From: Embleya hyalina
Lineage (GTDB): Bacteria > Actinomycetota > Actinomycetes > Streptomycetales > Streptomycetaceae
Assembly (NCBI RefSeq): GCF_003967355.1
Contig: NZ_BIFH01000015.1
Location: forward strand, 1-64,000
Length of the DNA: 64,000 nt
Direction: 5' to 3'
Below are positions 1-64,000 of the stretch, piece after piece. The notes below the pieces were generated by a model, which saw only the letters and a program-made list of their open reading frames with translations, was not told where the DNA came from and ran no database searches. How positions within the stretch are numbered: position 1 is the stretch's first letter; the number at the start of each line of letters is the position of its first letter. The position numbers and the translations under genes were made by a program.

Positions 1-54
1 AATAAAAAGCAACGCCGCCAACACGACTCCGCCCCGGAGCGTCGCTCACGTTGC

Positions 55-241
55 GCCTCGGGCTCGGAGCTCGACTCGCGTCGCGTCTCCGGCCCACAGC
101 CACACCGCAGACACGACCCGGGCCGGGCTCAGCTCACGTTGCGTCTCCGGCCCGCAGTCACACCGCAGACACGACCCGGGCCGGGCTCGACTCCCGTCGC
201 ATCCCCGGCCCACAGCCACCCCGCAGACACAACCCCGCCCC
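55..241. repeat. 58-bp tandem repeat (about 3 copies) downstream of glmS
   Basis: Three head-to-tail units start at 85, 143 and 201, exactly 58 bp apart, each beginning with a variant of GTCTCCGGCCCACAG and carrying CCGCAGACACGACCC. A truncated unit lies at about 55-84. The short reading frames through it have no recognisable protein features, so I treat it as a non-coding minisatellite beyond the 3' end of glmS. No clear intrinsic terminator for glmS is visible in this stretch. Confidence 0.85.
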
Positions 242-259
242 ACCCCCAAGCCCCCGCCC

Positions 260-2110
260 CTACTCCACCGTCACCGACTTCGCCAAGTTCCGCGGCTGAT
301 CCACCTCATGCCCCTTCGCCGTGGCCAACTCACACGCGAACACCTGCAGCGGCACCGTGGACACCAGCGGCTGCAACAGCACCGGCGTTGCCGGGATGCG
401 CACCAGGTGGTCGGCGTACGGCACGACCGCCTCGTCGCCCTCCTCGGCGATCACGATGGTGCGCGCGCCCCGGGCGCGGATCTCCTGGATGTTGGACACG
501 ATCTTGTCGTGCAGCACCGAGCGCCCGCGCGGCGACGGGACCACCACGACCACCGGCAGGCCCTCCTCGATCAGCGCGATCGGGCCGTGCTTGAGCTCGC
601 CCGCGGCGAAGCCCTCGGCGTGCATGTACGCCAGTTCCTTGAGCTTGAGCGCGCCTTCGAGGGCCACGGGGTAGCCCACGTGCCGGCCCAGGAACAACAC
701 CGAGCCCGCGTCCTTGAGCGACCGCGCCAGCTCGCGCACCGGCTCCATGGTGTCCAGGACCTTGTCCACCATCTCCGGCATCGCCGCCAACTGCTCGATC
801 ACCTCGGTGATCTCGTCGCCCCACTTGGTGCCGCGCACCTGGCCCAGGTAGAGCGCGACCAGGTAGCACGCGACCAGCTGGGTCAAGAACGCCTTCGTCG
901 AGGCCACCGCGACCTCGGGGCCGGCGTGCGTGTACAGCACGGCGTCCGCCTCGCGCGGCATCGTCGAGCCGTTGGTGTTGCAGATCACCAGCACCTTGGC
1001 GCCCTGTTCCCGGGCGTGCCGCTGGGCCATCAGGGTGTCCATCGTCTCGCCGGACTGCGAGATGGTCACCACCAGCGTCTGCCGGTCCAGGATCGGGTCG
1101 CGGTAGCGGAACTCGCTGGCCAGCTCGACCTCGCAGGGCACCCGGGTCCAGTGCTCGATCGCGTACTTGGCGATCAGGCCCGCGTGGAACGAGGTACCGC
1201 AGGCGATGATCACCACCTTGTCGATCTCGCGCAGCACCTCGTCGGCGATCCGCACCTCGTCGAGCACCAGGCGCCCGTCGGTGCCGATCCGGCCGAGCAG
1301 GGTGTCGCCGACCGCCTTGGGCTGCTCGGCGATCTCCTTGAGCATGAAGTAGTCGTAGCCGTCCTTCTCCGCGGCCGACACGTCCCAGTCGACGTGGTAC
1401 TCGCGAAACGCGGCCGGCGCGCCGTGGAAGTCGGTCACCGTGACGCTGTCCCGGCGCAGCTCCACGACCTGGTCCTGGCCCAACTCGATCGCCTCGCGCG
1501 TGTGCTCGATGAACGCGGCCACGTCCGAGGCGAGGAAGTTCTCGCCGACGCCGCGACCGACCACCAGCGGGGAGTTGCGGCGCGCGCCGACCACCACGTC
1601 GGGGGCGTCGGCATGCGTCGCGACCAGGGTGAACGCGCCCTCCAGGCGGCGGCAGACCCGGCGCATCGCCTCGGCCAGGTCCTGCCCGGCGCCCGGGAAC
1701 TCCTCGGCCAGCAGGTGCGCGACGACCTCGGTGTCCGTCTCGGAGGCCAGCTTGTGCCCGCGCTCGGCCAATTCGGCCCGCAGCGCCGCGAAGTTCTCGA
1801 TGATCCCGTTGTGCACGACGGCGACCCGGCCCGCGTTGTCCAGGTGCGGATGCGCGTTCACGTCGTTGGGCGCGCCGTGTGTGGCCCACCGCGTATGACC
1901 GATGCCGCACGTCCCCACCGGAAGCGGCGACTCCGTCAGCGCGTCCACGAGGTTGGCCAGCTTCCCGGCCCGCTTCTCGCTCACCAGCGCACCGTCCACG
2001 AGCACGGCCACCCCGGCCGAGTCGTAGCCGCGATACTCCAGCCGCCTGAGCCCGCCGATGACCACTTCCAGCGCCGATTGAGCGCCCACATATCCCACAA
2101 TCCCGCACAT
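260..2110 (-). CDS. glmS: Glutamine--fructose-6-phosphate aminotransferase (isomerizing)
   Basis: Makes glucosamine-6-phosphate from fructose-6-phosphate and glutamine, the first step towards UDP-GlcNAc for the cell wall. 616 residues, normal for GlmS. It begins MCGIVGYVG, so Cys2 is the N-terminal nucleophile of the glutaminase domain (about residues 1-220). Two SIS sugar-isomerase domains follow, with the phosphate-binding motif SQSGETMDT, and it ends in the conserved LAKSVTVE tail. The minus-strand frame stays open far upstream, but only the ATG at 2110 gives the required Cys2. glmM, which acts on its product, lies 1.2 kb upstream, and coaA diverges from it 93 bp away. Confidence 0.97.
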
Positions 2111-2203
2111 GGGGGCCAGCCTACGGGGTCCGCATCCGGCCGGCGGAAACACGTTCGACGGCCCGCCGACGGGCGGCCCGCGGCCACTCGCGACAATGAG
2201 GGG
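2111..2203. promoter_or_regulatory. Divergent glmS/coaA intergenic region; candidate coaA -10
   Basis: This 93-bp gap must hold the start signals for both divergent genes. On the plus strand GACAAT at 2192-2197 matches a -10 hexamer and ends six bases before the coaA GTG, so transcription could begin at or next to the start codon (a leaderless mRNA). No good -35 hexamer is visible. The glmS promoter was not identified. Confidence 0.35.
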
Positions 2204-3172
2204 GTGCATTCCTTCGCGGCTCAGGGACCGGCTCGCGACCTGTCCCCCTTCGTCGAACTCGACCGCGCCGCCTGGACCCGACTGCGGGCCGGGACGCCGC
2301 TGCCGCTGACCGCCGACGAACTCGAGCGTCTGCGCGGGCTCGGCGACGTGGTCGACCTGGACGAGGTCTCCGACGTCTACCTGCCGCTGTCGCGCCTGCT
2401 CAACCTCTACGTCGGCGCCACCCGGGGCCTGGGTCGCGCGCTCACCACGTTCCTGGGCAACGGCGAGAACCCGGGGATACCGTTCGTGATCGGCGTCGCC
2501 GGCAGCGTCGCCGTCGGCAAGAGCACCACCGCGCGCATCCTGCGCGAACTGCTCGCCCGCTGGCCCGACCACCCGCACGTGGAACTGCTGACCACCGACG
2601 GCTTCCTGTACCCCAACGAGGAGCTGGAACGCCGCGGCATCATGCACCGCAAGGGTTTCCCCGAGTCCTACGACCGGCGGGCCCTGGTGCGCTTCGTCGC
2701 CGACGTCAAGGCGGGCAAGCCCGAGGTCACCGCGCCGGTCTACTCGCACCTGACCTACGACATCGTGCCCGACGAGCGGTTGACCATCCACCGGCCCGAC
2801 ATCCTGATCGTCGAGGGCCTCAACGTGCTGCAACCGGCGTCGCCGACCGCCGACGGGCGCCCCCGGCTCGCGCTGTCCGACTTCTTCGACTTCAGCGTGT
2901 ACGTGGACGCGCGCACCCAGGACATCCGCCACTGGTACCTGGAGCGCTTCCTCAAGCTGCGCCAGACCGCGTTCCGCGACCCGGCCTCGTACTTCCGCAA
3001 GTACGCGGTGATGACGCCCGACGACGCGCTGCGCTACGCGGAGAACACCTGGGCAACGATCAACGAGGTCAACCTCGTGCAGAACATCCGCCCCACCCGC
3101 GGGCGCGCCACGCTGGTGCTGCAAAAGGACGCGGAGCACGCGGTGAGCCGACTGCGGCTGCGCAAACTCTGA
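2204..3172 (+). CDS. coaA: Type I pantothenate kinase
   Basis: Phosphorylates pantothenate, the committed step of coenzyme A synthesis. 322 residues, matching the bacterial CoaA family (E. coli 316). The Walker A loop is [15 protein letters not shown] at about residues 96-110. Downstream are the family blocks [14 protein letters not shown] and [14 protein letters not shown], then the VEGLNVLQ strand. The open frame extends upstream through non-homologous sequence. The GTG at 2204 gives a normal CoaA N-terminus; the ATG at 2196 is out of frame. A GC-rich hairpin follows the stop. Streptomycetes keep coaA next to glmS and glmM in the same way. Confidence 0.96.
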
Positions 3173-3197
3173 GCGCACCGCCCCGCAACGACCGACA

Positions 3198-3222
3198 GCC
3201 CCCGTCCGTTGCGGACGGGGGC
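3198..3222. terminator. Bidirectional GC-rich hairpin between coaA and glmM
   Basis: GCCCCCGTCC (3198-3207) pairs perfectly with GGACGGGGGC (3213-3222) around a 5-nt loop. It sits between the 3' ends of two convergent genes. There is no T-tract, as is common for actinobacterial terminators. Confidence 0.6.
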
Positions 3223-3261
3223 CGCGAAGTCCCGCGGGCGCGACGCGAATCGCCGGGCCGG

Positions 3262-4629
3262 CTACTCCAGCGCGAGCAACGTCCGTACCACCTCGGCCAG
3301 ATGCGCGGCCTCGTCGTGCGCCTGGTCGTGGGTCTCGGCCTCGACCATCACCCGGACCAACGGCTCGGTGCCCGACGGACGCAGCAGCACCCGGCCGGTG
3401 GCCCCCAACCGCTCCTCCACCAGTGCGACGGCGCGGGCGAGTTCGGGGGTGGTGTGCACCCGGGTGCGGTCCACTCCGGCGACGTTGACCAACTGCTGCG
3501 GCAGGCGGGTCATCACCGACGCCAACTCGTGCAGCGGCTTGCCGGTCTCCGCGACGCGCGCGAGCAGGCGCAGCGCGGTCAGCGTGCCATCGCCGGTGGT
3601 CGCGTGCTCCAACAGCACCACGTGGCCCGACTGTTCGCCGCCCAGCGAGAGCCCCGACGCCTGCATGGCCTCCAGCACGTAGCGGTCGCCGACCGCGGTC
3701 TCCACCATCTTGATGCCCGCGGCCTGCATGGCCAGCCTGAGTCCCAGATTGGACATCACGGTGGCCACCAACGTGTTGTCCACGAGATGCCCGCCGTCGC
3801 GCATGGCCAGCGCGAGCACCGCCAGGATCGCGTCGCCGTCGACCAACTCGCCGCGCGCGTCCACCGCCAGGCACCGGTCGGCGTCGCCGTCGTGCGCGAT
3901 GCCCGCGTCCGCGCCGTGCTCGACCACGGCCGCCGCGAGCGCGTCCATGTGCGTGGAGCCGCAGTCGTCGTTGATGTTCAGGCCGTCGGGCTCCGCGTGG
4001 ATCGCGATCACCTCGGCCCCCGCCCGGCGCAGCGCGTCCGGCGCGACCGCCGAGGAGGCGCCGTTGGCGCAGTCCACGACCACCTTGAGCCCGTCCAGGC
4101 GGTGCGGCAGGGACGACAGCAGGTGCTCGACGTAGCGCTCGTGACCCTCGGGGTGGTCCTGTACCCGACCGACCGCGGAGCCGGTCGGCCGCTCCCACTC
4201 GGTGCCGAGCAGCGACTCGATCCGGTCCTCCACCTCGTCGGGCAGCTTGTGCCCGCCGCGCGCGAAGAACTTGATCCCGTTGTCCGGCATCGCGTTGTGG
4301 CTCGCGGAGAGCATCACGCCCAGGTCCGCGCCGAGCAGCCCGGTCAGGTAGGCGATCGCCGGCGTCGGCAACACGCCGGCCCGGTAGACGTCCACGCCCG
4401 CGCCCGCGAGCCCGGCGACCACGGCGGCCTCCAGGAACTCCCCGGACGCCCGCGGGTCACGACCCACCACGGCGAACGGCCTGCGGCCGTGCCCTGATTG
4501 CGGAATCCCGTCCCGGCCGCGTGATCCGAGCACCCGCGCGGCGGCGACCGCCAGGTCGAGCGCCAGTTCCGCGGTCAGCCGGCCATTCGCCAGGCCACGC
4601 ACGCCGTCCGTACCGAAGAGTCGTCCCAC
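3262..4629 (-). CDS. glmM: Phosphoglucosamine mutase
   Basis: Converts glucosamine-6-phosphate to glucosamine-1-phosphate, following GlmS on the way to UDP-GlcNAc. The catalytic phosphoserine loop reads [13 protein letters not shown], the metal-binding loop is DGDADRC, and the C-terminal phosphate-binding motif is [13 protein letters not shown] start at the GTG at 4629 (protein [12 protein letters not shown]..., 455 residues). This matches the usual N-terminus and has GGGAG eight bases upstream. The frame is open to 4668, so a 13-residue longer form is possible. A TAGTGT sequence at 4665-4670 is a weak -10 candidate. The gene is last after rplM-rpsI but separated from them by a strong terminator. 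Confidence 0.95.
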
Positions 4630-4704
4630 AGTTGGATCTCCCGCATACATTCCGGATGTCTCGGACACTACCTCTCGGCGCCGCTCCTCCAGGAGAAGCG
4701 CCGG

Positions 4705-4754
4705 AAAAAAGCATCAGGCCCCGGGGGCACGAACCGTGCCCCCGGGGCCTGATG
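4705..4754 (-). terminator. Intrinsic terminator of rplM-rpsI
   Basis: A perfect 20-bp stem (4712-4731 with 4735-4754, 3-nt loop) lies 36 bp after the rpsI stop. On the minus strand it is followed by a run of six T residues (4705-4710 as A on the plus strand). This is one of the clearest rho-independent terminators in the window. Confidence 0.9.
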
Positions 4755-4790
4755 ACGCTGCGAACAGCCGCAGAGGGTGCTGCGGGCTGT

Positions 4791-5276
4791 TTAGCGCTTG
4801 CTGTACTGAGGCGCCTTGCGCGCCTTCTTCAGACCGTACTTCTTGCGCTCCGTGGCACGCGGGTCACGGGTCAGGAAGCCGGCCTTCTTGAGCGCCGGGC
4901 GGTTCGCCTCGACGTCGGCCTCGTTCAGCGAACGGGCCACACCCAGACGCAGCGCGCCGGCCTGGCCGGAGACGCCGCCACCGTGGATGCGGGCGTGCAC
5001 GTCGTAGCGGTCGTCCAGCTCGAGCACCTTGAAGGGCTCGTTGACCAGCTGCTGGTGCACCTTGTTCGGGAAGTATTCCTCGAGCGAACGCCCGTTGATC
5101 TTCCACTTGCCGGTGCCGGGCACGATGCGAACGCGCGCGACGGCCTCCTTGCGGCGGCCGGTGGCCGCGCCCGCCTGCGGCTCGCTGAAGCGCGACGCGA
5201 GCGACTCGGAGGTGTAGCTCTCGAGCGGAAGACCCTCGGTCTCCTCGATCGGGGTTTCTGCAATGGTCTCGGCCAC
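4791..5276 (-). CDS. rpsI: 30S ribosomal protein S9
   Basis: S9 sits in the 30S head, with its C-terminal tail reaching the P site. 161 residues: an acidic N-terminal extension of about 30 residues, then the S9 core beginning [11 protein letters not shown]. It ends in the invariant basic tail [12 protein letters not shown]. The GTG at 5276 is preceded by GAGGAG at the right distance; the in-frame TTG at 5288 lies inside the ribosome-binding sequence and is rejected. It follows rplM by 41 bp in a two-gene operon. Confidence 0.97.
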
Positions 5277-5317
5277 TGTTCTCCTCAAACTATTCGTTCG
5301 TCAGGCGGTGGCCGTGA

Positions 5318-5761
5318 CTACTGCGCGACCTGGGTGATCTCGAACGGAACCGGCTGCTGCGCCGAGTGCGGGTGCTCGGAACCGCGGTACACCTTGAGCT
5401 TCGACAACATCTGCCGACCCAGGGTGTTCTTCGGGAGCATGCCCTTGATGGCCTTTTCCACGGCCTTCTCGGGGTTCTTCTCCAGCAGCTCGTCGTAGCG
5501 GACGGCGCGGAGGCCACCCGGGTAGCCGGAGTGGCGGTACGCCATCTTCTGGCTGCGCTTGTTGCCCGACAGGTGAACCTTGTCGGCGTTCACAATGATG
5601 ACGAAATCGCCGGTGTCGACGTGCGGCGCGTACACCGGCTTGTGCTTACCCCGGAGCAGGGCAGCAGCCTGGGTGGACAGACGGCCGAGCACGACATCGG
5701 TCGCGTCGATGACGTGCCACTGACGCTGGACGTCGCCGGGCTTGGGGCTGTACGTGCGCAC
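5318..5761 (-). CDS. rplM: 50S ribosomal protein L13
   Basis: L13 is an early-assembly 50S protein. 147 residues from the GTG at 5761, the family's normal length. It begins [19 protein letters not shown] and contains the conserved [18 protein letters not shown] block. The 39 codons open upstream of this GTG have no homology. It is the first gene of rplM-rpsI, about 140 nt downstream of the promoter at 5910-5939. Confidence 0.97.
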
Positions 5762-5909
5762 GGTCGATAGCCTTCGCTTCTTCGTGAGTGTGTGCTGACG
5801 GATGCCGACTGGCTGTCCGGGAGATGATTCCGAACCATGCGGACTCCGGTGGCCGGCGGCCCGGCGTACCGACTCCACTCAAGCAAGCCAATACGCACAA
5901 CGAACCGGC

Positions 5910-5939
5910 ACAATACCGGGTCAAGGGGGTGCCGGTCAA
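5910..5939 (-). promoter_or_regulatory. Promoter of rplM-rpsI (TTGACC-18-TATTGT)
   Basis: On the minus strand TTGACC (5934-5939) is separated by 18 bp from TATTGT (5910-5915). This is a good vegetative sigma-70-class (HrdB-type) promoter, with transcription expected near 5903 and a leader of about 140 nt. A second TTGACC lies in the spacer. The rest of the 355-bp gap 5762-6116 holds only this leader and the unidentified promoter of the divergent plus-strand gene. Confidence 0.7.
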
Positions 5940-6116
5940 AACGAGCAATGGGGCGATGATTTGCTCATGCCCCCCTCCAGCGTAAGCCATCGCCGGGGGT
6001 GCTCCGACCGTGCCACGCCGACGCTCACCGCTTCGTGGACGGATACGATGCGCCGAACGGCCGGGGCGTCGGCACACGGAGAGCCGGGGCGGGTCATTTC
6101 CTTGCAGGGGGCGGAT

Positions 6117-7178
6117 GTGTCGGGGGTCGGAACACCCGGGGACGACGGGCAACGCCCATGGAGCGTACGCCCGGGCGGGCCCGGTACGCCGGGGCAACCG
6201 CAACACGCGTGGGACCCGTTCCCCTCGCACGCGCAGGGGTCCCAGGGGCAACCGCCGCGACAGCAGCCCCAACAGCCCTTCGCGCAACCCCCGTCGCAGG
6301 CCCAACAGCCCGCGGGGCAACAGCAGTTCGGCGGCGCGGGCGGGTCGAGCGGCCCGGACTGGAGCCGACTGGCGGAGGAGCGGGACTCGGCCGCCCGGCG
6401 GCGCAGGCTGATGTTCGCCGTGGGCGGCACCGTGCTCGGACTCGCCCTGGTCGGCGGTGTGGTCGCCGCCGCGATGACGCTGTCCGGCGGTGACGACGAC
6501 AAGAAGGCCGGCCCCGGCGCCTCCGGCGGGCCGTCCGCCGCGACGTTCGCCCCGGAGAAGCCGACGTTCCGCCCGGCGCCGACCGTACCCGCGCCGCCGC
6601 CCGCCCGCGCGGTGCTCGCCGACCCGGCCCTGGACACCGCGCCCTTCACGGTCGAATCGTTGTTCCCCAACCAGAAGTTCACCGTCAACGGACGGCAGTA
6701 CTCGGTGGCCGCGGGCAAGCTGGACAACACGTGCTCCGACGGCACCGACGCCAAGCTCGGCCCGGCGGCCCGCGACCAGCAGTGCACGCAGCTCATCCGG
6801 CTCGCGGTGATCGGCCCGAACGGTGTGCTCTCCACCGCGGCGGTCGCCTCGTTCCCGGCCGAGGACAAGGCCCTCGCGGTCAAGAACGGCAAGGACGGCG
6901 GCGAACTGCTGCCGCTGGCCGGTCCCGGGGTCAAGGTGTTGGACGCCAAGAAGCAAAAGCACGGCAAGCTGCGCAACTCGGTGGGCCGCTACGCCCTGTT
7001 CACCCTCGACTGGTACGCCGACGGCAAGGACCCGGTCGGCGACGACAAGACCATGGCGCAGGCCCAGGACGACGTGGACAAGTTCCTGTGGAACTCGTTG
7101 ACCGCGCGCGGCGAGGCGATCTCCAAGCAGATCGACGACGAGAACCGGCGCAAGGCGCTGGAGCAGATCCAGGGCTGA
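6117..7178 (+). CDS. Pro/Gln-rich single-pass membrane protein, function unknown
   Basis: 353 residues. The first ~95 are a low-complexity cytoplasmic segment rich in Pro, Gln and Gly, including runs such as QPPRQQPQQPFAQPPSQ. A basic stop (ARRRRL) and one transmembrane helix (MFAVGGTVLGLALVGGVV) come next. An Asp/Lys then Pro/Ala-rich linker and an extracytoplasmic C-terminal domain of about 200 residues with two Cys (in NTCSDG and QQCTQL, possibly a disulfide) follow. The GTG at 6117 is preceded by AGGGGGCG and is the best start; the open frame further upstream looks non-coding. I know no function. Similar membrane proteins occur next to rplM in streptomycetes. It diverges from the ribosomal operon. 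Confidence 0.8.
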   Translation: MSGVGTPGDDGQRPWSVRPGGPGTPGQPQHAWDPFPSHAQGSQGQPPRQQPQQPFAQPPSQAQQPAGQQQFGGAGGSSGPDWSRLAEERDSAARRRRLMFAVGGTVLGLALVGGVVAAAMTLSGGDDDKKAGPGASGGPSAATFAPEKPTFRPAPTVPAPPPARAVLADPALDTAPFTVESLFPNQKFTVNGRQYSVAAGKLDNTCSDGTDAKLGPAARDQQCTQLIRLAVIGPNGVLSTAAVASFPAEDKALAVKNGKDGGELLPLAGPGVKVLDAKKQKHGKLRNSVGRYALFTLDWYADGKDPVGDDKTMAQAQDDVDKFLWNSLTARGEAISKQIDDENRRKALEQIQG

Positions 7179-7217
7179 GCGCCATCGGGGGCGGCGCCGG
7201 GCCGCCCCCGCGCTCAG
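7175..7217. terminator. Bidirectional terminator hairpin between convergent genes
   Basis: Two nested perfect stems: CTGAGCGC (7175-7182) with GCGCTCAG (7210-7217), and GGGGGCGGC (7187-7195) with GCCGCCCCC (7201-7209). The hairpin covers the stop codons of both convergent genes, so it can end transcription from either side. Confidence 0.75.
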
Positions 7218-8056
7218 CTGCCGTCGCGGCGGCGCCGGGTGGCGTTCACCCGGTCCGCGAGCAGTTCGTCGGCCGGATACGCCACCTCCTCCAGGGTGAG
7301 CCCGTGCGCGGGCGCGACATGCACGCCCGAGTCGCGCACCGCGCGCCCCAGTACCTCCACCGGCCAGGCCGGCGGCTTGCGCCCGGTGCCCACCGCGAAC
7401 ATCGCGCCGACCAGCGACCGCACCATGTTGTGGCAGAACGCGTCGGCCCGCACGGTCGCCACGATCACCGGGCGATACGCGGGCCCCACGTCCGCCCCGG
7501 TCGGCGTCTCGCGGGCCCAGGAGAAGTCCTGGAGGCAGCGCACCGTCGTGGCCCCCTCGCGCCTGCGGCAGAACGACGCGAAGTCGTGCTCGCCGATCAG
7601 CCGCCCGGCCGCCTCGTTCATCCGGTCCACGTCCAACGGCCGGTCGTGCCACACCACGTCGCCCCGGCGCAGCGGGTCCACCCCGCCCGGCGCGTCGCAC
7701 ACCCGGTACGCGTAGCGCCGCCAGATCGCGCCGAACCGCGCGTCGAACCCGGCCGGCGCCACGGTGATGTCGCGCACCCGCAGATCCCTCGGCAGCCGCC
7801 CGGTGACCCGACGCAGCGCCACCTCGCCCAGGTCGGCCCACACCTCGTCGGGCACGTCCAGGTGCGCCACCTGGCCCCGTGCGTGCACCCCCGCGTCGGT
7901 CCGCCCGGCCACGGTCAGCTGCGCGGGCTCCGCCAGCCGCAGCACCGTGGTCAGCGCGCCCTCCAACGTCCCCTGCACGGTGCGCAGTTCGCGCTGGCGG
8001 GCCCACCCGGCGAACTCGGTGCCGTCGTACGACAGATCGATGCGCAAGCGCACCAC
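7214..8056 (-). CDS. truA: tRNA pseudouridine(38-40) synthase TruA
   Basis: Isomerises uridines 38-40 in the anticodon arm of tRNAs. The catalytic aspartate lies in [13 protein letters not shown]. The N-terminal [19 protein letters not shown] and C-terminal [17 protein letters not shown] blocks are typical. I prefer the GTG at 8056 (280 residues) because GGAGG lies about 8 bases upstream. The GTG at 8065 directly abuts that ribosome-binding site and would add only three residues. It follows rplQ, as in other actinomycetes, after a hairpin. Confidence 0.95.
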
Positions 8057-8078
8057 GTCATCCACCTCCGGACATGGC

Positions 8079-8118
8079 GCGAGCCCGCCCTCCGTACGGA
8101 TACGGAGAACGGGCTCGC
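8079..8118 (-). terminator. Hairpin between rplQ and truA
   Basis: GCGAGCCCG (8079-8087) pairs with CGGGCTCGC (8110-8118), with an inner CTCCGTA/TACGGAG stem. It sits just after rplQ and could partly terminate the alpha operon or separate rplQ from truA. It lacks a T-tract. Confidence 0.55.
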
Positions 8119-8155
8119 ACGGTGATTCGGAACGCCTGGAGCGTCCGACCCGGCC

Positions 8156-8677
<522 letters not shown>

Positions 8678-8857
8678 GTTCTCTCCTTGATATTCCTGCG
8701 CCGGCCGTATCAGGTACCGGCGTCAGTCCACCCGGGCCGGTCGGCCCGGGTGGCGGCGACTCCCGAGGGAATCGCTCAGTACCGCTCGATCTCCGCACTG
8801 TGCCTACCGGGGGGGACGACCCCCCGGAACCCCCCGCGGTCGCGGTGGGCGCGGCGA

Positions 8858-9874
8858 TCAGTACTGCTCGGTCTCCGCGAAGCCGTGGTCGTCCTCGTCG
8901 CCGAAGCTGTCCGCGGCGGCGGTCGGGTCGAACCCGGGCGGGCTGTCCTTGAGGGCCAGACCCATCCCGTTGAGCTTCGCCTTGACCTCGTCGATGGACT
9001 TCGCACCGAAGTTGCGGATGTCCAGCAGGTCGGCCTCGCTGCGCGCGACCAGTTCACCCACGGTGTGGATGCCCTCGCGCTTGAGGCAGTTGTAGGAGCG
9101 GACCGTGAGCTCGAGCTCCTCGATCGGCAGCGCCAGGTCGGCCGCGAGCGCGGCGTCGGTCGGCGACGGGCCCATGTCGATGCCCTCGGCGTCGATGTTC
9201 AGCTCGCGCGCGAGACCGAACAGCTCGACCAGGGTCTTGCCCGCGGAGGCCATCGCGTCGCGCGGACGCATGGACTGCTTGGTCTCGACGTCGACGATCA
9301 GCTTGTCGAAGTCGGTGCGCTGCTCGACACGGGTCGCCTCGACCTTGTAGGTGACCTTGAGCACCGGCGAGTAGATCGAGTCGACCGGCACGCGGCCGAT
9401 CTCCTGGCCCGCCTGCTTGTTCTGCACCGCGGAGACGTAGCCGCGACCGCGCTCGACGGTCAGCTCCATCTCCAGCTTGCCCTTGGCGTTCAGCGTGGCC
9501 AGGACCAGGTCGGGGTTGTGCACCTCGACACCGGCCGGCGGCGCGATGTCGCCGGCGGTGACCACACCCGGGCCCTGCTTGCGCAGGTACATCACGACCG
9601 GCTCGTCGTGCTCCGAGGAGACGACCAGCTGCTTGATGTTCAGGATGAGGTCGGTGACGTCCTCCTTGACGCCCGGCACGGTGGTGAACTCGTGCAGGAC
9701 ACCGTCGATCCGGATGCTGGTGACGGCAGCGCCCGGGATCGAGGAGAGGAGGGTACGACGGAGCGAGTTGCCGAGCGTGTAGCCGAAGCCGGGCTCGAGG
9801 GGCTCGATGACGAACCGCGAGCGGTATTCGTCGACGACGTCCTCGGTGAGGGTCGGCCGCTGGGCGATAAGCAT
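8858..9874 (-). CDS. rpoA: DNA-directed RNA polymerase alpha subunit
   Basis: Alpha dimerises to start RNA polymerase assembly and contacts UP elements and activators. 338 residues: the N-terminal assembly domain contains [20 protein letters not shown]. After a linker, the C-terminal domain (about 245-315) carries [20 protein letters not shown] and the helix-hairpin-helix region [13 protein letters not shown]. The ATG at 9874 is preceded by GGAGG at 7-nt spacing. It lies downstream of rpsM-rpsK-rpsD in the alpha operon. Confidence 0.98.
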
Positions 9875-9976
9875 GGGGGTGCCTCCATGTCATTGGCGTC
9901 CGCTATATGACGCCAGTGAGAACAAGGATACGGGCGGGCCGGCACAAGACCGGTCCGCCCGTTCCGTGGAGCGCTA

Positions 9977-10603
9977 CTACTTGGAGTAGAGCTCGACGAT
10001 CAACTGCTCCTGCACCTGCGTGTCGATGACCTGACGCGCCGGGAGGGAGTGCACGAGGATGCGCATCTTGCCCGGGATGACCTCGAGCCAGGCCGGGACG
10101 GTGCGCTCGCCGGCCTCGGCGCGGGCGACCACGAACGGGGTCAGCTCGACCGAGTCCTTGCGGACCTCGATGATGTCGTTGTCGGAGACCCGGAACGACG
10201 GGATGTCCGTCTTGACGCCGTTGACCACGATGTGACCGTGGCGCACGAGCTGACGGGCGTGGTCACGCGACTTGGCGAAGCCCGCGCGGTAGACCACGTT
10301 GTCCAGGCGCGACTCGAGGATGCGAAGCAGGTTCTCGCCGGTCTTGCCCTGGCGACGGTTCGCTTCCTCGTAGTAGCCCTTGAACTGCTTCTCGAGAACG
10401 CCGTAGATGCGCGCGCACTTCTGCTTCTCGCGCATCTGCAGCAGGTACTCGCTGTCCTTGGTACGGCCACGACCGTGCTCGCCCGGCGGGTAGGGGCGGA
10501 TCTCGATCGGGCACTTCGGGCCCTCGCACTTGCTGCCCTTGAGGAACAGCTTCATCTTCTCGCGACGGCAGCGCTTGCAGTCCGCGCCGGTGTAACGCGC
10601 CAT
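9977..10603 (-). CDS. rpsD: 30S ribosomal protein S4, zinc-binding (C+) form
   Basis: S4 nucleates 30S assembly by binding the 5' domain of 16S rRNA. 208 residues, full length, with the S4 RNA-binding domain around residues 95-160 ([19 protein letters not shown]). Four N-terminal cysteines (C9, C12, C26, C31) form the classical S4 zinc knuckle. It sits between rpsK and rpoA, the arrangement seen in mycobacteria and many bacteria. As I recall, S. coelicolor instead carries a cysteine-free rpsD far from this cluster, so position and zinc type distinguish this organism. In proteobacteria S4 represses its own operon; no such site is evident here. Confidence 0.97.
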
Positions 10604-10631
10604 TGTTCTTTAACTCCTAGTCAGCTGCTGG

Positions 10632-11033
10632 TCAGACGCGGCGGCGCTTGGGGGGGCGGCAGCCGTTGTGCGGCACGGGGGTGACGTCCTGAATGGAGCC
10701 CACCTCCAGGCCGGTGGCCTGCAGCGAACGAATGGCGGTCTCCCGACCGGAGCCCGGGCCCTTGACGAAAACGTCGACCTTGCGCATGCCGTGCTCCTGC
10801 GCACGACGCGCGGCGGACTCGGCGGCCATCTGCGCGGCGAAGGGGGTCGACTTGCGCGAGCCCTTGAAGCCGACGTGGCCCGCGGAGGCCCACGAGATCA
10901 CGTTGCCGCTGGGGTCCGTGATCGAAACGATGGTGTTGTTGAACGTGCTCTTGATGTGGGCGTGCCCGTGAGCGACGTTCTTCTTTTCCTTGCGGCGCAC
11001 CTTCTTGGCGCCCGCGCGGCTCTTGGGAGGCAT
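10632..11033 (-). CDS. rpsK: 30S ribosomal protein S11
   Basis: S11 is on the 30S platform next to the E-site mRNA path. 133 residues, normal. It starts [19 protein letters not shown] and has the conserved [18 protein letters not shown] segment. It ends in the family signature [15 protein letters not shown]. It follows rpsM by 67 bp and precedes rpsD by 28 bp. Confidence 0.97.
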
Positions 11034-11100
11034 CTGCTGAAAACTCCTGAGGTCGTCGGTCCGCTACGAATTGAGGACCGCGTGATCCGTCGTACGCGGA

Positions 11101-11481
11101 CTACTTCTTGCCCGGCTTCTTCTTGCCGGCGATCGCGCGGCGCGGGCCCTTGCGGGTACGCGCGTTGGTGTGGGTGCGCTGACCGCGGACGGGAAGACCG
11201 CGACGGTGACGCAGACCTTCGTAGCAACCGATCTCGACCTTGCGGCGGATGTCGGCGGCGACTTCGCGGCGGAGGTCACCCTCGACGCGGTAGTTGCCCT
11301 CGATCCAGTCGCGAAGCTTGATCAGGTCGTCCTCGGCGAGATCGCGGACGCGGGTGTCGGGGTTGACACCGGTGTTCTTCAGCGTGTCCAGCGCACGAGT
11401 GCGCCCGACGCCGAAGATGTAGGTCAGAGCGACCTCGACCCGCTTGTCACGGGGGAGGTCGACGCCGACGAGGCGTGCCAT
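11101..11481 (-). CDS. rpsM: 30S ribosomal protein S13
   Basis: S13 is in the 30S head and bridges to the 50S subunit. 126 residues beginning [19 protein letters not shown]. The helix-two-turns-helix core contains GVGRTRA, and the C-terminus is the signature [19 protein letters not shown]. The ATG at 11481 has AGGAG eight bases upstream. The 187-bp gap to rpmJ contains an 8-bp hairpin (11556-11574) but no promoter I can identify. Confidence 0.97.
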
Positions 11482-11668
11482 ATGTGTGGCTCCTGGTTTC
11501 AGTCGGAGGTCTGGCCCAGCACCGGTCCGGCGGATCCACGGGGGATGCGCTCGGTCCTCGGCCTCCGGCCGAGGGTGGCGTCCCGCACGGGGCGGGGGTC
11601 GGGTGCTGCGGCTCTTACGGGGTGCGTCGCGCGTCGATCGCTCGTTGTGCGAAGGGGGGTGGTGCCGC
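11482..11668 (-). other. rpmJ-rpsM intergenic leader with hairpin
   Basis: This 187-bp gap is long for the inside of a ribosomal operon. A perfect stem CCTCGGCC/GGCCGAGG with a 3-nt loop lies at 11556-11574. It could be a processing site or the place where a ribosomal protein regulates the downstream rpsM-rplQ genes, but nothing in the sequence proves either. Confidence 0.4.
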
Positions 11669-11782
11669 TCAGCCCTGGCGCTGCTTGTGGCGCAGGTTCT
11701 CGCAGATCACCATGACCCGGCCGTGACGGCGGATCACCTTGCACTTGTCGCAGATCTTCTTGACGCTCGGCTTGACCTTCAT
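11669..11782 (-). CDS. rpmJ: 50S ribosomal protein L36, zinc-ribbon (C+) form
   Basis: L36 is the smallest 50S protein. 37 residues from the ATG at 11782 ([14 protein letters not shown]), with GGAGA nine bases upstream. The zinc ligands are C11, C14, C27 and H32 (ICDKC ... ICENLRHK), so this is the zinc-dependent paralog. Actinomycetes usually keep a zinc-free copy elsewhere under Zur control. It lies between infA and rpsM, as in most bacteria. Confidence 0.96.
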
Positions 11783-11898
11783 GATTTCTCCGGTACGTGT
11801 GACGAAGGCGTGCGGGCACGCCGCCGTCGCCGAGTCGGTTGTCGGTTTGCTGCCAGGCCCCACACACCACGCACGGCGTGGGCGGGACCGGGGCTCGC

Positions 11899-12120
11899 CT
11901 ACTTGTAGCGGTAGACGATCCGGCCGCGGGTCAGGTCGTAAGGGCTCAGCTCCACGACGACCCGGTCGTCCGGAAGAATCCGGATGTAGTGCATCCGCAT
12001 CTTCCCACTGATGTGCGCGAGGACCTTGTGCCCGTTCTGAAGCTCGACGCGAAACATGGCGTTGGGGAGCGACTCGATGACGGTGCCCTCGATTTCGATG
12101 GCCCCTTGCTTCTTGGGCAT
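11899..12120 (-). CDS. infA: Translation initiation factor IF-1
   Basis: IF-1 occupies the 30S A site during initiation. 73 residues, a single OB fold: [20 protein letters not shown] through [17 protein letters not shown]. The second residue is Pro rather than the usual Ala. The ATG at 12120 has GGAGG close upstream; in-frame codons further upstream lie in leader sequence. It is the first gene of the alpha operon, behind the promoter and leader hairpin at 12186-12246. Confidence 0.97.
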
Positions 12121-12185
12121 GTCCTCCGCGCTTCGTGTCTCGGGATCAACTACCGTTACCCGGCGCACATGACGACGCTCAAATT

Positions 12186-12246
12186 TTTGGCGCCCGTACG
12201 ACGGGCGCGCCAAACCTGGCTACATGTGAGCCGACGAGTCAGTCTA
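12186..12246 (-). promoter_or_regulatory. infA operon promoter and leader hairpin
   Basis: On the minus strand TAGACT (12241-12246) is a strong -10 hexamer. TTCGCT at 12265-12270, 18 bp upstream, is the only -35 candidate. Just downstream, in the presumed transcript, a long stem forms between 12201-12214 and 12186-12197 (TTTGGCGC.GCCCGT with ACGGGCGCCAAA, 3-nt loop). It is followed by AATTT. The hairpin lies about 65 nt before infA and may act as an attenuator or stabiliser. Confidence 0.55.
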
Positions 12247-12357
12247 AGCCACTGGACGGGTGAAAGCGAAACCGGCCCCGGAACCGCGGATTCCGCGCCC
12301 GGCGCCCCCGCGGACCGCCGCGCCGGCGCACCCGCCCGCGCGCGAGCCGGCGCGGAA

Positions 12358-12738
12358 TCAGCGCACGAAGTAGACCAGTGCCCACACCAGCACGCCGAGG
12401 GTCATCACGACCAACCAGACCTTGTTCAACGTCGCGTTCGACACCCGCGACCGATGCTCCTCGGCCGGGCCGTAGGCACCGGCGCGGAACGGCGCCTCGA
12501 CGGGACGGTCGTATCCCGGCGGCGGCGTCGCGCCCGCCGTGTCGGCCCGATCCTCGCGACCGGGCAGGTTCGCCACGAGCGCGTCGAGCTGCCCCACCGT
12601 GACCGCCCGGCGCACCCCGTCCAGGCCGGCCCGGTAGTCGGACAACGCCAGGCGACCCGACGCCAGGTGCTCGCGCAGCTCGGCGGTCACACGTTCGCGG
12701 TCCGCCGCGGTCGCGGGGACGTTCGGATCACGGTCCAT
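12358..12738 (-). CDS. DUF1707 (SHOCT-like) single-pass membrane protein
   Basis: 126 residues. Residues about 10-60 form a DUF1707 domain (DRERVTAELREHLASGRLALSDYRAGLDG), a short helical module similar to SHOCT domains. A Pro-rich linker and one C-terminal transmembrane helix (VWLVVMTLGVLVWALVYFV) follow. The biochemical role is unknown; such proteins are thought to be small membrane adaptors. It is downstream of a second DUF1707 protein on the same strand, 39 bp away, and upstream of infA. Confidence 0.8.
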   Translation of the reverse strand: MDRDPNVPATAADRERVTAELREHLASGRLALSDYRAGLDGVRRAVTVGQLDALVANLPGREDRADTAGATPPPGYDRPVEAPFRAGAYGPAEEHRSRVSNATLNKVWLVVMTLGVLVWALVYFVR

Positions 12739-12777
12739 GCCCCGAGGGTAGTCCCGGTCGGCCCGCCGGCGCCCGGG

Positions 12778-13368
12778 TCACGGCGCGGCGCGGCCGTGTC
12801 GCCACAGGATCATCTGGATCGAACCGAGCACCGCGGCCGCCGGACCGTAGACCCACACCGGCCAGAAGTACACGACGCCGGTGCCCGCGACCGCGACCAG
12901 CAGCCAGATCACCACGTTCAGCGCGGTGACCGCGTTCAACACCGTCCAGGCCGCGCGCAGGCCCCGCGCGGTGGCCGCCCACCCGTCGCGCGAACGCCGC
13001 TGCGGGGCCGCGCTCCACCGCACGTCGGCCGGCACCGGCGGCGCCTCCGGGAGCGGCATCGCGGGCGGCATCGACATCGCCGGCTCCGTACCCGACACCG
13101 ACGGCCGGGCGAGCGCCGCCCGGGTGCGGGCCTCCTCGTAGGCCATCCGCGCGCGGATCACCTCGACGTCCGCCTCCAGGTGCTCCGGAGGCGGCAGATC
13201 GGAGATCAACCGGGCCAGATCCCCCAGGGTCACCGCCGCGATGGCCGCGCCCATGCGCTCGTTGAACTCTGCCAGCGTCAGCCGTCCGACCAGATGGTGC
13301 TCGCGCAGAAGCGTCACCGCCGCCTCACGGTCCACGTCGGATGCCCGCATCGTCGGATGCCTCACCAT
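12778..13368 (-). CDS. DUF1707 protein with C-terminal two-helix membrane domain
   Basis: 196 residues from the ATG at 13368. An ATG at 13350 is equally plausible: GAGG precedes it, and the DUF1707 domain begins just there with MRASDVDREAAV. The N-terminal domain is followed by a Pro/Met-rich linker. A C-terminal hairpin of two hydrophobic helices (LNVVIWLLVAVAGTGVVYFW and VYGPAAAVLGSIQMILW) resembles the '2TM' module. Function unknown. It pairs with the adjacent smaller DUF1707 protein. The frame is open to 13422 without homology. Confidence 0.78.
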   Translation of the reverse strand: MVRHPTMRASDVDREAAVTLLREHHLVGRLTLAEFNERMGAAIAAVTLGDLARLISDLPPPEHLEADVEVIRARMAYEEARTRAALARPSVSGTEPAMSMPPAMPLPEAPPVPADVRWSAAPQRRSRDGWAATARGLRAAWTVLNAVTALNVVIWLLVAVAGTGVVYFWPVWVYGPAAAVLGSIQMILWRHGRAAP

Positions 13369-13438
13369 GCCTTCGACACTAGGCAGGCACCGCGGCCCCG
13401 TACATGGGGCCAGCCCCACCATCGGCGGGGGTCTGTCC

Positions 13439-14230
13439 TCAGGGCGCGGTGAGCACCACGGGTCCGTTCGCGGTGATCGCGATCGAGTGCTCCCAGTGCG
13501 CCGCGTGGCCGCCGGCGGTGGTCTTGACCGTCCACTCGTCGGGCAGCGTGTACGTGTCCGGCTTGCCGAGGGTGACCATCGGCTCGATCGCCAGGCACAC
13601 CCCGACCTCCAGGCGCGGACCCCGGCCGCCCGGGCCGTAGTTGAGCACGTGCGGGTCCTGGTGCATCTCGGTGCCGATGCCGTGGCCGCCGTAGTCCTCG
13701 ACGATCCCGTACTTCGCGCCGCCCGGCAGCCGGTGCGACCGGATCGACTTCTCCACCGCGTGGCTGATGTCGGTCAGCCGGCCGCCGGCCACCGCCGCCT
13801 CGATGCCCGCCCACATCGACTGCTCGCACACCCGGCTCAGTTCCAGCACCTCGGGCACCACCGTGCCGATCGGCACCGTGATCGCCGAGTCGCCGTGCCA
13901 GCCGTCCAGGATCGCGCCGCAGTCGATCGAGACGATGTCCCCGTCCCGCAGCGGCGTCTCGTCCGGGATCCCGTGCACCACCACGTCGTTGACCGACGCG
14001 CAGATCGACGCCGGGAAGCCGTGGTAGCCCTTGAACGAGGGAATCGCCCCCGCGCCGCGGATCGACCGCTCGGCGATCGTGTCCAGATCGGCGGTGGTCA
14101 CCCCGGGCACCGCCGCCTCGCGCAGCAGGGCCAGCGTGTTCGCCACCACCGCACCGGCACGACGCATCTTCTCGATCTGCTCGGGCGTCTTGCGTTCGAT
14201 CCGCATGTGCCGCTTCCTGAACACCGGCAT
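13439..14230 (-). CDS. map: Methionine aminopeptidase, type I
   Basis: Removes the initiator methionine from nascent proteins. The pita-bread fold metal ligands are visible in order: D in VSIDCGAILDG, D in WHGDSAITV, H in GGHGIGTEMHQDP, E in AIEPMVTLG and E in HWEHSIAIT. I chose the ATG at 14230 (263 residues), preceded by GAGG at 6-nt spacing. An ATG at 14206, with AGGAA upstream, would give the shorter N-terminus MRIERKTPEQ seen in relatives. It is last in secY-adk-map, after a hairpin. Confidence 0.96.
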   Translation of the reverse strand: MPVFRKRHMRIERKTPEQIEKMRRAGAVVANTLALLREAAVPGVTTADLDTIAERSIRGAGAIPSFKGYHGFPASICASVNDVVVHGIPDETPLRDGDIVSIDCGAILDGWHGDSAITVPIGTVVPEVLELSRVCEQSMWAGIEAAVAGGRLTDISHAVEKSIRSHRLPGGAKYGIVEDYGGHGIGTEMHQDPHVLNYGPGGRGPRLEVGVCLAIEPMVTLGKPDTYTLPDEWTVKTTAGGHAAHWEHSIAITANGPVVLTAP

Positions 14231-14263
14231 GGCCGTCCTCACCTGTCATCCACTGAAAGCACG

Positions 14264-14296
14264 ATGGGCGATCCGGGGTTTCCCCGGATCGCCCAT
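14264..14296 (-). terminator. Hairpin between adk and map
   Basis: A perfect 15-bp stem, 14264-14278 with 14282-14296, around a 3-nt loop. It lies 29 bp after the adk stop and 34 bp before the map start. It may reduce map expression relative to adk. The T-tract after it on the minus strand is short (GCTTTC). Confidence 0.6.
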
Positions 14297-14324
14297 GTGT
14301 GATGTCCGTCGTGGCCGACGCCGA

Positions 14325-14978
14325 TCAGGCGCCGAACTCCCGAAGCGCGGTCATCGCGCGCTCGGTGACCTCCTTGACCGGACCCGTGGCCTGGATCTGC
14401 AGCAGGAGGTTGCGCTCCGAGTAGTAGCCGACCAGGGGTTCGGTCTGCTCCTTGTAGACGTCCAGACGGTGCCGGACGGTCTCCTCGCGGTCGTCGTCGC
14501 GCTGGTACAGCTCGCTGCCGCACTCGTCGCAGATCCCGGCCACCTTCGGCGCGTCGGTCAGGATGTGACAGACGTGCCCGTTGGCCCGACACTGCCGACG
14601 GCCCGAGATGCGCTGGATGATCTCCGAGTCCTCGACCTTGAGTTCGAGCACCACGTCCAGCTCGGTGTCGTTCTCGGCCAGGATCTCGTCGAGCACCTTG
14701 GCCTGCGCCGTGTTGCGCGGGAATCCGTCGAGGAGGAAACCCCCGGCCACGTCCGGCTGCGCCAGGCGCTCCCGGACCATGCCTATGGTCACCTCGTCGG
14801 GTACGAGATTGCCCGCGTCCATGTAGGTCTTCGCCTCGCGGCCGAGCGGAGTGCCCTGGCTCACGTTGGCGCGGAAGATGTCACCTGTCGAGACTGCGGG
14901 AATCGACAGGTTGGCGGCGATGTACTGGGCCTGGGTTCCCTTACCCGCGCCGGGAGGCCCCACGAGAACGATACGCAT
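14325..14978 (-). CDS. adk: Adenylate kinase
   Basis: Interconverts ATP + AMP and 2 ADP. 217 residues, long-lid type. The Walker A loop [11 protein letters not shown] is at residues 8-18, the AMP-binding region TGDIFR at 31-36, and the conserved LLDGFPRN at 82-89. The lid contains four cysteines (C130, C137, C150, C153), suggesting a zinc-stabilised lid, although the first pair is spaced C-x6-C instead of the usual C-x2-C. The ATG abuts the secY stop (TAA directly followed by ATG), so it is translationally coupled to secY. Confidence 0.97.
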
Positions 14979-16301
14979 TTAGCGGAGGAAGCCTTCGTAG
15001 TTGCGCTGCTGGAGCTGACTCTCGATCTGCTTCACGGTTTCCAGACCCACTCCCACGATGATCAGGATGCTCGTGCCGCCGAACGGGAAGTTCTGGTTGG
15101 CGTTGAAGAGCACGAGCGCGATGCTGGGTACCAGCGCGATCATGCCCAGGTACAACGATCCGGGCCACGTGATCCTGGTGAGGATGTAGTTCAGGTACTC
15201 CGCGGTCGGTCTGCCGGCGCGGATCCCCGGAATGAAGCCACCATACTTCTTCATGTTGTCGGCTACTTCTTCGGGGTTGAACGTGATGGCCACGTAGAAG
15301 AACGCGAAGAAGACGATCAGCAGGAAGTACGTGATCATGTACAGCGGGTGGTCGCCCTTGACGAAGTGTCGTTCGATCCACACCGCCCAGTCCGACTTGC
15401 CGCCGCTGAACTGCGCGATCAGAGCCGGAATGTAGAGCAGCGACGAGGCGAAGATGACGGGGATGATGCCCGCCTGGTTCACCTTGAGCGGGATGTAGGT
15501 CGAGGTCCCGCCGTAGGCGCGACGCCCGATCATGCGCTTGGCGTACTGCACCGGGATCCGGCGCTGCGCCTGTTCCACGAAGACCACCAGGCCGACCATC
15601 ACGAGGCCGATGGCGATGACGGTGAAGAACGGGATCCAACCGTCGCCGATGGTGCCCTGCTCCTTGATCGTCCACAGCGCGGCCGGGAAGCCGGCGGCGA
15701 CCGAGACGAACATCAGGATCGACATGCCGTTGCCGATGCCGCGGTCGGTGATCAGCTCACCGAGCCACATGATCGTCGACGTGCCGGCCGTCATCACGAC
15801 GACCATCACGATCACCCGGAAGAGCGAGTCGTCCGGAACGATGCCCTGCGGGTCGCAGGTGGCGCTGCGGGCGCTGGAGAACAGCGCGCCGCTGCGGGCG
15901 GTGGCGATCAGCGCGGTCGCCTGGAGCACGGACAGCGCGATCGTGAGGTAGCGGGTGTACTGCGTGATCTTCGCGGTACCGGCCTGACCCTCCTTCTTGA
16001 GGGCCTCCAGTCGCGGGATCACGACGGTGAGCAGCTGGAGGATGATGCTCGCCGTGATGTACGGCATGATCCCCAGCGCGAAGATCGTGAGTTGCAGCAG
16101 CGCACCACCGCTGAACATGTTCACGAGCCCGAACAGGCTGTTCTTGTTGGAGTCCTCTACGCAAGAGCGCACCATCTCGAACGAGACGCCGGGTACCGGG
16201 ATGTGCGACCCGATCCGGAAGAGGACGATGATCGCCAACGTGAACAGCAGCTTCTTGCGCAGGTCGGGCGTGCGGAACGCCCTGGCGAACGCGGTGAGCA
16301 C
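14979..16301 (-). CDS. secY: Protein translocase subunit SecY
   Basis: Channel-forming subunit of SecYEG in the cytoplasmic membrane. 440 residues with ten hydrophobic helices. It has the usual start LTAFARAFRTPDLRKKLLFT, the first periplasmic/plug region after HIPVPGVSFEMV, and the conserved cytoplasmic loop around RRIPVQYAKRM. The GTG at 16301 has AGGAGG four bases upstream. SecE is encoded in this same window at 44.4 kb. Confidence 0.97.
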   Translation of the reverse strand: MLTAFARAFRTPDLRKKLLFTLAIIVLFRIGSHIPVPGVSFEMVRSCVEDSNKNSLFGLVNMFSGGALLQLTIFALGIMPYITASIILQLLTVVIPRLEALKKEGQAGTAKITQYTRYLTIALSVLQATALIATARSGALFSSARSATCDPQGIVPDDSLFRVIVMVVVMTAGTSTIMWLGELITDRGIGNGMSILMFVSVAAGFPAALWTIKEQGTIGDGWIPFFTVIAIGLVMVGLVVFVEQAQRRIPVQYAKRMIGRRAYGGTSTYIPLKVNQAGIIPVIFASSLLYIPALIAQFSGGKSDWAVWIERHFVKGDHPLYMITYFLLIVFFAFFYVAITFNPEEVADNMKKYGGFIPGIRAGRPTAEYLNYILTRITWPGSLYLGMIALVPSIALVLFNANQNFPFGGTSILIIVGVGLETVKQIESQLQQRNYEGFLR

Positions 16302-16593
16302 ACTGCCTCCTGCGCCCCGCCCGTCTCAGGGGCGAGTCGATCGAGTCGTCGGTCCGGGAAGAGGACCACTGGTCAGGTCCCTCACAGGACCTCACGGACA
16401 ATAACAGCGCCGACGGCCCGGAAGTATCGCCCGGGCCCGACGTTCCTGCGTCATGACACAACACAAGTCAAAAGCGGAGCAAGTCATGTGCGGGGATTGC
16501 GCGATGAACCCACCCCCACGGCACAGCAAACCACAGGGGCGCCACCACCTTACCGGCGTGACGCCCCTGCGCTATAGCCTCCAACGACGTCAA
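16302..16593 (-). promoter_or_regulatory. secY upstream region with candidate promoter
   Basis: This is part of the 349-bp gap between rplO and secY. On the minus strand TATTGT (16398-16403) is a good -10 hexamer, with TACTTC (16421-16426) 17 bp upstream as a weak -35; transcription would start near 16391. A second stem (AGGGGCG 16535-16541 with CGCCCCT 16562-16568) sits further upstream and may complete rplO termination. Confidence 0.4.
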
Positions 16594-16622
16594 GGCCCGT
16601 TCGGTACCGATCCGAACGGGCC
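16594..16622 (-). terminator. Terminator-like hairpin after rplO
   Basis: GGCCCGTTCGG (16594-16604) pairs perfectly with CCGAACGGGCC (16612-16622) around a 7-nt loop, 28 bp after the rplO stop. With the large gap before secY it marks the end of the S10/spc transcript. The T-tract is minimal. Confidence 0.65.
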
Positions 16623-16650
16623 ATGACGGTCATTCCTTGTCCGCGAGGGG

Positions 16651-17109
16651 TCAGACCGACAGTTCGTCGGCCGAACCGCCCGCGGCGGCGATCTTGGTCT
16701 TGGCGGACCCGGAGAAGGCGTGCGCCTTCACCTGGACGGCCACCGAGATCTCGCCGGTGCCCAGGACCTTGACGGGCAGGTTCTTGCGAACCGCGCCCTT
16801 CTCGATCAGACCCTCGACGGTGACCTCGCCACCGTTGGGGTACAGGGACTCGATCTTGTCCAGGTTCACGACCTGGAACTCGACCCGGAACGGGTTCTTG
16901 AAGCCCTTGAGCTTGGGCAGCCGCATGTGCAGCGGCATCTGCCCACCCTCGAAGCGGGCCGGCACCTGGTAACGAGCCTTGGTGCCCTTGGTACCACGAC
17001 CGGCGGTCTTGCCCTTGGAGCCCTCACCACGACCCACGCGGGTCTTGGCGGTCTTGGCGCCCGGGGCGGGCCGCAGGTGGTGCACCTTCAGCGGGTTGTC
17101 AGCACCCAT
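16651..17109 (-). CDS. rplO: 50S ribosomal protein L15
   Basis: L15 binds 23S rRNA late in 50S assembly. 152 residues beginning [19 protein letters not shown]. The glycine-rich signature [18 protein letters not shown] and the C-terminal domain with [14 protein letters not shown] are present. It is one base after rpmD and is the last gene of the S10/spc cluster. Confidence 0.97.
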
Positions 17110-17110
17110 G

Positions 17111-17293
17111 TCAGTCGACCTCCTCGACGGTGACGAGGTGCGACACCGTCGCGATCATGCCGCGGATCTCCGGGCGGTCCTCCTTGACGACCACGTCGTG
17201 GACGCGCTTGAGACCGAGCGAACGGAGAGTGTCCCGCTGGTTCTGCCTGCCACCGATCTTGGATCGGGTCTGCGTGACCTTGAGACGTGCCAT
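17111..17293 (-). CDS. rpmD: 50S ribosomal protein L30
   Basis: 60 residues: [20 protein letters not shown], a standard L30 with a single ferredoxin-like fold. The ATG at 17293 shares its A with the rpsE TAA stop (TAATG), so translation is coupled. The frame is open upstream to 17482 only because it runs antisense-free through rpsE. Confidence 0.97.
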
Positions 17294-17898
17294 TACGCAC
17301 CAACCCCCGCGCGGGCCCGCAGGAGTGCGGCCGGGGCCACGTCCTCCAGGGGCAGGCCACGACGAGCCGCGATCTCCTCGGGGCGAACGAGCCCCTGGAG
17401 CGCCGCGACGGTCGCGTGCACGATGTTGATCGGGTTCGACGAACCGAGCGACTTGCTCAGCACGTCGTGGATGCCGGCGCACTCGAGCACGGCGCGCACG
17501 GGGCCACCGGCGATGACACCGGTACCCGGCGAGGCCGGCTTCAGGAGCACGACGCCGGCAGCCTTCTCACCCTGGATCGGGTGCGGAATGGTGCCCTGGA
17601 TACGGGGGACCTTGAAGAAGTGCTTCTTGGCCTCTTCAACACCCTTGGCGATCGCGGCCGGCACCTCCTTGGCCTTGCCGTAACCGACACCTACGGTGCC
17701 GTCGCCATCGCCCACCACGACCAGCGCGGTGAAGCTGAAGCGACGTCCACCCTTCACGACCTTGGCGACGCGATTGATCGCGACGACGCGCTCGACGTAA
17801 GCGGTCTTCTCGGCGGCTGCGCCACCATCACGTCGATCCCGCCGGTCCCGCCGCTCGCCGCCGCCGGCGCCGCCACCGCGGCGCTGGGGTCCAGCCAT
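17293..17898 (-). CDS. rpsE: 30S ribosomal protein S5
   Basis: S5 helps decoding accuracy and faces the mRNA entry. 201 residues from the ATG at 17898 ([18 protein letters not shown]). A Gly/Arg/Asp-rich N-terminal tail of about 30 residues is typical of actinobacteria. The double-stranded-RNA-binding domain ([20 protein letters not shown]) and the C-terminal domain ending in the spectinomycin-associated fold follow. GAGG lies nine bases upstream of the start. Confidence 0.97.
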
Positions 17899-17944
17899 CA
17901 GAATGTCCTCATCTGTCGTTCGAAGCTTGTCCGGAGCAGCGGGC

Positions 17945-18328
17945 TCAGAAGGTGAGCCCGTTTCCGCGTGCGGCATCCGCGAGAGCGGCGATGCGACCGT
18001 GGTACCTGTTGCCACCGCGGTCGAACACGACGGCCTCGACACCCGCGGCCTTCGCGCGCTCGGCGACCAATTCGCCGACCTTGCGAGCCTGGGCGGTCTT
18101 GTCACCCTCGGCACCGCGGATGGACGGATCCATCGTGGACGCCGAAGCGAGAGTGTGGCCGGCGATGTCGTCGATGACCTGCGCCACCATGTGACGGGTG
18201 GAGCGGCTCACGACGAGACGGGGCCGCAGCGGGGTGCCGGAAACCTTCTTCCGCACCCGGATGTGCCGGCGCTTGCGTGCGACAGACTTCTTCGCAACGC
18301 CCTTGCCGGTCTTCACGCCGACAGCCAT
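17945..18328 (-). CDS. rplR: 50S ribosomal protein L18
   Basis: L18 binds 5S rRNA. 127 residues, [20 protein letters not shown], with conserved [20 protein letters not shown] and the terminal [20 protein letters not shown]. The start is two bases after the rplF stop and 46 bp before rpsE. Confidence 0.97.
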
Positions 18329-18330
18329 GC

Positions 18331-18870
18331 CTACTTACCAGCCTTTCCGACCTTGCGGCGGATGACCTCGCCCGCGTACTTGACGCCCTTGGCCTTGTAC
18401 GGGTCGGGCTTCCGCAGCTTGCGGATGTTCGCGGCGATTTCACCGACCTTCTGCTTGTCGATGCCCTCGACCGAGAAACGGGTGGGGGCCTCGACCGTGA
18501 AGGTGATGCCTTCCGGGGCCTCGACGACCACGGGGTGGCTGAATCCGAGCGCGAACTCCAGCGAGGAGCCCTTCGCCTGGACACGGTAGCCGACACCGCT
18601 GATCTCGAGCTTCTTGATGTATCCCTGGGTCACACCAGTGATCATGTTCGCCACCAGCGTCCGGGACAGCCCGTGCAGGGCCTTCGAGCGACGCTCGTCG
18701 TCGGGACGGGTCACCGCGAGGGTGCCGTCGTCCGACTTGGCGATCTCGATCGGGGCGGCGATGGTGTGCGACAGGGAACCCTTGGGGCCCTTCACGACGA
18801 CCTCGCGGCCATTGATGGTGACGTCCACACCGGTGGGAACCGGGATGGGGAGACGTCCGATGCGCGACAT
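18331..18870 (-). CDS. rplF: 50S ribosomal protein L6
   Basis: L6 lies beside the sarcin-ricin loop and the factor-binding site. 179 residues with two related domains. It begins [20 protein letters not shown] and ends with the rRNA-binding signature [23 protein letters not shown] lies four bases before the ATG. It is 18 bp downstream of rpsH. Confidence 0.97.
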
Positions 18871-18888
18871 TGCTCTCCTTCCCTTCCC

Positions 18889-19287
18889 TTACCAGACGAA
18901 GGCGAGGACTTCCCCGCCCACGCCCTTCTTGGCCGCCTGCTTGTCGGTGAGGAGACCGGTCGACGTCGAGATGATCGCGACGCCGAGGCCACCGAGTACC
19001 TTCGGCAGGTTCGTGGACTTTGCGTACACCCGCAGACCGGGCTTCGACACACGGCGGACGCCGGCGATCGAGCGCTCGCGGTTCGGGCCGTACTTGAGGA
19101 CGACGGTGAGCTTCTTGCCCACCTCCGCGTCCTCGACGCGCCAGCCCTGGATGTAACCCTCCTGCTGGAGGATCTCCGCGATGTGCGACTTGATCTTGCT
19201 GAACGGCATCACGACATCGTCGTGGTATGCCGAGTTGGCGTTCCGCAGACGGGTCAGCATGTCTGCGATGGGGTCGGTCATGGTCAT
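18889..19287 (-). CDS. rpsH: 30S ribosomal protein S8
   Basis: S8 is a primary binder of 16S rRNA helix 21 and the spc-operon repressor in E. coli. 132 residues: [18 protein letters not shown], ending [17 protein letters not shown] ... GGEVLAFVW. The first ATG (19287) has GAGG five bases upstream, and the MTMTDP form is usual in streptomycetes; a start two codons later is possible. Whether S8 autoregulation exists here cannot be told. Confidence 0.97.
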
Positions 19288-19475
19288 GACGGCCTCAAGG
19301 CCTTTCTCGCCGTGGTTTCCCGGCGTGCGATCCCTCGTCCGCCGCCGACCCGAAGGACGGCGGCGGACGGCGACTGCGGTGCGGGACCTACGACGTCGTT
19401 ACTGTTCTCGCTCGGCCCAGCGGGCGAACGATTGTTGCGGTAGCGGTAGCTCTCGGCCGCCGGGGCGGCCGCGGA

Positions 19476-19661
19476 CTACCAGCTGCTCTTGGTGACGCCC
19501 GGCAGCTCGCCGGCGTGCGCCATGGTGCGCAGGCACACACGGCACAGACCGAACTTGCGGTACACCGAGTGAGGACGGCCACAGCGCTGGCAGCGCGTGT
19601 AGCCGCGAACCTCGAACTTCGGCTTGCGGGCGGCCTTTGCGATCAGGGCCTTCTTCGCCAC
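19476..19661 (-). CDS. rpsN: 30S ribosomal protein S14 type Z (zinc-binding)
   Basis: 61 residues, the short zinc form. The four cysteine ligands C24, C27, C40 and C43 occur in TRCQRCGRP and [13 protein letters not shown] start at 19661 with AAGGAG eight bases upstream. It lies between rplE and rpsH, the usual place. The 188-bp gap to rpsH is longer than its neighbours and contains nothing recognisable. Confidence 0.96.
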
Positions 19662-19705
19662 GTCTCAGTCTCCTTGTTGCGTTCCTCAGCCGCCGAGGCG
19701 ACTGC

Positions 19706-20275
19706 TCACGCTTCCTTGAACGGGAAGCCGAGGAGACGCAGCAGAGCGCGGCCCTCGTCGTCGTTCTTGGCCGTGGTCACCACAGTGATGTCCATGCCAC
19801 GAACGCGGTCGATCTTGTCCTGGTCGATCTCGTGGAACATCGACTGCTCCGTGAGACCGAAGGTGTAGTTGCCGCGGCCGTCGAACTGCTTGGGCGAGAG
19901 CCCGCGGAAGTCGCGGATACGCGGCAGGGCGATCGACAGCAGACGGTCCAGGAACTCCCACATGCGGTCGCCGCGCAGTGTAACGTGCGCGCCGATCGGC
20001 TGACCCTCGCGCAGCTTGAACTGCGCGATGGACTTGCGGGCCTTGGTGACCTGGGGCTTCTGGCCGGTGATGGCCATCAGGTCCTTGATCGCGCCGTCGA
20101 TCAGCTTGGAGTCGCGGGCGGCGTCGCCCACACCCATGTTGACCACGATCTTGGTGACACCGGGAACCTGCATGATGTTCTCGAACGAGAACTCCTCACG
20201 CAGCTTGCCCAGGATCTCCTCGCGGTAACGCTGCTTCAGACGCGGCAGTTCACGCGCCTCGGTGGTGACCGTCAT
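19706..20275 (-). CDS. rplE: 50S ribosomal protein L5
   Basis: L5 binds 5S rRNA and contacts the P-site tRNA. 189 residues with the signature [19 protein letters not shown] and [20 protein letters not shown]. The ATG overlaps the rplX stop by one base (TGATG), coupling the two. Confidence 0.97.
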
Positions 20276-20610
20276 CAGATGTCCTCACCGGTCCGCTTGG
20301 CGTACCGGATCTTGTTGCCCTCGTCGTCGAACCGGAAGCCGGTCCGGGTCGGGACCTTCTTACCGTCCTTCTCCACGACCAGCATCACGTTGCTGATGTG
20401 GACGGACGCTTCCTGGGTGATGATGCCGCCGGTCTTGGCACCCTTGGCGGACTGACCCACCTTGGTGTGCTTCTTGATCCGGTTGACACCCTCGACCAGG
20501 ACGCGCTCCTGCGTCGGGTAGGCCGCGATGACCTTGCCCTGCTTGCCCTTGTCCTTGCCGGTGATGACCTGTACCAGGTCACCCTTCTTGATCTTCATCG
20601 CCTTCGCCAT
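20275..20610 (-). CDS. rplX: 50S ribosomal protein L24
   Basis: L24 is a KOW-domain assembly initiator. 111 residues: [20 protein letters not shown] (KOW motif) and [20 protein letters not shown]. The start is three bases after the rplN stop. Confidence 0.97.
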
Positions 20611-20613
20611 TGG

Positions 20614-20982
20614 TTAGAGCACCTCCGGCGCGAGCGAGATGATCTTCATGAACTTCTTCTCGCGAAGCTCACGGCCGACCGGGCCGAAAATACGGGTGCC
20701 ACGGGGTTCGCCATCGTTCTTCAGGACGACGGCGGCGTTCTCGTCGAAGCGGATGTAGGAGCCGTCGACACGCCGGCGCTCCTTGACCGTCCGCACGACG
20801 ACCGCCTTGATGACGTCGCCCTTCTTCACGTTGCCACCGGGGATCGCGTCCTTGACGGTGGCAACGATGACGTCCCCGATGCCCGCGTAGCGCCGGCCGG
20901 AGCCACCGAGCACACGGATGCAGAGAATCTCCTTCGCACCCGTGTTGTCGGCGACTCGCAGTCGCGACTCCTGCTGGATCAC
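20614..20982 (-). CDS. rplN: 50S ribosomal protein L14
   Basis: L14 is at the subunit interface. 122 residues from a GTG ([19 protein letters not shown]), with the conserved [20 protein letters not shown] motif. It follows rpsQ by 62 bp, a small gap with no recognisable signal. Confidence 0.97.
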
Positions 20983-21044
20983 GTCTAACTCCTGATCGTC
21001 ACGTCGCGGTCACGACCCACGGATGGTGGGGCGACCGGCGCTCG

Positions 21045-21326
21045 CTACTTGGCCTTTTCGAGGATCTCGACGATGCGCCAGCGCTTGCTGGCGGACAGCG
21101 GCCGAGTCTCCATGAGGACGACACGGTCACCGACGCCACAGGCGTTCTGCTCGTCGTGAGCCTTCAGCTTGTTCGTGCGGCGGATGACCTTGCCGTACAT
21201 CGGGTGCTTCACGCGGTCCTCGACGGCGACGACGACGGTCTTGTCCATCTTGTCGCTGACGACGAGGCCCTCACGGGTCTTGCGGAATCCCCGGGCTGCT
21301 TCAGTCATCTCAGTCTTCTCGCTCAC
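21045..21326 (-). CDS. rpsQ: 30S ribosomal protein S17
   Basis: S17 binds the 5' domain of 16S rRNA. 93 residues with the OB-fold core [20 protein letters not shown] and [17 protein letters not shown]. The GTG start overlaps the rpmC stop by four bases (GTGA), a coupling junction. Confidence 0.97.
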
Positions 21327-21556
21327 GCCGCGCCTCCGGTCTCCTGCACGTCGATGCCCAGCTCGCGCTCGCGCATCAGCGTGTAGATCCGGGCGATGTC
21401 CTTACGGACAGCCTTGAGCCGCCCGTGGTTTTCGAGCTGCCCGGTCGCCGCCTGGAAACGGAGGTTGAACAGCTCCTCCTTGGCTTCGCGGAGCTTGGCG
21501 ACGATCTCCTCGTCACCGAGTTCGCGGAGCTCGGACGCCTTGGTAACGGCCGCCAT
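21323..21556 (-). CDS. rpmC: 50S ribosomal protein L29
   Basis: L29 borders the exit tunnel and is the docking site for trigger factor and SRP. 77 residues, two long helices: [20 protein letters not shown] and [20 protein letters not shown]. The ATG at 21556 shares a base with the rplP stop (TGATG); a GTG one codon upstream is also possible. Confidence 0.97.
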
Positions 21557-21975
21557 CACGCCTCACCAGCCTCGCGCCGGACGATCCGGCACTTCATCGG
21601 CAGCTTGTGCACGGCGCGGGTGAGCGCCTCACGAGCCACCTTCTCGTTCGGGTACGACAGTTCGAACATCACCCGACCGGGCTTGACGTTCGCGACCCAC
21701 CACTCGGGCGAGCCCTTACCGGAACCCATGCGGGTCTCGGCAGGCTTCTTGGTCAGCGGACGGTCGGGGTAGATGTTGATCCACACCTTGCCACCACGAC
21801 GGATGTGCCGGGTGATGGCGATACGAGCGGACTCGATCTGACGGTTGGTGACGTACGCCTGGCCGAGGGCCTGGATGCCGTACTCGCCGAACGCCAGTTC
21901 CGTACCGCCCTTGGCGCGGCCACCACGCTTGGGGTGGTGCTGCTTGCGGTGCTTGACCCTGCGGGGGATCAGCAT
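21556..21975 (-). CDS. rplP: 50S ribosomal protein L16
   Basis: L16 contacts the A-site tRNA elbow. 139 residues from the ATG at 21975: [20 protein letters not shown]. It contains the signature [20 protein letters not shown] and [24 protein letters not shown] lies about ten bases upstream, partly inside the rpsC 3' end. The open frame above this start is rpsC shadow. Confidence 0.97.
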
Positions 21976-21980
21976 CGGGG

Positions 21981-22850
21981 TCAGGCCTCCGATCCGGATT
22001 CGGGCGCCGAGTTCACAGCCTCGGCCGCCGGCGCGGAACCGGTGTCCGAAGAACCGGTGGCCTGCGCGTCGTTCTGCTGCGGACGTCCGCCGCGGCCACC
22101 ACGGCCACCGCGCTCGCCACCACGACCGCCGCCACCCTCGCCGCGGCGGGGACGCTCGGGAGCGCCACCACGGGCGGGACGGTTGCTGGCACGCGCCGCG
22201 GCGTTCTCGGCGCGGACCTCGGCGATGTTCTTCACGTCGCCCTTGTAGATCCACACCTTCACACCGATGCGACCGAACGTCGTACGGGCCTCGAAGAAGC
22301 CGTAGTCGACGTTGGCGCGCAGCGTGTGCAGCGGCACCCGACCCTCGCGGTAGAACTCCGAGCGGGACATCTCGGCCCCACCCAGACGACCACCGCACTG
22401 GATCTTGATGCCCTTGGCCCCGGCCTTCATGGAGCTCTGCATCGCCTTGCGCATCGCGCGGCGGAAGGACACGCGGCTCGAAAGCTGCTCGGCCACACCC
22501 TGCGCGACCAGCTGGGCGTCCACCTCGGGGTTCTTGACCTCGAGGATGTTCAGCTGGACCTGCTTGCCGGTGAGCTTCTCCAGCTCACCGCGGATGCGGT
22601 CGGCCTCCGCACCACGACGGCCGATGACGATGCCCGGCCGGGCGGTGTGGATGTCGACGCGGACGCGCTCACGGGTGCGCTCGATCTCGACCTTCGAGAT
22701 CCCGGCGCGCTCCATGCCCTTCGTCATCATCTGACGAATCTTGACGTCCTCGCCGACGTAGTCCTTGTACAGCTTGTCGGCGTACCACCGGGACTTGAAG
22801 TCCGTGGTGATGCCGAGACGGAACCCGTGCGGGTTAACCTTCTGGCCCAC
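21981..22850 (-). CDS. rpsC: 30S ribosomal protein S3 with Arg/Gly-rich tail
   Basis: S3 lines the mRNA entry tunnel. 289 residues: [20 protein letters not shown], a KH domain with [20 protein letters not shown], and the C-terminal domain with [18 protein letters not shown]. After residue ~220 comes a low-complexity tail rich in Arg and Gly ([18 protein letters not shown]) and then an acidic Ala/Ser end. Similar tails occur in streptomycete S3, but this one is long. The GTG start shares its G with the rplV TAG stop. Confidence 0.96.
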
Positions 22851-23194
22851 TAGCGGGTCCTCTCCTTCTCGGCGACAACCACGGTGATGTGGCTGGTGCG
22901 CTTGCGGATGCGGTACGCCCGGCCCTGTGCCCGCGGACGGAAACGCTTGAGGGTCGGACCCTCGTCCACGTAGGCGGAGGACACGTACAGGTTGTTCGTG
23001 TCCAGGTTGTGGTTGTGACCGGCGTTGGCAATGGCGCTGTCCAGCACCTTGCCGACCGGCTCACTCGCGGCCTGCGGGGCGAATCGCAGGACCGCCTGGG
23101 CCTCCGCGGCGTTCATGCCACGGATGAGGTCCACCACACGGCGGGCCTTCATGGGCGTGACGCGGATGTACCGCGCCTGAGCCCTGGCTTCCAT
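22850..23194 (-). CDS. rplV: 50S ribosomal protein L22
   Basis: L22 lines the polypeptide exit tunnel; its loop affects macrolide action. 114 residues from the ATG at 23194 ([20 protein letters not shown]), ending [26 protein letters not shown] lies about seven bases upstream. Earlier in-frame ATGs at 23212 and 23224 would add ten to fourteen residues that are not conserved. Confidence 0.96.
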
Positions 23195-23237
23195 CGACGT
23201 CCCCTTGCTCATCTCGATATCCATGCGATTCGCCGCG

Positions 23238-23519
23238 TCAGCGACGACGCGACTTCCGGTCGTCCTTCTCGTGACCGCGGAAGGTCCGAGTCGGCGCGAA
23301 CTCGCCGAGCTTGTGGCCGACCATCGACTCGGTCACGAACACCGGGACGTGCTTGCGGCCGTCGTGCACCGCGATCGTGTGGCCCAACATCGCCGGGACG
23401 ATCATCGAGCGGCGGGACCAGGTCTTGATGACGTTCTTGGTTCCCTTGTCGTTCTGTACGTCCACCTTCTTGATGAGGTGGCCGTCGACGAAGGGTCCCT
23501 TCTTCAGACTGCGCGGCAT
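23238..23519 (-). CDS. rpsS: 30S ribosomal protein S19
   Basis: S19 forms the head heterodimer with S13. 93 residues: [20 protein letters not shown] and the signature [20 protein letters not shown]. It lies 11 bp after rplB. Confidence 0.97.
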
Positions 23520-23530
23520 CGAGACTGCTC

Positions 23531-24367
23531 CTAGCGCTTCTTGTTCGTCTTGCGGCGGCGGATGATGAGCTTGTCGCTGGCCTTCTTCGGCCGACGAGTA
23601 CGACCCTCGGGCTTGCCCCAGGGGCTCACCGGGTGGCGACCACCGGAGGTCTTGCCCTCACCACCACCGTGCGGGTGGTCGATGGGGTTCATCGCCACAC
23701 CGCGGACGGTCGGGCGCTTGCCCTTCCAGCGCATGCGACCGGCCTTGCCCCAGTTGATGTTCGACTGCTCGGCATTGCCGATCTCGCCGACCGTCGCCCG
23801 GCAGCGCACGTCCACCAGGCGAATCTCGCCCGAGGGCATGCGGAGGGTCGCGTGGGCGCCCTCCTTCGCCAGCAGCTGCACGCTGACACCCGCGGAACGG
23901 GCGATCTTCGCGCCGCCACCGGGCCGGAGCTCGATGGCGTGGATGACCGTACCGACCGGGATGTTCCGGAGCGGCATGTTGTTGCCCGGCTTGATGTCGG
24001 CGCCCGGACCGTTCTCGATCCGGTCGCCCTGCTTCAGCTTGTTCGGGCACAGGATGTAGCGCTTCTCGCCGTCCGCGTAGTGCAGGAGAGCGATGCGCGC
24101 GGTGCGGTTCGGGTCGTACTCGATGTGCGCGACCTTGGCCGGAACGCCGTCCTTGTCGTTGCGCCGGAAGTCGATCAGTCGGTACGCGCGCTTGTGTCCG
24201 CCACCCTGGTGGCGAGCGGTCACGCGACCGTGGTTGTTACGACCACCCTTGCTGTGCAGAGGGCGGACCAGCGACTTCTCCGGCTCGGACCGCGTGATCT
24301 CGACGAAGTCGGCGACGCTGGCGCCACGACGGCCCGGCGTCGTCGGCTTGTACTTGCGGATGCCCAT
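23531..24367 (-). CDS. rplB: 50S ribosomal protein L2
   Basis: L2 is essential for subunit association and close to the peptidyl-transferase centre. 278 residues: [20 protein letters not shown], the RNA-binding block [20 protein letters not shown], and the C-terminal [20 protein letters not shown] with the conserved His. It lies between rplW and rpsS. Confidence 0.98.
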
Positions 24368-24401
24368 GGCTTCTCTTAGTCCTCGTCCGTATCAGCGGCC
24401 G

Positions 24402-24743
24402 TCAGCCGACGGGTCCACCGAAGATGTCGATCCGCTCGCCCTCTGCAAGGGTGACGATCGCGCGCTTCGTGTCCTTGCGCTTGCCGAAACCGGTCTTGGT
24501 GCGCTTGCGCTTACCGACGCGGTTGATCGTGTTGACGCTCTCGACCTTGACCCCGAAGACCGCGATGACGGCCTGCTTGATCTGGGTCTTGTTGGCGTCG
24601 GGGTGCACGATGAACGTGTACTTGTTCTCGTCGATGAGCCCGTAGCTCTTCTCCGAGATCACCGGCTTCAGCAGCACGTCGCGCGGGTCGGTGTAGGTCT
24701 TGCTGGTGACCTTCGTCGTGCTCTCGACGGTGTCGGTGCTCAC
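24402..24743 (-). CDS. rplW: 50S ribosomal protein L23
   Basis: L23 at the tunnel exit binds trigger factor and SRP. 113 residues with an N-terminal extension of about 20, then [20 protein letters not shown] and [20 protein letters not shown]. The GTG start overlaps the rplD stop by four bases. Confidence 0.97.
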
Positions 24744-25426
24744 GCGATGCTCCCTTCGAGCTCGTCGGAGCCCGCGACCGCCGAGGCGGCCTTCGCCGGT
24801 CCGGCGATGAAGCGCTCCAGAGCGGCCTTCGTGAAGACCACGTCGTCGGAGACGAGCACGTCGTAGGTGTTCAGCTGCCCGACCTCGAGCACGTGCACCT
24901 GCGGGAGGTTGCGAGCGCTCAGCCAGGCGGCGGTGTCGGACTTCTCGACGACCAGGAGCAGGTTCTTGCGCTCGCTGATCTTGCCGAGGAGGGTCTTCGC
25001 GGCCTTGACCGAAGGCGTCTCGCCCTCGACCAGCGCGGAGACGCAGTGGATGCGCTCGTGCCGAGCCCGGTCCGAGAGGGCGCCGCGCAGGGCGGAGGCC
25101 TTCATCTTCTTCGGGGTCCGCTGCTCGTAGTCGCGCGGCACGGGACCGTGCACGACGCCACCACCGGCGAACTGCGGCGCGCGGGTCGAGCCCTGACGGG
25201 CGCGACCGGTGCCCTTCTGGCGGTACGGCTTGCGCCCACCGCCGCGGACCTCGCCACGAGTCTTGGTCTTGTGCGTGCCCTGACGGGCGGCGGCGAGCTG
25301 CGCCACGACGACCTGGTGGATCGTCGGGATGCTCACCTGGACGTCGAAGATCCCCGCGGGGAGCTCGATCGTCCCGGACTTGTCGCCGGCGGGCGAAAGA
25401 ACGTCAATGCTGGTCATGAGATTCAC
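24740..25426 (-). CDS. rplD: 50S ribosomal protein L4
   Basis: L4 reaches into the exit tunnel; in E. coli it represses the S10 operon by binding its leader. 228 residues. The conserved core is [20 protein letters not shown] and [20 protein letters not shown]. The GTG at 25426 overlaps the rplC stop by four bases (GTGA); an ATG three codons later (25417) is also possible. Whether L4 regulates this operon is unknown, but the S10 leader here does carry possible alternative hairpins. Confidence 0.97.
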
Positions 25427-26067
25427 ACACCCTTCGCCGCAGTGCGCACCAGAACCAGGCCGCCGTTCGGACCGGGGACCGCACCCTTGATCAGGAGCAG
25501 GCCCTTCTCCGCGTCCACGGCGTGAACGGTCAGGTTCTGGGTGGAGACGCGCTCGTTGCCCATGCGGCCCGCCATGCGCACACCCTTGAACACACGACCC
25601 GGGGTGGCGCAGCCACCGATCGAGCCGGGCGAGCGGTGCTTGCGCTGCGTACCGTGCGAGCTGCCGAGACCCTTGAAGCCGTGTCGCTTCATGACACCGG
25701 CCGTGCCCTTGCCCTTCGAGGTGCCCATGACGTCGACCTTCTGGCCGGCCTCGAACACCTCGACGGTGATCTCCTGGGCCGGCGCGTAGTCGCCGGCGTC
25801 GGAGGTGCGGAGCTCGACCAGGTGGCGACGCGGGGTCACGTTGGCCTTGGCGAAGTGGCCGGCGAGCGGCTTGTTCACCTTGCGCGGGTCGATCGCGCCG
25901 AACGCGATCTGGACGGCGGAGTAGCCGTCGACCTCGGCGGTGCGAACCTGGGTCACGACGCAGGGCCCGGCCTCGACCACAGTCACTGGAACGACGCGGT
26001 TGTTCTCGTCCCAGACCTGGGTCATGCCGAGCTTCTTGCCCAGGATGCCCTTCATCTGCTTCGTCAT
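25423..26067 (-). CDS. rplC: 50S ribosomal protein L3
   Basis: L3 starts 50S assembly, with a loop near the peptidyl-transferase centre. 214 residues from the ATG at 26067: [20 protein letters not shown], with the signature [20 protein letters not shown]. It lies 13 bp after rpsJ. Confidence 0.97.
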
Positions 26068-26080
26068 CGTCGGTGCGTCC

Positions 26081-26389
26081 TCAGAGCTTGATCTCGATGT
26101 CGACGCCGGCCGGCAGGTCGAGACGCATGAGCGAGTCGACCGTCTTCGGCGTGGGGTCGAGGATGTCGATGAGCCGCTTGTGAGTGCGCATCTCGAAGTG
26201 CTCGCGCGAGTCCTTGTACTTGTGCGGCGAGCGGATGACGCAGTACACGTTCTTCTCGGTCGGCAGCGGCACCGGTCCCGCAACCTGCGCACCAGTACGC
26301 GTCACCGTCTCGACGATCTTCTTCGCCGAACTGTCGATGACCTCGTGGTCGTAGGCCTTGAGCCTGATGCGGATCTTCTGTCCCGCCAT
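26081..26389 (-). CDS. rpsJ: 30S ribosomal protein S10
   Basis: S10 (also NusE, an antitermination partner of NusB) is the first gene of the S10 operon. 102 residues: [20 protein letters not shown] and [20 protein letters not shown]. The ribosome-binding site before the ATG is weak (AAGGA about 13 bases away). Upstream is a leader of at least 170 nt with the repeated element at 26488-26514 and the hairpins described separately. Confidence 0.97.
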
Positions 26390-26461
26390 GGCTGCTTCGA
26401 ATTCCTTCTCTCGTACCGCTGCGGATCACCCCCGCTGACACGGGGAGAAGACTTGGGCTGA

Positions 26462-26477
26462 AAACCCCTCGGGGTTT
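26462..26477 (-). promoter_or_regulatory. S10 leader hairpin with alternative pairing partner
   Basis: On the minus strand a self-complementary AAACCCCGAGGGGTTT is followed by another T, resembling a small intrinsic terminator 73 nt before rpsJ. Its left arm overlaps GGGAAACCC (26472-26480). That segment is also complementary to GGGTTTCC, transcribed earlier (26537-26544). The two pairings exclude each other, as in an attenuator. The function is inferred from base pairing only. Confidence 0.45.
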
Positions 26478-26487
26478 CCCTTCCCCG

Positions 26488-26514
26488 CCGACCCCCGCGG
26501 TCGGGCGTGTCGCC
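26488..26514 (-). repeat. Leader element copy 1 (S10 operon)
   Basis: 27 nt identical to 31354-31380 in the str leader. Minus strand: GGCGACACG, then a hairpin CCGACC-GCGGG-GGTCGG preceded by CGC. It lies 99 nt upstream of the rpsJ start codon. It is probably an RNA element or a shared protein-binding site; see copy 2. Confidence 0.8.
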
Positions 26515-26536
26515 TTGTTGCTCACAAGCGCCCCTT

Positions 26537-26788
26537 GGAAACCCTTACGGGCGGCCTGGGGGCCTGGGCAACGTACGCTCGGCGTCACCTTCGCTGCGGC
26601 AAGCGAAAGGACGGCACGAGGTCACTAAGCGACGACGCCGGCTGCATGGGTGGCAGGACAGAAGTCCACCGATTGTTCGGAGCCAACGGGGGCCGCGCCA
26701 CGTACCGTCTTCGCGACAGGCACGGCGCAGCCCGTTGTCCATCCGAGCAACTTGGCTAGTATGCCCCACCGATGGCGGGCTTGGCCAA
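26537..26788 (-). promoter_or_regulatory. tuf-rpsJ intergenic region; candidate S10 promoters
   Basis: The gap between tuf and rpsJ is 524 bp and has no gene. Two weak minus-strand promoter candidates exist: TTGGCC (26783-26788) and CATACT (26758-26763) with a 19-bp spacer, and a lone TACGTT -10-like hexamer at 26570-26575. Neither is convincing. The S10 operon could also be fed by read-through from tuf. Confidence 0.3.
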
Positions 26789-26866
26789 TCGAGCGGCTTC
26801 CCCGAGTTGGAGAGAGCCCCCGAGCAATGGACGTCCGGTCCCACCTAGGGGGTGGAATCGATCCGG

Positions 26867-26907
26867 ACAAAGCCCCGCCCGCCGACCCAGGTGGACCGGC
26901 GGGCGGG
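26867..26907 (-). terminator. Terminator after tuf
   Basis: An 11-bp perfect stem (26874-26884 with 26897-26907, 12-nt loop) begins six bases after the tuf stop. On the minus strand it is followed by GCTTTGTCC. It should end most str-operon transcripts before the S10 leader. Confidence 0.75.
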
Positions 26908-26913
26908 ATTTCA

Positions 26914-28107
<1,194 letters not shown>

Positions 28108-28239
28108 TGGGGTCCTCCTGTGGACTGGTTCTTTACGCCGTACGACGTCGGGTATCGGGGGTGAGCCGGGGCGGAGGTCCCGGAGTCCGTCTACGGACCC
28201 CGGGTCCCCCAGGTATCGCTGGTGCCGCGCCTGCGGTGA

Positions 28240-30369
28240 TTACTCGCCGCGCGACTTGGCGATGATCTCCTCGGCGACGTTCCTCGGAACCTCGGCGTAG
28301 GAGTCGAACTGCATGGAGTAGCTCGCGCGACCCGAGGTCTTGCTGCGGAGGTCGCCGACATAGCCGAACATCTCCGACAGCGGGACCAGAGCCTTGACGA
28401 CACGCGCACCGAAGCGCTCGTCCATGGCCTGGATCTGGCCGCGACGCGAGTTGAGGTCGCCGATCACATCGCCCATGTAGTCCTCGGGCGTGGTGACCTC
28501 GACGGCCATCATCGGCTCGAGAAGAGCCGGCGACGCCTGCCGAGCCGCTTCCTTGAACGCCTGCGAACCGGCGATCTTGAAGGCGAGTTCGGACGAGTCG
28601 ACCTCGTGGTAGCCACCGTCGATCAGCGTCAGACGCACGCCGACCATCGGGTAGCCCGCGAGCACGCCGTACTGCATGGCCTCCTGCGCGCCCGCGTCGA
28701 CCGAGGGGATGTACTCCCTCGGGATGCGGCCACCGGTGACCTTGTTGACGAACTCGTACGCGTCGCCCTCGAGCGGCTCGAGCGCGATCTGCACCTTGGC
28801 GAACTGACCGGTACCACCGGTCTGCTTCTTGTGCGTGTAGTCCACGCGCTCGACGACCTTGCGGATCGTCTCGCGGTAGGCCACCTGCGGCTTGCCGACG
28901 TTGGCCTCCACGCGGAACTCGCGCTTCATCCGGTCGACGAGCACTTCGAGGTGCAGCTCGCCCATGCCACCGATGATGGTCTGGCCGGTCTCCTCCTCGG
29001 TGTGCACCTGGAAGGAGGGGTCCTCGGCGGCGAGGGACTGGATGGCGACACCCAGCTTCTCCTGGTCACCCTTGGACTTCGGCTCGATCGCGACCTCGAT
29101 GACCGGGGCCGGGAACGTCATCGACTCCAGGATCACCGCGTTCGACGGGTCGCAGAGCGTCTCGCCGGTGGTGGTGTCCTTCAGACCCATCACCGCGATG
29201 ATGTCGCCCGCGCCGACCGACGGGATCTCCTCACGCTTGTTCGCGTGCATCCGGTAGATCTTGCCGATGCGCTCCTTCTTGCCCTTCACCGAGTTCAGCA
29301 CGGAGCTGCCGGCTTCCAGGACACCCGAGTAGACCCGGACGAAGGTGAGCTTGCCGAGGTGCGGGTCACGCATGATCTTGAACGCGAGGCCCGCGAAGGG
29401 CTCGTCGTCGCTCGGCTGGCGAACGATGACTTCCTCTTCGTTGTTGACCGCGTGGCCCTGGATACCCTCGATGTCGAGCGGCGAAGGCAGGTAGCGCACG
29501 ACCGCGTCGAGCAGGGGCTGGACGCCCTTGTTCTTGAACGCGGTACCGCAGAACACGGGGGTGAACGTGGGCTTGCCCTTGTTCTCACCCTTGGTCGAGG
29601 CGATGGTCGCGCGACGGATCGCGGCGATCAGCTGCTCCGTGTCGGGCTCCTGGCCCTCCAGGTACAGCTCCATCATCTGGTCGTCGTATTCGGCGATCGT
29701 CTCGAGCAGCTTGCCGCGGTACTCGGCGGCCGCCTCGACGTGCGTGGCCGGGATGTCGACGACGTCGTACATCTCGCCCTTGGCCGCCTCGGCGGACCAG
29801 ACCAGCGCCTTCATGGCGACCAGGTCGACAACGCCCTGGAAGTCCATCTCGGTGCCGATCGGCAGCTGCATGACCAGCGGAACCGCGCCCAGGCGCGCGT
29901 CGATCATGTCGACGCAGCGGTGGAACTCGGCGCCGGTGCGGTCGAGCTTGTTCACGAAGCAGATGCGCGGCACGCCGTACCGGTCGGCCTGACGCCAAAC
30001 GGTCTCGGACTGCGGCTCCACGCCGGCCACACCGTCGAAGACGGTGACGGCGCCGTCGAGCACGCGCAGCGAACGCTCCACCTCGACGGTGAAGTCGACG
30101 TGGCCCGGGGTGTCGATGATGTTGATCGTGTGATCGACGTCGTCGAGCGTCCAGTGACAGGTCGTCGCGGCGGACGTGATGGTGATGCCGCGCTCCTGCT
30201 CCTGTTCCATCCAGTCCATGGTGGCAGCGCCCTCATGAACCTCACCGATCTTGTAGTTGACCCCGGTGTAGAACAGGATCCGCTCGGTGGTGGTGGTCTT
30301 GCCCGCGTCGATGTGGGCCATGATGCCGATGTTTCGGACCTTGGCCAGATCAAGAGCAGTGGTAGCCAT
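28240..30369 (-). CDS. fusA: Elongation factor G
   Basis: Translocase GTPase. 709 residues: [13 protein letters not shown] (P loop), [15 protein letters not shown] (switch II with the catalytic His), [10 protein letters not shown]. The domains II-V follow, with [20 protein letters not shown] in domain IV. It lies 42 bp after rpsG. The 132-bp gap to tuf contains a palindrome (GTCCGTAGACGGAC) but no clear promoter. Confidence 0.98.
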
Positions 30370-30411
30370 CGTGGCTTGTCTTCTCTCGGCTTCTCGTCGT
30401 TGCGGGTGGAA

Positions 30412-30882
30412 CTACCAGCGGTAGTGCGCGAAGGCCTTGTTGGACTCGGCCATCTTGTGGGTGTCCTCGCGGCGCTTGACCGCGGCACCCAGACCGTTGC
30501 TCGCGTCCAGCAGCTCGTTCATCAGACGCTCGGTCATCGTCTTCTCGCGACGGGCGCGGGAGTAGCCGACGAGCCAGCGGAGAGCGAGGGTCGTGGAGCG
30601 GCCCGGACGGACCTCGACCGGCACCTGGTAGGTCGCGCCACCGACACGGCGGCTGCGGACCTCGAGGGTCGGCTTCACGTTCTCGAGCGCGCGCTTGAGC
30701 GTGATGACCGGGTCGGTACCGGTCTTCTCGCGGCAGCCTTCGAGCGCGCCATAGACGATCTTCTCGGCGACGGAGCGCTTGCCGCTCATCAGGACCTTGT
30801 TCACCAGCGAGGTGACCAGCGGCGAGTTGTAAACCGGGTCGATGATGACCGGTCGCTTGGGGGCAGGGCCCTTACGCGGCAT
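30412..30882 (-). CDS. rpsG: 30S ribosomal protein S7
   Basis: S7 organises the 30S head and is the str-operon repressor in E. coli. 156 residues: [20 protein letters not shown] and [20 protein letters not shown], ending AFAHYRW. The ATG shares its A with the rpsL TAA stop (TAATG). Confidence 0.97.
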
Positions 30883-31256
30883 TAGCTCTTCTCCTTCTTC
30901 GCGCCGTAGCGGCTGCGCGCCTGCTTGCGGTTCTTGACACCCTGGGTGTCGAGCGAACCACGGATGATCTTGTAGCGGACACCGGGGAGGTCCTTCACAC
31001 GACCACCGCGAACGAGCACGATGGAGTGCTCCTGGAGGTTGTGACCCTCGCCGGGAATGTAGGCCGTCACCTCGATGCCACTCGTGAGGCGCACACGCGC
31101 GACCTTGCGAAGCGCAGAGTTCGGCTTCTTCGGCGTCGTCGTGTAAACACGGGTGCACACGCCGCGACGCTGCGGGCTCCCCTTGAGCGCCGGAGTCTTG
31201 GCCTTGTCGACCTTGTCCTGGCGGCCCTTTCGGACCAGCTGCTGGATCGTGGGCAC
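30882..31256 (-). CDS. rpsL: 30S ribosomal protein S12
   Basis: S12 controls decoding accuracy and is the streptomycin target. 124 residues from the GTG at 31256 ([18 protein letters not shown]). [11 protein letters not shown] and [11 protein letters not shown] keep the lysines equivalent to K43 and K88, so this is the streptomycin-sensitive type sequence. GGAG lies five bases upstream. Leader of about 245 nt from the promoter at 31509-31537. Confidence 0.97.
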
Positions 31257-31353
31257 CGCGTCTCCGTCTTCTTCGTGCCGAGCGGTCTTTTTGAAGCGAC
31301 TGCAATGTCTGAATCGGCCTGCATCCCGGTCGACGCCGGAACCACCGGCAAGC

Positions 31354-31380
31354 CCGACCCCCGCGGTCGGGCGTGTCGCC
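31354..31380 (-). repeat. Leader element copy 2 (str operon)
   Basis: 27 nt identical to the S10-leader copy at 26488-26514, including GGCGACACG and the stem CCGACC/GGTCGG with loop GCGGG. Both leaders also carry TGAGCAA shortly upstream. It lies about 120 nt into the predicted transcript and 98 nt before rpsL, nearly the same distance from the gene as copy 1 (99 nt). Confidence 0.8.
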
Positions 31381-31508
31381 CGGTCTTGGGAGTGTGCTTG
31401 CTCAGGAGGCTGCGGGTCGGTCTCCCGCGCCCTCTCACGCACGCATCCCGAGGGGATTGCGGTGAGCGCAGGCACAAGAGCCCGGGGACACCCCAGGCAC
31501 AAGGAGAG

Positions 31509-31537
31509 AGACTACCTACCACAGCAGCAGAGGTCAA
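31509..31537 (-). promoter_or_regulatory. str operon promoter (TTGACC-17-TAGTCT)
   Basis: On the minus strand TTGACC (31532-31537) and TAGTCT (31509-31514) are separated by 17 bp: an almost ideal HrdB-class promoter. Transcription should begin near 31502 and run through rpsL-rpsG-fusA-tuf. Confidence 0.85.
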
Positions 31538-31573
31538 AGCGAAAAGAAAGACCCCCGCCACGACACGGAATCC

Positions 31574-31598
31574 GGTGCTCTCACGCTGGTGGAGCACC
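31574..31598 (-). terminator. Hairpin between the DUF4190 gene and the str promoter
   Basis: GGTGCTC (31574-31580) pairs with GAGCACC (31592-31598). It lies 109 bp after the upstream gene's stop and just before the str -35 element; a T-rich stretch follows on the minus strand at 31538-31552. It probably insulates the str promoter from upstream transcription. Confidence 0.5.
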
Positions 31599-31706
31599 GA
31601 TTCGCTCGGGCCGATATGTCACTCTCCGGGCCCCACCGTACCCGGCATCGCGGCAAGAGGCGAACGAGCGCACGGGGCCGCTCCCCCGGGCGGGCCGGGC
31701 GTCGGG

Positions 31707-32240
31707 TCAGCGCACGCCGCACCCTCCGACGAGCAGGCCGAGGTAGTCCGAATACCCGTGCCCGTGCCCGGAATCCACGACGAGCACCACGACGACCAGC
31801 GCGAGCACCGCCATCCCGATCCAGCCGAGCACCACGCCGGCGATCGCCATGCCGCGGCCCTCCTGGCCGGTGCGGGCGGTCTGGGCCAGGGCTATGTGCC
31901 CGAAGATCACCGCGAGCAGGCTGCCGAGCCAGTAGATCCAGACGATGCCCAGGATCATCGACGCGATGGCCAGGCCGTTGGTGCCGGGCTGGGGCAGATG
32001 GCCGCCGTAGCCGGGGTACTGGTGGTAGCCGTGGGCATAGGGCTGCGGGCCGTACGGAGCCTGCGGATCGTAGGGCTGCCCGTAGGACGGTCCGTACGGC
32101 GCCTGGCCGTAGGGCGGCCCGTACGGCGCGTACCCGTAGCCGTACGCCTGCTCGCCCTGGGCGTCGTAGGCGTCCCGCGGGTCGCCGGCGGGGCGGTCGC
32201 CGGAGGAGCCGTACGGGCCGGGCCCGCCGGGGGTGCTCAT
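31707..32240 (-). CDS. DUF4190 membrane protein with Tyr/Pro/Gly repeats
   Basis: 177 residues from the ATG at 32240 (MSTPGGPGPYGSSG), with GGAG six bases upstream. Residues about 25-95 are a low-complexity segment of PYG-type repeats (PPYGQAPYGPSYGQPY). A DUF4190 domain follows with two hydrophobic helices (GLAIASMILGIVWIYWLGSL and AIAGVVLGWIGMAVLALVVV). The role is unknown; the disordered Tyr/Pro tail facing the cytoplasm is typical of actinobacterial cell-envelope proteins. It stands alone between rpoC and the str operon. Confidence 0.85.
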   Translation of the reverse strand: MSTPGGPGPYGSSGDRPAGDPRDAYDAQGEQAYGYGYAPYGPPYGQAPYGPSYGQPYDPQAPYGPQPYAHGYHQYPGYGGHLPQPGTNGLAIASMILGIVWIYWLGSLLAVIFGHIALAQTARTGQEGRGMAIAGVVLGWIGMAVLALVVVVLVVDSGHGHGYSDYLGLLVGGCGVR

Positions 32241-32336
32241 GGGGTTCTCCCGGGATGCGACGGAGCGTTGAGAGCATCGTCGCACCCCGGGAGCCCCCGT
32301 GGAGAGTCCTTCGCACACCCGGGTCCGGACATGCGG

Positions 32337-32368
32337 CAGGGCCGCCACCCCGAAGGATGGCGGCCCTG
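32337..32368 (-). terminator. Terminator hairpin after rpoC
   Basis: CAGGGCCGCCA (32337-32347) pairs perfectly with TGGCGGCCCTG (32358-32368) around a 10-nt loop, 17 bp after the rpoC stop. No T-tract. Confidence 0.7.
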
Positions 32369-32385
32369 TCCGGTACCGGGACGGA

Positions 32386-36261
<3,876 letters not shown>

Positions 36262-36397
36262 TGTTTCGTCAATCCCTCTTTCGGGGTTTGGTCCCGGCGG
36301 TCACGACGGGGGCTGCCGTGTCCACCAGTGTGTGTCTTCATCAGGACTGGGGTCGAAATCCCGGGTCCGGCCTCGCGGCCGGACCCGGGAGGGAGCC

Positions 36398-39300
36398 TCA
36401 GACCTCTTCGACGCTGCTCGGCTCGCGCCGCGACAGGTCGATTCCAAGCTCCTCCGCAGCGCGGAAGACGTCCTCGTCGGTGTCGCGCATCTCGATCGAC
36501 ATACCGTCGCTGGAGAGGACCTCCACGTTGAGGCAGAGCGACTGCATCTCCTTGATGAGCACCTTGAAGGACTCGGGGATGCCCGGCTCCGGGATGTTCT
36601 CGCCCTTGACGATCGCCTCGTACACCTTCACGCGGCCGAGGACGTCGTCGGACTTGATGGTCAGCAGTTCCTGGAGGGCGTAGGCGGCACCGTATGCCTC
36701 GAGCGCCCACACCTCCATCTCACCGAAGCGCTGGCCACCGAACTGGGCCTTACCACCCAGCGGCTGCTGGGTGATCATCGAGTAGGGACCGGTCGACCGG
36801 GCGTGCAGCTTGTCGTCGACCAGGTGGTGCAGCTTGAGGATGTACATGTAGCCGACCGAGACCGGGTGCGGGAACGGCTCGCCGGAGCGGCCGTCGTACA
36901 TCTTCGCCTTGCCGGTGCCGTCGATCAGCCGGACACCGTCACGGGTCTTGTTGGTCGAGTCGAGGAGACCGGTGATCTCCTCCTCGCGCGCGCCGTCGAA
37001 GACCGGGGTGGCGACGTTGGTGCCGGGGGCACCCTGGTCGGCCGCGATCGCCCGGAGGCGACCCTTCCAGTCCTCGTCGTCGCCCTCGACGCTCCAGCCG
37101 GTCTTGGCGATCCAGCCGAGGTGCGTCTCCAGGACCTGGCCCGGGTTCATCCGGGACGGGACACCGAGCGGGTTGAGGATGATGTCGACCGGGGTGCCGT
37201 CCTCCAGGAACGGCATGTCCTCGACCGGCAGGATCTTCGAGATGACGCCCTTGTTGCCGTGGCGACCGGCGAGCTTGTCACCGTCGGTGATCTTGCGCTT
37301 CTGCGCGACGTAGACGCGGACCAGCTGGTTCACGCCCGGCGGCAGCTCGTCGCCGGCCTCGCGGTCGAACACGCGCACGCCGATGACCTTGCCGGACTCG
37401 CCGTGCGGGACCTTGAGCGAGGTGTCGCGCACCTCGCGCGCCTTCTCGCCGAAGATCGCGCGGAGCAGGCGCTCCTCCGGGGTCAGCTCGGTCTCGCCCT
37501 TGGGCGTGACCTTGCCGACCAGGATGTCGCCGGGGACGACGTCGGCGCCGATCCGGATGATGCCGCGCTCGTCCAGGTCGGCGAGGACCTCCTCGGAGAC
37601 GTTCGGGATGTCCCGGGTGATCTCCTCCGGGCCGAGCTTGGTGTCCCGGGCGTCGACCTCGTGCTCCTCGATGTGGATCGAGGAGAGGACGTCGTCCTGC
37701 ACCAGACGCTGCGACAGGATGATCGCGTCTTCGTAGTTGTGGCCCTCCCACGGCATGAACGCCACGAGGAGGTTCTTGCCGAGGGCCATCTCGCCCTCTT
37801 CGGTGCACGGACCGTCGGCCAGCACCTGGCCGGCCTCGACCCGCGCGCCCTCGTCGACGACGACCTTCTGGTTGAAGGACGTGCCCTGGTTGGAGCGCAT
37901 GAACTTCTGCACGCGGTACGTGGTGTACGTCGCGTCGTCGTTCATCACGGTGATGTAGTCGGCCGAGACGTCCTGCACCACGCCGGGCTTCTCGGCGGTG
38001 ATCACGTCGGCGGCGTCGACCGCGGCGCGGTACTCCATGCCGGTGCCCACCAGCGGCGACTCCGCCTTCAGCAGCGGCACCGCCTGGCGCATCATGTTCG
38101 AGCCCATCAGCGCGCGGTTCGCGTCGTCGTGCTCGAGGAACGGGATCATCGCGGTCGCGACCGACACCATCTGGCGCGGCGAGACGTCCATGTAGTCGAC
38201 TTCGTCGCCGGGGATGTAGTCGATCTCGCCGCCGCGGCGACGCACGAGCACACGGGCCTCGGCGAACGAGTCGTCCTCGTTCAGCGGGGCGTTGGCCTGG
38301 GCGATGACGAAGCGGTCCTCCTCGTCGGCCGTCAGGTAGTCGATGCCGTCGGTGACCCGGCCCTCGACGACCTTGCGGTACGGCGTCTCGACGAAGCCGA
38401 ACGCGTTGACCCGGCCGTAGGAGGCGAGCGAGCCGATCAGGCCGATGTTCGGGCCTTCGGGGGTCTCGATCGGGCACATGCGGCCGTAGTGCGACGGGTG
38501 CACGTCGCGGACCTCGAAGCCGGCCCGCTCGCGCGAGAGGCCACCGGGGCCGAGCGCGGACAGACGACGCTTGTGGGTCAGGCCCGACAGCGGGTTCGTC
38601 TGGTCCATGAACTGCGACAGCTGGCTGGTGCCGAAGAACTCCTTGATGGAGGCGACGACCGGCCGGATGTTGATCAGCGTCTGCGGCGTGATCGCCTCGA
38701 CGTCCTGGGTGGTCATGCGCTCGCGGACGACGCGCTCCATCCGGGCCAGGCCGGTACGGACCTGGTTCTGGATGAGCTCGCCGACGTTGCGCAGGCGACG
38801 GTTGCCGAAGTGGTCGATGTCGTCGACCTCGACCACGATCTCCTGGCCCGACGCGCCTTCCATGGCCTCTTCGCCGGCGTGCAGCTTGACCAGGTACTTG
38901 ATGGTCGCGATGACGTCTTCGACGGTCATGACGCCGGCGTCCAGCGCCTGCTCGACCCCGAGCTTCTTGTTCACCTTGTAGCGGCCGACCTTGGCGAGGT
39001 CGTAGCGCTTCGGGTTGAAGTAGAGGTTCTCGAGCAGGGTCTGCGCGGCCTCGCGGGTCGGCGGCTCCCCCGGACGCAGCTTGCGGTAGATGTCGAGCAG
39101 CGCGTCGTCCTGGCCCTGGGTGTGGTCCTTCTCCAGGGTCTGGCGCATCGACTCGTACTGGCCGAACTCCTCGAGGATCTGGGAGTCGGTCCAGCCAAGC
39201 GCCTTGAGCAGCACGGTGACGCTCTGCTTGCGCTTGCGGTCGATGCGGACACCGACGGTGTCGCGCTTGTCGATCTCCAGCTCCAGCCAGGCGCCGCGCG

Positions 39301-39877
39301 AGGGGATCACCTTCGCGCTGAAGATGTCCTTGTCGGACGTCTTGTCGACCTGGCTGTCGAAGTAGACACCCGGCGAGCGGACCAGCTGGGACACCACGAC
39401 ACGCTCGGTGCCGTTGATGATGAAGGTGCCCTTGTTGGTCATGAGCGGGAAGTCGCCCATGAAGACCGTCTGGCTCTTGATCTCGCCGGTCTCGTTGTTG
39501 GTGAACTCGGCCGTGACGAACAGCGGCGCCGAGTAGGTGAAGTCGCGCTCCTTGCACTCCTCGATGGAGTTCTTCGGAGGCTCGAACCGGTGGTCCCGGA
39601 ACGTCAGGGACATCGAACCGGAGAAGTCCTCGATCGGCGAGATCTCTTCGAAGATCTCTTCGAGGCCGGACTTGGTGGGCACATCCTGTCCGCCCGCGAG
39701 GGCGGCCTCGACCCGTGCCTTCCACGCACTGTTGCCGAGCAGCCAGTCGAAGCTCTCGGTCTGCAACGCGAGAAGGTTCGGAACCTCCAGGGGTTCCCTG
39801 ATCTTGGCGAAGGAGATGCGGAGCGGGGCAGTGGCGGCGCCGGGGTTGGTAGCGGAGGCGGTGCGCGAGGCGGCCAA
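36398..39877 (-). CDS. rpoB: DNA-directed RNA polymerase beta subunit
   Basis: 1159 residues starting at the TTG at 39877 ([19 protein letters not shown]), with GAAGGA seven bases upstream; a TTG start is also annotated in streptomycetes. Conserved blocks include [20 protein letters not shown] and [20 protein letters not shown]. The rifampicin-binding cluster reads [15 protein letters not shown] then [15 protein letters not shown]. The residues equivalent to E. coli D516, H526 and S531 are present, but N518 is replaced by Thr (codon ACG at about 38608). It has its own promoter at 39971-39999. Confidence 0.98.
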
Positions 39878-40490
39878 GAGGGGTCCTTCCGAGGGCTCGG
39901 ACTCACTATGCGCATACTGGACGGCCCGGGTTCATACACCGGGATAAGTCAATAGGCAGCGCAAAGGGTCAGTGTAGCCACAAGGCACACCGCTGTCCAG
40001 CCCCTATGAAGGGCCGGTCCACCACCCGGATTCGTGAACCATCCGGCAACCGTGCTTCAGGGGTGCGTCCGAAGAATTGCGCGCCCCGATCCGTTCGTCA
40101 AGGGGTTGCTTTCCCCCTGACAGCCGACGGAACCCTTCCGAGCGCCGAGAAAACCGGACCTCCGTCCCGAACTCGCGGCCTGCGGCGAGAGTCTCGTCAC
40201 AGCGGCCGACCGAGTTGGCGAGAAGCCTCGGGAAGCCGGAAAAACACGGTAGACCGCCGGTCCGACAACGCCCGGACGGCGCGCTTCGAACCGGCGGCGC
40301 GCGCCGTGGCGCACGCCCTCGGCGAGGGCACAACGACGCTGGTGCGCGGGGGTTCGGCGACTGCTCAGGGTGTTGGGAGTATCACCCTTTCGGGCGAGGC
40401 CGATCGGGGCGTATCGGGCGCCGCGCGACCCCTTCCGACGGCCCGCCGGAGCCGGCCGACCGGGTACGGGCGAGCCCGAAACCGGCCCCG
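39878..40490 (-). promoter_or_regulatory. rplL-rpoB intergenic region and rpoB promoter
   Basis: Most of a 683-bp gap with no credible gene. A strong minus-strand promoter, TGGACA (39994-39999), 17-bp spacer, TACACT (39971-39976), predicts a start near 39964 and an rpoB leader of about 87 nt. The remaining ~490 bp between it and the rplL terminator shows no ORF with homology and no second clear promoter. Confidence 0.8.
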
Positions 40491-40532
40491 AAAAGCCCGA
40501 AGGCGACCGCCCTGACGGACGATCGCCTTCGG
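40491..40532 (-). terminator. Terminator after rplL
   Basis: CCGAAGGCGA (40497-40506) pairs with TCGCCTTCGG (40523-40532); on the minus strand it is followed by GCTTTTCGG (T-tract 40491-40494). It separates rplJ-rplL from rpoB-rpoC, which explains the independent rpoB promoter. Confidence 0.8.
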
Positions 40533-40560
40533 TGATGCCGCCCGGATGGGCGGCGTCGAA

Positions 40561-40941
40561 TTACTTGACCTCGACCGAGGCGCCGGCGCCTTCGAGGGCA
40601 GCCTTCGCCTTCTCGGCGGCCTCCTTCGAGACCTTCTCCAGGAGCGCCTTGGGGGCGGAGTCCACGAGGTCCTTGGCCTCCTTCAGACCGAGGCTCGTGA
40701 GCGCGCGCACCTCCTTGATGACCTGGATCTTCTTGTCGCCGGCACCCGTGAGGATGACGTCGAACTCGTCCTGCTCCTCGACGGCGTCGGCGACGACGCC
40801 CGGGCCGGCGGGGCCCGCGACGGCGACCGGGGCGGCGGCCTTGACGTCGAAGGTCTCCTCGAACAGCTTCACGAAGTCCGCGAGCTGGATGAGGGGCATG
40901 GCCTTGAACTCTTCGATGAGCTCTTCGTGGGTGAGCGCCAT
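40561..40941 (-). CDS. rplL: 50S ribosomal protein L7/L12
   Basis: The stalk protein that recruits GTPase factors. 126 residues: N-terminal dimerisation domain ([20 protein letters not shown]), an Ala/Pro/Gly hinge, and the globular C-terminal domain with [20 protein letters not shown]. It follows rplJ by 93 bp. Confidence 0.97.
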
Positions 40942-41034
40942 GATCGGCGGTCCTTCCTGATCAATTCGGCTGGTGCCGGGTGGTGTGGATGGGCGGGGGC
41001 GCTGCCCCCGGCGACGTCGGTCGCGACTGCCGGA

Positions 41035-41598
41035 CTACTCGGCGGTCTCGGCCTCCGCGGCGGGAGCCGGCTCGCCGGCACCGCCCTGCTCGACCTTCGC
41101 CCGAAGCGCGTCCGCGGTGCGGACGAACTGCGAGAGCGGAGCCTGGAAGGTCGCCGCGGCCTTGGCCATGGAACCCTTCATGGCACCCGCCAGCTTGGCG
41201 AGCAGCACCTCGCGGGACTCGAGGTCCGCGAGCTTCTTGATCTCGTCGGCGCTGAGCGCCTTGCCCTCAAGGACGCCGCCCTTGATGACGAGAAGGGGGT
41301 TCGCCTTGGCGAAGTCACGCAGGCTCTTCGCGGCCTCCACGGGGTCACCCGTGACGAACGCGATCGCGGACGGGCCCTCGAGGAGGTCGTCCAGCTGATC
41401 GATGCCCGCCTCGTTGGCGGCGATCTTGGTCAGCGTGTTCTTCACCACGGCGTACTGCGCGTTCTCACCGAGCGAACGACGCAGCTCCTTGAGCTGCGCG
41501 ACGGTGAGCCCGCGGTACTCGGTCAGCACTGCGGCGTTCGAGTCACGGAACTGGTCCGTGAGCTCGGCGACCGCGGCCGCCTTGTCGGGCCTCGCCAT
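41035..41598 (-). CDS. rplJ: 50S ribosomal protein L10
   Basis: L10 anchors the L7/L12 dimers and, in many bacteria, represses its own mRNA by binding the leader. 187 residues from the ATG at 41598: [20 protein letters not shown] and [27 protein letters not shown] lies eight bases upstream. The leader (about 270 nt) contains the terminator-like stem at 41700-41730. Confidence 0.97.
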
Positions 41599-41699
41599 AG
41601 GGCTGGCCTCCTTCCGCGATGCGATTGCCGGTCGACCGTGGCGGTCGACCTGTGCCGGATGAATTCGCCGGTCCGCGGGGCGGAAGGGGTCCACACACG

Positions 41700-41730
41700 A
41701 AAAACGCCCCGGCGCAGGCGCACGGGGCGT
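41700..41730 (-). promoter_or_regulatory. Terminator-like attenuator in the rplJ leader
   Basis: On the minus strand ACGCCCC (41724-41730) pairs with GGGGCGT (41704-41710) and is followed by a run of five T (41700-41704 as A on the plus strand). The structure lies 101 nt before the rplJ start codon and about 140 nt into the predicted transcript. This position fits the known L10-leader family, in which L10-(L12) binding regulates rplJL. An alternative anti-terminator pairing was not worked out. Confidence 0.65.
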
Positions 41731-41876
41731 ACATCCTCGATCCACACGGCATCCGCATGTATCGGGGGCAACGTCTCACGTTCACACCTGCGCAGGCCGT
41801 CCGCGATGCGGAACCTTCGTTTGTCGACCCGCCTTGCGGCACGACGACAACGACCGACGGTCTTTGGCTTGGGGTA

Positions 41877-41906
41877 AAGGTACGCGACGGCACTCGTTCG
41901 GAGCAA
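41877..41906 (-). promoter_or_regulatory. rplJL promoter (TTGCTC-18-TACCTT)
   Basis: On the minus strand TTGCTC (41901-41906) and TACCTT (41877-41882) are 18 bp apart. It lies between the rplA terminator and the rplJ leader structure. This accounts for most of the otherwise empty 429-bp gap 41599-42027. Confidence 0.6.
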
Positions 41907-41974
41907 ATCGGTTTCCGTCGGGCGGCCGGCGCGGGCCTCGCCGGCCGCCCGGGCGACGCCGGGGCCGGACGTGC

Positions 41975-42010
41975 CGAGGCCCGGCACCCCGTGTGGGGTG
42001 CCGGGCCTCG
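41975..42010 (-). terminator. Terminator after rplA
   Basis: A perfect 16-bp stem, 41975-41990 with 41995-42010, closed by GTGT, 17 bp after the rplA stop. It is very stable but without a T-tract. Confidence 0.75.
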
Positions 42011-42027
42011 TTCGCGTGCGGGGCGGA

Positions 42028-42744
42028 TCAGACCGCCTCTTCCTCCACCAGGAGGTTGCGGGTGCGGTTGGGGTCGACCTGGATGCCGGGGCCCATCGTG
42101 GTCGAGACGCCGACCTTCTTGATGTAGCGACCCTTGGCGGCCGACGGCTTCGCGCGGAGCACCTCTTCGAGGGCGGCGGCGTAGTTCTCGACGAGCTGCG
42201 CGTCGTCGAACGTCGTCTTGCCGATGATGAAGTGCAGGTTCGAGTGCTTGTCGACGCGGAACTCGATCTTGCCGCCCTTGATCTCGTTCACGGCCTTCGC
42301 CACGTCGGGCGTGACCGTGCCGGTCTTCGGGTTGGGCATCAGACCACGCGGGCCGAGCACGCGGCCCAGGCGGCCGACCTTGCCCATGAGGTCCGGGGTG
42401 GCGACGACGGCGTCGAAGTCGAGCCGACCCTTGGCGACCTCGTCGATGAGTTCGTCGGAGCCGACGATGTCGGCGCCGGCGGCCTTGGCAGCCTCGGCAC
42501 GGTCACCGGTCGCGAAGACCAGGACCCGGGCGGTCTTGCCGGTGCCGTGCGGGAGGATGACCGTGCTGCGGACCATCTGGTCGGCCTTGCGCGGGTCGAC
42601 GCCCAGGCGCATGGCCACCTCGACGGTGCCGGCGAACTTGGTGGGCGAGGTCTCCTTGGCCAGACGAACGGCCTCGAGCGGCGAGTAGAGACGCTCGTGG
42701 TCGACCTTGGTGTCGGCCTCGCGGTAGGACTTGCTGCGCTTCAC
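42028..42744 (-). CDS. rplA: 50S ribosomal protein L1
   Basis: L1 forms the mobile E-site stalk and is the rplKA repressor in E. coli. 238 residues from a [23 protein letters not shown], with the signature [20 protein letters not shown] and [15 protein letters not shown] lies six bases upstream. It follows rplK by 133 bp. Confidence 0.97.
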
Positions 42745-42877
42745 TGAAAGCTCCTGGAATTCTGAAAGGAGTTGTGGTGGGAGCGGGTCGCGCGGACCCT
42801 TCCACTCCGCGAGTCGGTGGGCGTTCGCACACCTTCTCGCGCTGTTTCGGTACTGCCGGCGTGCTGCGGGGGCTGGA

Positions 42878-43312
42878 TCAGCCCTCGACCGTGATGCCCA
42901 TCGAACGCGCGGTGCCGGAGATGATCTTCTCGGCGGCGTCGAGGTCGTTGGCGTTCAGGTCGGCCATCTTGGTCTGCGCGATGCCGCGGACCTGCTCGCG
43001 AGAGATCTTCGCGACCTTGGTCTTGTGCGGCTCGCCCGAGCCCTTCTCGACACCGGCGGCCTTGAGGATCAGGCGCGCGGCCGGCGGCGTCTTCGTCACG
43101 AAGGTGAAGGAGCGGTCTTCGTAGACCGAGATCTCCACCGGGACGATGTCGCCACGCTGCGACTCGGTCGCCGCGTTGTAGGCCTTGCAGAACTCCATGA
43201 TGTTGACGCCGTGCTGACCCAGCGCGGGGCCGACCGGCGGGGCCGGCGTGGCTGCGCCGGCCTTGATCTGCAGCTTGATGATCGCTGACAGCTTCTTCTT
43301 CTTGGGAGGCAT
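42878..43312 (-). CDS. rplK: 50S ribosomal protein L11
   Basis: L11 forms the GTPase-associated centre, the thiostrepton site, and is needed for RelA activation. 144 residues from the ATG at 43312: [20 protein letters not shown], then [20 protein letters not shown] and [20 protein letters not shown]. The ribosome-binding site is weak. The 172-bp gap to nusG has a 6-bp CCCCGG/CCGGGG hairpin at 43451-43466 and a TGGACA hexamer but no complete promoter. Confidence 0.97.
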
Positions 43313-43484
43313 TTTTTCCGGGTCCTTCGACGAGATGTACGTCCCGATCACCACGCGGAGCGCGGACGTGTTCGGGCCCGCCACGCGGTGCGGCGCCCAC
43401 TCAACGATAACCACCGTTGTGAGGGCGCCTTGTCCACCACCCGGATGCGACCCCGGCGAACCGGGGCCCCACCAGGGGGAAGTA

Positions 43485-44351
43485 TCAGTTCTTCTGGATC
43501 TGGTTGAACGAGAGCTCGACCGGCGTCTCGCGCCCGAAGATCTCCACCAGGCCCTTGACCTTCTGCGAGTCGGCGTTGATCTCGTTGATCGTCGCCTGCA
43601 GCGTCGCGAAGGGGCCGTCGATGACGGTGACCGAGTCGCCGACCTCGAAGTCGAGCACCTTGACCTCGGTGGTGCTCTTGGCGCCGCTGCCGCCGCCGGT
43701 CGCCTTCTCCTCCTCGGGGGCGAGGATCTTGACGACCTCGTCGAGGGTGAGCGGGAAGGGCTCGTGCGCGTTGCCGACGAAGCCGGTGACACCGGGGGTG
43801 TTCCGCACGGCGCCCCACGACTCGTTGGTCAGGTCCATCCGGACCAGCACGTAGCCGGGGAACTTGTTGCGCTTGACGGTCTTGCGCTGACCGTTCTTGA
43901 TCTCGACGACCTCTTCCTGCGGCACCTCGACCTGGAAGATGTAGTCCTCCATGTTGAGCGAGGTGGTGCGGGACTCGAGGTTGGCCTTCACCCGGTTCTC
44001 GTAGCCGGCGTACGAGTGGATGACGTACCACTCGCCCGGGGCGCGACGGAGTACTTCCTTGAAGTCCTCGACGGGGTCGCCCTCGGGGGCGTCCTCGACG
44101 GCCTCGGCCTCGTCGTCGGAGTCGTCGGCGAACTCGTCGTCTTCGTCTTCGTCGTCGGCGAACTCGGCTTCCGCGCCCTCGGCGTCGTCTTCGCCGACCT
44201 CGGCGTCCTCCACGTCGTCATCGGTGGAGACGGCCGGGGCCTCGGCCGCGTCCTCGAGGGCGATGTCCTCGAGAGCCGCGGCCTCCGCCTGCTCCGACAG
44301 GGTCCCCGTCTCATCGGCGGAGTTGTCGGCGGACAGGTTCGGGTCAGACAC
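43485..44351 (-). CDS. nusG: Transcription termination/antitermination factor NusG
   Basis: Binds RNA polymerase and couples it to ribosomes or Rho. 288 residues. A strongly acidic, low-complexity N-terminal extension of about 105 residues (runs of Asp/Glu/Ala such as [20 protein letters not shown]) precedes the NGN domain ([31 protein letters not shown]). The KOW domain ([20 protein letters not shown]) is joined by a Gly/Ser-containing linker. Long acidic extensions are usual in actinobacterial NusG. GTG start. It lies 64 bp after secE. Confidence 0.97.
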
Positions 44352-44415
44352 GTTGGGTGCTTCTTCCTGGCTGGGGGTCGAACGGTCGTTGCAGGCGCGC
44401 TGCGAGGGACGGGGC

Positions 44416-44742
44416 TCAGCCGAAGACGGCGAGCGCGGCCTTCGCGAAGGCGAGGTCGAGTCCGTAGACGATTCCGATGATCATCAGACAGAACACGATG
44501 ACCACGGTGGTGTACGTGCTCAGCTCGTTGCGGGTCGGCCAGACGACCTTGCGCAGCTCGGCAATGATCTGCCGGTAGAAGAGAGCCGCCCGCGCGAACA
44601 GGTTTTTCTTCTTCTGCTCCGGCTTGCCCGAGGAGCCCTTCGGGCGATTCGCCCGGCGACCGCCGGGGGGCACGTCGTCGGAGCCGTGGCCATCAGAGCT
44701 GCTGTGCTCAGGCGTAGCCGTGGAGCCGTGGGCCTCCGTCAA
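44416..44742 (-). CDS. secE: Preprotein translocase subunit SecE
   Basis: Single-helix subunit that clamps SecY. 108 residues from a TTG at 44742, preceded by GGTGAGG. This matches the MTEA/VTDA-type N-terminus of relatives; a GTG at 44778 without a ribosome-binding site would add 12 residues. A hydrophilic N-terminal region precedes the conserved amphipathic helix [20 protein letters not shown]. One transmembrane helix ([20 protein letters not shown]) follows. It is first in secE-nusG, 119 bp after tRNA-Trp. A 10-bp palindromic hairpin at 44827-44848 lies between them. Confidence 0.95.
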
Positions 44743-44861
44743 CTCGTCCTCACCTGATCCGGTCCGACCGTGGATCACCGACGGGGTTGTCGGCGCCGAC
44801 AGTTTGCGCTGACTGCGTGCACGTCACGGTCGATCCGAGGATCGACCGCTGTCGCACATCG

Positions 44862-44934
44862 CAGGGCACGAGGGACTTGAACCCCCAACCCCCGGTTTTG
44901 GAGACCGGTGCTCTGCCAATTGAGCTAGTGCCCT
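44862..44934 (-). tRNA. tRNA-Trp (anticodon CCA)
   Basis: The minus strand folds into a complete cloverleaf: acceptor AGGGCAC/GTGCCCT, D-arm TAGCTCAATTGGCAGAGC, anticodon loop CTCCAAA giving CCA, and T-arm GGGTTCAAGTCCC. The 3' CCA is not encoded. tRNA-Trp just upstream of secE-nusG is a conserved actinobacterial arrangement. Confidence 0.96.
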
Positions 44935-44947
44935 TCGTTTGGTCATC

Positions 44948-44976
44948 AACCTAGCGGAGTCACCGGCCCGAGAACA
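44948..44976 (-). promoter_or_regulatory. tRNA-Trp promoter (TGTTCT-17-TAGGTT)
   Basis: On the minus strand TAGGTT (44948-44953) lies 14 bases before the mature tRNA 5' end, with TGTTCT (44971-44976) 17 bp further upstream. Transcription would start near 44941, giving a short 5' trailer for RNase P. It may also serve secE-nusG. Confidence 0.6.
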
Positions 44977-45131
44977 CAGGATTTCGGGCGCGGCAGCACG
45001 CAGGTTGGGACCGCCAAGCGTCGAGTGTACGGGGTCGGGTGCGTCAGGTCGAACCCGTGCCGCGACGGTACTCGGTTCGGGTGTTCCCGCGGCGCGGAAT
45101 CGGCGTGCTCCGGACGGGGGCGAATGGGACG

Positions 45132-46400
45132 ATGGCCGGCATGACGGCTTCCACCCCAGGCTCCCCGTCCGTGCCCGCGTCCGGGTCCGGGTCCGCCGCC
45201 GGACGACGGGTCTCGGCCCGCGTCGGCGCCATCGCCGAGTCCGCGACGCTCGCGGTCGACGCCAAGGCCAAGGCGCTCAAGGCCGCCGGGCGTCCCGTGG
45301 TCGGCTTCGGCGCCGGCGAGCCGGACTTCCCGACGCCGGACTACATCGTGGACGCCGCGGTCGCGGCCTGTCGCGAACCGCGCTTCCACCGCTACACCCC
45401 GGCCGGCGGGCTGCCGGAGTTGAAGGCGGCGATCGTGGCCAAGACGCTGCGCGACTCGGGCCTGGCGGTGGATCCGGCGCGGGTCCTGGTCACCAACGGC
45501 GGCAAGCAGGCCATCCACGAAGCCTTCGCGGCCCTGCTCGACCCGGGCGACGAGGTGTTGGTGCCGGCGCCGTACTGGACCACCTACCCCGAGTCGATCA
45601 AGCTCGCGGGCGGCGTCCCGGTGGACGTGGTCGCCGACGAGAGCACCGGCTACCTGGTGTCGGTCGAGCAGTTGGAGGCGGCCCGGACGGAGCGCACCAA
45701 GGTCCTGGTGTTCGTCTCGCCGTCGAACCCGACCGGCGCGGTGTACTCCCGGGCGCGGATCGAGGAGATCGGGCGCTGGGCGGTCGAACACGGGTTGTGG
45801 GTGCTGACCGACGAGATCTACGAACACCTGGTCTACGACGACGCCGAGTTCGTCTCGATGCCGGTGGTGGTGCCGGAACTGGCGGACCGCTGCGTGATCG
45901 TCAACGGGGTGGCCAAGACCTACGCGATGACCGGCTGGCGGGTCGGGTGGATCATCGGCCCCCGGGACGTGGTGGCGGCCGCCGCGAACCTGCAGTCGCA
46001 CGCCACCTCCAACGTCTGCAACGTCGCGCAGGCCGCCGCGCTGGCCGCGCTGAGCGGCGACCTGTCGGCGGTGGACACGATGAGGACGGCGTTCGACCGG
46101 CGCCGGCGCACCATCGTGCGGATGCTGAACGAGATCCCGGGCGTCGAGTGCCCCGAGCCCAAGGGCGCCTTCTACGCCTATCCGTCGGTGAAGGGGGTGC
46201 TCGGCCGGGAGATCCGGGGCGCGCGTCCCGCGACCTCGGCCGAGTTGGCGGGGCTGATCCTGGACGAGGTCGAGGTGGCGGTGGTGCCGGGCGAGGCCTT
46301 CGGCACTCCGGGCTACCTGCGCCTGTCGTACGCGCTCGGCGACGAGGACCTGGTCGAGGGTGTGCGCCGGATCGCGGAATTGCTGGCCGAGGCGAAGTAG
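45132..46400 (+). CDS. PLP-dependent aminotransferase, aspartate/prephenate class I
   Basis: Fold-type I aminotransferase; relatives in this genomic position act on aspartate and sometimes prephenate. 422 residues. [20 protein letters not shown] and [14 protein letters not shown] open the enzyme, [11 protein letters not shown] is the Asn-Pro motif, and YEHLVYD follows. The Schiff-base lysine lies in [14 protein letters not shown]. The ATG at 45132 has GGGAC immediately before it; the ATG at 45141 is also plausible. It diverges from tRNA-Trp and is followed by add on the same strand. Confidence 0.93.
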
Positions 46401-46507
46401 CCGCACGTCGTCGTTCACGTCGAGGCCGCCGAAGTTTCCGCTCTCCTTCAGGGGGATCATCGGCGGTACCCCTCACGCGCGCGGGGCCGGTGGTCCATGA
46501 TCTGTGG

Positions 46508-47581
46508 ATGGATCGTCCCGCACGCGATGTCCGCACCCTCCCGAAGGCTCATCTCCACCTGCACTTCACGGGATCCATGCGGTCGGAAACCCTGTTGGAA
46601 CTGGCGGATCTGCACGGTGTGCGGCTGCCCGACTCGCTGACCTCGGGCCGACCGCCACGATTGCGGGCGACCGACGAACGCGGGTGGTTCCGCTTCCAGC
46701 GGCTGTACGACATCGCGCGCTCGTGTGTGCGCTCCGAGGACGACATGCATCGGCTGGTCCGCGAGGCGGCCGAGGACGATCGGGCCGAGGGGTCCGGGTG
46801 GCTGGAGATCCAGGTCGATCCGACCTCGTACGCGCCGCGCCTGGGCGGGCTGACCCCGGCCGTGGAGATCGTGCTGGACGCGGTGGAGGCGGCGCGGGCG
46901 GCGACCGGGATCGGGATCGCCGTGGTGATCGCGGCGAACCGGACCAAGCACCAGCTGGAGGCGCGTACGCTCGCGCGGCTCGCGGCGCAGTACACCGATC
47001 GCGGCGTGGTCGGGTTCGGGCTGTCCAACGACGAACGGCGGGGGCGGGCGCCCGCGTTCGAGCGGGCCTTCGAGATCGCCCGGCACGCGGGGCTGTTCGC
47101 GAATCCGCACGGCGGCGAGTTGGACGGGCCGCGCAGCATCAGGGACTGCGTGGACGTGTTGGGCGCGCGGCGGCTCGGGCACGGGATCCGGGTGGTGGAG
47201 GATCCCGAGTTGATGGCGGTGTTGGCCCGGCGGCGGATCGTATGCGAGGTGTGTCCGGCCTCCAACGTCGCGCTCGGCGTCTACGACAAGGCGGCGGACG
47301 TGCCGTTGCGGACGTTGTTCGAGGCGGGGGTGCCGATCGCGTTGGGCGCGGACGACCCGCTGCTGTTCGGGTCGCGGCTGGCCGCGCAGTATGAGCTGGC
47401 CCGGGACGAACACGAGTTCACCGACGCGGAGTTGGCGGAGTTGGCGCGGCAGTCGATCCTGGGCTCGGTGGCGCCGGCGCAGGTGCAGCGGGAATTGCTG
47501 GACGGGGTGGAGGGGTGGCTGGCTGGATCCGGTGCGGTGGTGGGGGCGGGGTTTGTGCCCACCCGCCCACCCGTTGCGTGA
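46508..47581 (+). CDS. add: Adenosine deaminase family protein
   Basis: Zinc-dependent purine deaminase fold, 357 residues. Zinc ligands: H17 and H19 in PKAHLHLHFTG, the His of NPHGGE (usually HAGE), the catalytic GHGIRV His, and the aspartates in GADDPLLFGS. The HFTG and PHGGE variants mark an actinobacterial subfamily, so the true substrate (adenosine or another aminopurine) is uncertain. ATG at 46508 chosen because the protein begins MDRPARDVRTLPKAH; the longer open frame is a shadow of the upstream gene. The last ~18 residues (GAVVGAGFVPTRPPVA) look like an extension created by the repeat element at 47549-47605. Confidence 0.88.
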   Translation: MDRPARDVRTLPKAHLHLHFTGSMRSETLLELADLHGVRLPDSLTSGRPPRLRATDERGWFRFQRLYDIARSCVRSEDDMHRLVREAAEDDRAEGSGWLEIQVDPTSYAPRLGGLTPAVEIVLDAVEAARAATGIGIAVVIAANRTKHQLEARTLARLAAQYTDRGVVGFGLSNDERRGRAPAFERAFEIARHAGLFANPHGGELDGPRSIRDCVDVLGARRLGHGIRVVEDPELMAVLARRRIVCEVCPASNVALGVYDKAADVPLRTLFEAGVPIALGADDPLLFGSRLAAQYELARDEHEFTDAELAELARQSILGSVAPAQVQRELLDGVEGWLAGSGAVVGAGFVPTRPPVA

Positions 47582-47605
47582 GGTGAAAGGCTGCGGATCT
47601 CGGGC
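47549..47605. repeat. Short dispersed element, copy A (start of the 101-bp array)
   Basis: GGTTTGTG, a 0-6 bp variable part, CCCACCCGCCCACCCGTT, about 14 variable bases and then GGCTGCGGATCT. The same blocks in the same order occur at 54013-54076. It covers the end of add, including its stop codon at 47579-47581, and leads into the tandem array. Confidence 0.7.
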
Positions 47606-47639
47606 AGGTGGCAAGCGAATCGGGCCCCGCGGCCGGAGC

Positions 47640-48360
47640 ATCGGGGTGCGGGTCGGGTGCCGAGGGTCGGGCGCCGAATCCGGCGGGTAGCGGGCTTCGG
47701 TGGGGGTCGGGTACCGGGTGTGGCGGGGCGTGGGGCTCGGTGGGGGTCGGGTGGTGGGGACCACGCGAGCACGGCTGGCACGCCGGAGTGCGGGCCGGTG
47801 CCGAAGACCGGGCCCCGGATCTGGCCGGGCGCGGACCTCGGTGGGGGCTGGGTGGTGGGGACCACGCGAGCACGGGCGGCGCGTCGGAGTGCGGGCCGGT
47901 GCCGAAGGCCGGGCGCCGGATCTGGCCGGGCGCGGGCCTCGGTGGGAGTCGGGTGGTGGGGATCACGCGAGTGCGGGCGGCACGTCGGAGTGCGGGCCGG
48001 GTGCCGAAGGCCGGGCCCCGGATCTGGCCGGGCGCGGGCCTCGGTGGGGGTCGGGTGGTGGGGACCACGCGAGTGCCGGCGGCGCGTCGGAGTGCGGGCC
48101 GGGTGCCGAAGGCCGGGCGCCGGATCTGGCCGGGCGTGGGGCTCGGTGGGGGTCGGGTGGTGGGGACCGCGCGAGTGCGGGCGGCACGTTGGAGTGCGGG
48201 ACCAGTGGTGAAGGTCGGGCGCCGGACCAGGCGGGCGCGGGCTTCCGTGGGGGTCGGGTGGTGAAGCCTCGCGGGCGCGGCCGGCGCGTCGGGGGGTCCG
48301 GTGCCGAGGGTTGGGTGTCGGACCTGGCGAAGCGCGGGCTTGCGTGGCGAGTGGGGGCGG
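47640..48360. repeat. 101/102-bp GC-rich tandem repeat array
   Basis: The anchor GTGGTGGGGA occurs at 47751, 47852, 47953, 48055 and 48157, with a variant at 48258, i.e. spacings of 101, 101, 102, 102 and 101. Units share CGGAGTGCGGGCC, GGATCTGGCCGGGCG and CTCGGTGGGGGTCGGG; copies at both ends are degenerate. It fills the 849-bp gap between convergent add and murB. Frames through it are Pro/Arg-rich on the minus strand but shift between units of 101 and 102 bp, so I do not call a gene. Confidence 0.88.
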
Positions 48361-48430
48361 TGCGTCGGGGTGTGGGGGCCGGTGGGGAAGGTTGGGGGCT
48401 TGGGGTGTGGGACGGGCCTCGGGGGTCGGG

Positions 48431-49483
48431 TCAGAGTTTGGCGTTGATGAGGACCGGTTCGTTGATCAGGGTGATGCCGAAGGTCGCGGCCACGCCGTCG
48501 CGGACCTCTCGGGCCAGGGCGAGGAGGTCTTCCGTGCTGGCCCGGCCGCGGTTGGTCAGGGCCAGGGTGTGCTTGGTGGAGATGCGGGCGCGGCCCTCTC
48601 CGTAGCCCTTGGTGAAGCCCGCCCGTTCGATCAGCCAGGCCGCGGAGGTCTTCACGTGGTCGGCGCCGGACGGGTAGCGGGGCGGGGTGACGTCGGGCCC
48701 CAGGTGCCGGGCGACGCGCGCGATGAGGTCGGCGAAGGCGTCGTGGGTCAGGATCGGGTTGGTGAAGAAGGAGCCCGCGCTCCAGGTGTCGTGGTCGGCG
48801 GCGTCCAGGACCATGCCCTTGCCGCGGCGCAGTTCGAGCACGGCGGCGCGGGCGGCGGCCGGTGAGACCCGCTCCCCCGGCTCGACGCCGAGCGCGCGGG
48901 CCAGTTCGGCGTAGCGGATCGGGGCCGAGCGGCCGTCGTCGTCGTGCAGCCGGAAGTGCACGCGCAGCACCACGAAGCGGTCGTCGCCCTTGAAGACGCT
49001 GTGCCGGTAGGTGAAGCGGCACTCGGCGGCGGTGAGCGTGCGCGGGCGGCGCTCGGCGCGGTCGTAGACCTCGACGGAGGTGATCGTCTCGGCGACCTCC
49101 TGGCCGTACGCCCCGACGTTCTGCACCGGGGTGGCACCCGCGCTGCCGGGGATGCCCGCGAGGCATTCGACGCCGGACAGGCCCGCGTCGACGGCGGCGG
49201 TGACCACGTCGTCCCAGGGCACGCCGGCGTCCACGCTCAGCGCGGTGCCGTCGACGCGCAGGTCCGTGGTGGCGATCCGCAGCACGTCGCCGGGGAAGCC
49301 GTCGTCGCCGACGACCAGGTTGCTGCCGCCGCCGAGCACGAGCAGCGGGGTGCCCTGCTCGTCGGCGGCGCGGACGACCGCCAGGATCGTGTCGGTGGTC
49401 GTGGCCGTGTGGAGCCGACGGGCCGGGCCGCCGAGGCGGAGGGTGGTCAGGGCGGCGAGGGGCGCGTCGGTTTCAGGCTGCAC
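48431..49483 (-). CDS. murB: UDP-N-acetylmuramate dehydrogenase
   Basis: FAD enzyme that reduces UDP-GlcNAc-enolpyruvate to UDP-MurNAc in peptidoglycan synthesis. 350 residues from a GTG. The FAD-binding PP-loop region is LVLGGGSNLVVGDDG, followed by GIPGSAGATPVQNVGAYGQE and the catalytic Ser block SAGSFFTNPIL. A C-terminal GYGEGRARISTKHTLALTNR is typical. It is last in the minus-strand run hadA-hadB-murB. Confidence 0.96.
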   Translation of the reverse strand: MQPETDAPLAALTTLRLGGPARRLHTATTTDTILAVVRAADEQGTPLLVLGGGSNLVVGDDGFPGDVLRIATTDLRVDGTALSVDAGVPWDDVVTAAVDAGLSGVECLAGIPGSAGATPVQNVGAYGQEVAETITSVEVYDRAERRPRTLTAAECRFTYRHSVFKGDDRFVVLRVHFRLHDDDGRSAPIRYAELARALGVEPGERVSPAAARAAVLELRRGKGMVLDAADHDTWSAGSFFTNPILTHDAFADLIARVARHLGPDVTPPRYPSGADHVKTSAAWLIERAGFTKGYGEGRARISTKHTLALTNRGRASTEDLLALAREVRDGVAATFGITLINEPVLINAKL

Positions 49484-49563
49484 CGTTGGATTCTCGCATC
49501 ACCCGCCCCGCGCCGGGCTCGGGCCGGCCCACCCGGGGCTCCGGGCGCACCCGGCCCTTGGGC

Positions 49564-49992
49564 TCAGGCCAGTTGCACCACGGCCCTGGGTACGCCCAGG
49601 ACCTTGGCGCCGGCGGCGGTGACCACGAGGTCCACTCGGGCCCGGCGGTCGTCCAGGAGCACCGCGACCTTGCCGGTGACCTCGATGGTCGCGCCCTCGA
49701 CGGTGTCCGGGACCACGACCGGCTTGGTGAAGCGCACGCCGAATTCGATCAGCGCGCCCGGGTCGCCGAGCCAGTCGGTGACCACGCGGGCGGCCTCGGC
49801 CATGGTGAACATCCCGTGCGCGATCACGTCGGGCAGGCCGACGTCGGTCGCGAACCGGCCGTTCCAGTGGATCGGGTTGAAGTCGCCCGACGCGCCCGCG
49901 TAGCGGACCAGGGTCTCCCGGGTGACCGGGAAGCTGCGCGTGGGCAGTTCGGTGCCGACCGCGACGTCGTCGAAGGAGATCTTGGCGGTCAT
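49564..49992 (-). CDS. HadB-like MaoC hotdog dehydratase, catalytic subunit
   Basis: 142 residues, a single hotdog domain with the R-hydratase signature YAGASGDFNPIHWN carrying the catalytic Asp and His. By position (after rpmG and HadA-like) and sequence it corresponds to mycobacterial HadB, the (3R)-hydroxyacyl-ACP dehydratase of FAS-II. The acyl substrate here is not known. The ATG is two bases after the upstream gene's stop, so the two subunits are made together. Confidence 0.9.
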   Translation of the reverse strand: MTAKISFDDVAVGTELPTRSFPVTRETLVRYAGASGDFNPIHWNGRFATDVGLPDVIAHGMFTMAEAARVVTDWLGDPGALIEFGVRFTKPVVVPDTVEGATIEVTGKVAVLLDDRRARVDLVVTAAGAKVLGVPRAVVQLA

Positions 49993-49994
49993 GG

Positions 49995-50453
49995 TCAGCT
50001 CTCCGATTCCCCGGCGGCGCGGGCCACCAGGCTCGACAGCGCGGTGACGACGTGCTCGCCCTCCACGGTCCTGACTTCGGCGCGGGTGGTGAGGACGTCG
50101 TTGCCCGCGAGGGACTTGATGTCGTCCACGGTGGTCACCACGGTCAGTCGGTCGCCGGCGCGGACCGGCCGGGTGTACGTGAACTTCTGGTCGCGGTGCA
50201 CCACGCGCGAGTAGTCCAGGCCCAACTCGGGGTCGTACACGACCTGGTCCGCGGCGCGCATCGTGACCACGATCGCGAAGGTCGGCGGCGCGATCACGTC
50301 GGGGTGACCGAGCGCCTTGGCCGCCTCGGGGTCGTTGTACGCGGGATCGGGGTCACCGATCGCGGCGGCGAACTCGCGGATCTTCTCCCGACCCACCTCG
50401 TACGGCTCGGTGGGCGGATAGGTCCGCCCGATGAACTTCGCGTCCAGCGGCAT
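49995..50453 (-). CDS. HadA-like MaoC N-terminal hotdog protein, partner subunit
   Basis: 152 residues from the ATG at 50453 (MPLDAKFIGRTYPPTEPYEV); codons open upstream belong to the intergenic region. A hotdog fold lacks the full R-hydratase motif; it has AIGDPDPAYNDPEAAKALGH instead. In mycobacteria HadA recognises substrate while HadB is catalytic, and the two heterodimerise. It follows rpmG, separated by a terminator hairpin. Confidence 0.88.
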   Translation of the reverse strand: MPLDAKFIGRTYPPTEPYEVGREKIREFAAAIGDPDPAYNDPEAAKALGHPDVIAPPTFAIVVTMRAADQVVYDPELGLDYSRVVHRDQKFTYTRPVRAGDRLTVVTTVDDIKSLAGNDVLTTRAEVRTVEGEHVVTALSSLVARAAGESES

Positions 50454-50524
50454 GAAGCGGTTCTCCCTGGTGGAGGCGGTGATGGCCGGCGAGCCGGCGG
50501 GGCAACGCTGCGGAGAATACGACA

Positions 50525-50558
50525 ACGAGGCCACCCCCCTCGTGGGGAGTGGCCTCGT
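50525..50558 (-). terminator. Terminator after rpmG
   Basis: ACGAGGCCAC (50525-50534) pairs perfectly with GTGGCCTCGT (50549-50558); an inner CCCC/GGGG strengthens it. On the minus strand it is followed by TGTCGTATT. It lies 22 bp after the rpmG stop. Confidence 0.7.
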
Positions 50559-50579
50559 CGGTGTCGGGGTGCGAAACGC

Positions 50580-50744
50580 CTAGCGGGTTTCGCGGTGCGC
50601 GGTGTGCGCGTTGCAGCGGGGGCAGTGCTTCTTCATCTCAAGACGGTCCGGGTCGTTGCGCCGGTTCTTCTTGGTGATGTAGTTCCGCTCCTTGCACTCC
50701 ACGCAGGCCAGCGTGATCTTCGGGCGGACGTCGGTGGCAGCCAC
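50580..50744 (-). CDS. rpmG: 50S ribosomal protein L33, zinc-binding (C+) form
   Basis: 54 residues from a [22 protein letters not shown], ending [14 protein letters not shown]. The two CxxC pairs (C14/C17 and C41/C44) are the zinc ligands. As with L36, S14 and S4 in this window, this is the zinc-requiring paralog. The gene follows the two tRNAs, as in mycobacteria. Confidence 0.96.
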
Positions 50745-50820
50745 TGGAGTGCCTTCCTTGCGGTCAGGGGTGAATACAGCAAAAGCAGCCGATGCGGAGT
50801 CTCCCCCGAATCGGCTCGCT

Positions 50821-50896
50821 TGGTAGCGGCGACCGGACTTGAACCGGTGACACAGCGATTATGAGCCGCTTGCTCTACCGTCTGAGCTACGCCGCC
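50821..50896 (-). tRNA. tRNA-Met (anticodon CAT, elongator type)
   Basis: Minus-strand cloverleaf: acceptor GGCGGCG with CGCCGCT (one G-U pair), D-arm TAGCTCAGACGGTAGAGC, anticodon loop CTCATAA, T-arm ACCGGTTCAAGTCCGGT, and an encoded CCA end at 50821-50823. The acceptor pairs normally at position 1, so it is not the initiator. A lysidine-modified Ile tRNA also has CAT but is less likely at this location. Confidence 0.9.
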
Positions 50897-50941
50897 TCGA
50901 CGAGGCCCCCACCTGTCGCCAGGCGGGGATCCCATCGTCTG

Positions 50942-51014
50942 AGCCCCAATACGGAATCGAACCGTAGACCTTCTCCTTACCATGGAGACGCTCTACCGAC
51001 TGAGCTATTGGGGC
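50942..51014 (-). tRNA. tRNA-Thr (anticodon GGT)
   Basis: Minus-strand cloverleaf: acceptor GCCCCAA/TTGGGGC, D-arm TAGCTCAGTCGGTAGAGC, anticodon stem TCTCC/GGAGA with loop ATGGTAA, T-arm TACGGTTCGATTCCGTA. CCA is not encoded. It is transcribed with tRNA-Met and rpmG. Confidence 0.95.
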
Positions 51015-51024
51015 GAGCAGGAAA

Positions 51025-51030
51025 ACCATA
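51025..51030 (-). promoter_or_regulatory. -10 element of the tRNA-Thr/tRNA-Met/rpmG unit
   Basis: TATGGT on the minus strand, 11 bases before the tRNA-Thr 5' end. The best -35 (TTCCGA, about 18 bp upstream) is weak. Confidence 0.45.
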
Positions 51031-51079
51031 CACGCTGCCCGACACCGATCGGAAATCGATTGGCGCAACGCCCCCTGCC

Positions 51080-52909
51080 TCAGCCCTCGGTGGACCAAAC
51101 AGCCCTGGTCAGGGCCCCTTCGACGGTTTGCGCGTACACGGCCGCGGCCAGCCACGCAGCGGACAAAAGGTCGTTGTCGCCCGCGCGAAGACGCCCGAAA
51201 ACATCCCGTTCGCGGCCCGCCGCCACGTGCGTCAGACGCTCCACGAGCAGGGCTCCCGTGGCCAGTCCCACCCGACGCAGTCGGGCGCTGTCGCCGGCGG
51301 TGGAGCCGGCCAGGGCCAGGACGGGACGGCCGCCGCTGATCGCGCGTTCGACGTGCCGGTGCATCAGGTAGAGCGGGGCGGGCGGGGGCTCCTCGGCCGC
51401 GCCGGTTACGGACGGGGTCGGGTCGGCGGCGGGCAGGTCGGCGCGGTGCAGGCGCTCCAGGCCCAGGTCGATCCGGCCCAGGCGGTCCTCGGCGAGCCGC
51501 AGGGTCGGGCCCTCGCCGGGCGCGACGCCGACCGCGAGCGCCCGGATCGCCCGGTCGGCGCCGGGTTCGAGGCGGCCGACCACGCGCAGGCGCAGTCCGG
51601 GGCGGTCGGCGAGCAGGCGCAGGTTGTCCCGGTAGGCGAAGGCGGGGTCGGCGTGCGCGACGAGCAGGTGTACGGACTGCCCGGCGCATTCGGCGAGCAG
51701 GCGGTCCCGGGCGCCGGTGGTGGTGCCGAGCACGGTGACGTCGAGGAAGAGCAGGTCGGCGCCGGCGGGGCGGTCGTCGGGGGGCAGGTCGCGGTGGCCC
51801 ACGATCCGGTCGATCTGGGCGGACAGCGGGGTCTCCCACAGGGCCCGCAGCGGTTCGTCGGTCCAGGCCGCGCCGCTCGCTCGCGCGGCGCGGACGGCCT
51901 GGCCCGCGCCGAGCCGACCGTTGGCGGACACGGTGGCACCGGAGACGACGAGGCCGGCGCGGGTGAGCGCGACCGGGTCGATCGAGGTGTCGCCGAGCCG
52001 GATCGCGCGGGTGGCGGCGCCGATCGCCCGGTCGGCGCCGCCGGGGGCGACGTCGCCGATCGTGCGCAGGGTGCCGGCGGGGTCGACCGTGGTGGTGACC
52101 GCGCCGGCGAACCCCCGGGCGGTCAGGACGGGTTCGGTGAACAGGCCGTACAGGCGCAGCGAGCCGGCCGCGGCGTAGGCGCGGCGGGAGGTGCCGCGCA
52201 GCAGTTCGAGGGACTGCGGGTAGGCCGCCGCCGGGGTGCGCAACGCGTGGGCCACGTCCAGCAGTTCGCGCATGGCGGCGACGAGGTCGGCGAGCCGGTA
52301 CGCGGGGTCGCGGTCGCGGGCGGCGCGCAGGCCGGTGGCCACCGTGACGGCGGCGGCCGCGGCGCGGTGCAGGCCGGCGAGGCGGGCGGTGTGCGCGGCG
52401 CGGAGCAGGCCGGCCTGGAGTACGGCGCCGGCGCCGTCGACACCGGCGTCGACGATCGCGGCGCCGGCGGTCCAGAGGGCGTCGGCGGCGGCGCGTTCGG
52501 CGGGGGTGGGCTCGGCGGGGGTGGGGGACTCGGCGGTTGTTGCCGCCGGTTCCGCGGGCTCGGTCGTGTCGGGCGCGTCGGATGTGTTGGGTGTGTCGGT
52601 TTCGTCGGGGGCTTGGGGCTCGGCCACCGGGGCCGCGGCGGCGGCTGCGGCGCGGTGTACGCAGGCGGGAGCCAGCAGGCAGCTGCAGCGCAGGTCGGCG
52701 GTGGTGGTGACGGCGCCGGTCGGGATGTACAGGGTCAGTTCGGCGTCCTCGCCGACGGTGATCCGCACCGTGTCGCCGTCGTGTTCGATCGGGCAGGCGA
52801 GGAGTTTGCCGATCGCGGCGTCGAGGCGTTTGCGCAGGCGCGGGGTGAGTGCTTCGACGATGTCGGCGGTGACGTCGGGGGCGACCGGTGGGAGGCCCTG
52901 CGTGCTCAT
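51080..52909 (-). CDS. SWIM zinc-finger protein (YehQ-like), last gene of the MoxR-VWA operon
   Basis: 609 residues. Residues about 1-70 contain LTPRLRKRLDAAIGKLLACP. A SWIM finger follows with the pattern C75-x-C77-x5-C83-x-H85 (RCSCLLAPACVH). A Pro/Thr/Glu-rich linker (about 90-140) leads to a large alpha-helical region with no motif I recognise. SWIM fingers bind DNA or protein partners; the analogous E. coli gene is yehQ. The ATG overlaps the stop of the preceding DUF5682-VWA gene by four bases. Its 3' end lies 65 bp before the tRNA-Thr gene. The longer open frame through the upstream gene is a shadow. Confidence 0.85.
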   Translation of the reverse strand: MSTQGLPPVAPDVTADIVEALTPRLRKRLDAAIGKLLACPIEHDGDTVRITVGEDAELTLYIPTGAVTTTADLRCSCLLAPACVHRAAAAAAAPVAEPQAPDETDTPNTSDAPDTTEPAEPAATTAESPTPAEPTPAERAAADALWTAGAAIVDAGVDGAGAVLQAGLLRAAHTARLAGLHRAAAAAVTVATGLRAARDRDPAYRLADLVAAMRELLDVAHALRTPAAAYPQSLELLRGTSRRAYAAAGSLRLYGLFTEPVLTARGFAGAVTTTVDPAGTLRTIGDVAPGGADRAIGAATRAIRLGDTSIDPVALTRAGLVVSGATVSANGRLGAGQAVRAARASGAAWTDEPLRALWETPLSAQIDRIVGHRDLPPDDRPAGADLLFLDVTVLGTTTGARDRLLAECAGQSVHLLVAHADPAFAYRDNLRLLADRPGLRLRVVGRLEPGADRAIRALAVGVAPGEGPTLRLAEDRLGRIDLGLERLHRADLPAADPTPSVTGAAEEPPPAPLYLMHRHVERAISGGRPVLALAGSTAGDSARLRRVGLATGALLVERLTHVAAGRERDVFGRLRAGDNDLLSAAWLAAAVYAQTVEGALTRAVWSTEG

Positions 52910-55900
52910 CGGACCTTCTCTCCGACCCAGCGGGCCAGTTCGGTGGGGCTCAGCGCGGCGACCGGCATGCCGGCGGCTACCAGGCGGCCGGCGACGGCGG
53001 TCGAGTAGCGCGGTCGGCCCGCGTCGTCCAGGCTCGCGCAGCCGAGGATGTGGCAGCCCGAGGAGGCGAGCGCGCGGACCTCGGCGAGCAGGCCGCCGAT
53101 CGGATAGCCCTCCTCGAAGTCGCTGACCACGGCGATCAGGGTGCGCGAGGGCACGGTGACGAGGTCGCGGGCGGCGCGCAGGCCGGCGGCGATGTGGGTG
53201 CCGCCGCCGACCTTGACCTCCAGGAGCAGGCCGAGGGGGTCGTGGACGTGTCCGGTGAGGTCGATGACCTCGGTGGAGAAGGTCAGGAAGTGGGTGCTCA
53301 GGGACGGGACGCCGGCCATGATCGAGGCGGTGAGCGCGGACCAGATGGTCGACGCCTCCATCGAGCCGGACACGTCGACCACCAGGATCAACCGCCAGTC
53401 GTTGCTGCGGCTCGCACGGGTGCGGAAGATCGGCTTCTCCGGCACCACCAGCACCGAGCCGTCGGCGGCGCGGCGGGCGGTGGTGAGGTTGGCCCGCAGG
53501 GTGCGTGGCAGGTCGAGCGCGCCGCCGGGGCGGCGGGTGGGCCGGGGGGTGGTGATGCCGGTCAGCGCGGGGCGCAGCCGGGTGGCGAGTTCGCGGGCGA
53601 GTTCGGCGACGATGCGGGCGATCAGCGGGCGGAGGAGGGCGAGTTTGCTCTCCGGGAGGCCGCCGGCGTGGGTCAGGACGGTCTTGAGCAGGTCGACGGA
53701 GGGGCGGGCGGCGGCGGGGTCGAGGTGGGTGAGCACATCGGTGCGGCCCGCTGACGCGGCGGCGGCCAGGACCTCCTCGCGGACGGCCGGGCCGAAGAGG
53801 GCGATCAGGTCCTCGGACCATTCCCGGACGCCGGGGTAGGGGGCTCCGCGGCCGGCGCCCGGGGCGTCGCCGAGGTCGCTGCGGGAGCCTTCGCCGTGGC
53901 CGGTGCCGTAGAGCTCGTCGAGCGCGCGGGCCATGCCGGATGCCGTTGGGGGGAGGCGGTCGGATTGGCGGCCGAGGATGAGTTTCCAGCGTTGGGTGGG
54001 AGGGAGGTCGTGGGTTTGTGTGTGTTCCCACCCGCCCACCCGTTCGGCGAGACCCGCAGGCTGCGGATCTACGGCATCGGCCGGGCCGGATCGGCCTCGC
54101 GGCCGACCGTCGGGCGCCGGAAGCACTGCGGCGGGCGCGGGGTTGGCGGGCTGCGGATGCGCGCCGTCGGCCGGGCTCGACGGGTCCTGCGGACCGCCGG
54201 CGGGGATCGAGGAGGCCGGGGCTGGAGCGGGGTTCGTGGGCTGCGTATTCACGGCGCTGGCCGGGCTCGATGGGTCCTGTGGGACGCTGGCGGGAATCGA
54301 GGAGGCCGGGGCTGGAGCGGGGTTCGTGGGCTGCGGATTCACGGCGTCGGCCGGGATGGAGCGGTCCTGTGGGACGCCGGCGGGAATCGAGGAGGTCGAG
54401 GCTGCGGCGGGGTGCGTGGGCTGCGGATTCACGGCGTCGGCCGGGCTTGATGGGTCCTGCGGACCGCCGGTGGGGGTCGAGGAGGCCGAGGCTGCGGCGG
54501 GTTTCGTGGGTTGTGGGGCTTCGGGGTTGGTTGGGTGTTGGGCTTGTGGGGTGGTTGGGGGGAGGAGGGCTCTTTGGGTCAGGGCCGATTTGGCGGTCAG
54601 GTCGGTGCTGGTCCACAGGGCCAGGGTGATGGGGTCCGCTTCGGTGTCCACTCGGTCGCCCAGGTGCTCGGCCAGGGTGGCGAGGACTCGGTCTCGGGCG
54701 GCGGGGGTCAGGGTGTCGAAGCCGCCTCGCAGGGCCGGGAGACGGTCCAGGAAGGAGCGGTCGGGGAGGGTGTCGACGCGGTCCAGGAGCGGGGTGAGGA
54801 TCGGGCCGCCGGCCTGGAGCAGGGGGCCGGCCGCGGTGAGCAGGCCGGTGAGTCGGCGGGTCAGTTCGGCTCGGGTCGCCGGAGTGGTCGCGGTGTCGAT
54901 CCAGGAGCCGATCCGGTCGCCGAGGACGGTCGGGTCCTCGTGCCCGAGCAGGACCCGGACGGCGCCCGCGGCGGCGGACATCAGCGGCGAGCCGTCGGCG
55001 GCCAGGCGGGCCAGCCCCGCGGTCAGCCGGACGCCGCCGAACACGTCGGCGCGCCCGGCGAGGTCGGCCAGCGCGCGGGCATCGGCCGGGTCGTCGGATC
55101 CGGTCAGGCCGTCGAGGTGGCGGACGGCGGCGGTGAGGAGGATGCGGGTGATCTCCTCGCCCGGTCCCGAGGCCGCAGCGGCCTTCGGGTCGCCGTGCTC
55201 CGCGTGCTCGGATGCGGGTGCCCCTCCCGGTTGTCCCGCCGGGTCCGTCGTGTGGTCGCCGAGGCCGCTCTCGGCATCCGGGCCGTCGGGGCCGGGGATG
55301 CCCAGGTGGCCCTTGTGGATGCGGTCGGTGAGGGTCAGGGCCGCCAGGAGGTCGGGGAGGCCGGCGATCGTCGGGAGGGATTCGGCGGTTTCGGCGAGGC
55401 GGGTCGCGGTGAGGGCCGGCAGGCCGCAGGCCGCGGCGCGTTCGAGGCCGGTGAGGATCTGGGGGGCCGTGGGGCCGCCTTCGGCGAGTTCCTGGTGGTG
55501 TTGGGCGCGGAGGGTGCCCTCGGCGGCCTGTTCCGGGGTGACGCCACGGGCGCCGGCCGCGTCGAGCAGGGCCGCCACCGACGGCGTCCAGCGCACCCGC
55601 CAGCGGGTGGTGACCGCGTCCGCGCCGCCGGTGCCGACCACCGCGGTCGGCTCGGCGTAGGGGATCCGGCAGGTCGTCAGCTGTTGCAGGAGCAGTTCCC
55701 TTCGCCGGTCGCGGTCGCCGCGCAGCGGATCCAGGCGCAGGTCGCGCTCCGCCGGGTCGGCCGGTCCGGGCAGGCCCAGTTCGGCGATCCGGCGCTCCAC
55801 CTCGGGCCCCAGGCCGCTGCGCGGCGCGGCCGGTGACGGGCGCCCGGCCCGCGTACCGACCAGCACCCGCTCCAGGGCGCGGGCGACCGAGCGGCCCCGG

Positions 55901-56967
55901 CCCAGCGGCTCGCCGTGGGTGAGCACCGTCTGCGTCGCTTCGAGCAGTTCGCCGCGCCCCGCCGCCGGCAGGCCGCGCAGGTTCGCGAGGTCGCCGGCGA
56001 TCCGGACGATCTCGCGCGCGTCGACCGGACCGCTGGGGTGTCCCTGGCCGCGCAGATCGGTGCAGATCCGTACCGCCGCGCCGATCAGCGCCTCGCGCAG
56101 CGCGGCGGGGTCGCCGGCCGACTCCAGGACGGACTGCTGCCACTCGGGGTCGCGGATGCCGGCGGGGTAGCCGGAACGGGCGTCCAGGAGCGGGTAGGTG
56201 TACGGGATCAACGACATCGTCACGTCGGCGATGTCGCCGGCGGGCGGTTCCGCGTCGCCGTCGAGCAGGGCCGGCGCGTGGAACGCGCCGAGCACCACGG
56301 TGACCCGCGCCGCCCCGGATTCCTCCGCCGCGCGCAGCGTGGACCGCATCCACGCCTCGCGGCGCAGGTCGACCGGGTCGACGGTGCCGGCGTCGCGGCG
56401 CAGGGCCCAGCCGACGGTGAGCGCGGCGCGGCGGATCGCCTCGGCGGACGAGCCCGGCGCGGTGGCCTCGACCAGCCGGTCCCACATGTCGTCCCCGGCC
56501 CGGCCGGTGAGCCGGTCGCGCAGCGCCGCGTGCAACCCGCCCGCCCCCGTGTCGGTGTCCCCCGCGTCCGCGACCGGGCCGGCCGCCCGGTCCCAGCCGG
56601 GGTGACCCAGCGGGAGGTCGCACGGGATCGCCGGTACGCCGTTGCGCGCGGCCCAGCGCAGCGCGGCCAGTTCCGGCGAGAAGTCGGCGAAGGGGTAGAA
56701 GCCGAGCCCGTGCGGTCCGGTCCCGGCCAGCGCGATCGGCGCCCGGGTGTCCTCGTGCGCGAGCCATTCCAACCAGGGCGCGGCCTCGTGCGGCAGTTCG
56801 ACGAGCAGCACGTCGGGCCGGGCCTCGTCGAGCAGCGCGGGCACCGCGGCGGCGAGCGAGGGCGCGTGGTGGCGCACGCCGATCAGGTGGGGCCGCCGGG
56901 ACGCGGCCAGGCGCGCGGCGGCCGGACGGGCCTCGTCGATGGGCCCGTCCGTACGTATGGTCGACAC
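52906..56967 (-). CDS. DUF5682-VWA fusion protein with 30-residue Pro-rich repeats
   Basis: 1353 residues from a GTG. Residues 1 to ~790 match DUF5682 (YehM-like): HLIGVRHHAPSLAAAVPALL and VLLVELPHEA near the N-terminus. Residues ~820-970 are five Pro/Ala/Ser-rich 30-residue repeats (e.g. PQPTNPAPAPASSIPAGG). The C-terminal part (about 990-1353) is a YehP/CoxE-like VWA protein. It begins TQRWKLILGRQ, with MIDAS residues D1198-x-S-x-S (DVSGSM), T1257 (GGGTHIA) and D1283 (VSDFEEG). In other bacteria I know these halves as separate genes. The frame is continuous, with no sign of a frameshift. It starts 4 nt after the AAA+ gene and overlaps the SWIM gene by 4 nt. Confidence 0.88.
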   Translation of the reverse strand: MSTIRTDGPIDEARPAAARLAASRRPHLIGVRHHAPSLAAAVPALLDEARPDVLLVELPHEAAPWLEWLAHEDTRAPIALAGTGPHGLGFYPFADFSPELAALRWAARNGVPAIPCDLPLGHPGWDRAAGPVADAGDTDTGAGGLHAALRDRLTGRAGDDMWDRLVEATAPGSSAEAIRRAALTVGWALRRDAGTVDPVDLRREAWMRSTLRAAEESGAARVTVVLGAFHAPALLDGDAEPPAGDIADVTMSLIPYTYPLLDARSGYPAGIRDPEWQQSVLESAGDPAALREALIGAAVRICTDLRGQGHPSGPVDAREIVRIAGDLANLRGLPAAGRGELLEATQTVLTHGEPLGRGRSVARALERVLVGTRAGRPSPAAPRSGLGPEVERRIAELGLPGPADPAERDLRLDPLRGDRDRRRELLLQQLTTCRIPYAEPTAVVGTGGADAVTTRWRVRWTPSVAALLDAAGARGVTPEQAAEGTLRAQHHQELAEGGPTAPQILTGLERAAACGLPALTATRLAETAESLPTIAGLPDLLAALTLTDRIHKGHLGIPGPDGPDAESGLGDHTTDPAGQPGGAPASEHAEHGDPKAAAASGPGEEITRILLTAAVRHLDGLTGSDDPADARALADLAGRADVFGGVRLTAGLARLAADGSPLMSAAAGAVRVLLGHEDPTVLGDRIGSWIDTATTPATRAELTRRLTGLLTAAGPLLQAGGPILTPLLDRVDTLPDRSFLDRLPALRGGFDTLTPAARDRVLATLAEHLGDRVDTEADPITLALWTSTDLTAKSALTQRALLPPTTPQAQHPTNPEAPQPTKPAAASASSTPTGGPQDPSSPADAVNPQPTHPAAASTSSIPAGVPQDRSIPADAVNPQPTNPAPAPASSIPASVPQDPSSPASAVNTQPTNPAPAPASSIPAGGPQDPSSPADGAHPQPANPAPAAVLPAPDGRPRGRSGPADAVDPQPAGLAERVGGWEHTQTHDLPPTQRWKLILGRQSDRLPPTASGMARALDELYGTGHGEGSRSDLGDAPGAGRGAPYPGVREWSEDLIALFGPAVREEVLAAAASAGRTDVLTHLDPAAARPSVDLLKTVLTHAGGLPESKLALLRPLIARIVAELARELATRLRPALTGITTPRPTRRPGGALDLPRTLRANLTTARRAADGSVLVVPEKPIFRTRASRSNDWRLILVVDVSGSMEASTIWSALTASIMAGVPSLSTHFLTFSTEVIDLTGHVHDPLGLLLEVKVGGGTHIAAGLRAARDLVTVPSRTLIAVVSDFEEGYPIGGLLAEVRALASSGCHILGCASLDDAGRPRYSTAVAGRLVAAGMPVAALSPTELARWVGEKVR
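54013..54076. repeat. Short dispersed element, copy B (inside the DUF5682-VWA gene)
   Basis: Contains GGTTTGTG, CCCACCCGCCCACCCGTT and GGCTGCGGATCT in the same order as 47549-47605, with a 6-bp insertion and a few changes between. Here it is coding on the minus strand, giving AERVGGWEHTQTHD at the junction between repeat linker and VWA region. Confidence 0.7.
54059..54508. repeat. 90-bp in-frame tandem repeat array (5 units)
   Basis: GGCTGCG-type unit starts recur at 54059, 54149, 54239, 54329 and 54419, and the array ends at 54508: exactly 90 bp each. Units share GGCCGGGCTCGATGGGTCCTG-like and GGAATCGAGGAGGCC sequences. The period is a multiple of three, so copy-number change would add or remove 30 residues without breaking the gene. 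Confidence 0.92.
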
Positions 56968-56971
56968 CTCG

Positions 56972-58132
56972 TCAGCCCTCCAGGACTCCGCGCAGGTCCC
57001 ACAGGGTGCGCCAGGTGGCCGAGCCGTGTTCGGCCCGTCGGCGCACCGCCGCGTCCCAGTAGGAGAGCAGCCGGGCCGCGTCGGCCGGGTCGTCCTTCTT
57101 CGCCACGCCGAGCAGGTGTCCCGGCAGCAGGCTCAGCACGTCCCGGTCGCCCGGGAAGTAGGCCGCGGCCAGCGCGAGCGAGGAGGCGACCGAGACCGCC
57201 TCGGCGGTGCTCAGCACGGTGGACGGGCGTTCGATCTCCCAGCCCTCGGCGGAGCGGCCGGTGCGCAGGTCGCGGAACGCGGTGACCAGCACCTCCAGGA
57301 CCGTGTCGTCGACGGCGTACGCCGTCCCGGTCCGCTCCACCGCGGCCCTGGCCTGGCGGCGCACCAGCGCGGTCTCCGCGTCGTGGTCGCCGATCGGGCC
57401 GACCGTCTCGAAGTTGAACCGGCGCTTGAGCGCGGCGGACATCTCCGAGACGCCCCGGTCGCGCAGGTTCGCGGTGGCGATCAGGGTGAAGCCGGGCGCG
57501 GCGTGCACCTGCGCGTCGGGGCCGCCGGCGAGTTCGGGGACCGCGATCCGCCGCTCCGAGAGCAGCGACACCAGCGCGTCCTGCACCTCGGGCAGGCAGC
57601 GGGTGACCTCCTCGATCCGGGCCACCGCGCCCGTGGTCATCGCGGTGAGCACGGGCGAGGGCACCAGGGCGCCCCGGCTGGGGCCCTGGGCGAGCAGCAG
57701 CGCGTAGTTCCAGCCGTACTTGAGCTGGTCCTCGGTGGTGCCTGCGGTGCCCTGCACGGTGAGCCCGCTGGTGCCGCAGACGGCGGCGGCGAGCAGCTCG
57801 GACAACATCGACTTGGCGGTGCCGGGCTCGCCCACCAGGAGCAGGCCGCGTTCGCCGGCGAGGGTGACCACGCAGCGCTCGACGAGGGCGCGTTCCCCGA
57901 CGAACTTGGCGCCGATGGTCAGGGCGCGGGGCAGGCCCTCGACCGGTTCGGGCAGCTTGAGTTCGTCGCCGCTGCCCATCACGAAGGTGACCACCGCGCG
58001 CGGGGTCAGCCGCCAGGCCGGCGGGCGCGGGCCCCGGTCGTAGGCGGCCAGGAACGCCAGTTCCCGGGCGTACAGGTCCTCGGGCGGGTGTATCTGGCGT
58101 GCCCCGGTGGCGGGTTCGGTTGCGGTTGCCAT
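56972..58132 (-). CDS. MoxR-family AAA+ ATPase, YehL-like
   Basis: 386 residues. Walker A GEPGTAKS at 101-108, a Walker B-like ARIEEVTR at 171-178 (the usual Asp-Glu pair appears as Glu-Glu), sensor 1 ATANLRDRG with N222, and arginine-finger candidates R237/R238 in ALKRRFN. A C-terminal helical lid follows. MoxR ATPases work with VWA-domain partners, probably as chaperone-like or activating machines; the VWA protein here is encoded by the next gene. The ATG shares a base with the previous stop (TGATG). Confidence 0.93.
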   Translation of the reverse strand: MATATEPATGARQIHPPEDLYARELAFLAAYDRGPRPPAWRLTPRAVVTFVMGSGDELKLPEPVEGLPRALTIGAKFVGERALVERCVVTLAGERGLLLVGEPGTAKSMLSELLAAAVCGTSGLTVQGTAGTTEDQLKYGWNYALLLAQGPSRGALVPSPVLTAMTTGAVARIEEVTRCLPEVQDALVSLLSERRIAVPELAGGPDAQVHAAPGFTLIATANLRDRGVSEMSAALKRRFNFETVGPIGDHDAETALVRRQARAAVERTGTAYAVDDTVLEVLVTAFRDLRTGRSAEGWEIERPSTVLSTAEAVSVASSLALAAAYFPGDRDVLSLLPGHLLGVAKKDDPADAARLLSYWDAAVRRRAEHGSATWRTLWDLRGVLEG

Positions 58133-61100
58133 CAGCGGCGGCCCTTCCGGGAGGTACGGGTGACGAGTTCCTCGAAGCCTGGCGCATCGCCGTCCTGCAC
58201 GCGCCGCCAGGCCCGGTGGAACAGTTCGGGCACGGGCAGGTCGGGCACGATCATGCCCCGCCCGGGGCTCGGGTAGAGCCCTTCCTTCCAGACCTCCAGG
58301 GGCAGTGTGGGGCTCTTCAGCGCGTTCCAGCCGCCGGGCAGGAAGAGGGAGCGGCCGGCCCGGGCCCGCTTGGCCTCCAGGACCAGGTCGGTGCCGGCGA
58401 GTTCGGTCCGGGCCTTCTTCAGCCGGGCGGGCTTCCAGCCGGTCCAGCGGGCGACCTGACGATCCGTCGGGTCCGGCAGGGCGAGCAACTGGAGGTACAG
58501 GACGGCGGCGTCCTCGCCGATGCCGTACGTCTTGGCCACCTCGGCGACCAGGTCCGGCACCGACCGGCTCGGGTCCTGCGGGACGCCGGGCGGGCCGTCG
58601 GCGCGCAGGAGTGTCTCGAAGGCCGGGTCGAGGATGCGGCGGAAGGCGGCGAAGGCGACGGACCGCGCCTCGCCGCGCAGCGCGATCAGCCGGTCGAACC
58701 ACGGGTCGTCGGCGCCGGTGAAGCCGGCGGTGCGCACCAGGGTGAACTCGTTGTCGGTGTACCAGGGGCGCAACCAGAAGCGGTCCTCGATCCGGAGCAC
58801 GCCGTCGGGGTCGGCGGCGCCGGTGGCGGGCAGTCCGGCCGCCTCGCGCAACAGCTTGGAGGTGGCGCCGCGTTCGGCGTACTCCACGTCCAGGTCGACC
58901 ACCAGGCCCGGATCGGTCACCCGCTTGCGCAGCAGGTCGAGCACGCGCGGCAGATGCGGGCGCAGCGGATCGCCGTAGGGCAGCCGGTAGGCCAGCCAGG
59001 CGAGCGCGGTCACCGCCAGGCCCAGGGTGTGGCCGGCGGGCACGGCCTCGGGGTCGGAGGCGACGAGGTTGCCGTCCTTGTCGACGCTGTGGGTGGAGGT
59101 GCCGGTGATCCACCGGTGGGACTCGGGGGTGAGGACGTATTCGAACGCGGCGGCGGGGATGCCCCGGACGTCCGCCGCGACCTCCTCGGGCAGCCGCAAC
59201 ACCCGCCCGAAGGCGGCCTCCCAGGCCCGGCTGCCGGCCGCGATGTCCCAGCCGCTCGTCCACAGGTCGGCGACGGCCTCGGGCCGCTCGGGCACCAGCG
59301 CGCCCTGGACGCCGGCGCGCGCCGCGCGGTCGAGCCGGTCCAACTGCTCGCGGGCGCTGGTCGCCTCGGCGGCCCTGAGGCCGAGCACCGCCCGCTGGTC
59401 CTTGTCCAGATCGCCGGCGACCAGCCCGGCGAGCAGCAGGCTCGCCTCGGCGCGGCCCAATCCGGTGCCCTCGGTCAGGGCGGACACCGCGTCCGGGCGC
59501 CACGGGACCGGGCCGTGGGCACGAACGCCCTCGACGACGGCGGCGACGCGTTCGGGGGACATCGGCTCGCGGTAGCGGTGTTCCTCGTGGGTGGTGAAGC
59601 CGTCGACCGCCTCGAACCGGCCCGACGGGTCGTGGTCGAGCGCGAGCCAGTGCTGCGTGTCGTTGCCGTAGGTGTACTGGCTGTCCAGGATGAACACGGT
59701 GCGGTCGGCGCGGCGCAGGACGCGCCCCTTGCGCTTGAGGTCCTTCTTCTTGACTTTGGGCTCGCAGAGCACGACCCGGCGCAGCGTCCCGTCGGGGGCG
59801 CCCAGCGGGCCGGTGGCGAGCGCCTCCAGAAGCAGCAGCAGCGAGGCGCGGTGTGCGTCGGACGTCAACGGCGACAGGGCGCGGGCGACCATCGCCGCGC
59901 GGTGGTCGAGCAGGTCGTGCCAGGCGGCCACGTGGGGTTCCTTCAGCCCCTCTTCCTCGGTGGTCCACTCGGCCGGGCCGTCGGTGCGCGCCAGCATCGC
60001 GGCCACCGAGGTGATGTGTTCGAGCGTGGTCCAGGTGCCCCGGCCCTGATCGCCGTAGTAGCGGCAGCCGACGCCGGCGATACCGGCCACCGCCGGGCAC
60101 AGCTCGTTGTCCCGGCCGTGCTCGGGGCCGGTGGGCACCGCTCGGGGCTTGTGCTCCTTGCGGTTCACCTTGCCGAAGTCGCGCAGCCGCTCGGCGAGTC
60201 GGGCGGTCTCCCCGACCAGCGAGGCGACGCCGCGGACCAGGCCGGCGTGTGCGATCGCGGGCAGCAGGCGGCGCACCGGTTCGGTGCGGATCGCGTCCGG
60301 CTTGGCGGGCTTGTTCGGCGACTTCTTGGCGGCCTCGTACTCGGCCCGGGCCCGGTCGCGGTCCGCGCGCACCTCCTCGACCAGTACGACGGCCTGCTCG
60401 TGGGTGATCGCGCGCAGCGCCAGCGAGCCGGCCTCGTCGCGCGGTCGCAGCGCGTGCCAGAACGCGGGCGCCGGCACCACCCGGGTACCGGCGGCCAGCC
60501 CGGAGCCGGCCCCGCAGTGGCCGAGCAGCACGCCCTCGTGCCACAGCGTCACGGCGCCGTTGTGTGGGGCGACCGCCGTCGGGGTCGCGCCGCCGGGCAG
60601 GCGCAGCGCGCCGATCGGGATCTCCAGCGGCCGCTGGTCCCAGTGCCGCCGGCCGCGCACGGGCGCGCTCACGGTGTGGCCGTCGACCGAGCCGGCGGTG
60701 AGGGTGTCGCCGTCGATCCGGACCCAGTGGCCCACGAGCGTGCCGTCGGTGCCGAACGGGGTCTGCTCCAGGCCGGGCAGCAGCGGCAACAACTCGCACG
60801 CGTCGGGCACCAGCGAGCCGCCGTCGGCGACCGCCGCGGCGAACGGGGCGGGCAGCGAGGCGCGGCCGTGGGTGCCGGTGGCCGGGTCGAACTCGGTCCA
60901 CTTGCGGTCCGACCGCTCGTAGTCGAGCGACCAGTGGGTGGTGCCGTCGGTGAGCACGCCCCGGCGCGTGGGCAGCTTGGTGTCGCCGGCGTACAGCGGC
61001 CGGCCGCCGGTGGTGACGCCGCCGTCGGGCAGCGCGAGGGAGAGCATTTCGCCGTCGGAGCCGTTGTTCGGCGGTCCGCCGAGCAGGAACGTCTCGGTCG

Positions 61101-63006
61101 GGCGCGCGGACCAGTAGCCCTCCCAGTCGTAGTCGGTGTTGTACCAGGCGACCAGGAGTTGTCCGTCGACGTAGCGGTACTGGGTGCGCTGCCAGCTGGT
61201 GCGGTCCTTGGGCACGCGCGGTTCGTGGTCGAGCAGGATGCCTTCGGGGCCGACCACGAGCGCGCGCTTCTCGGTGGAGAGCACGAGCGCGGGCCAGGAC
61301 TCGTCGAGCCGGATGTCGCCCTTGCGGCCGAGCAGTTCGACGGCCTCGTCGAGCGCGGGCCAGCCGAGTTCGTCGTAGACGCCGGCGCGCAGCGTGGTCG
61401 CGAGCAGCGCGACGGCGTCGAACGCGCGGACGCGGGCGACCAGGTCGGGGGTCACGTCCTCGACCACGCCGCGGAAGCCGTCGAGCACCTTGAGCTCGCG
61501 CTCGGCGTCGGGCAGGCCGGCCGCGGAGGTGAGCCGTTCGCCCAGCTCGGTGAGCCGGCGGGCGAGCACGGGGCGCAGCACGGGGTGGGCGGCGGTGGCC
61601 GGCTGGTGCTTGGCGTTCAGGCCGCCGACGGCGGTCAGGAGCAGGGCCAGGAAACGTTCGTCGGCGGCGACCGCGGTCAGCTCGCGCCGGCCCTCGGCGT
61701 CGTCGTCCCACCACTCGCCCAGGAGGAAGGTGTGCTGCGGGTCGGGGTCGGTCACGGGTATGCGCTCGGCCAGGGCCAGGTCCAGCAGGTCCAGGTCGAC
61801 ACCGGTGCGGTAGCGGCTGCCGCTGAACAGGGTGACCGGTACCGCCTCGGCGCGCAGCGTGTCGGCCATCCGGGCGACCAGCGCGGCGGTGCGCGCGCTG
61901 CGTCCGGTGTAGCCCCAGCCGCGCTGACGGTGCGCGGTCCAGCGGGTGACCCACTGGGCCCGGGCGCCGGGTTCGAGGTCGCCCTCGACGAGCAGGTCCA
62001 GGACGCCGGCCTCGTCGAGCAGGTCGAGCCAGAAGTCGTCGACCTCGGCGTTGGACGCCGAACCGCCGGGGGTGGGCAGGATGTCGAGGAGGCGGGCCCG
62101 CGACTCGGGCTCGGCGCCGGCCAGTGCCGCGATCGGGGCGCGGTTGACCTTCCAGAAGGACAGCGGCGCGCGGGCGATCGCGGGGGTGGCGAGCAGTTCG
62201 CGCAGCAGCGCGCGTTCCTCGCCGGTGTGGTCGCCGCCGGCCGCGCGGATCAGCGCGCGGGCGTCCTCGGCCAGGCCGGCGTACGGCGGCATGCCCGCGG
62301 TGCAGCGCTCGACCGCCAGTTGGCGGAACTGTACCCACGCCTCGGCGGGGCCGAGGCGGGCGGCGAGCGACTTGGCGTGTTCCTTGAGCGCCTTGGCGGT
62401 CAGCGCGCCGGCGAAGGCGAACTCCAGGAAGACCGCGCGCAGTCGCTCCTCCTCGATCGCCAGGTTGTGCACCCGCTCGGCCTCGCGGGCCTTGCCGAAG
62501 AACGCGGACGCGTAGGTCTTGTTGTCGTGCTTGAGGAAGATCCGCGCGGCCTGCTCGTGGAAGGTGGGCAGGAAGTGCGGTACGGCCCGGCCGAGGCGGA
62601 TCGCGAGCTGGTCGAAGCCGTCCTTGGCCGCGCCGGGCTTGGTCTTGGCCTGCCGGTCCAGGCGTTCGATGTCGCGGACCAGGGCCAGCGCGTGGTGTCC
62701 GTTCGCCGGGTCGTTGACCAGCGCCCAGGCGGGGAAGCCGAGCGCCTCGCGGCGGACCTGGCCCACCTCGGGGGCGTCCGCATCGCGGGTCAGCCCCAGG
62801 AAGCCGAGCGCCAGGTCCTCGGCCTCGCCCAGGGTGCCCGGGACCAGCCGGACGATCGGGCGGTCGCCGAACGCGGGGTGCAGGTAGGTGCGCACGGTGA
62901 GCGTGTCGATGTCGTCGCCGGCGAGGGTGCCGACGGGCAGGACCGCGCCCGCGTCCAGCAGGACGCGCGACGGGTCGGGGGTGGTGCCCGTGCCGGTGGT
63001 GTTCAT
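58132..63006 (-). CDS. Large (1624 aa) uncharacterised protein of the MoxR-VWA operon
   Basis: I recognise no defined domain in most of this protein. The N-terminal half is helical. A central region is rich in aromatic residues and beta-like segments (RTQYRYVDGQLLVAWYNTDY, ETFLLGGPPNNGSDGEMLSL), suggesting a propeller or repeat fold. Near the C-terminus ALPDPTDRQVARWTGWKPAR and LVLEAKRARAGRSLFLPGGW look like a winged-helix unit; this is inference. It overlaps the upstream DUF4132 gene by 4 nt (ATGA) and the AAA+ gene by 1 nt, so all are made together. The ATG at 63006 follows the usual coupling pattern; the open frame above it is the DUF4132 gene's shadow. It has no counterpart I can name in the E. 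coli yeh cluster. Confidence 0.8.
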   Translation of the reverse strand: MNTTGTGTTPDPSRVLLDAGAVLPVGTLAGDDIDTLTVRTYLHPAFGDRPIVRLVPGTLGEAEDLALGFLGLTRDADAPEVGQVRREALGFPAWALVNDPANGHHALALVRDIERLDRQAKTKPGAAKDGFDQLAIRLGRAVPHFLPTFHEQAARIFLKHDNKTYASAFFGKAREAERVHNLAIEEERLRAVFLEFAFAGALTAKALKEHAKSLAARLGPAEAWVQFRQLAVERCTAGMPPYAGLAEDARALIRAAGGDHTGEERALLRELLATPAIARAPLSFWKVNRAPIAALAGAEPESRARLLDILPTPGGSASNAEVDDFWLDLLDEAGVLDLLVEGDLEPGARAQWVTRWTAHRQRGWGYTGRSARTAALVARMADTLRAEAVPVTLFSGSRYRTGVDLDLLDLALAERIPVTDPDPQHTFLLGEWWDDDAEGRRELTAVAADERFLALLLTAVGGLNAKHQPATAAHPVLRPVLARRLTELGERLTSAAGLPDAERELKVLDGFRGVVEDVTPDLVARVRAFDAVALLATTLRAGVYDELGWPALDEAVELLGRKGDIRLDESWPALVLSTEKRALVVGPEGILLDHEPRVPKDRTSWQRTQYRYVDGQLLVAWYNTDYDWEGYWSARPTETFLLGGPPNNGSDGEMLSLALPDGGVTTGGRPLYAGDTKLPTRRGVLTDGTTHWSLDYERSDRKWTEFDPATGTHGRASLPAPFAAAVADGGSLVPDACELLPLLPGLEQTPFGTDGTLVGHWVRIDGDTLTAGSVDGHTVSAPVRGRRHWDQRPLEIPIGALRLPGGATPTAVAPHNGAVTLWHEGVLLGHCGAGSGLAAGTRVVPAPAFWHALRPRDEAGSLALRAITHEQAVVLVEEVRADRDRARAEYEAAKKSPNKPAKPDAIRTEPVRRLLPAIAHAGLVRGVASLVGETARLAERLRDFGKVNRKEHKPRAVPTGPEHGRDNELCPAVAGIAGVGCRYYGDQGRGTWTTLEHITSVAAMLARTDGPAEWTTEEEGLKEPHVAAWHDLLDHRAAMVARALSPLTSDAHRASLLLLLEALATGPLGAPDGTLRRVVLCEPKVKKKDLKRKGRVLRRADRTVFILDSQYTYGNDTQHWLALDHDPSGRFEAVDGFTTHEEHRYREPMSPERVAAVVEGVRAHGPVPWRPDAVSALTEGTGLGRAEASLLLAGLVAGDLDKDQRAVLGLRAAEATSAREQLDRLDRAARAGVQGALVPERPEAVADLWTSGWDIAAGSRAWEAAFGRVLRLPEEVAADVRGIPAAAFEYVLTPESHRWITGTSTHSVDKDGNLVASDPEAVPAGHTLGLAVTALAWLAYRLPYGDPLRPHLPRVLDLLRKRVTDPGLVVDLDVEYAERGATSKLLREAAGLPATGAADPDGVLRIEDRFWLRPWYTDNEFTLVRTAGFTGADDPWFDRLIALRGEARSVAFAAFRRILDPAFETLLRADGPPGVPQDPSRSVPDLVAEVAKTYGIGEDAAVLYLQLLALPDPTDRQVARWTGWKPARLKKARTELAGTDLVLEAKRARAGRSLFLPGGWNALKSPTLPLEVWKEGLYPSPGRGMIVPDLPVPELFHRAWRRVQDGDAPGFEELVTRTSRKGRR

Positions 63007-63857
63007 GCCGCGTCCTCCGTGGTTTCGATCGTGCGGCCCGCGTACAGCGCGGCGCCCATCCGCATGCCCTCCGACCAGGCCACCGGCGGCACCCGGTCGA
63101 GGGTCAGCGTGCTGCCGCCCTCGGACCAGGCGACGGAGCCGGTCTCGGTCGATTCGTAGCCGTCGTAGTCGCCCAGCCACATCCGCGCCTCGATCTCGCG
63201 GCCGCCGTCGAGCACGGTGCACACGGCCTGGCCGCCGCGCACCTGGTAGCCCAGCTGGGTGGTCCGGCCGATCAGGAAGCGCAGCTGGTCGTAGCGTCCG
63301 CCGGCGAACTCCTCCACGCCGGTGCGGGCGGCGTCCACGTCGGCGGGGCGGTGCCACACCTCGCGGTAGAGCTGCTGGACGCGCTGCTCGACGCCGAGTT
63401 CGACGGCGAATTCGCGCAGGTCGTCGAGGTCGTCGAGGAGCACGGGGTGCGGGATGCGGATGGTCCGCGCGTCGAGGTAGACGGTGTCGCCGTCGGGGTC
63501 GACGATGCCGACGCCGCGCTCGGGGTCCGCGCCGCGCAGGAATCCGGCCACCGCGCCGTCCTCGCCGGTGGTGACCACCAGGTCGCGCAGCACCCGCTGC
63601 CAGGCGGGATCCGGCCACACCCGGGCCAACACCTCGACCGGGACCGGGAGCGAGCCGATCATCCAGCGCTCCACCGCGTCCAGGCAGGCCCGATCGTGCC
63701 GATCCAGCCACTCGACGAGCTGTCGCAGGCCCACCACGGCCGGATCGTCGGCGAGTTTCCCGGGCACCGACTTCAGTTGCCGCCCCTTGGCGTTGCGGCA
63801 CACCACCTTGCCGTCTTCCAAGGCGACCTCATAGTCGCCCGCCCGGATCCATCCCAC
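63003..63857 (-). CDS. DUF4132 domain protein (YehI C-terminal-like)
   Basis: 284 residues from the GTG at 63857, with GGAGGGG about seven bases upstream. The whole protein looks like the DUF4132 domain that ends the much larger YehI: KGRQLKSVPGKLADDPAVVG, QRVLRDLVVTTG, QRVQQLYREVWHRP and the closing WSEGMRMGAALYAGRTIE. Here it stands alone, without the long N-terminal part of YehI; the next gene might supply that part. First gene of the five-gene operon. Confidence 0.85.
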   Translation of the reverse strand: MGWIRAGDYEVALEDGKVVCRNAKGRQLKSVPGKLADDPAVVGLRQLVEWLDRHDRACLDAVERWMIGSLPVPVEVLARVWPDPAWQRVLRDLVVTTGEDGAVAGFLRGADPERGVGIVDPDGDTVYLDARTIRIPHPVLLDDLDDLREFAVELGVEQRVQQLYREVWHRPADVDAARTGVEEFAGGRYDQLRFLIGRTTQLGYQVRGGQAVCTVLDGGREIEARMWLGDYDGYESTETGSVAWSEGGSTLTLDRVPPVAWSEGMRMGAALYAGRTIETTEDAA

Positions 63858-64000
63858 GATCGTTCCCCTCCACGCATGTGTGCGAATGTTGGTGACAACC
63901 CGTCAACTGCCCAGCGGCACAAGGCGCTCGGCGCCCGTGATCAGGTTGGCGGGAACGTTAGCCGTCGATTCCGACAGCGCCGTCACCCGTCAGGATGAAA
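63858..64000 (-). promoter_or_regulatory. Upstream region of the MoxR-VWA operon
   Basis: 143 bp to the window edge. On the minus strand TTGACG at 63901-63906 is a good -35-like hexamer, but no matching -10 follows at 16-18 bp. GTTG-TCAC-CAAC (about 63888-63899) is a small inverted repeat next to it. The true promoter may use another sigma factor or a regulator. Confidence 0.3.

What the first reader, a model, noticed from the sequence alone, without database searches (positions are those of the whole stretch)
51080..63857. Five-gene DUF4132 / 1624-aa / MoxR AAA+ / DUF5682-VWA / SWIM operon
Seen: five minus-strand genes with overlaps of 4, 1 and 4 nt and one 4-nt gap form a single transcription unit. 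Known: MoxR ATPases pair with VWA proteins, and E. coli yehI-yehL-yehM-yehP-yehQ carries the same domain set (DUF4132, YehL AAA+, DUF5682, VWA, SWIM). Inference: this is an actinobacterial version of that machine. It is rearranged, with a standalone DUF4132 protein, an extra giant protein of unknown fold and a fused DUF5682-VWA. No cellular role is established to my knowledge; MoxR-VWA sets have been proposed to act in conflict or stress responses.
Basis: partly seen in the sequence, partly recalled or inferred. Interest (0 to 1): 0.75.

Follow-up and report, generated by a model that had tools for sequence, protein, structure and literature searches.

The report
Five-gene AAA+ machine, DNA-damage promoter
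Five overlapping genes in a filamentous soil bacterium look like one ATP-driven protein machine, related to an unexplained E. coli gene set, and relatives of this operon carry the same type of DNA-damage-responsive promoter as recA, which gives this family a testable role.

Summary
In detail: five overlapping minus-strand genes (63857-51080) encode DUF4132, a 1624-aa protein, a MoxR AAA+ ATPase, a DUF5682-VWA fusion and a SWIM-motif protein. The order is that of E. coli yehI-L-M-P-Q, so it is not rearranged. The cassette recurs in Streptomyces, Kitasatospora, Embleya and relatives: g1-g2 in 80 of 80 named loci, all five in order in 60; 16 of the other 20 are cut by contig ends. Flanks vary. 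Its MoxR forms a clade (100/99) beside true YehL, and true Yeh operons occur in the same order of bacteria, so this is a sister subtype. New here: (1) type II operons carry an actinobacterial RecA-NDp/PafBC DNA-damage promoter (core motif 82 of 103 upstream regions, 7 of 984 control genes; recA 32 of 32). The window's own site is a degenerate core form. (2) The DUF5682 N-terminus resembles TIKI/TraB/Ere hydrolases and keeps their His-Glu pair and distal His. (3) The giant protein has a beta-propeller-like core. Best reading: a DNA-damage-inducible AAA+-VWA remodelling machine with a tethered hydrolase, probably acting on protein-nucleic-acid complexes. Client and activity are inferred. A conflict-system role is the main rival.

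The parts
63955..63976 (-). RecA-NDp/PafBC-like core promoter site TGTCGG-N10-TAACGT, about 98 nt upstream of g1 (degenerate: lacks the GTG of the strict motif)
   Evidence: family-wide motif; literature consensus tTGTCRgtg-8nt-TannnT (PMC5656591 passage)
63003..63857 (-). g1, 284 aa, stand-alone DUF4132 domain (C-terminal domain of YehI)
58132..63006 (-). g2, 1624 aa; helical-looking N-terminus (from sequence only), beta-propeller-like middle, largely helical C-terminal part
60412..61395 (-). g2 residues 538-865, beta-propeller-like domain
56972..58132 (-). g3, 386 aa MoxR-class AAA+ ATPase, YehL clade, Walker A GEPGTAKS
52906..56967 (-). g4, 1353 aa, DUF5682 (YehM) fused to VWA (YehP) by a variable linker
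56233..56922 (-). g4 residues 16-245, TIKI/TraB/Ere-like hydrolase domain with H33, H34, E57, R203-E204-xx-M207, H230
52924..53589 (-). g4 residues 1127-1348, VWA domain with MIDAS (DVSGSM)
51080..52909 (-). g5, 609 aa SWIM-motif protein, YehQ-like
52655..52687 (-). g5 SWIM motif CSCLLAPACVH (residues 75-85)

Best explanation
The operon encodes one DNA-damage-inducible remodelling machine. SHOWN: five co-conserved genes forming one cassette; a MoxR motor of the YehL clade; a VWA co-chaperone with an intact MIDAS motif, fused to DUF5682; family-wide RecA-NDp/PafBC-type promoter motifs. STRONGLY SUGGESTED: the DUF5682 N-terminus is a TIKI/TraB/Ere-type hydrolase domain; g2 is an alpha-solenoid/beta-propeller scaffold. 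INFERRED: after DNA damage the MoxR hexamer pulls on the VWA partner, which has captured a client peptide. The client is presented to the tethered TIKI-like domain and clipped or remodelled. DUF4132, g2 and the SWIM protein recognise the client, probably a protein stuck on damaged nucleic acid. My component estimates: single machine 0.95; YehL sister class 0.95; damage-inducible 0.8 for the family and 0.65 for this window; TIKI-like fold 0.75; peptidase activity 0.45; acting on protein-nucleic-acid complexes 0.35.
Confidence: 0.5

Rival explanations
1. It is a biological-conflict (anti-phage or anti-plasmid) system of the MoxR-vWA kind. The damage promoter serves as an infection or prophage-induction alarm, and g2 (beta-propeller) with the SWIM protein senses the invader.
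For: Patchy accessory distribution: g2 in 7 of 296 genomes of the phylum, the own one included. MoxR tree with family-f72 rows nested among f1 rows. Complete copy on a Streptomyces atratus megaplasmid. Variable flanks. g2 and g5 diverge fastest: 45% and 48% mean identity against 79% for MoxR. GXXXTAKS Walker A shared with two of the described conflict systems. A relative sits beside type I restriction genes on an Iodobacter plasmid.
Against: PADLOC gave one weak hit in all, REase_II at E 0.0041 for the AAA+ protein, which I take as spurious. No toxin or nuclease family in Pfam for the five. recA-type promoter. In E. coli a 3.9-kb query (yehL, yehM and the start of yehP) matches in 5286 of 5426 genomes, 5165 of them over at least 80%, which looks like a core gene set.
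Confidence: 0.3
2. It is a maturation chaperone that inserts a metal or cofactor into an enzyme, like NorQ-NorD or CoxD-CoxE, in line with the old name molR for the E. coli neighbour.
For: MoxR-VWA pairs are best known for this (PMC13036017 abstract; PMC3893208 passage). The VWA belongs to the CoxE-like Pfam family.
Against: No flanking gene family is in more than 18 of 80 loci, so no client enzyme gene is fixed beside the cassette. Damage-type promoter. SWIM and TIKI-like parts are not explained. In Deinococcus radiodurans a DUF4132 gene was induced on DdrO depletion but molybdate genes were not (PMC8533742 passage).
Confidence: 0.12
3. The promoter match is real, but the machine answers a general stress (oxidative, envelope) that PafBC also controls, and has no direct tie to DNA.
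For: The PafBC regulon of mycobacteria also holds oxidative-stress genes (PMC8223512 passage).
Against: SWIM motif and a WGR-type neighbour in E. coli (yehF, annotated PF05406; that this is the WGR family is recalled). The DUF4132-g2 fusion L075 is divergent from a Macro+ART gene, and both carry the motif.
Confidence: 0.08

Closest known systems
E. coli yehI-yehL-yehM-yehP-yehQ (YehL MoxR subfamily)
   Same: Same families in the same order; MoxR 45%, VWA 35%, DUF5682 27% identity
   Different: DUF4132 reduced to 284 aa instead of 1210 aa; added 1624-aa g2 with no detectable similarity to YehI (hhalign E 0.82); YehM and YehP fused
MoxR-vWA ternary conflict systems of Kaur et al. 2020 (PMC7159879, passages)
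   Same: MoxR plus vWA plus large extra protein; GXXXTAKS Walker A as reported for their FtsH and beta-propeller systems
   Different: No VMAP, iSTAND or FtsH found by Pfam; propeller-like domain lies on a separate protein, not fused to the vWA
TIKI/TraB/Ere superfamily (PMC6254334, passages)
   Same: Fold match to HopBA1 (5t09), His-Glu pair, distal His, RExxM
   Different: First Glu replaced by Val; followed by a long helical region; fused to a VWA
RecA-NDp/PafBC regulon of Actinobacteria
   Same: Motif and 8-nt spacing match the published consensus; same motif upstream of recA in these genomes
   Different: An AAA+-VWA operon as a member was not seen in the passages read; the window's own copy is degenerate
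NorQ-NorD (PMC13036017, abstract and outline)
   Same: MoxR hexamer working through a VWA partner
   Different: No client gene fixed nearby

Membership tests
YehL subfamily of MoxR ATPases | Closest to YehL among MoxR proteins, with Walker A GEPGTAKS | tested here: met
   45% over 383 residues; tree: next to the clade holding E. coli YehL (midpoint root, no other MoxR subfamily included)
Yeh operon (yehI-L-M-P-Q) | All five families, same order | tested here: met
   (the SWIM/YehQ member by motif; see below)
Yeh operon (yehI-L-M-P-Q) | Full-length YehI (about 1100-1210 aa) | tested here: not met
   Only the DUF4132 domain in g1; g2 shows no profile match to YehI
Yeh operon (yehI-L-M-P-Q) | YehQ homologue | tested here: inconclusive
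   SWIM motif 75 of 75; colinear hhalign E 0.0035, probability 9%
MoxR-vWA ternary conflict systems (Kaur 2020) | VMAP, iSTAND or FtsH as third component | tested here: not met
   No such Pfam family among the hits of the five proteins at E up to 1
MoxR-vWA ternary conflict systems (Kaur 2020) | Beta-propeller fused C-terminal to the vWA | tested here: not met
   VWA ends the g4 protein; the propeller-like domain is in g2
TIKI/TraB/Ere superfamily (DUF5682 N-terminus) | Common alpha/beta core fold | tested here: inconclusive
TIKI/TraB/Ere superfamily (DUF5682 N-terminus) | Conserved His-Glu pair and distal His | tested here: met
   H33 41 of 42, H34 42 of 42, E57 42 of 43, H230 43 of 44 letters in 44 rows of four types; which residues correspond is my alignment of motifs
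TIKI/TraB/Ere superfamily (DUF5682 N-terminus) | Complete 2His/2Glu set | tested here: not met
   The position of the first Glu is Val in 39 of 42 (my alignment of motifs)
RecA-NDp/PafBC regulon | tTGTCRgtg-8nt-TannnT upstream of the first gene | tested here: met
   Family level: 57 strict and 82 core of 103, against 5 and 7 of 984
RecA-NDp/PafBC regulon | Same, in this window | tested here: inconclusive
   Core only, TGTCGGAATCGACGGCTAACGT; 1.3% of controls score as high
RecA-NDp/PafBC regulon | PafBC-dependent induction | not testable with these tools
   Needs expression data

The most novel reading that the evidence does not exclude
YehL-type systems are a bacterial counterpart of the p97/VCP-SPRTN pathway: a DNA-damage-induced AAA+ segregase (MoxR-VWA) with a tethered TIKI-like peptidase, a SWIM zinc-finger part and a propeller/solenoid adaptor that extracts and clips proteins trapped on damaged DNA. 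Unrelated damage regulators in three phyla would have recruited it independently: PafBC in Actinomycetota, DdrO in Deinococcota, LexA in E. coli.
Probability: 0.17. Interest if true: 0.95.

Novelty: new variant of a known kind. Interest (0 to 1): 0.77.

Why it matters
YehL is one of seven MoxR subfamilies (PMC3893208 passage), its yehL-yehM stretch is in 5286 of 5426 E. coli genomes searched, and the passages retrieved here give it no function. DUF5682 occurs in no paper of the held library. A recA-type promoter in front of most type II operons, and of loci of three of the four actinobacterial subtypes, turns 'function unknown' into a direct test: induce with DNA damage, delete, and look for clients. 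A TIKI-like hydrolase fused to a AAA+ co-chaperone would be an unfamiliar layout for an ATP-driven protein-processing machine.

Tried and rejected
Tried with little or no result. PADLOC and NCBIfam on the five proteins gave nothing informative. PDB sequence searches with g2, A1, A3 and DUF5682 gave no significant relative; g3 hit midasin. g2 against YehI by hhalign: none. TraB family (PF01963) in 79 genomes of the class: none, so Ere proteins served as the comparison. SOS-box, HAIR, CIRCE, DtxR, Zur, SigR, SigE and Nur patterns upstream of g1: none above chance (these patterns were recalled). Orphan g2-like genes of the own genome (L076, L296): no core motif.

Superseded counts. recA was first read without resolving strand and start and gave 7 of 17 strict and 9 of 25. 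With orientation resolved it is 25 of 29 strict and 29 of 29 core; three Embleya recA were skipped there for a different Walker A and added by position, 3 of 3 strict. Controls: before dropping loci of other Yeh-type systems the strict TTGTC form hit 7 of 1240 and the N7-9 form 13 of 1240 (17 of 1240 on the reverse strand, where targets have 0 of 102). I dropped 19 Yeh-type or g2-fragment loci (256 genes) because several of those hits were first genes of Yeh operons, leaving 984 control genes. The score matrix was trained on the targets, so its 87 of 102 and the scores are circular and not used as proof. The 72-cluster count reduces this.

Rejected: 'rearranged operon' (same order as E. coli); g2 as a split YehI (no similarity; but L075 is one protein with DUF4132-like, g2N and g2C parts); a housekeeping cofactor chaperone as first choice.
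Full report
1. The window lies at G000:C15:1-64000 in a 12.05-Mb genome. The host is most likely an Embleya: genome G296, given as the same genus, holds a g2 on a contig of 246,495 bases, the length of the Embleya scabrispora contig that carries L087. The operon is followed by tRNA-Thr and tRNA-Met.

2. It is a fixed cassette. Of 24 type II loci (the window, 19 chosen by DUF5682 hits, 4 by g2 hits) all hold g1-g4 and 23 hold g5; the exception, L059, is cut by its contig end. The gene caller finds all five in order in 60. Of the other 20, I checked four. L121 and L135 do have the SWIM gene by tblastn. L141 and L155 carry a g1-g2 pair with no g3-g5 in the 10 kb downstream. The other 16 are loci under 18 kb whose contigs end within 6 kb of g2 (lengths). 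Flanking genes are not conserved: the commonest flanking family is in 18 of 80 loci.

3. It is a sister type, not the local yeh operon. E. coli K-12 has yehI-yehK-yehL-yehM-yehP-yehQ. The relatives searched hold at least four kinds of DUF5682 set (the type names are mine). Type I is the true Yeh operon, with one to three YehI copies and YehL 60-65% identical to E. coli. Type II is the window type. Type III is MoxR, DUF5682 and VWA, beside sucCD-like genes in 5 of 6 loci. Type IV is VWA-MoxR-DUF5682-like. The window's genome has types II, III and IV. In a maximum-likelihood MoxR tree of 45 rows each type is one side of a branch; type II (25 rows, 100/99) lies next to type I (midpoint root, other MoxR subfamilies not included). 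Three family-f72 rows nest among f1 rows within type II, apart from four other f72 rows, which suggests transfer, and a complete copy sits on a Streptomyces atratus megaplasmid. Outside this order, Sinorhizobium has AAA-DUF5682-DUF4132-VWA-SWIM and Iodobacter has two DUF4132 genes then AAA-DUF5682-VWA-SWIM. Deinococcus taeanensis has SWIM-DUF5691-AAA-hypothetical-DUF5682-VWA. So the recurring core is MoxR-DUF5682-VWA-SWIM, and the large partner varies: DUF4132, DUF5691 or g1+g2.

4. Parts. MoxR keeps GEPGTAKS in 73 of 73. The VWA MIDAS DxSGS is in 83 of 84 g4 sequences and the SWIM motif in 75 of 75 g5. Mean pairwise identity over the same 153 pairs is 79% for MoxR, 72% for VWA, 62% for DUF4132, 60% for the DUF5682 N-domain, 48% for g5 and 45% for g2. 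The motor is constant; the presumed recognition parts diverge.

7. The promoter. A k-mer count that uses no pattern gave CGTTGTCA, GTTGTCAG and TGTCAGTG as the commonest 8-mers upstream of g1 (60, 56 and 52 of 103; single-base shuffles at most 14). The published RecA-NDp/P1 consensus is tTGTCRgtg-8nt-TannnT (PMC5656591 passage). PafBC acts through it (PMC6789036 and PMC8223512 passages). Strict TGTCRGTG-N8-TAnnnT: 57 of 103 type II operons against 5 of 984 control genes. Core TGTCRG-N10-TAnnnT: 82 of 103 against 7 of 984. By cluster of upstream sequence, 43 and 57 of 72. Spacing is 8 in 57 of 57; on the reverse strand the N7-9 form hits 0 of 102 targets and 17 of 1240 controls. Of the 21 without the core, 17 were re-read and 11 score above 12 on the (target-trained) matrix, with TTGTCACTG, TTGTCACAG or TTGTCCGAG in place of TTGTCRGTG. 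recA: 28 of 32 strict and 32 of 32 core (25 and 29 of 29, 3 of 3), out of 40 genomes with a recA hit. Genome-wide the TTGTC form has 0-27 sites per genome, 78 in one, against 0-1 for the reversed pattern (31 genomes). First genes of type I have the core in 4 of 4 (2 strict; three further type I loci are cut there) and type IV loci in 3 of 4; type III MoxR in 0 of 6. Homologues of a SWIM gene near type III have it in 1 of 4 with usable upstream sequence. The L075 fusion and the Macro+ART gene beside it both carry the motif. A macrodomain gene of S. coelicolor under RecA-NDp is UV-inducible (PMC5087735 passage).

8. The window itself. Its site, TGTCGGAATCGACGGCTAACGT at 63955-63976, is a core form, shared by the other Embleya copies with small changes. 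Its score is reached by 1.3% of control genes, so for this one genome the inference leans on the family. Its recA has the strict motif, and a PafC-type regulator is present. In the whole window only two core sites occur on either strand.

9. Other phyla. In D. taeanensis the palindrome TTACGCCAGAAACATAA starts 36 nt upstream of the first gene and is the only match in 19 kb, 0.01 expected. The pattern was written from memory of RDRM; the paper's consensus is TATGYYHTTARCRKA, from which this site departs at three positions. PMC8533742 passages say that the drA0165-drA0166 operon (DUF4132 in DRA0166) and dr2173 (WGR) of D. radiodurans are induced on DdrO depletion, and that E. coli MolR was described as in the LexA regulon. 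PMC10652928 lists molR directly before yehI. A CTG-N10-CAG lies 25 nt upstream of yehF; that this is the molR LexA box is my recall. One Deinococcus locus and one E. coli report are leads, not proof.

10. Mechanism. NorQ-NorD work shows a MoxR hexamer acting on a VWA partner and its linker (PMC13036017 abstract). By analogy, MoxR here would act through the VWA of g4 on a captured client. The variable linker between VWA and DUF5682 (26% identity over the 99 of 153 pairs long enough to compare) would let the hydrolase domain reach the client. Damage induction and the SWIM motif point to nucleic-acid-bound clients. This last step is inference, and the conflict-system reading remains open.

11. 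Novelty. Searches for DUF5682 (0 papers), DUF4132 (3), yeh gene names and MoxR with SWIM, vWA or YehL listed no paper whose title or passages seen describe this operon, its promoter or a hydrolase fold for DUF5682. A search for TIKI, ChaN, MoxR, vWA and erythromycin esterase (47 papers, 20 listed) and one for DUF5691 with SWIM, AAA, VWA and Streptomyces (none) added none. The library lacks most subscription journals. I rate it a new variant of the YehL kind with a newly testable role.

Noticed in passing
L075 (G182:C14), 1837-4254 and 5932-10182: A 1416-aa DUF4132-g2 fusion lacking the propeller region stands divergent to an 805-aa Macro + ART protein; both upstream regions carry the RecA-NDp motif, hinting at a link to ADP-ribosylation.
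   Followed up: partly
recA loci L234-L263, L294, L295: Strict RecA-NDp motif upstream of recA in 28 of 32 genomes, nearly all of the window's order, although an initial published search suggested that the mycobacterial PafBC motif is not conserved in S. venezuelae.
   Followed up: partly
L167 (Deinococcus taeanensis p_TS293_3) 6026-6042: RDRM-like palindrome 36 nt upstream of a SWIM-DUF5691-AAA-DUF5682-VWA set.
   Followed up: partly
window 40246-40267, minus strand: Second RecA-NDp-like core site of the window (TGTCGGACCGGCGGTCTACCGT); target gene not examined.
   Followed up: no
G000:C13:30212-32197 (L296) and G000:C28:47934-49394 (L076): Orphan genes encoding only the C-terminal part of g2; the C28 match holds one in-frame TGA.
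   Followed up: partly
L141, L155: g1-g2 pairs with the core damage-type motif but no MoxR, DUF5682-VWA or SWIM genes within 10 kb downstream; one of the two genomes has a 78% MoxR match elsewhere.
   Followed up: partly
L065 538-8447: Two tandem g2-like genes in one type II operon.
   Followed up: no
G337 genome: 78 exact RecA-NDp-like sites, many of near-identical sequence, far more than in the other 30 genomes searched; may be a repeat element or an expanded regulon.
   Followed up: no
window 48431-49483 and 50821-51014: MurB-like gene on the same strand and two tRNA genes just downstream of the operon.
   Followed up: no
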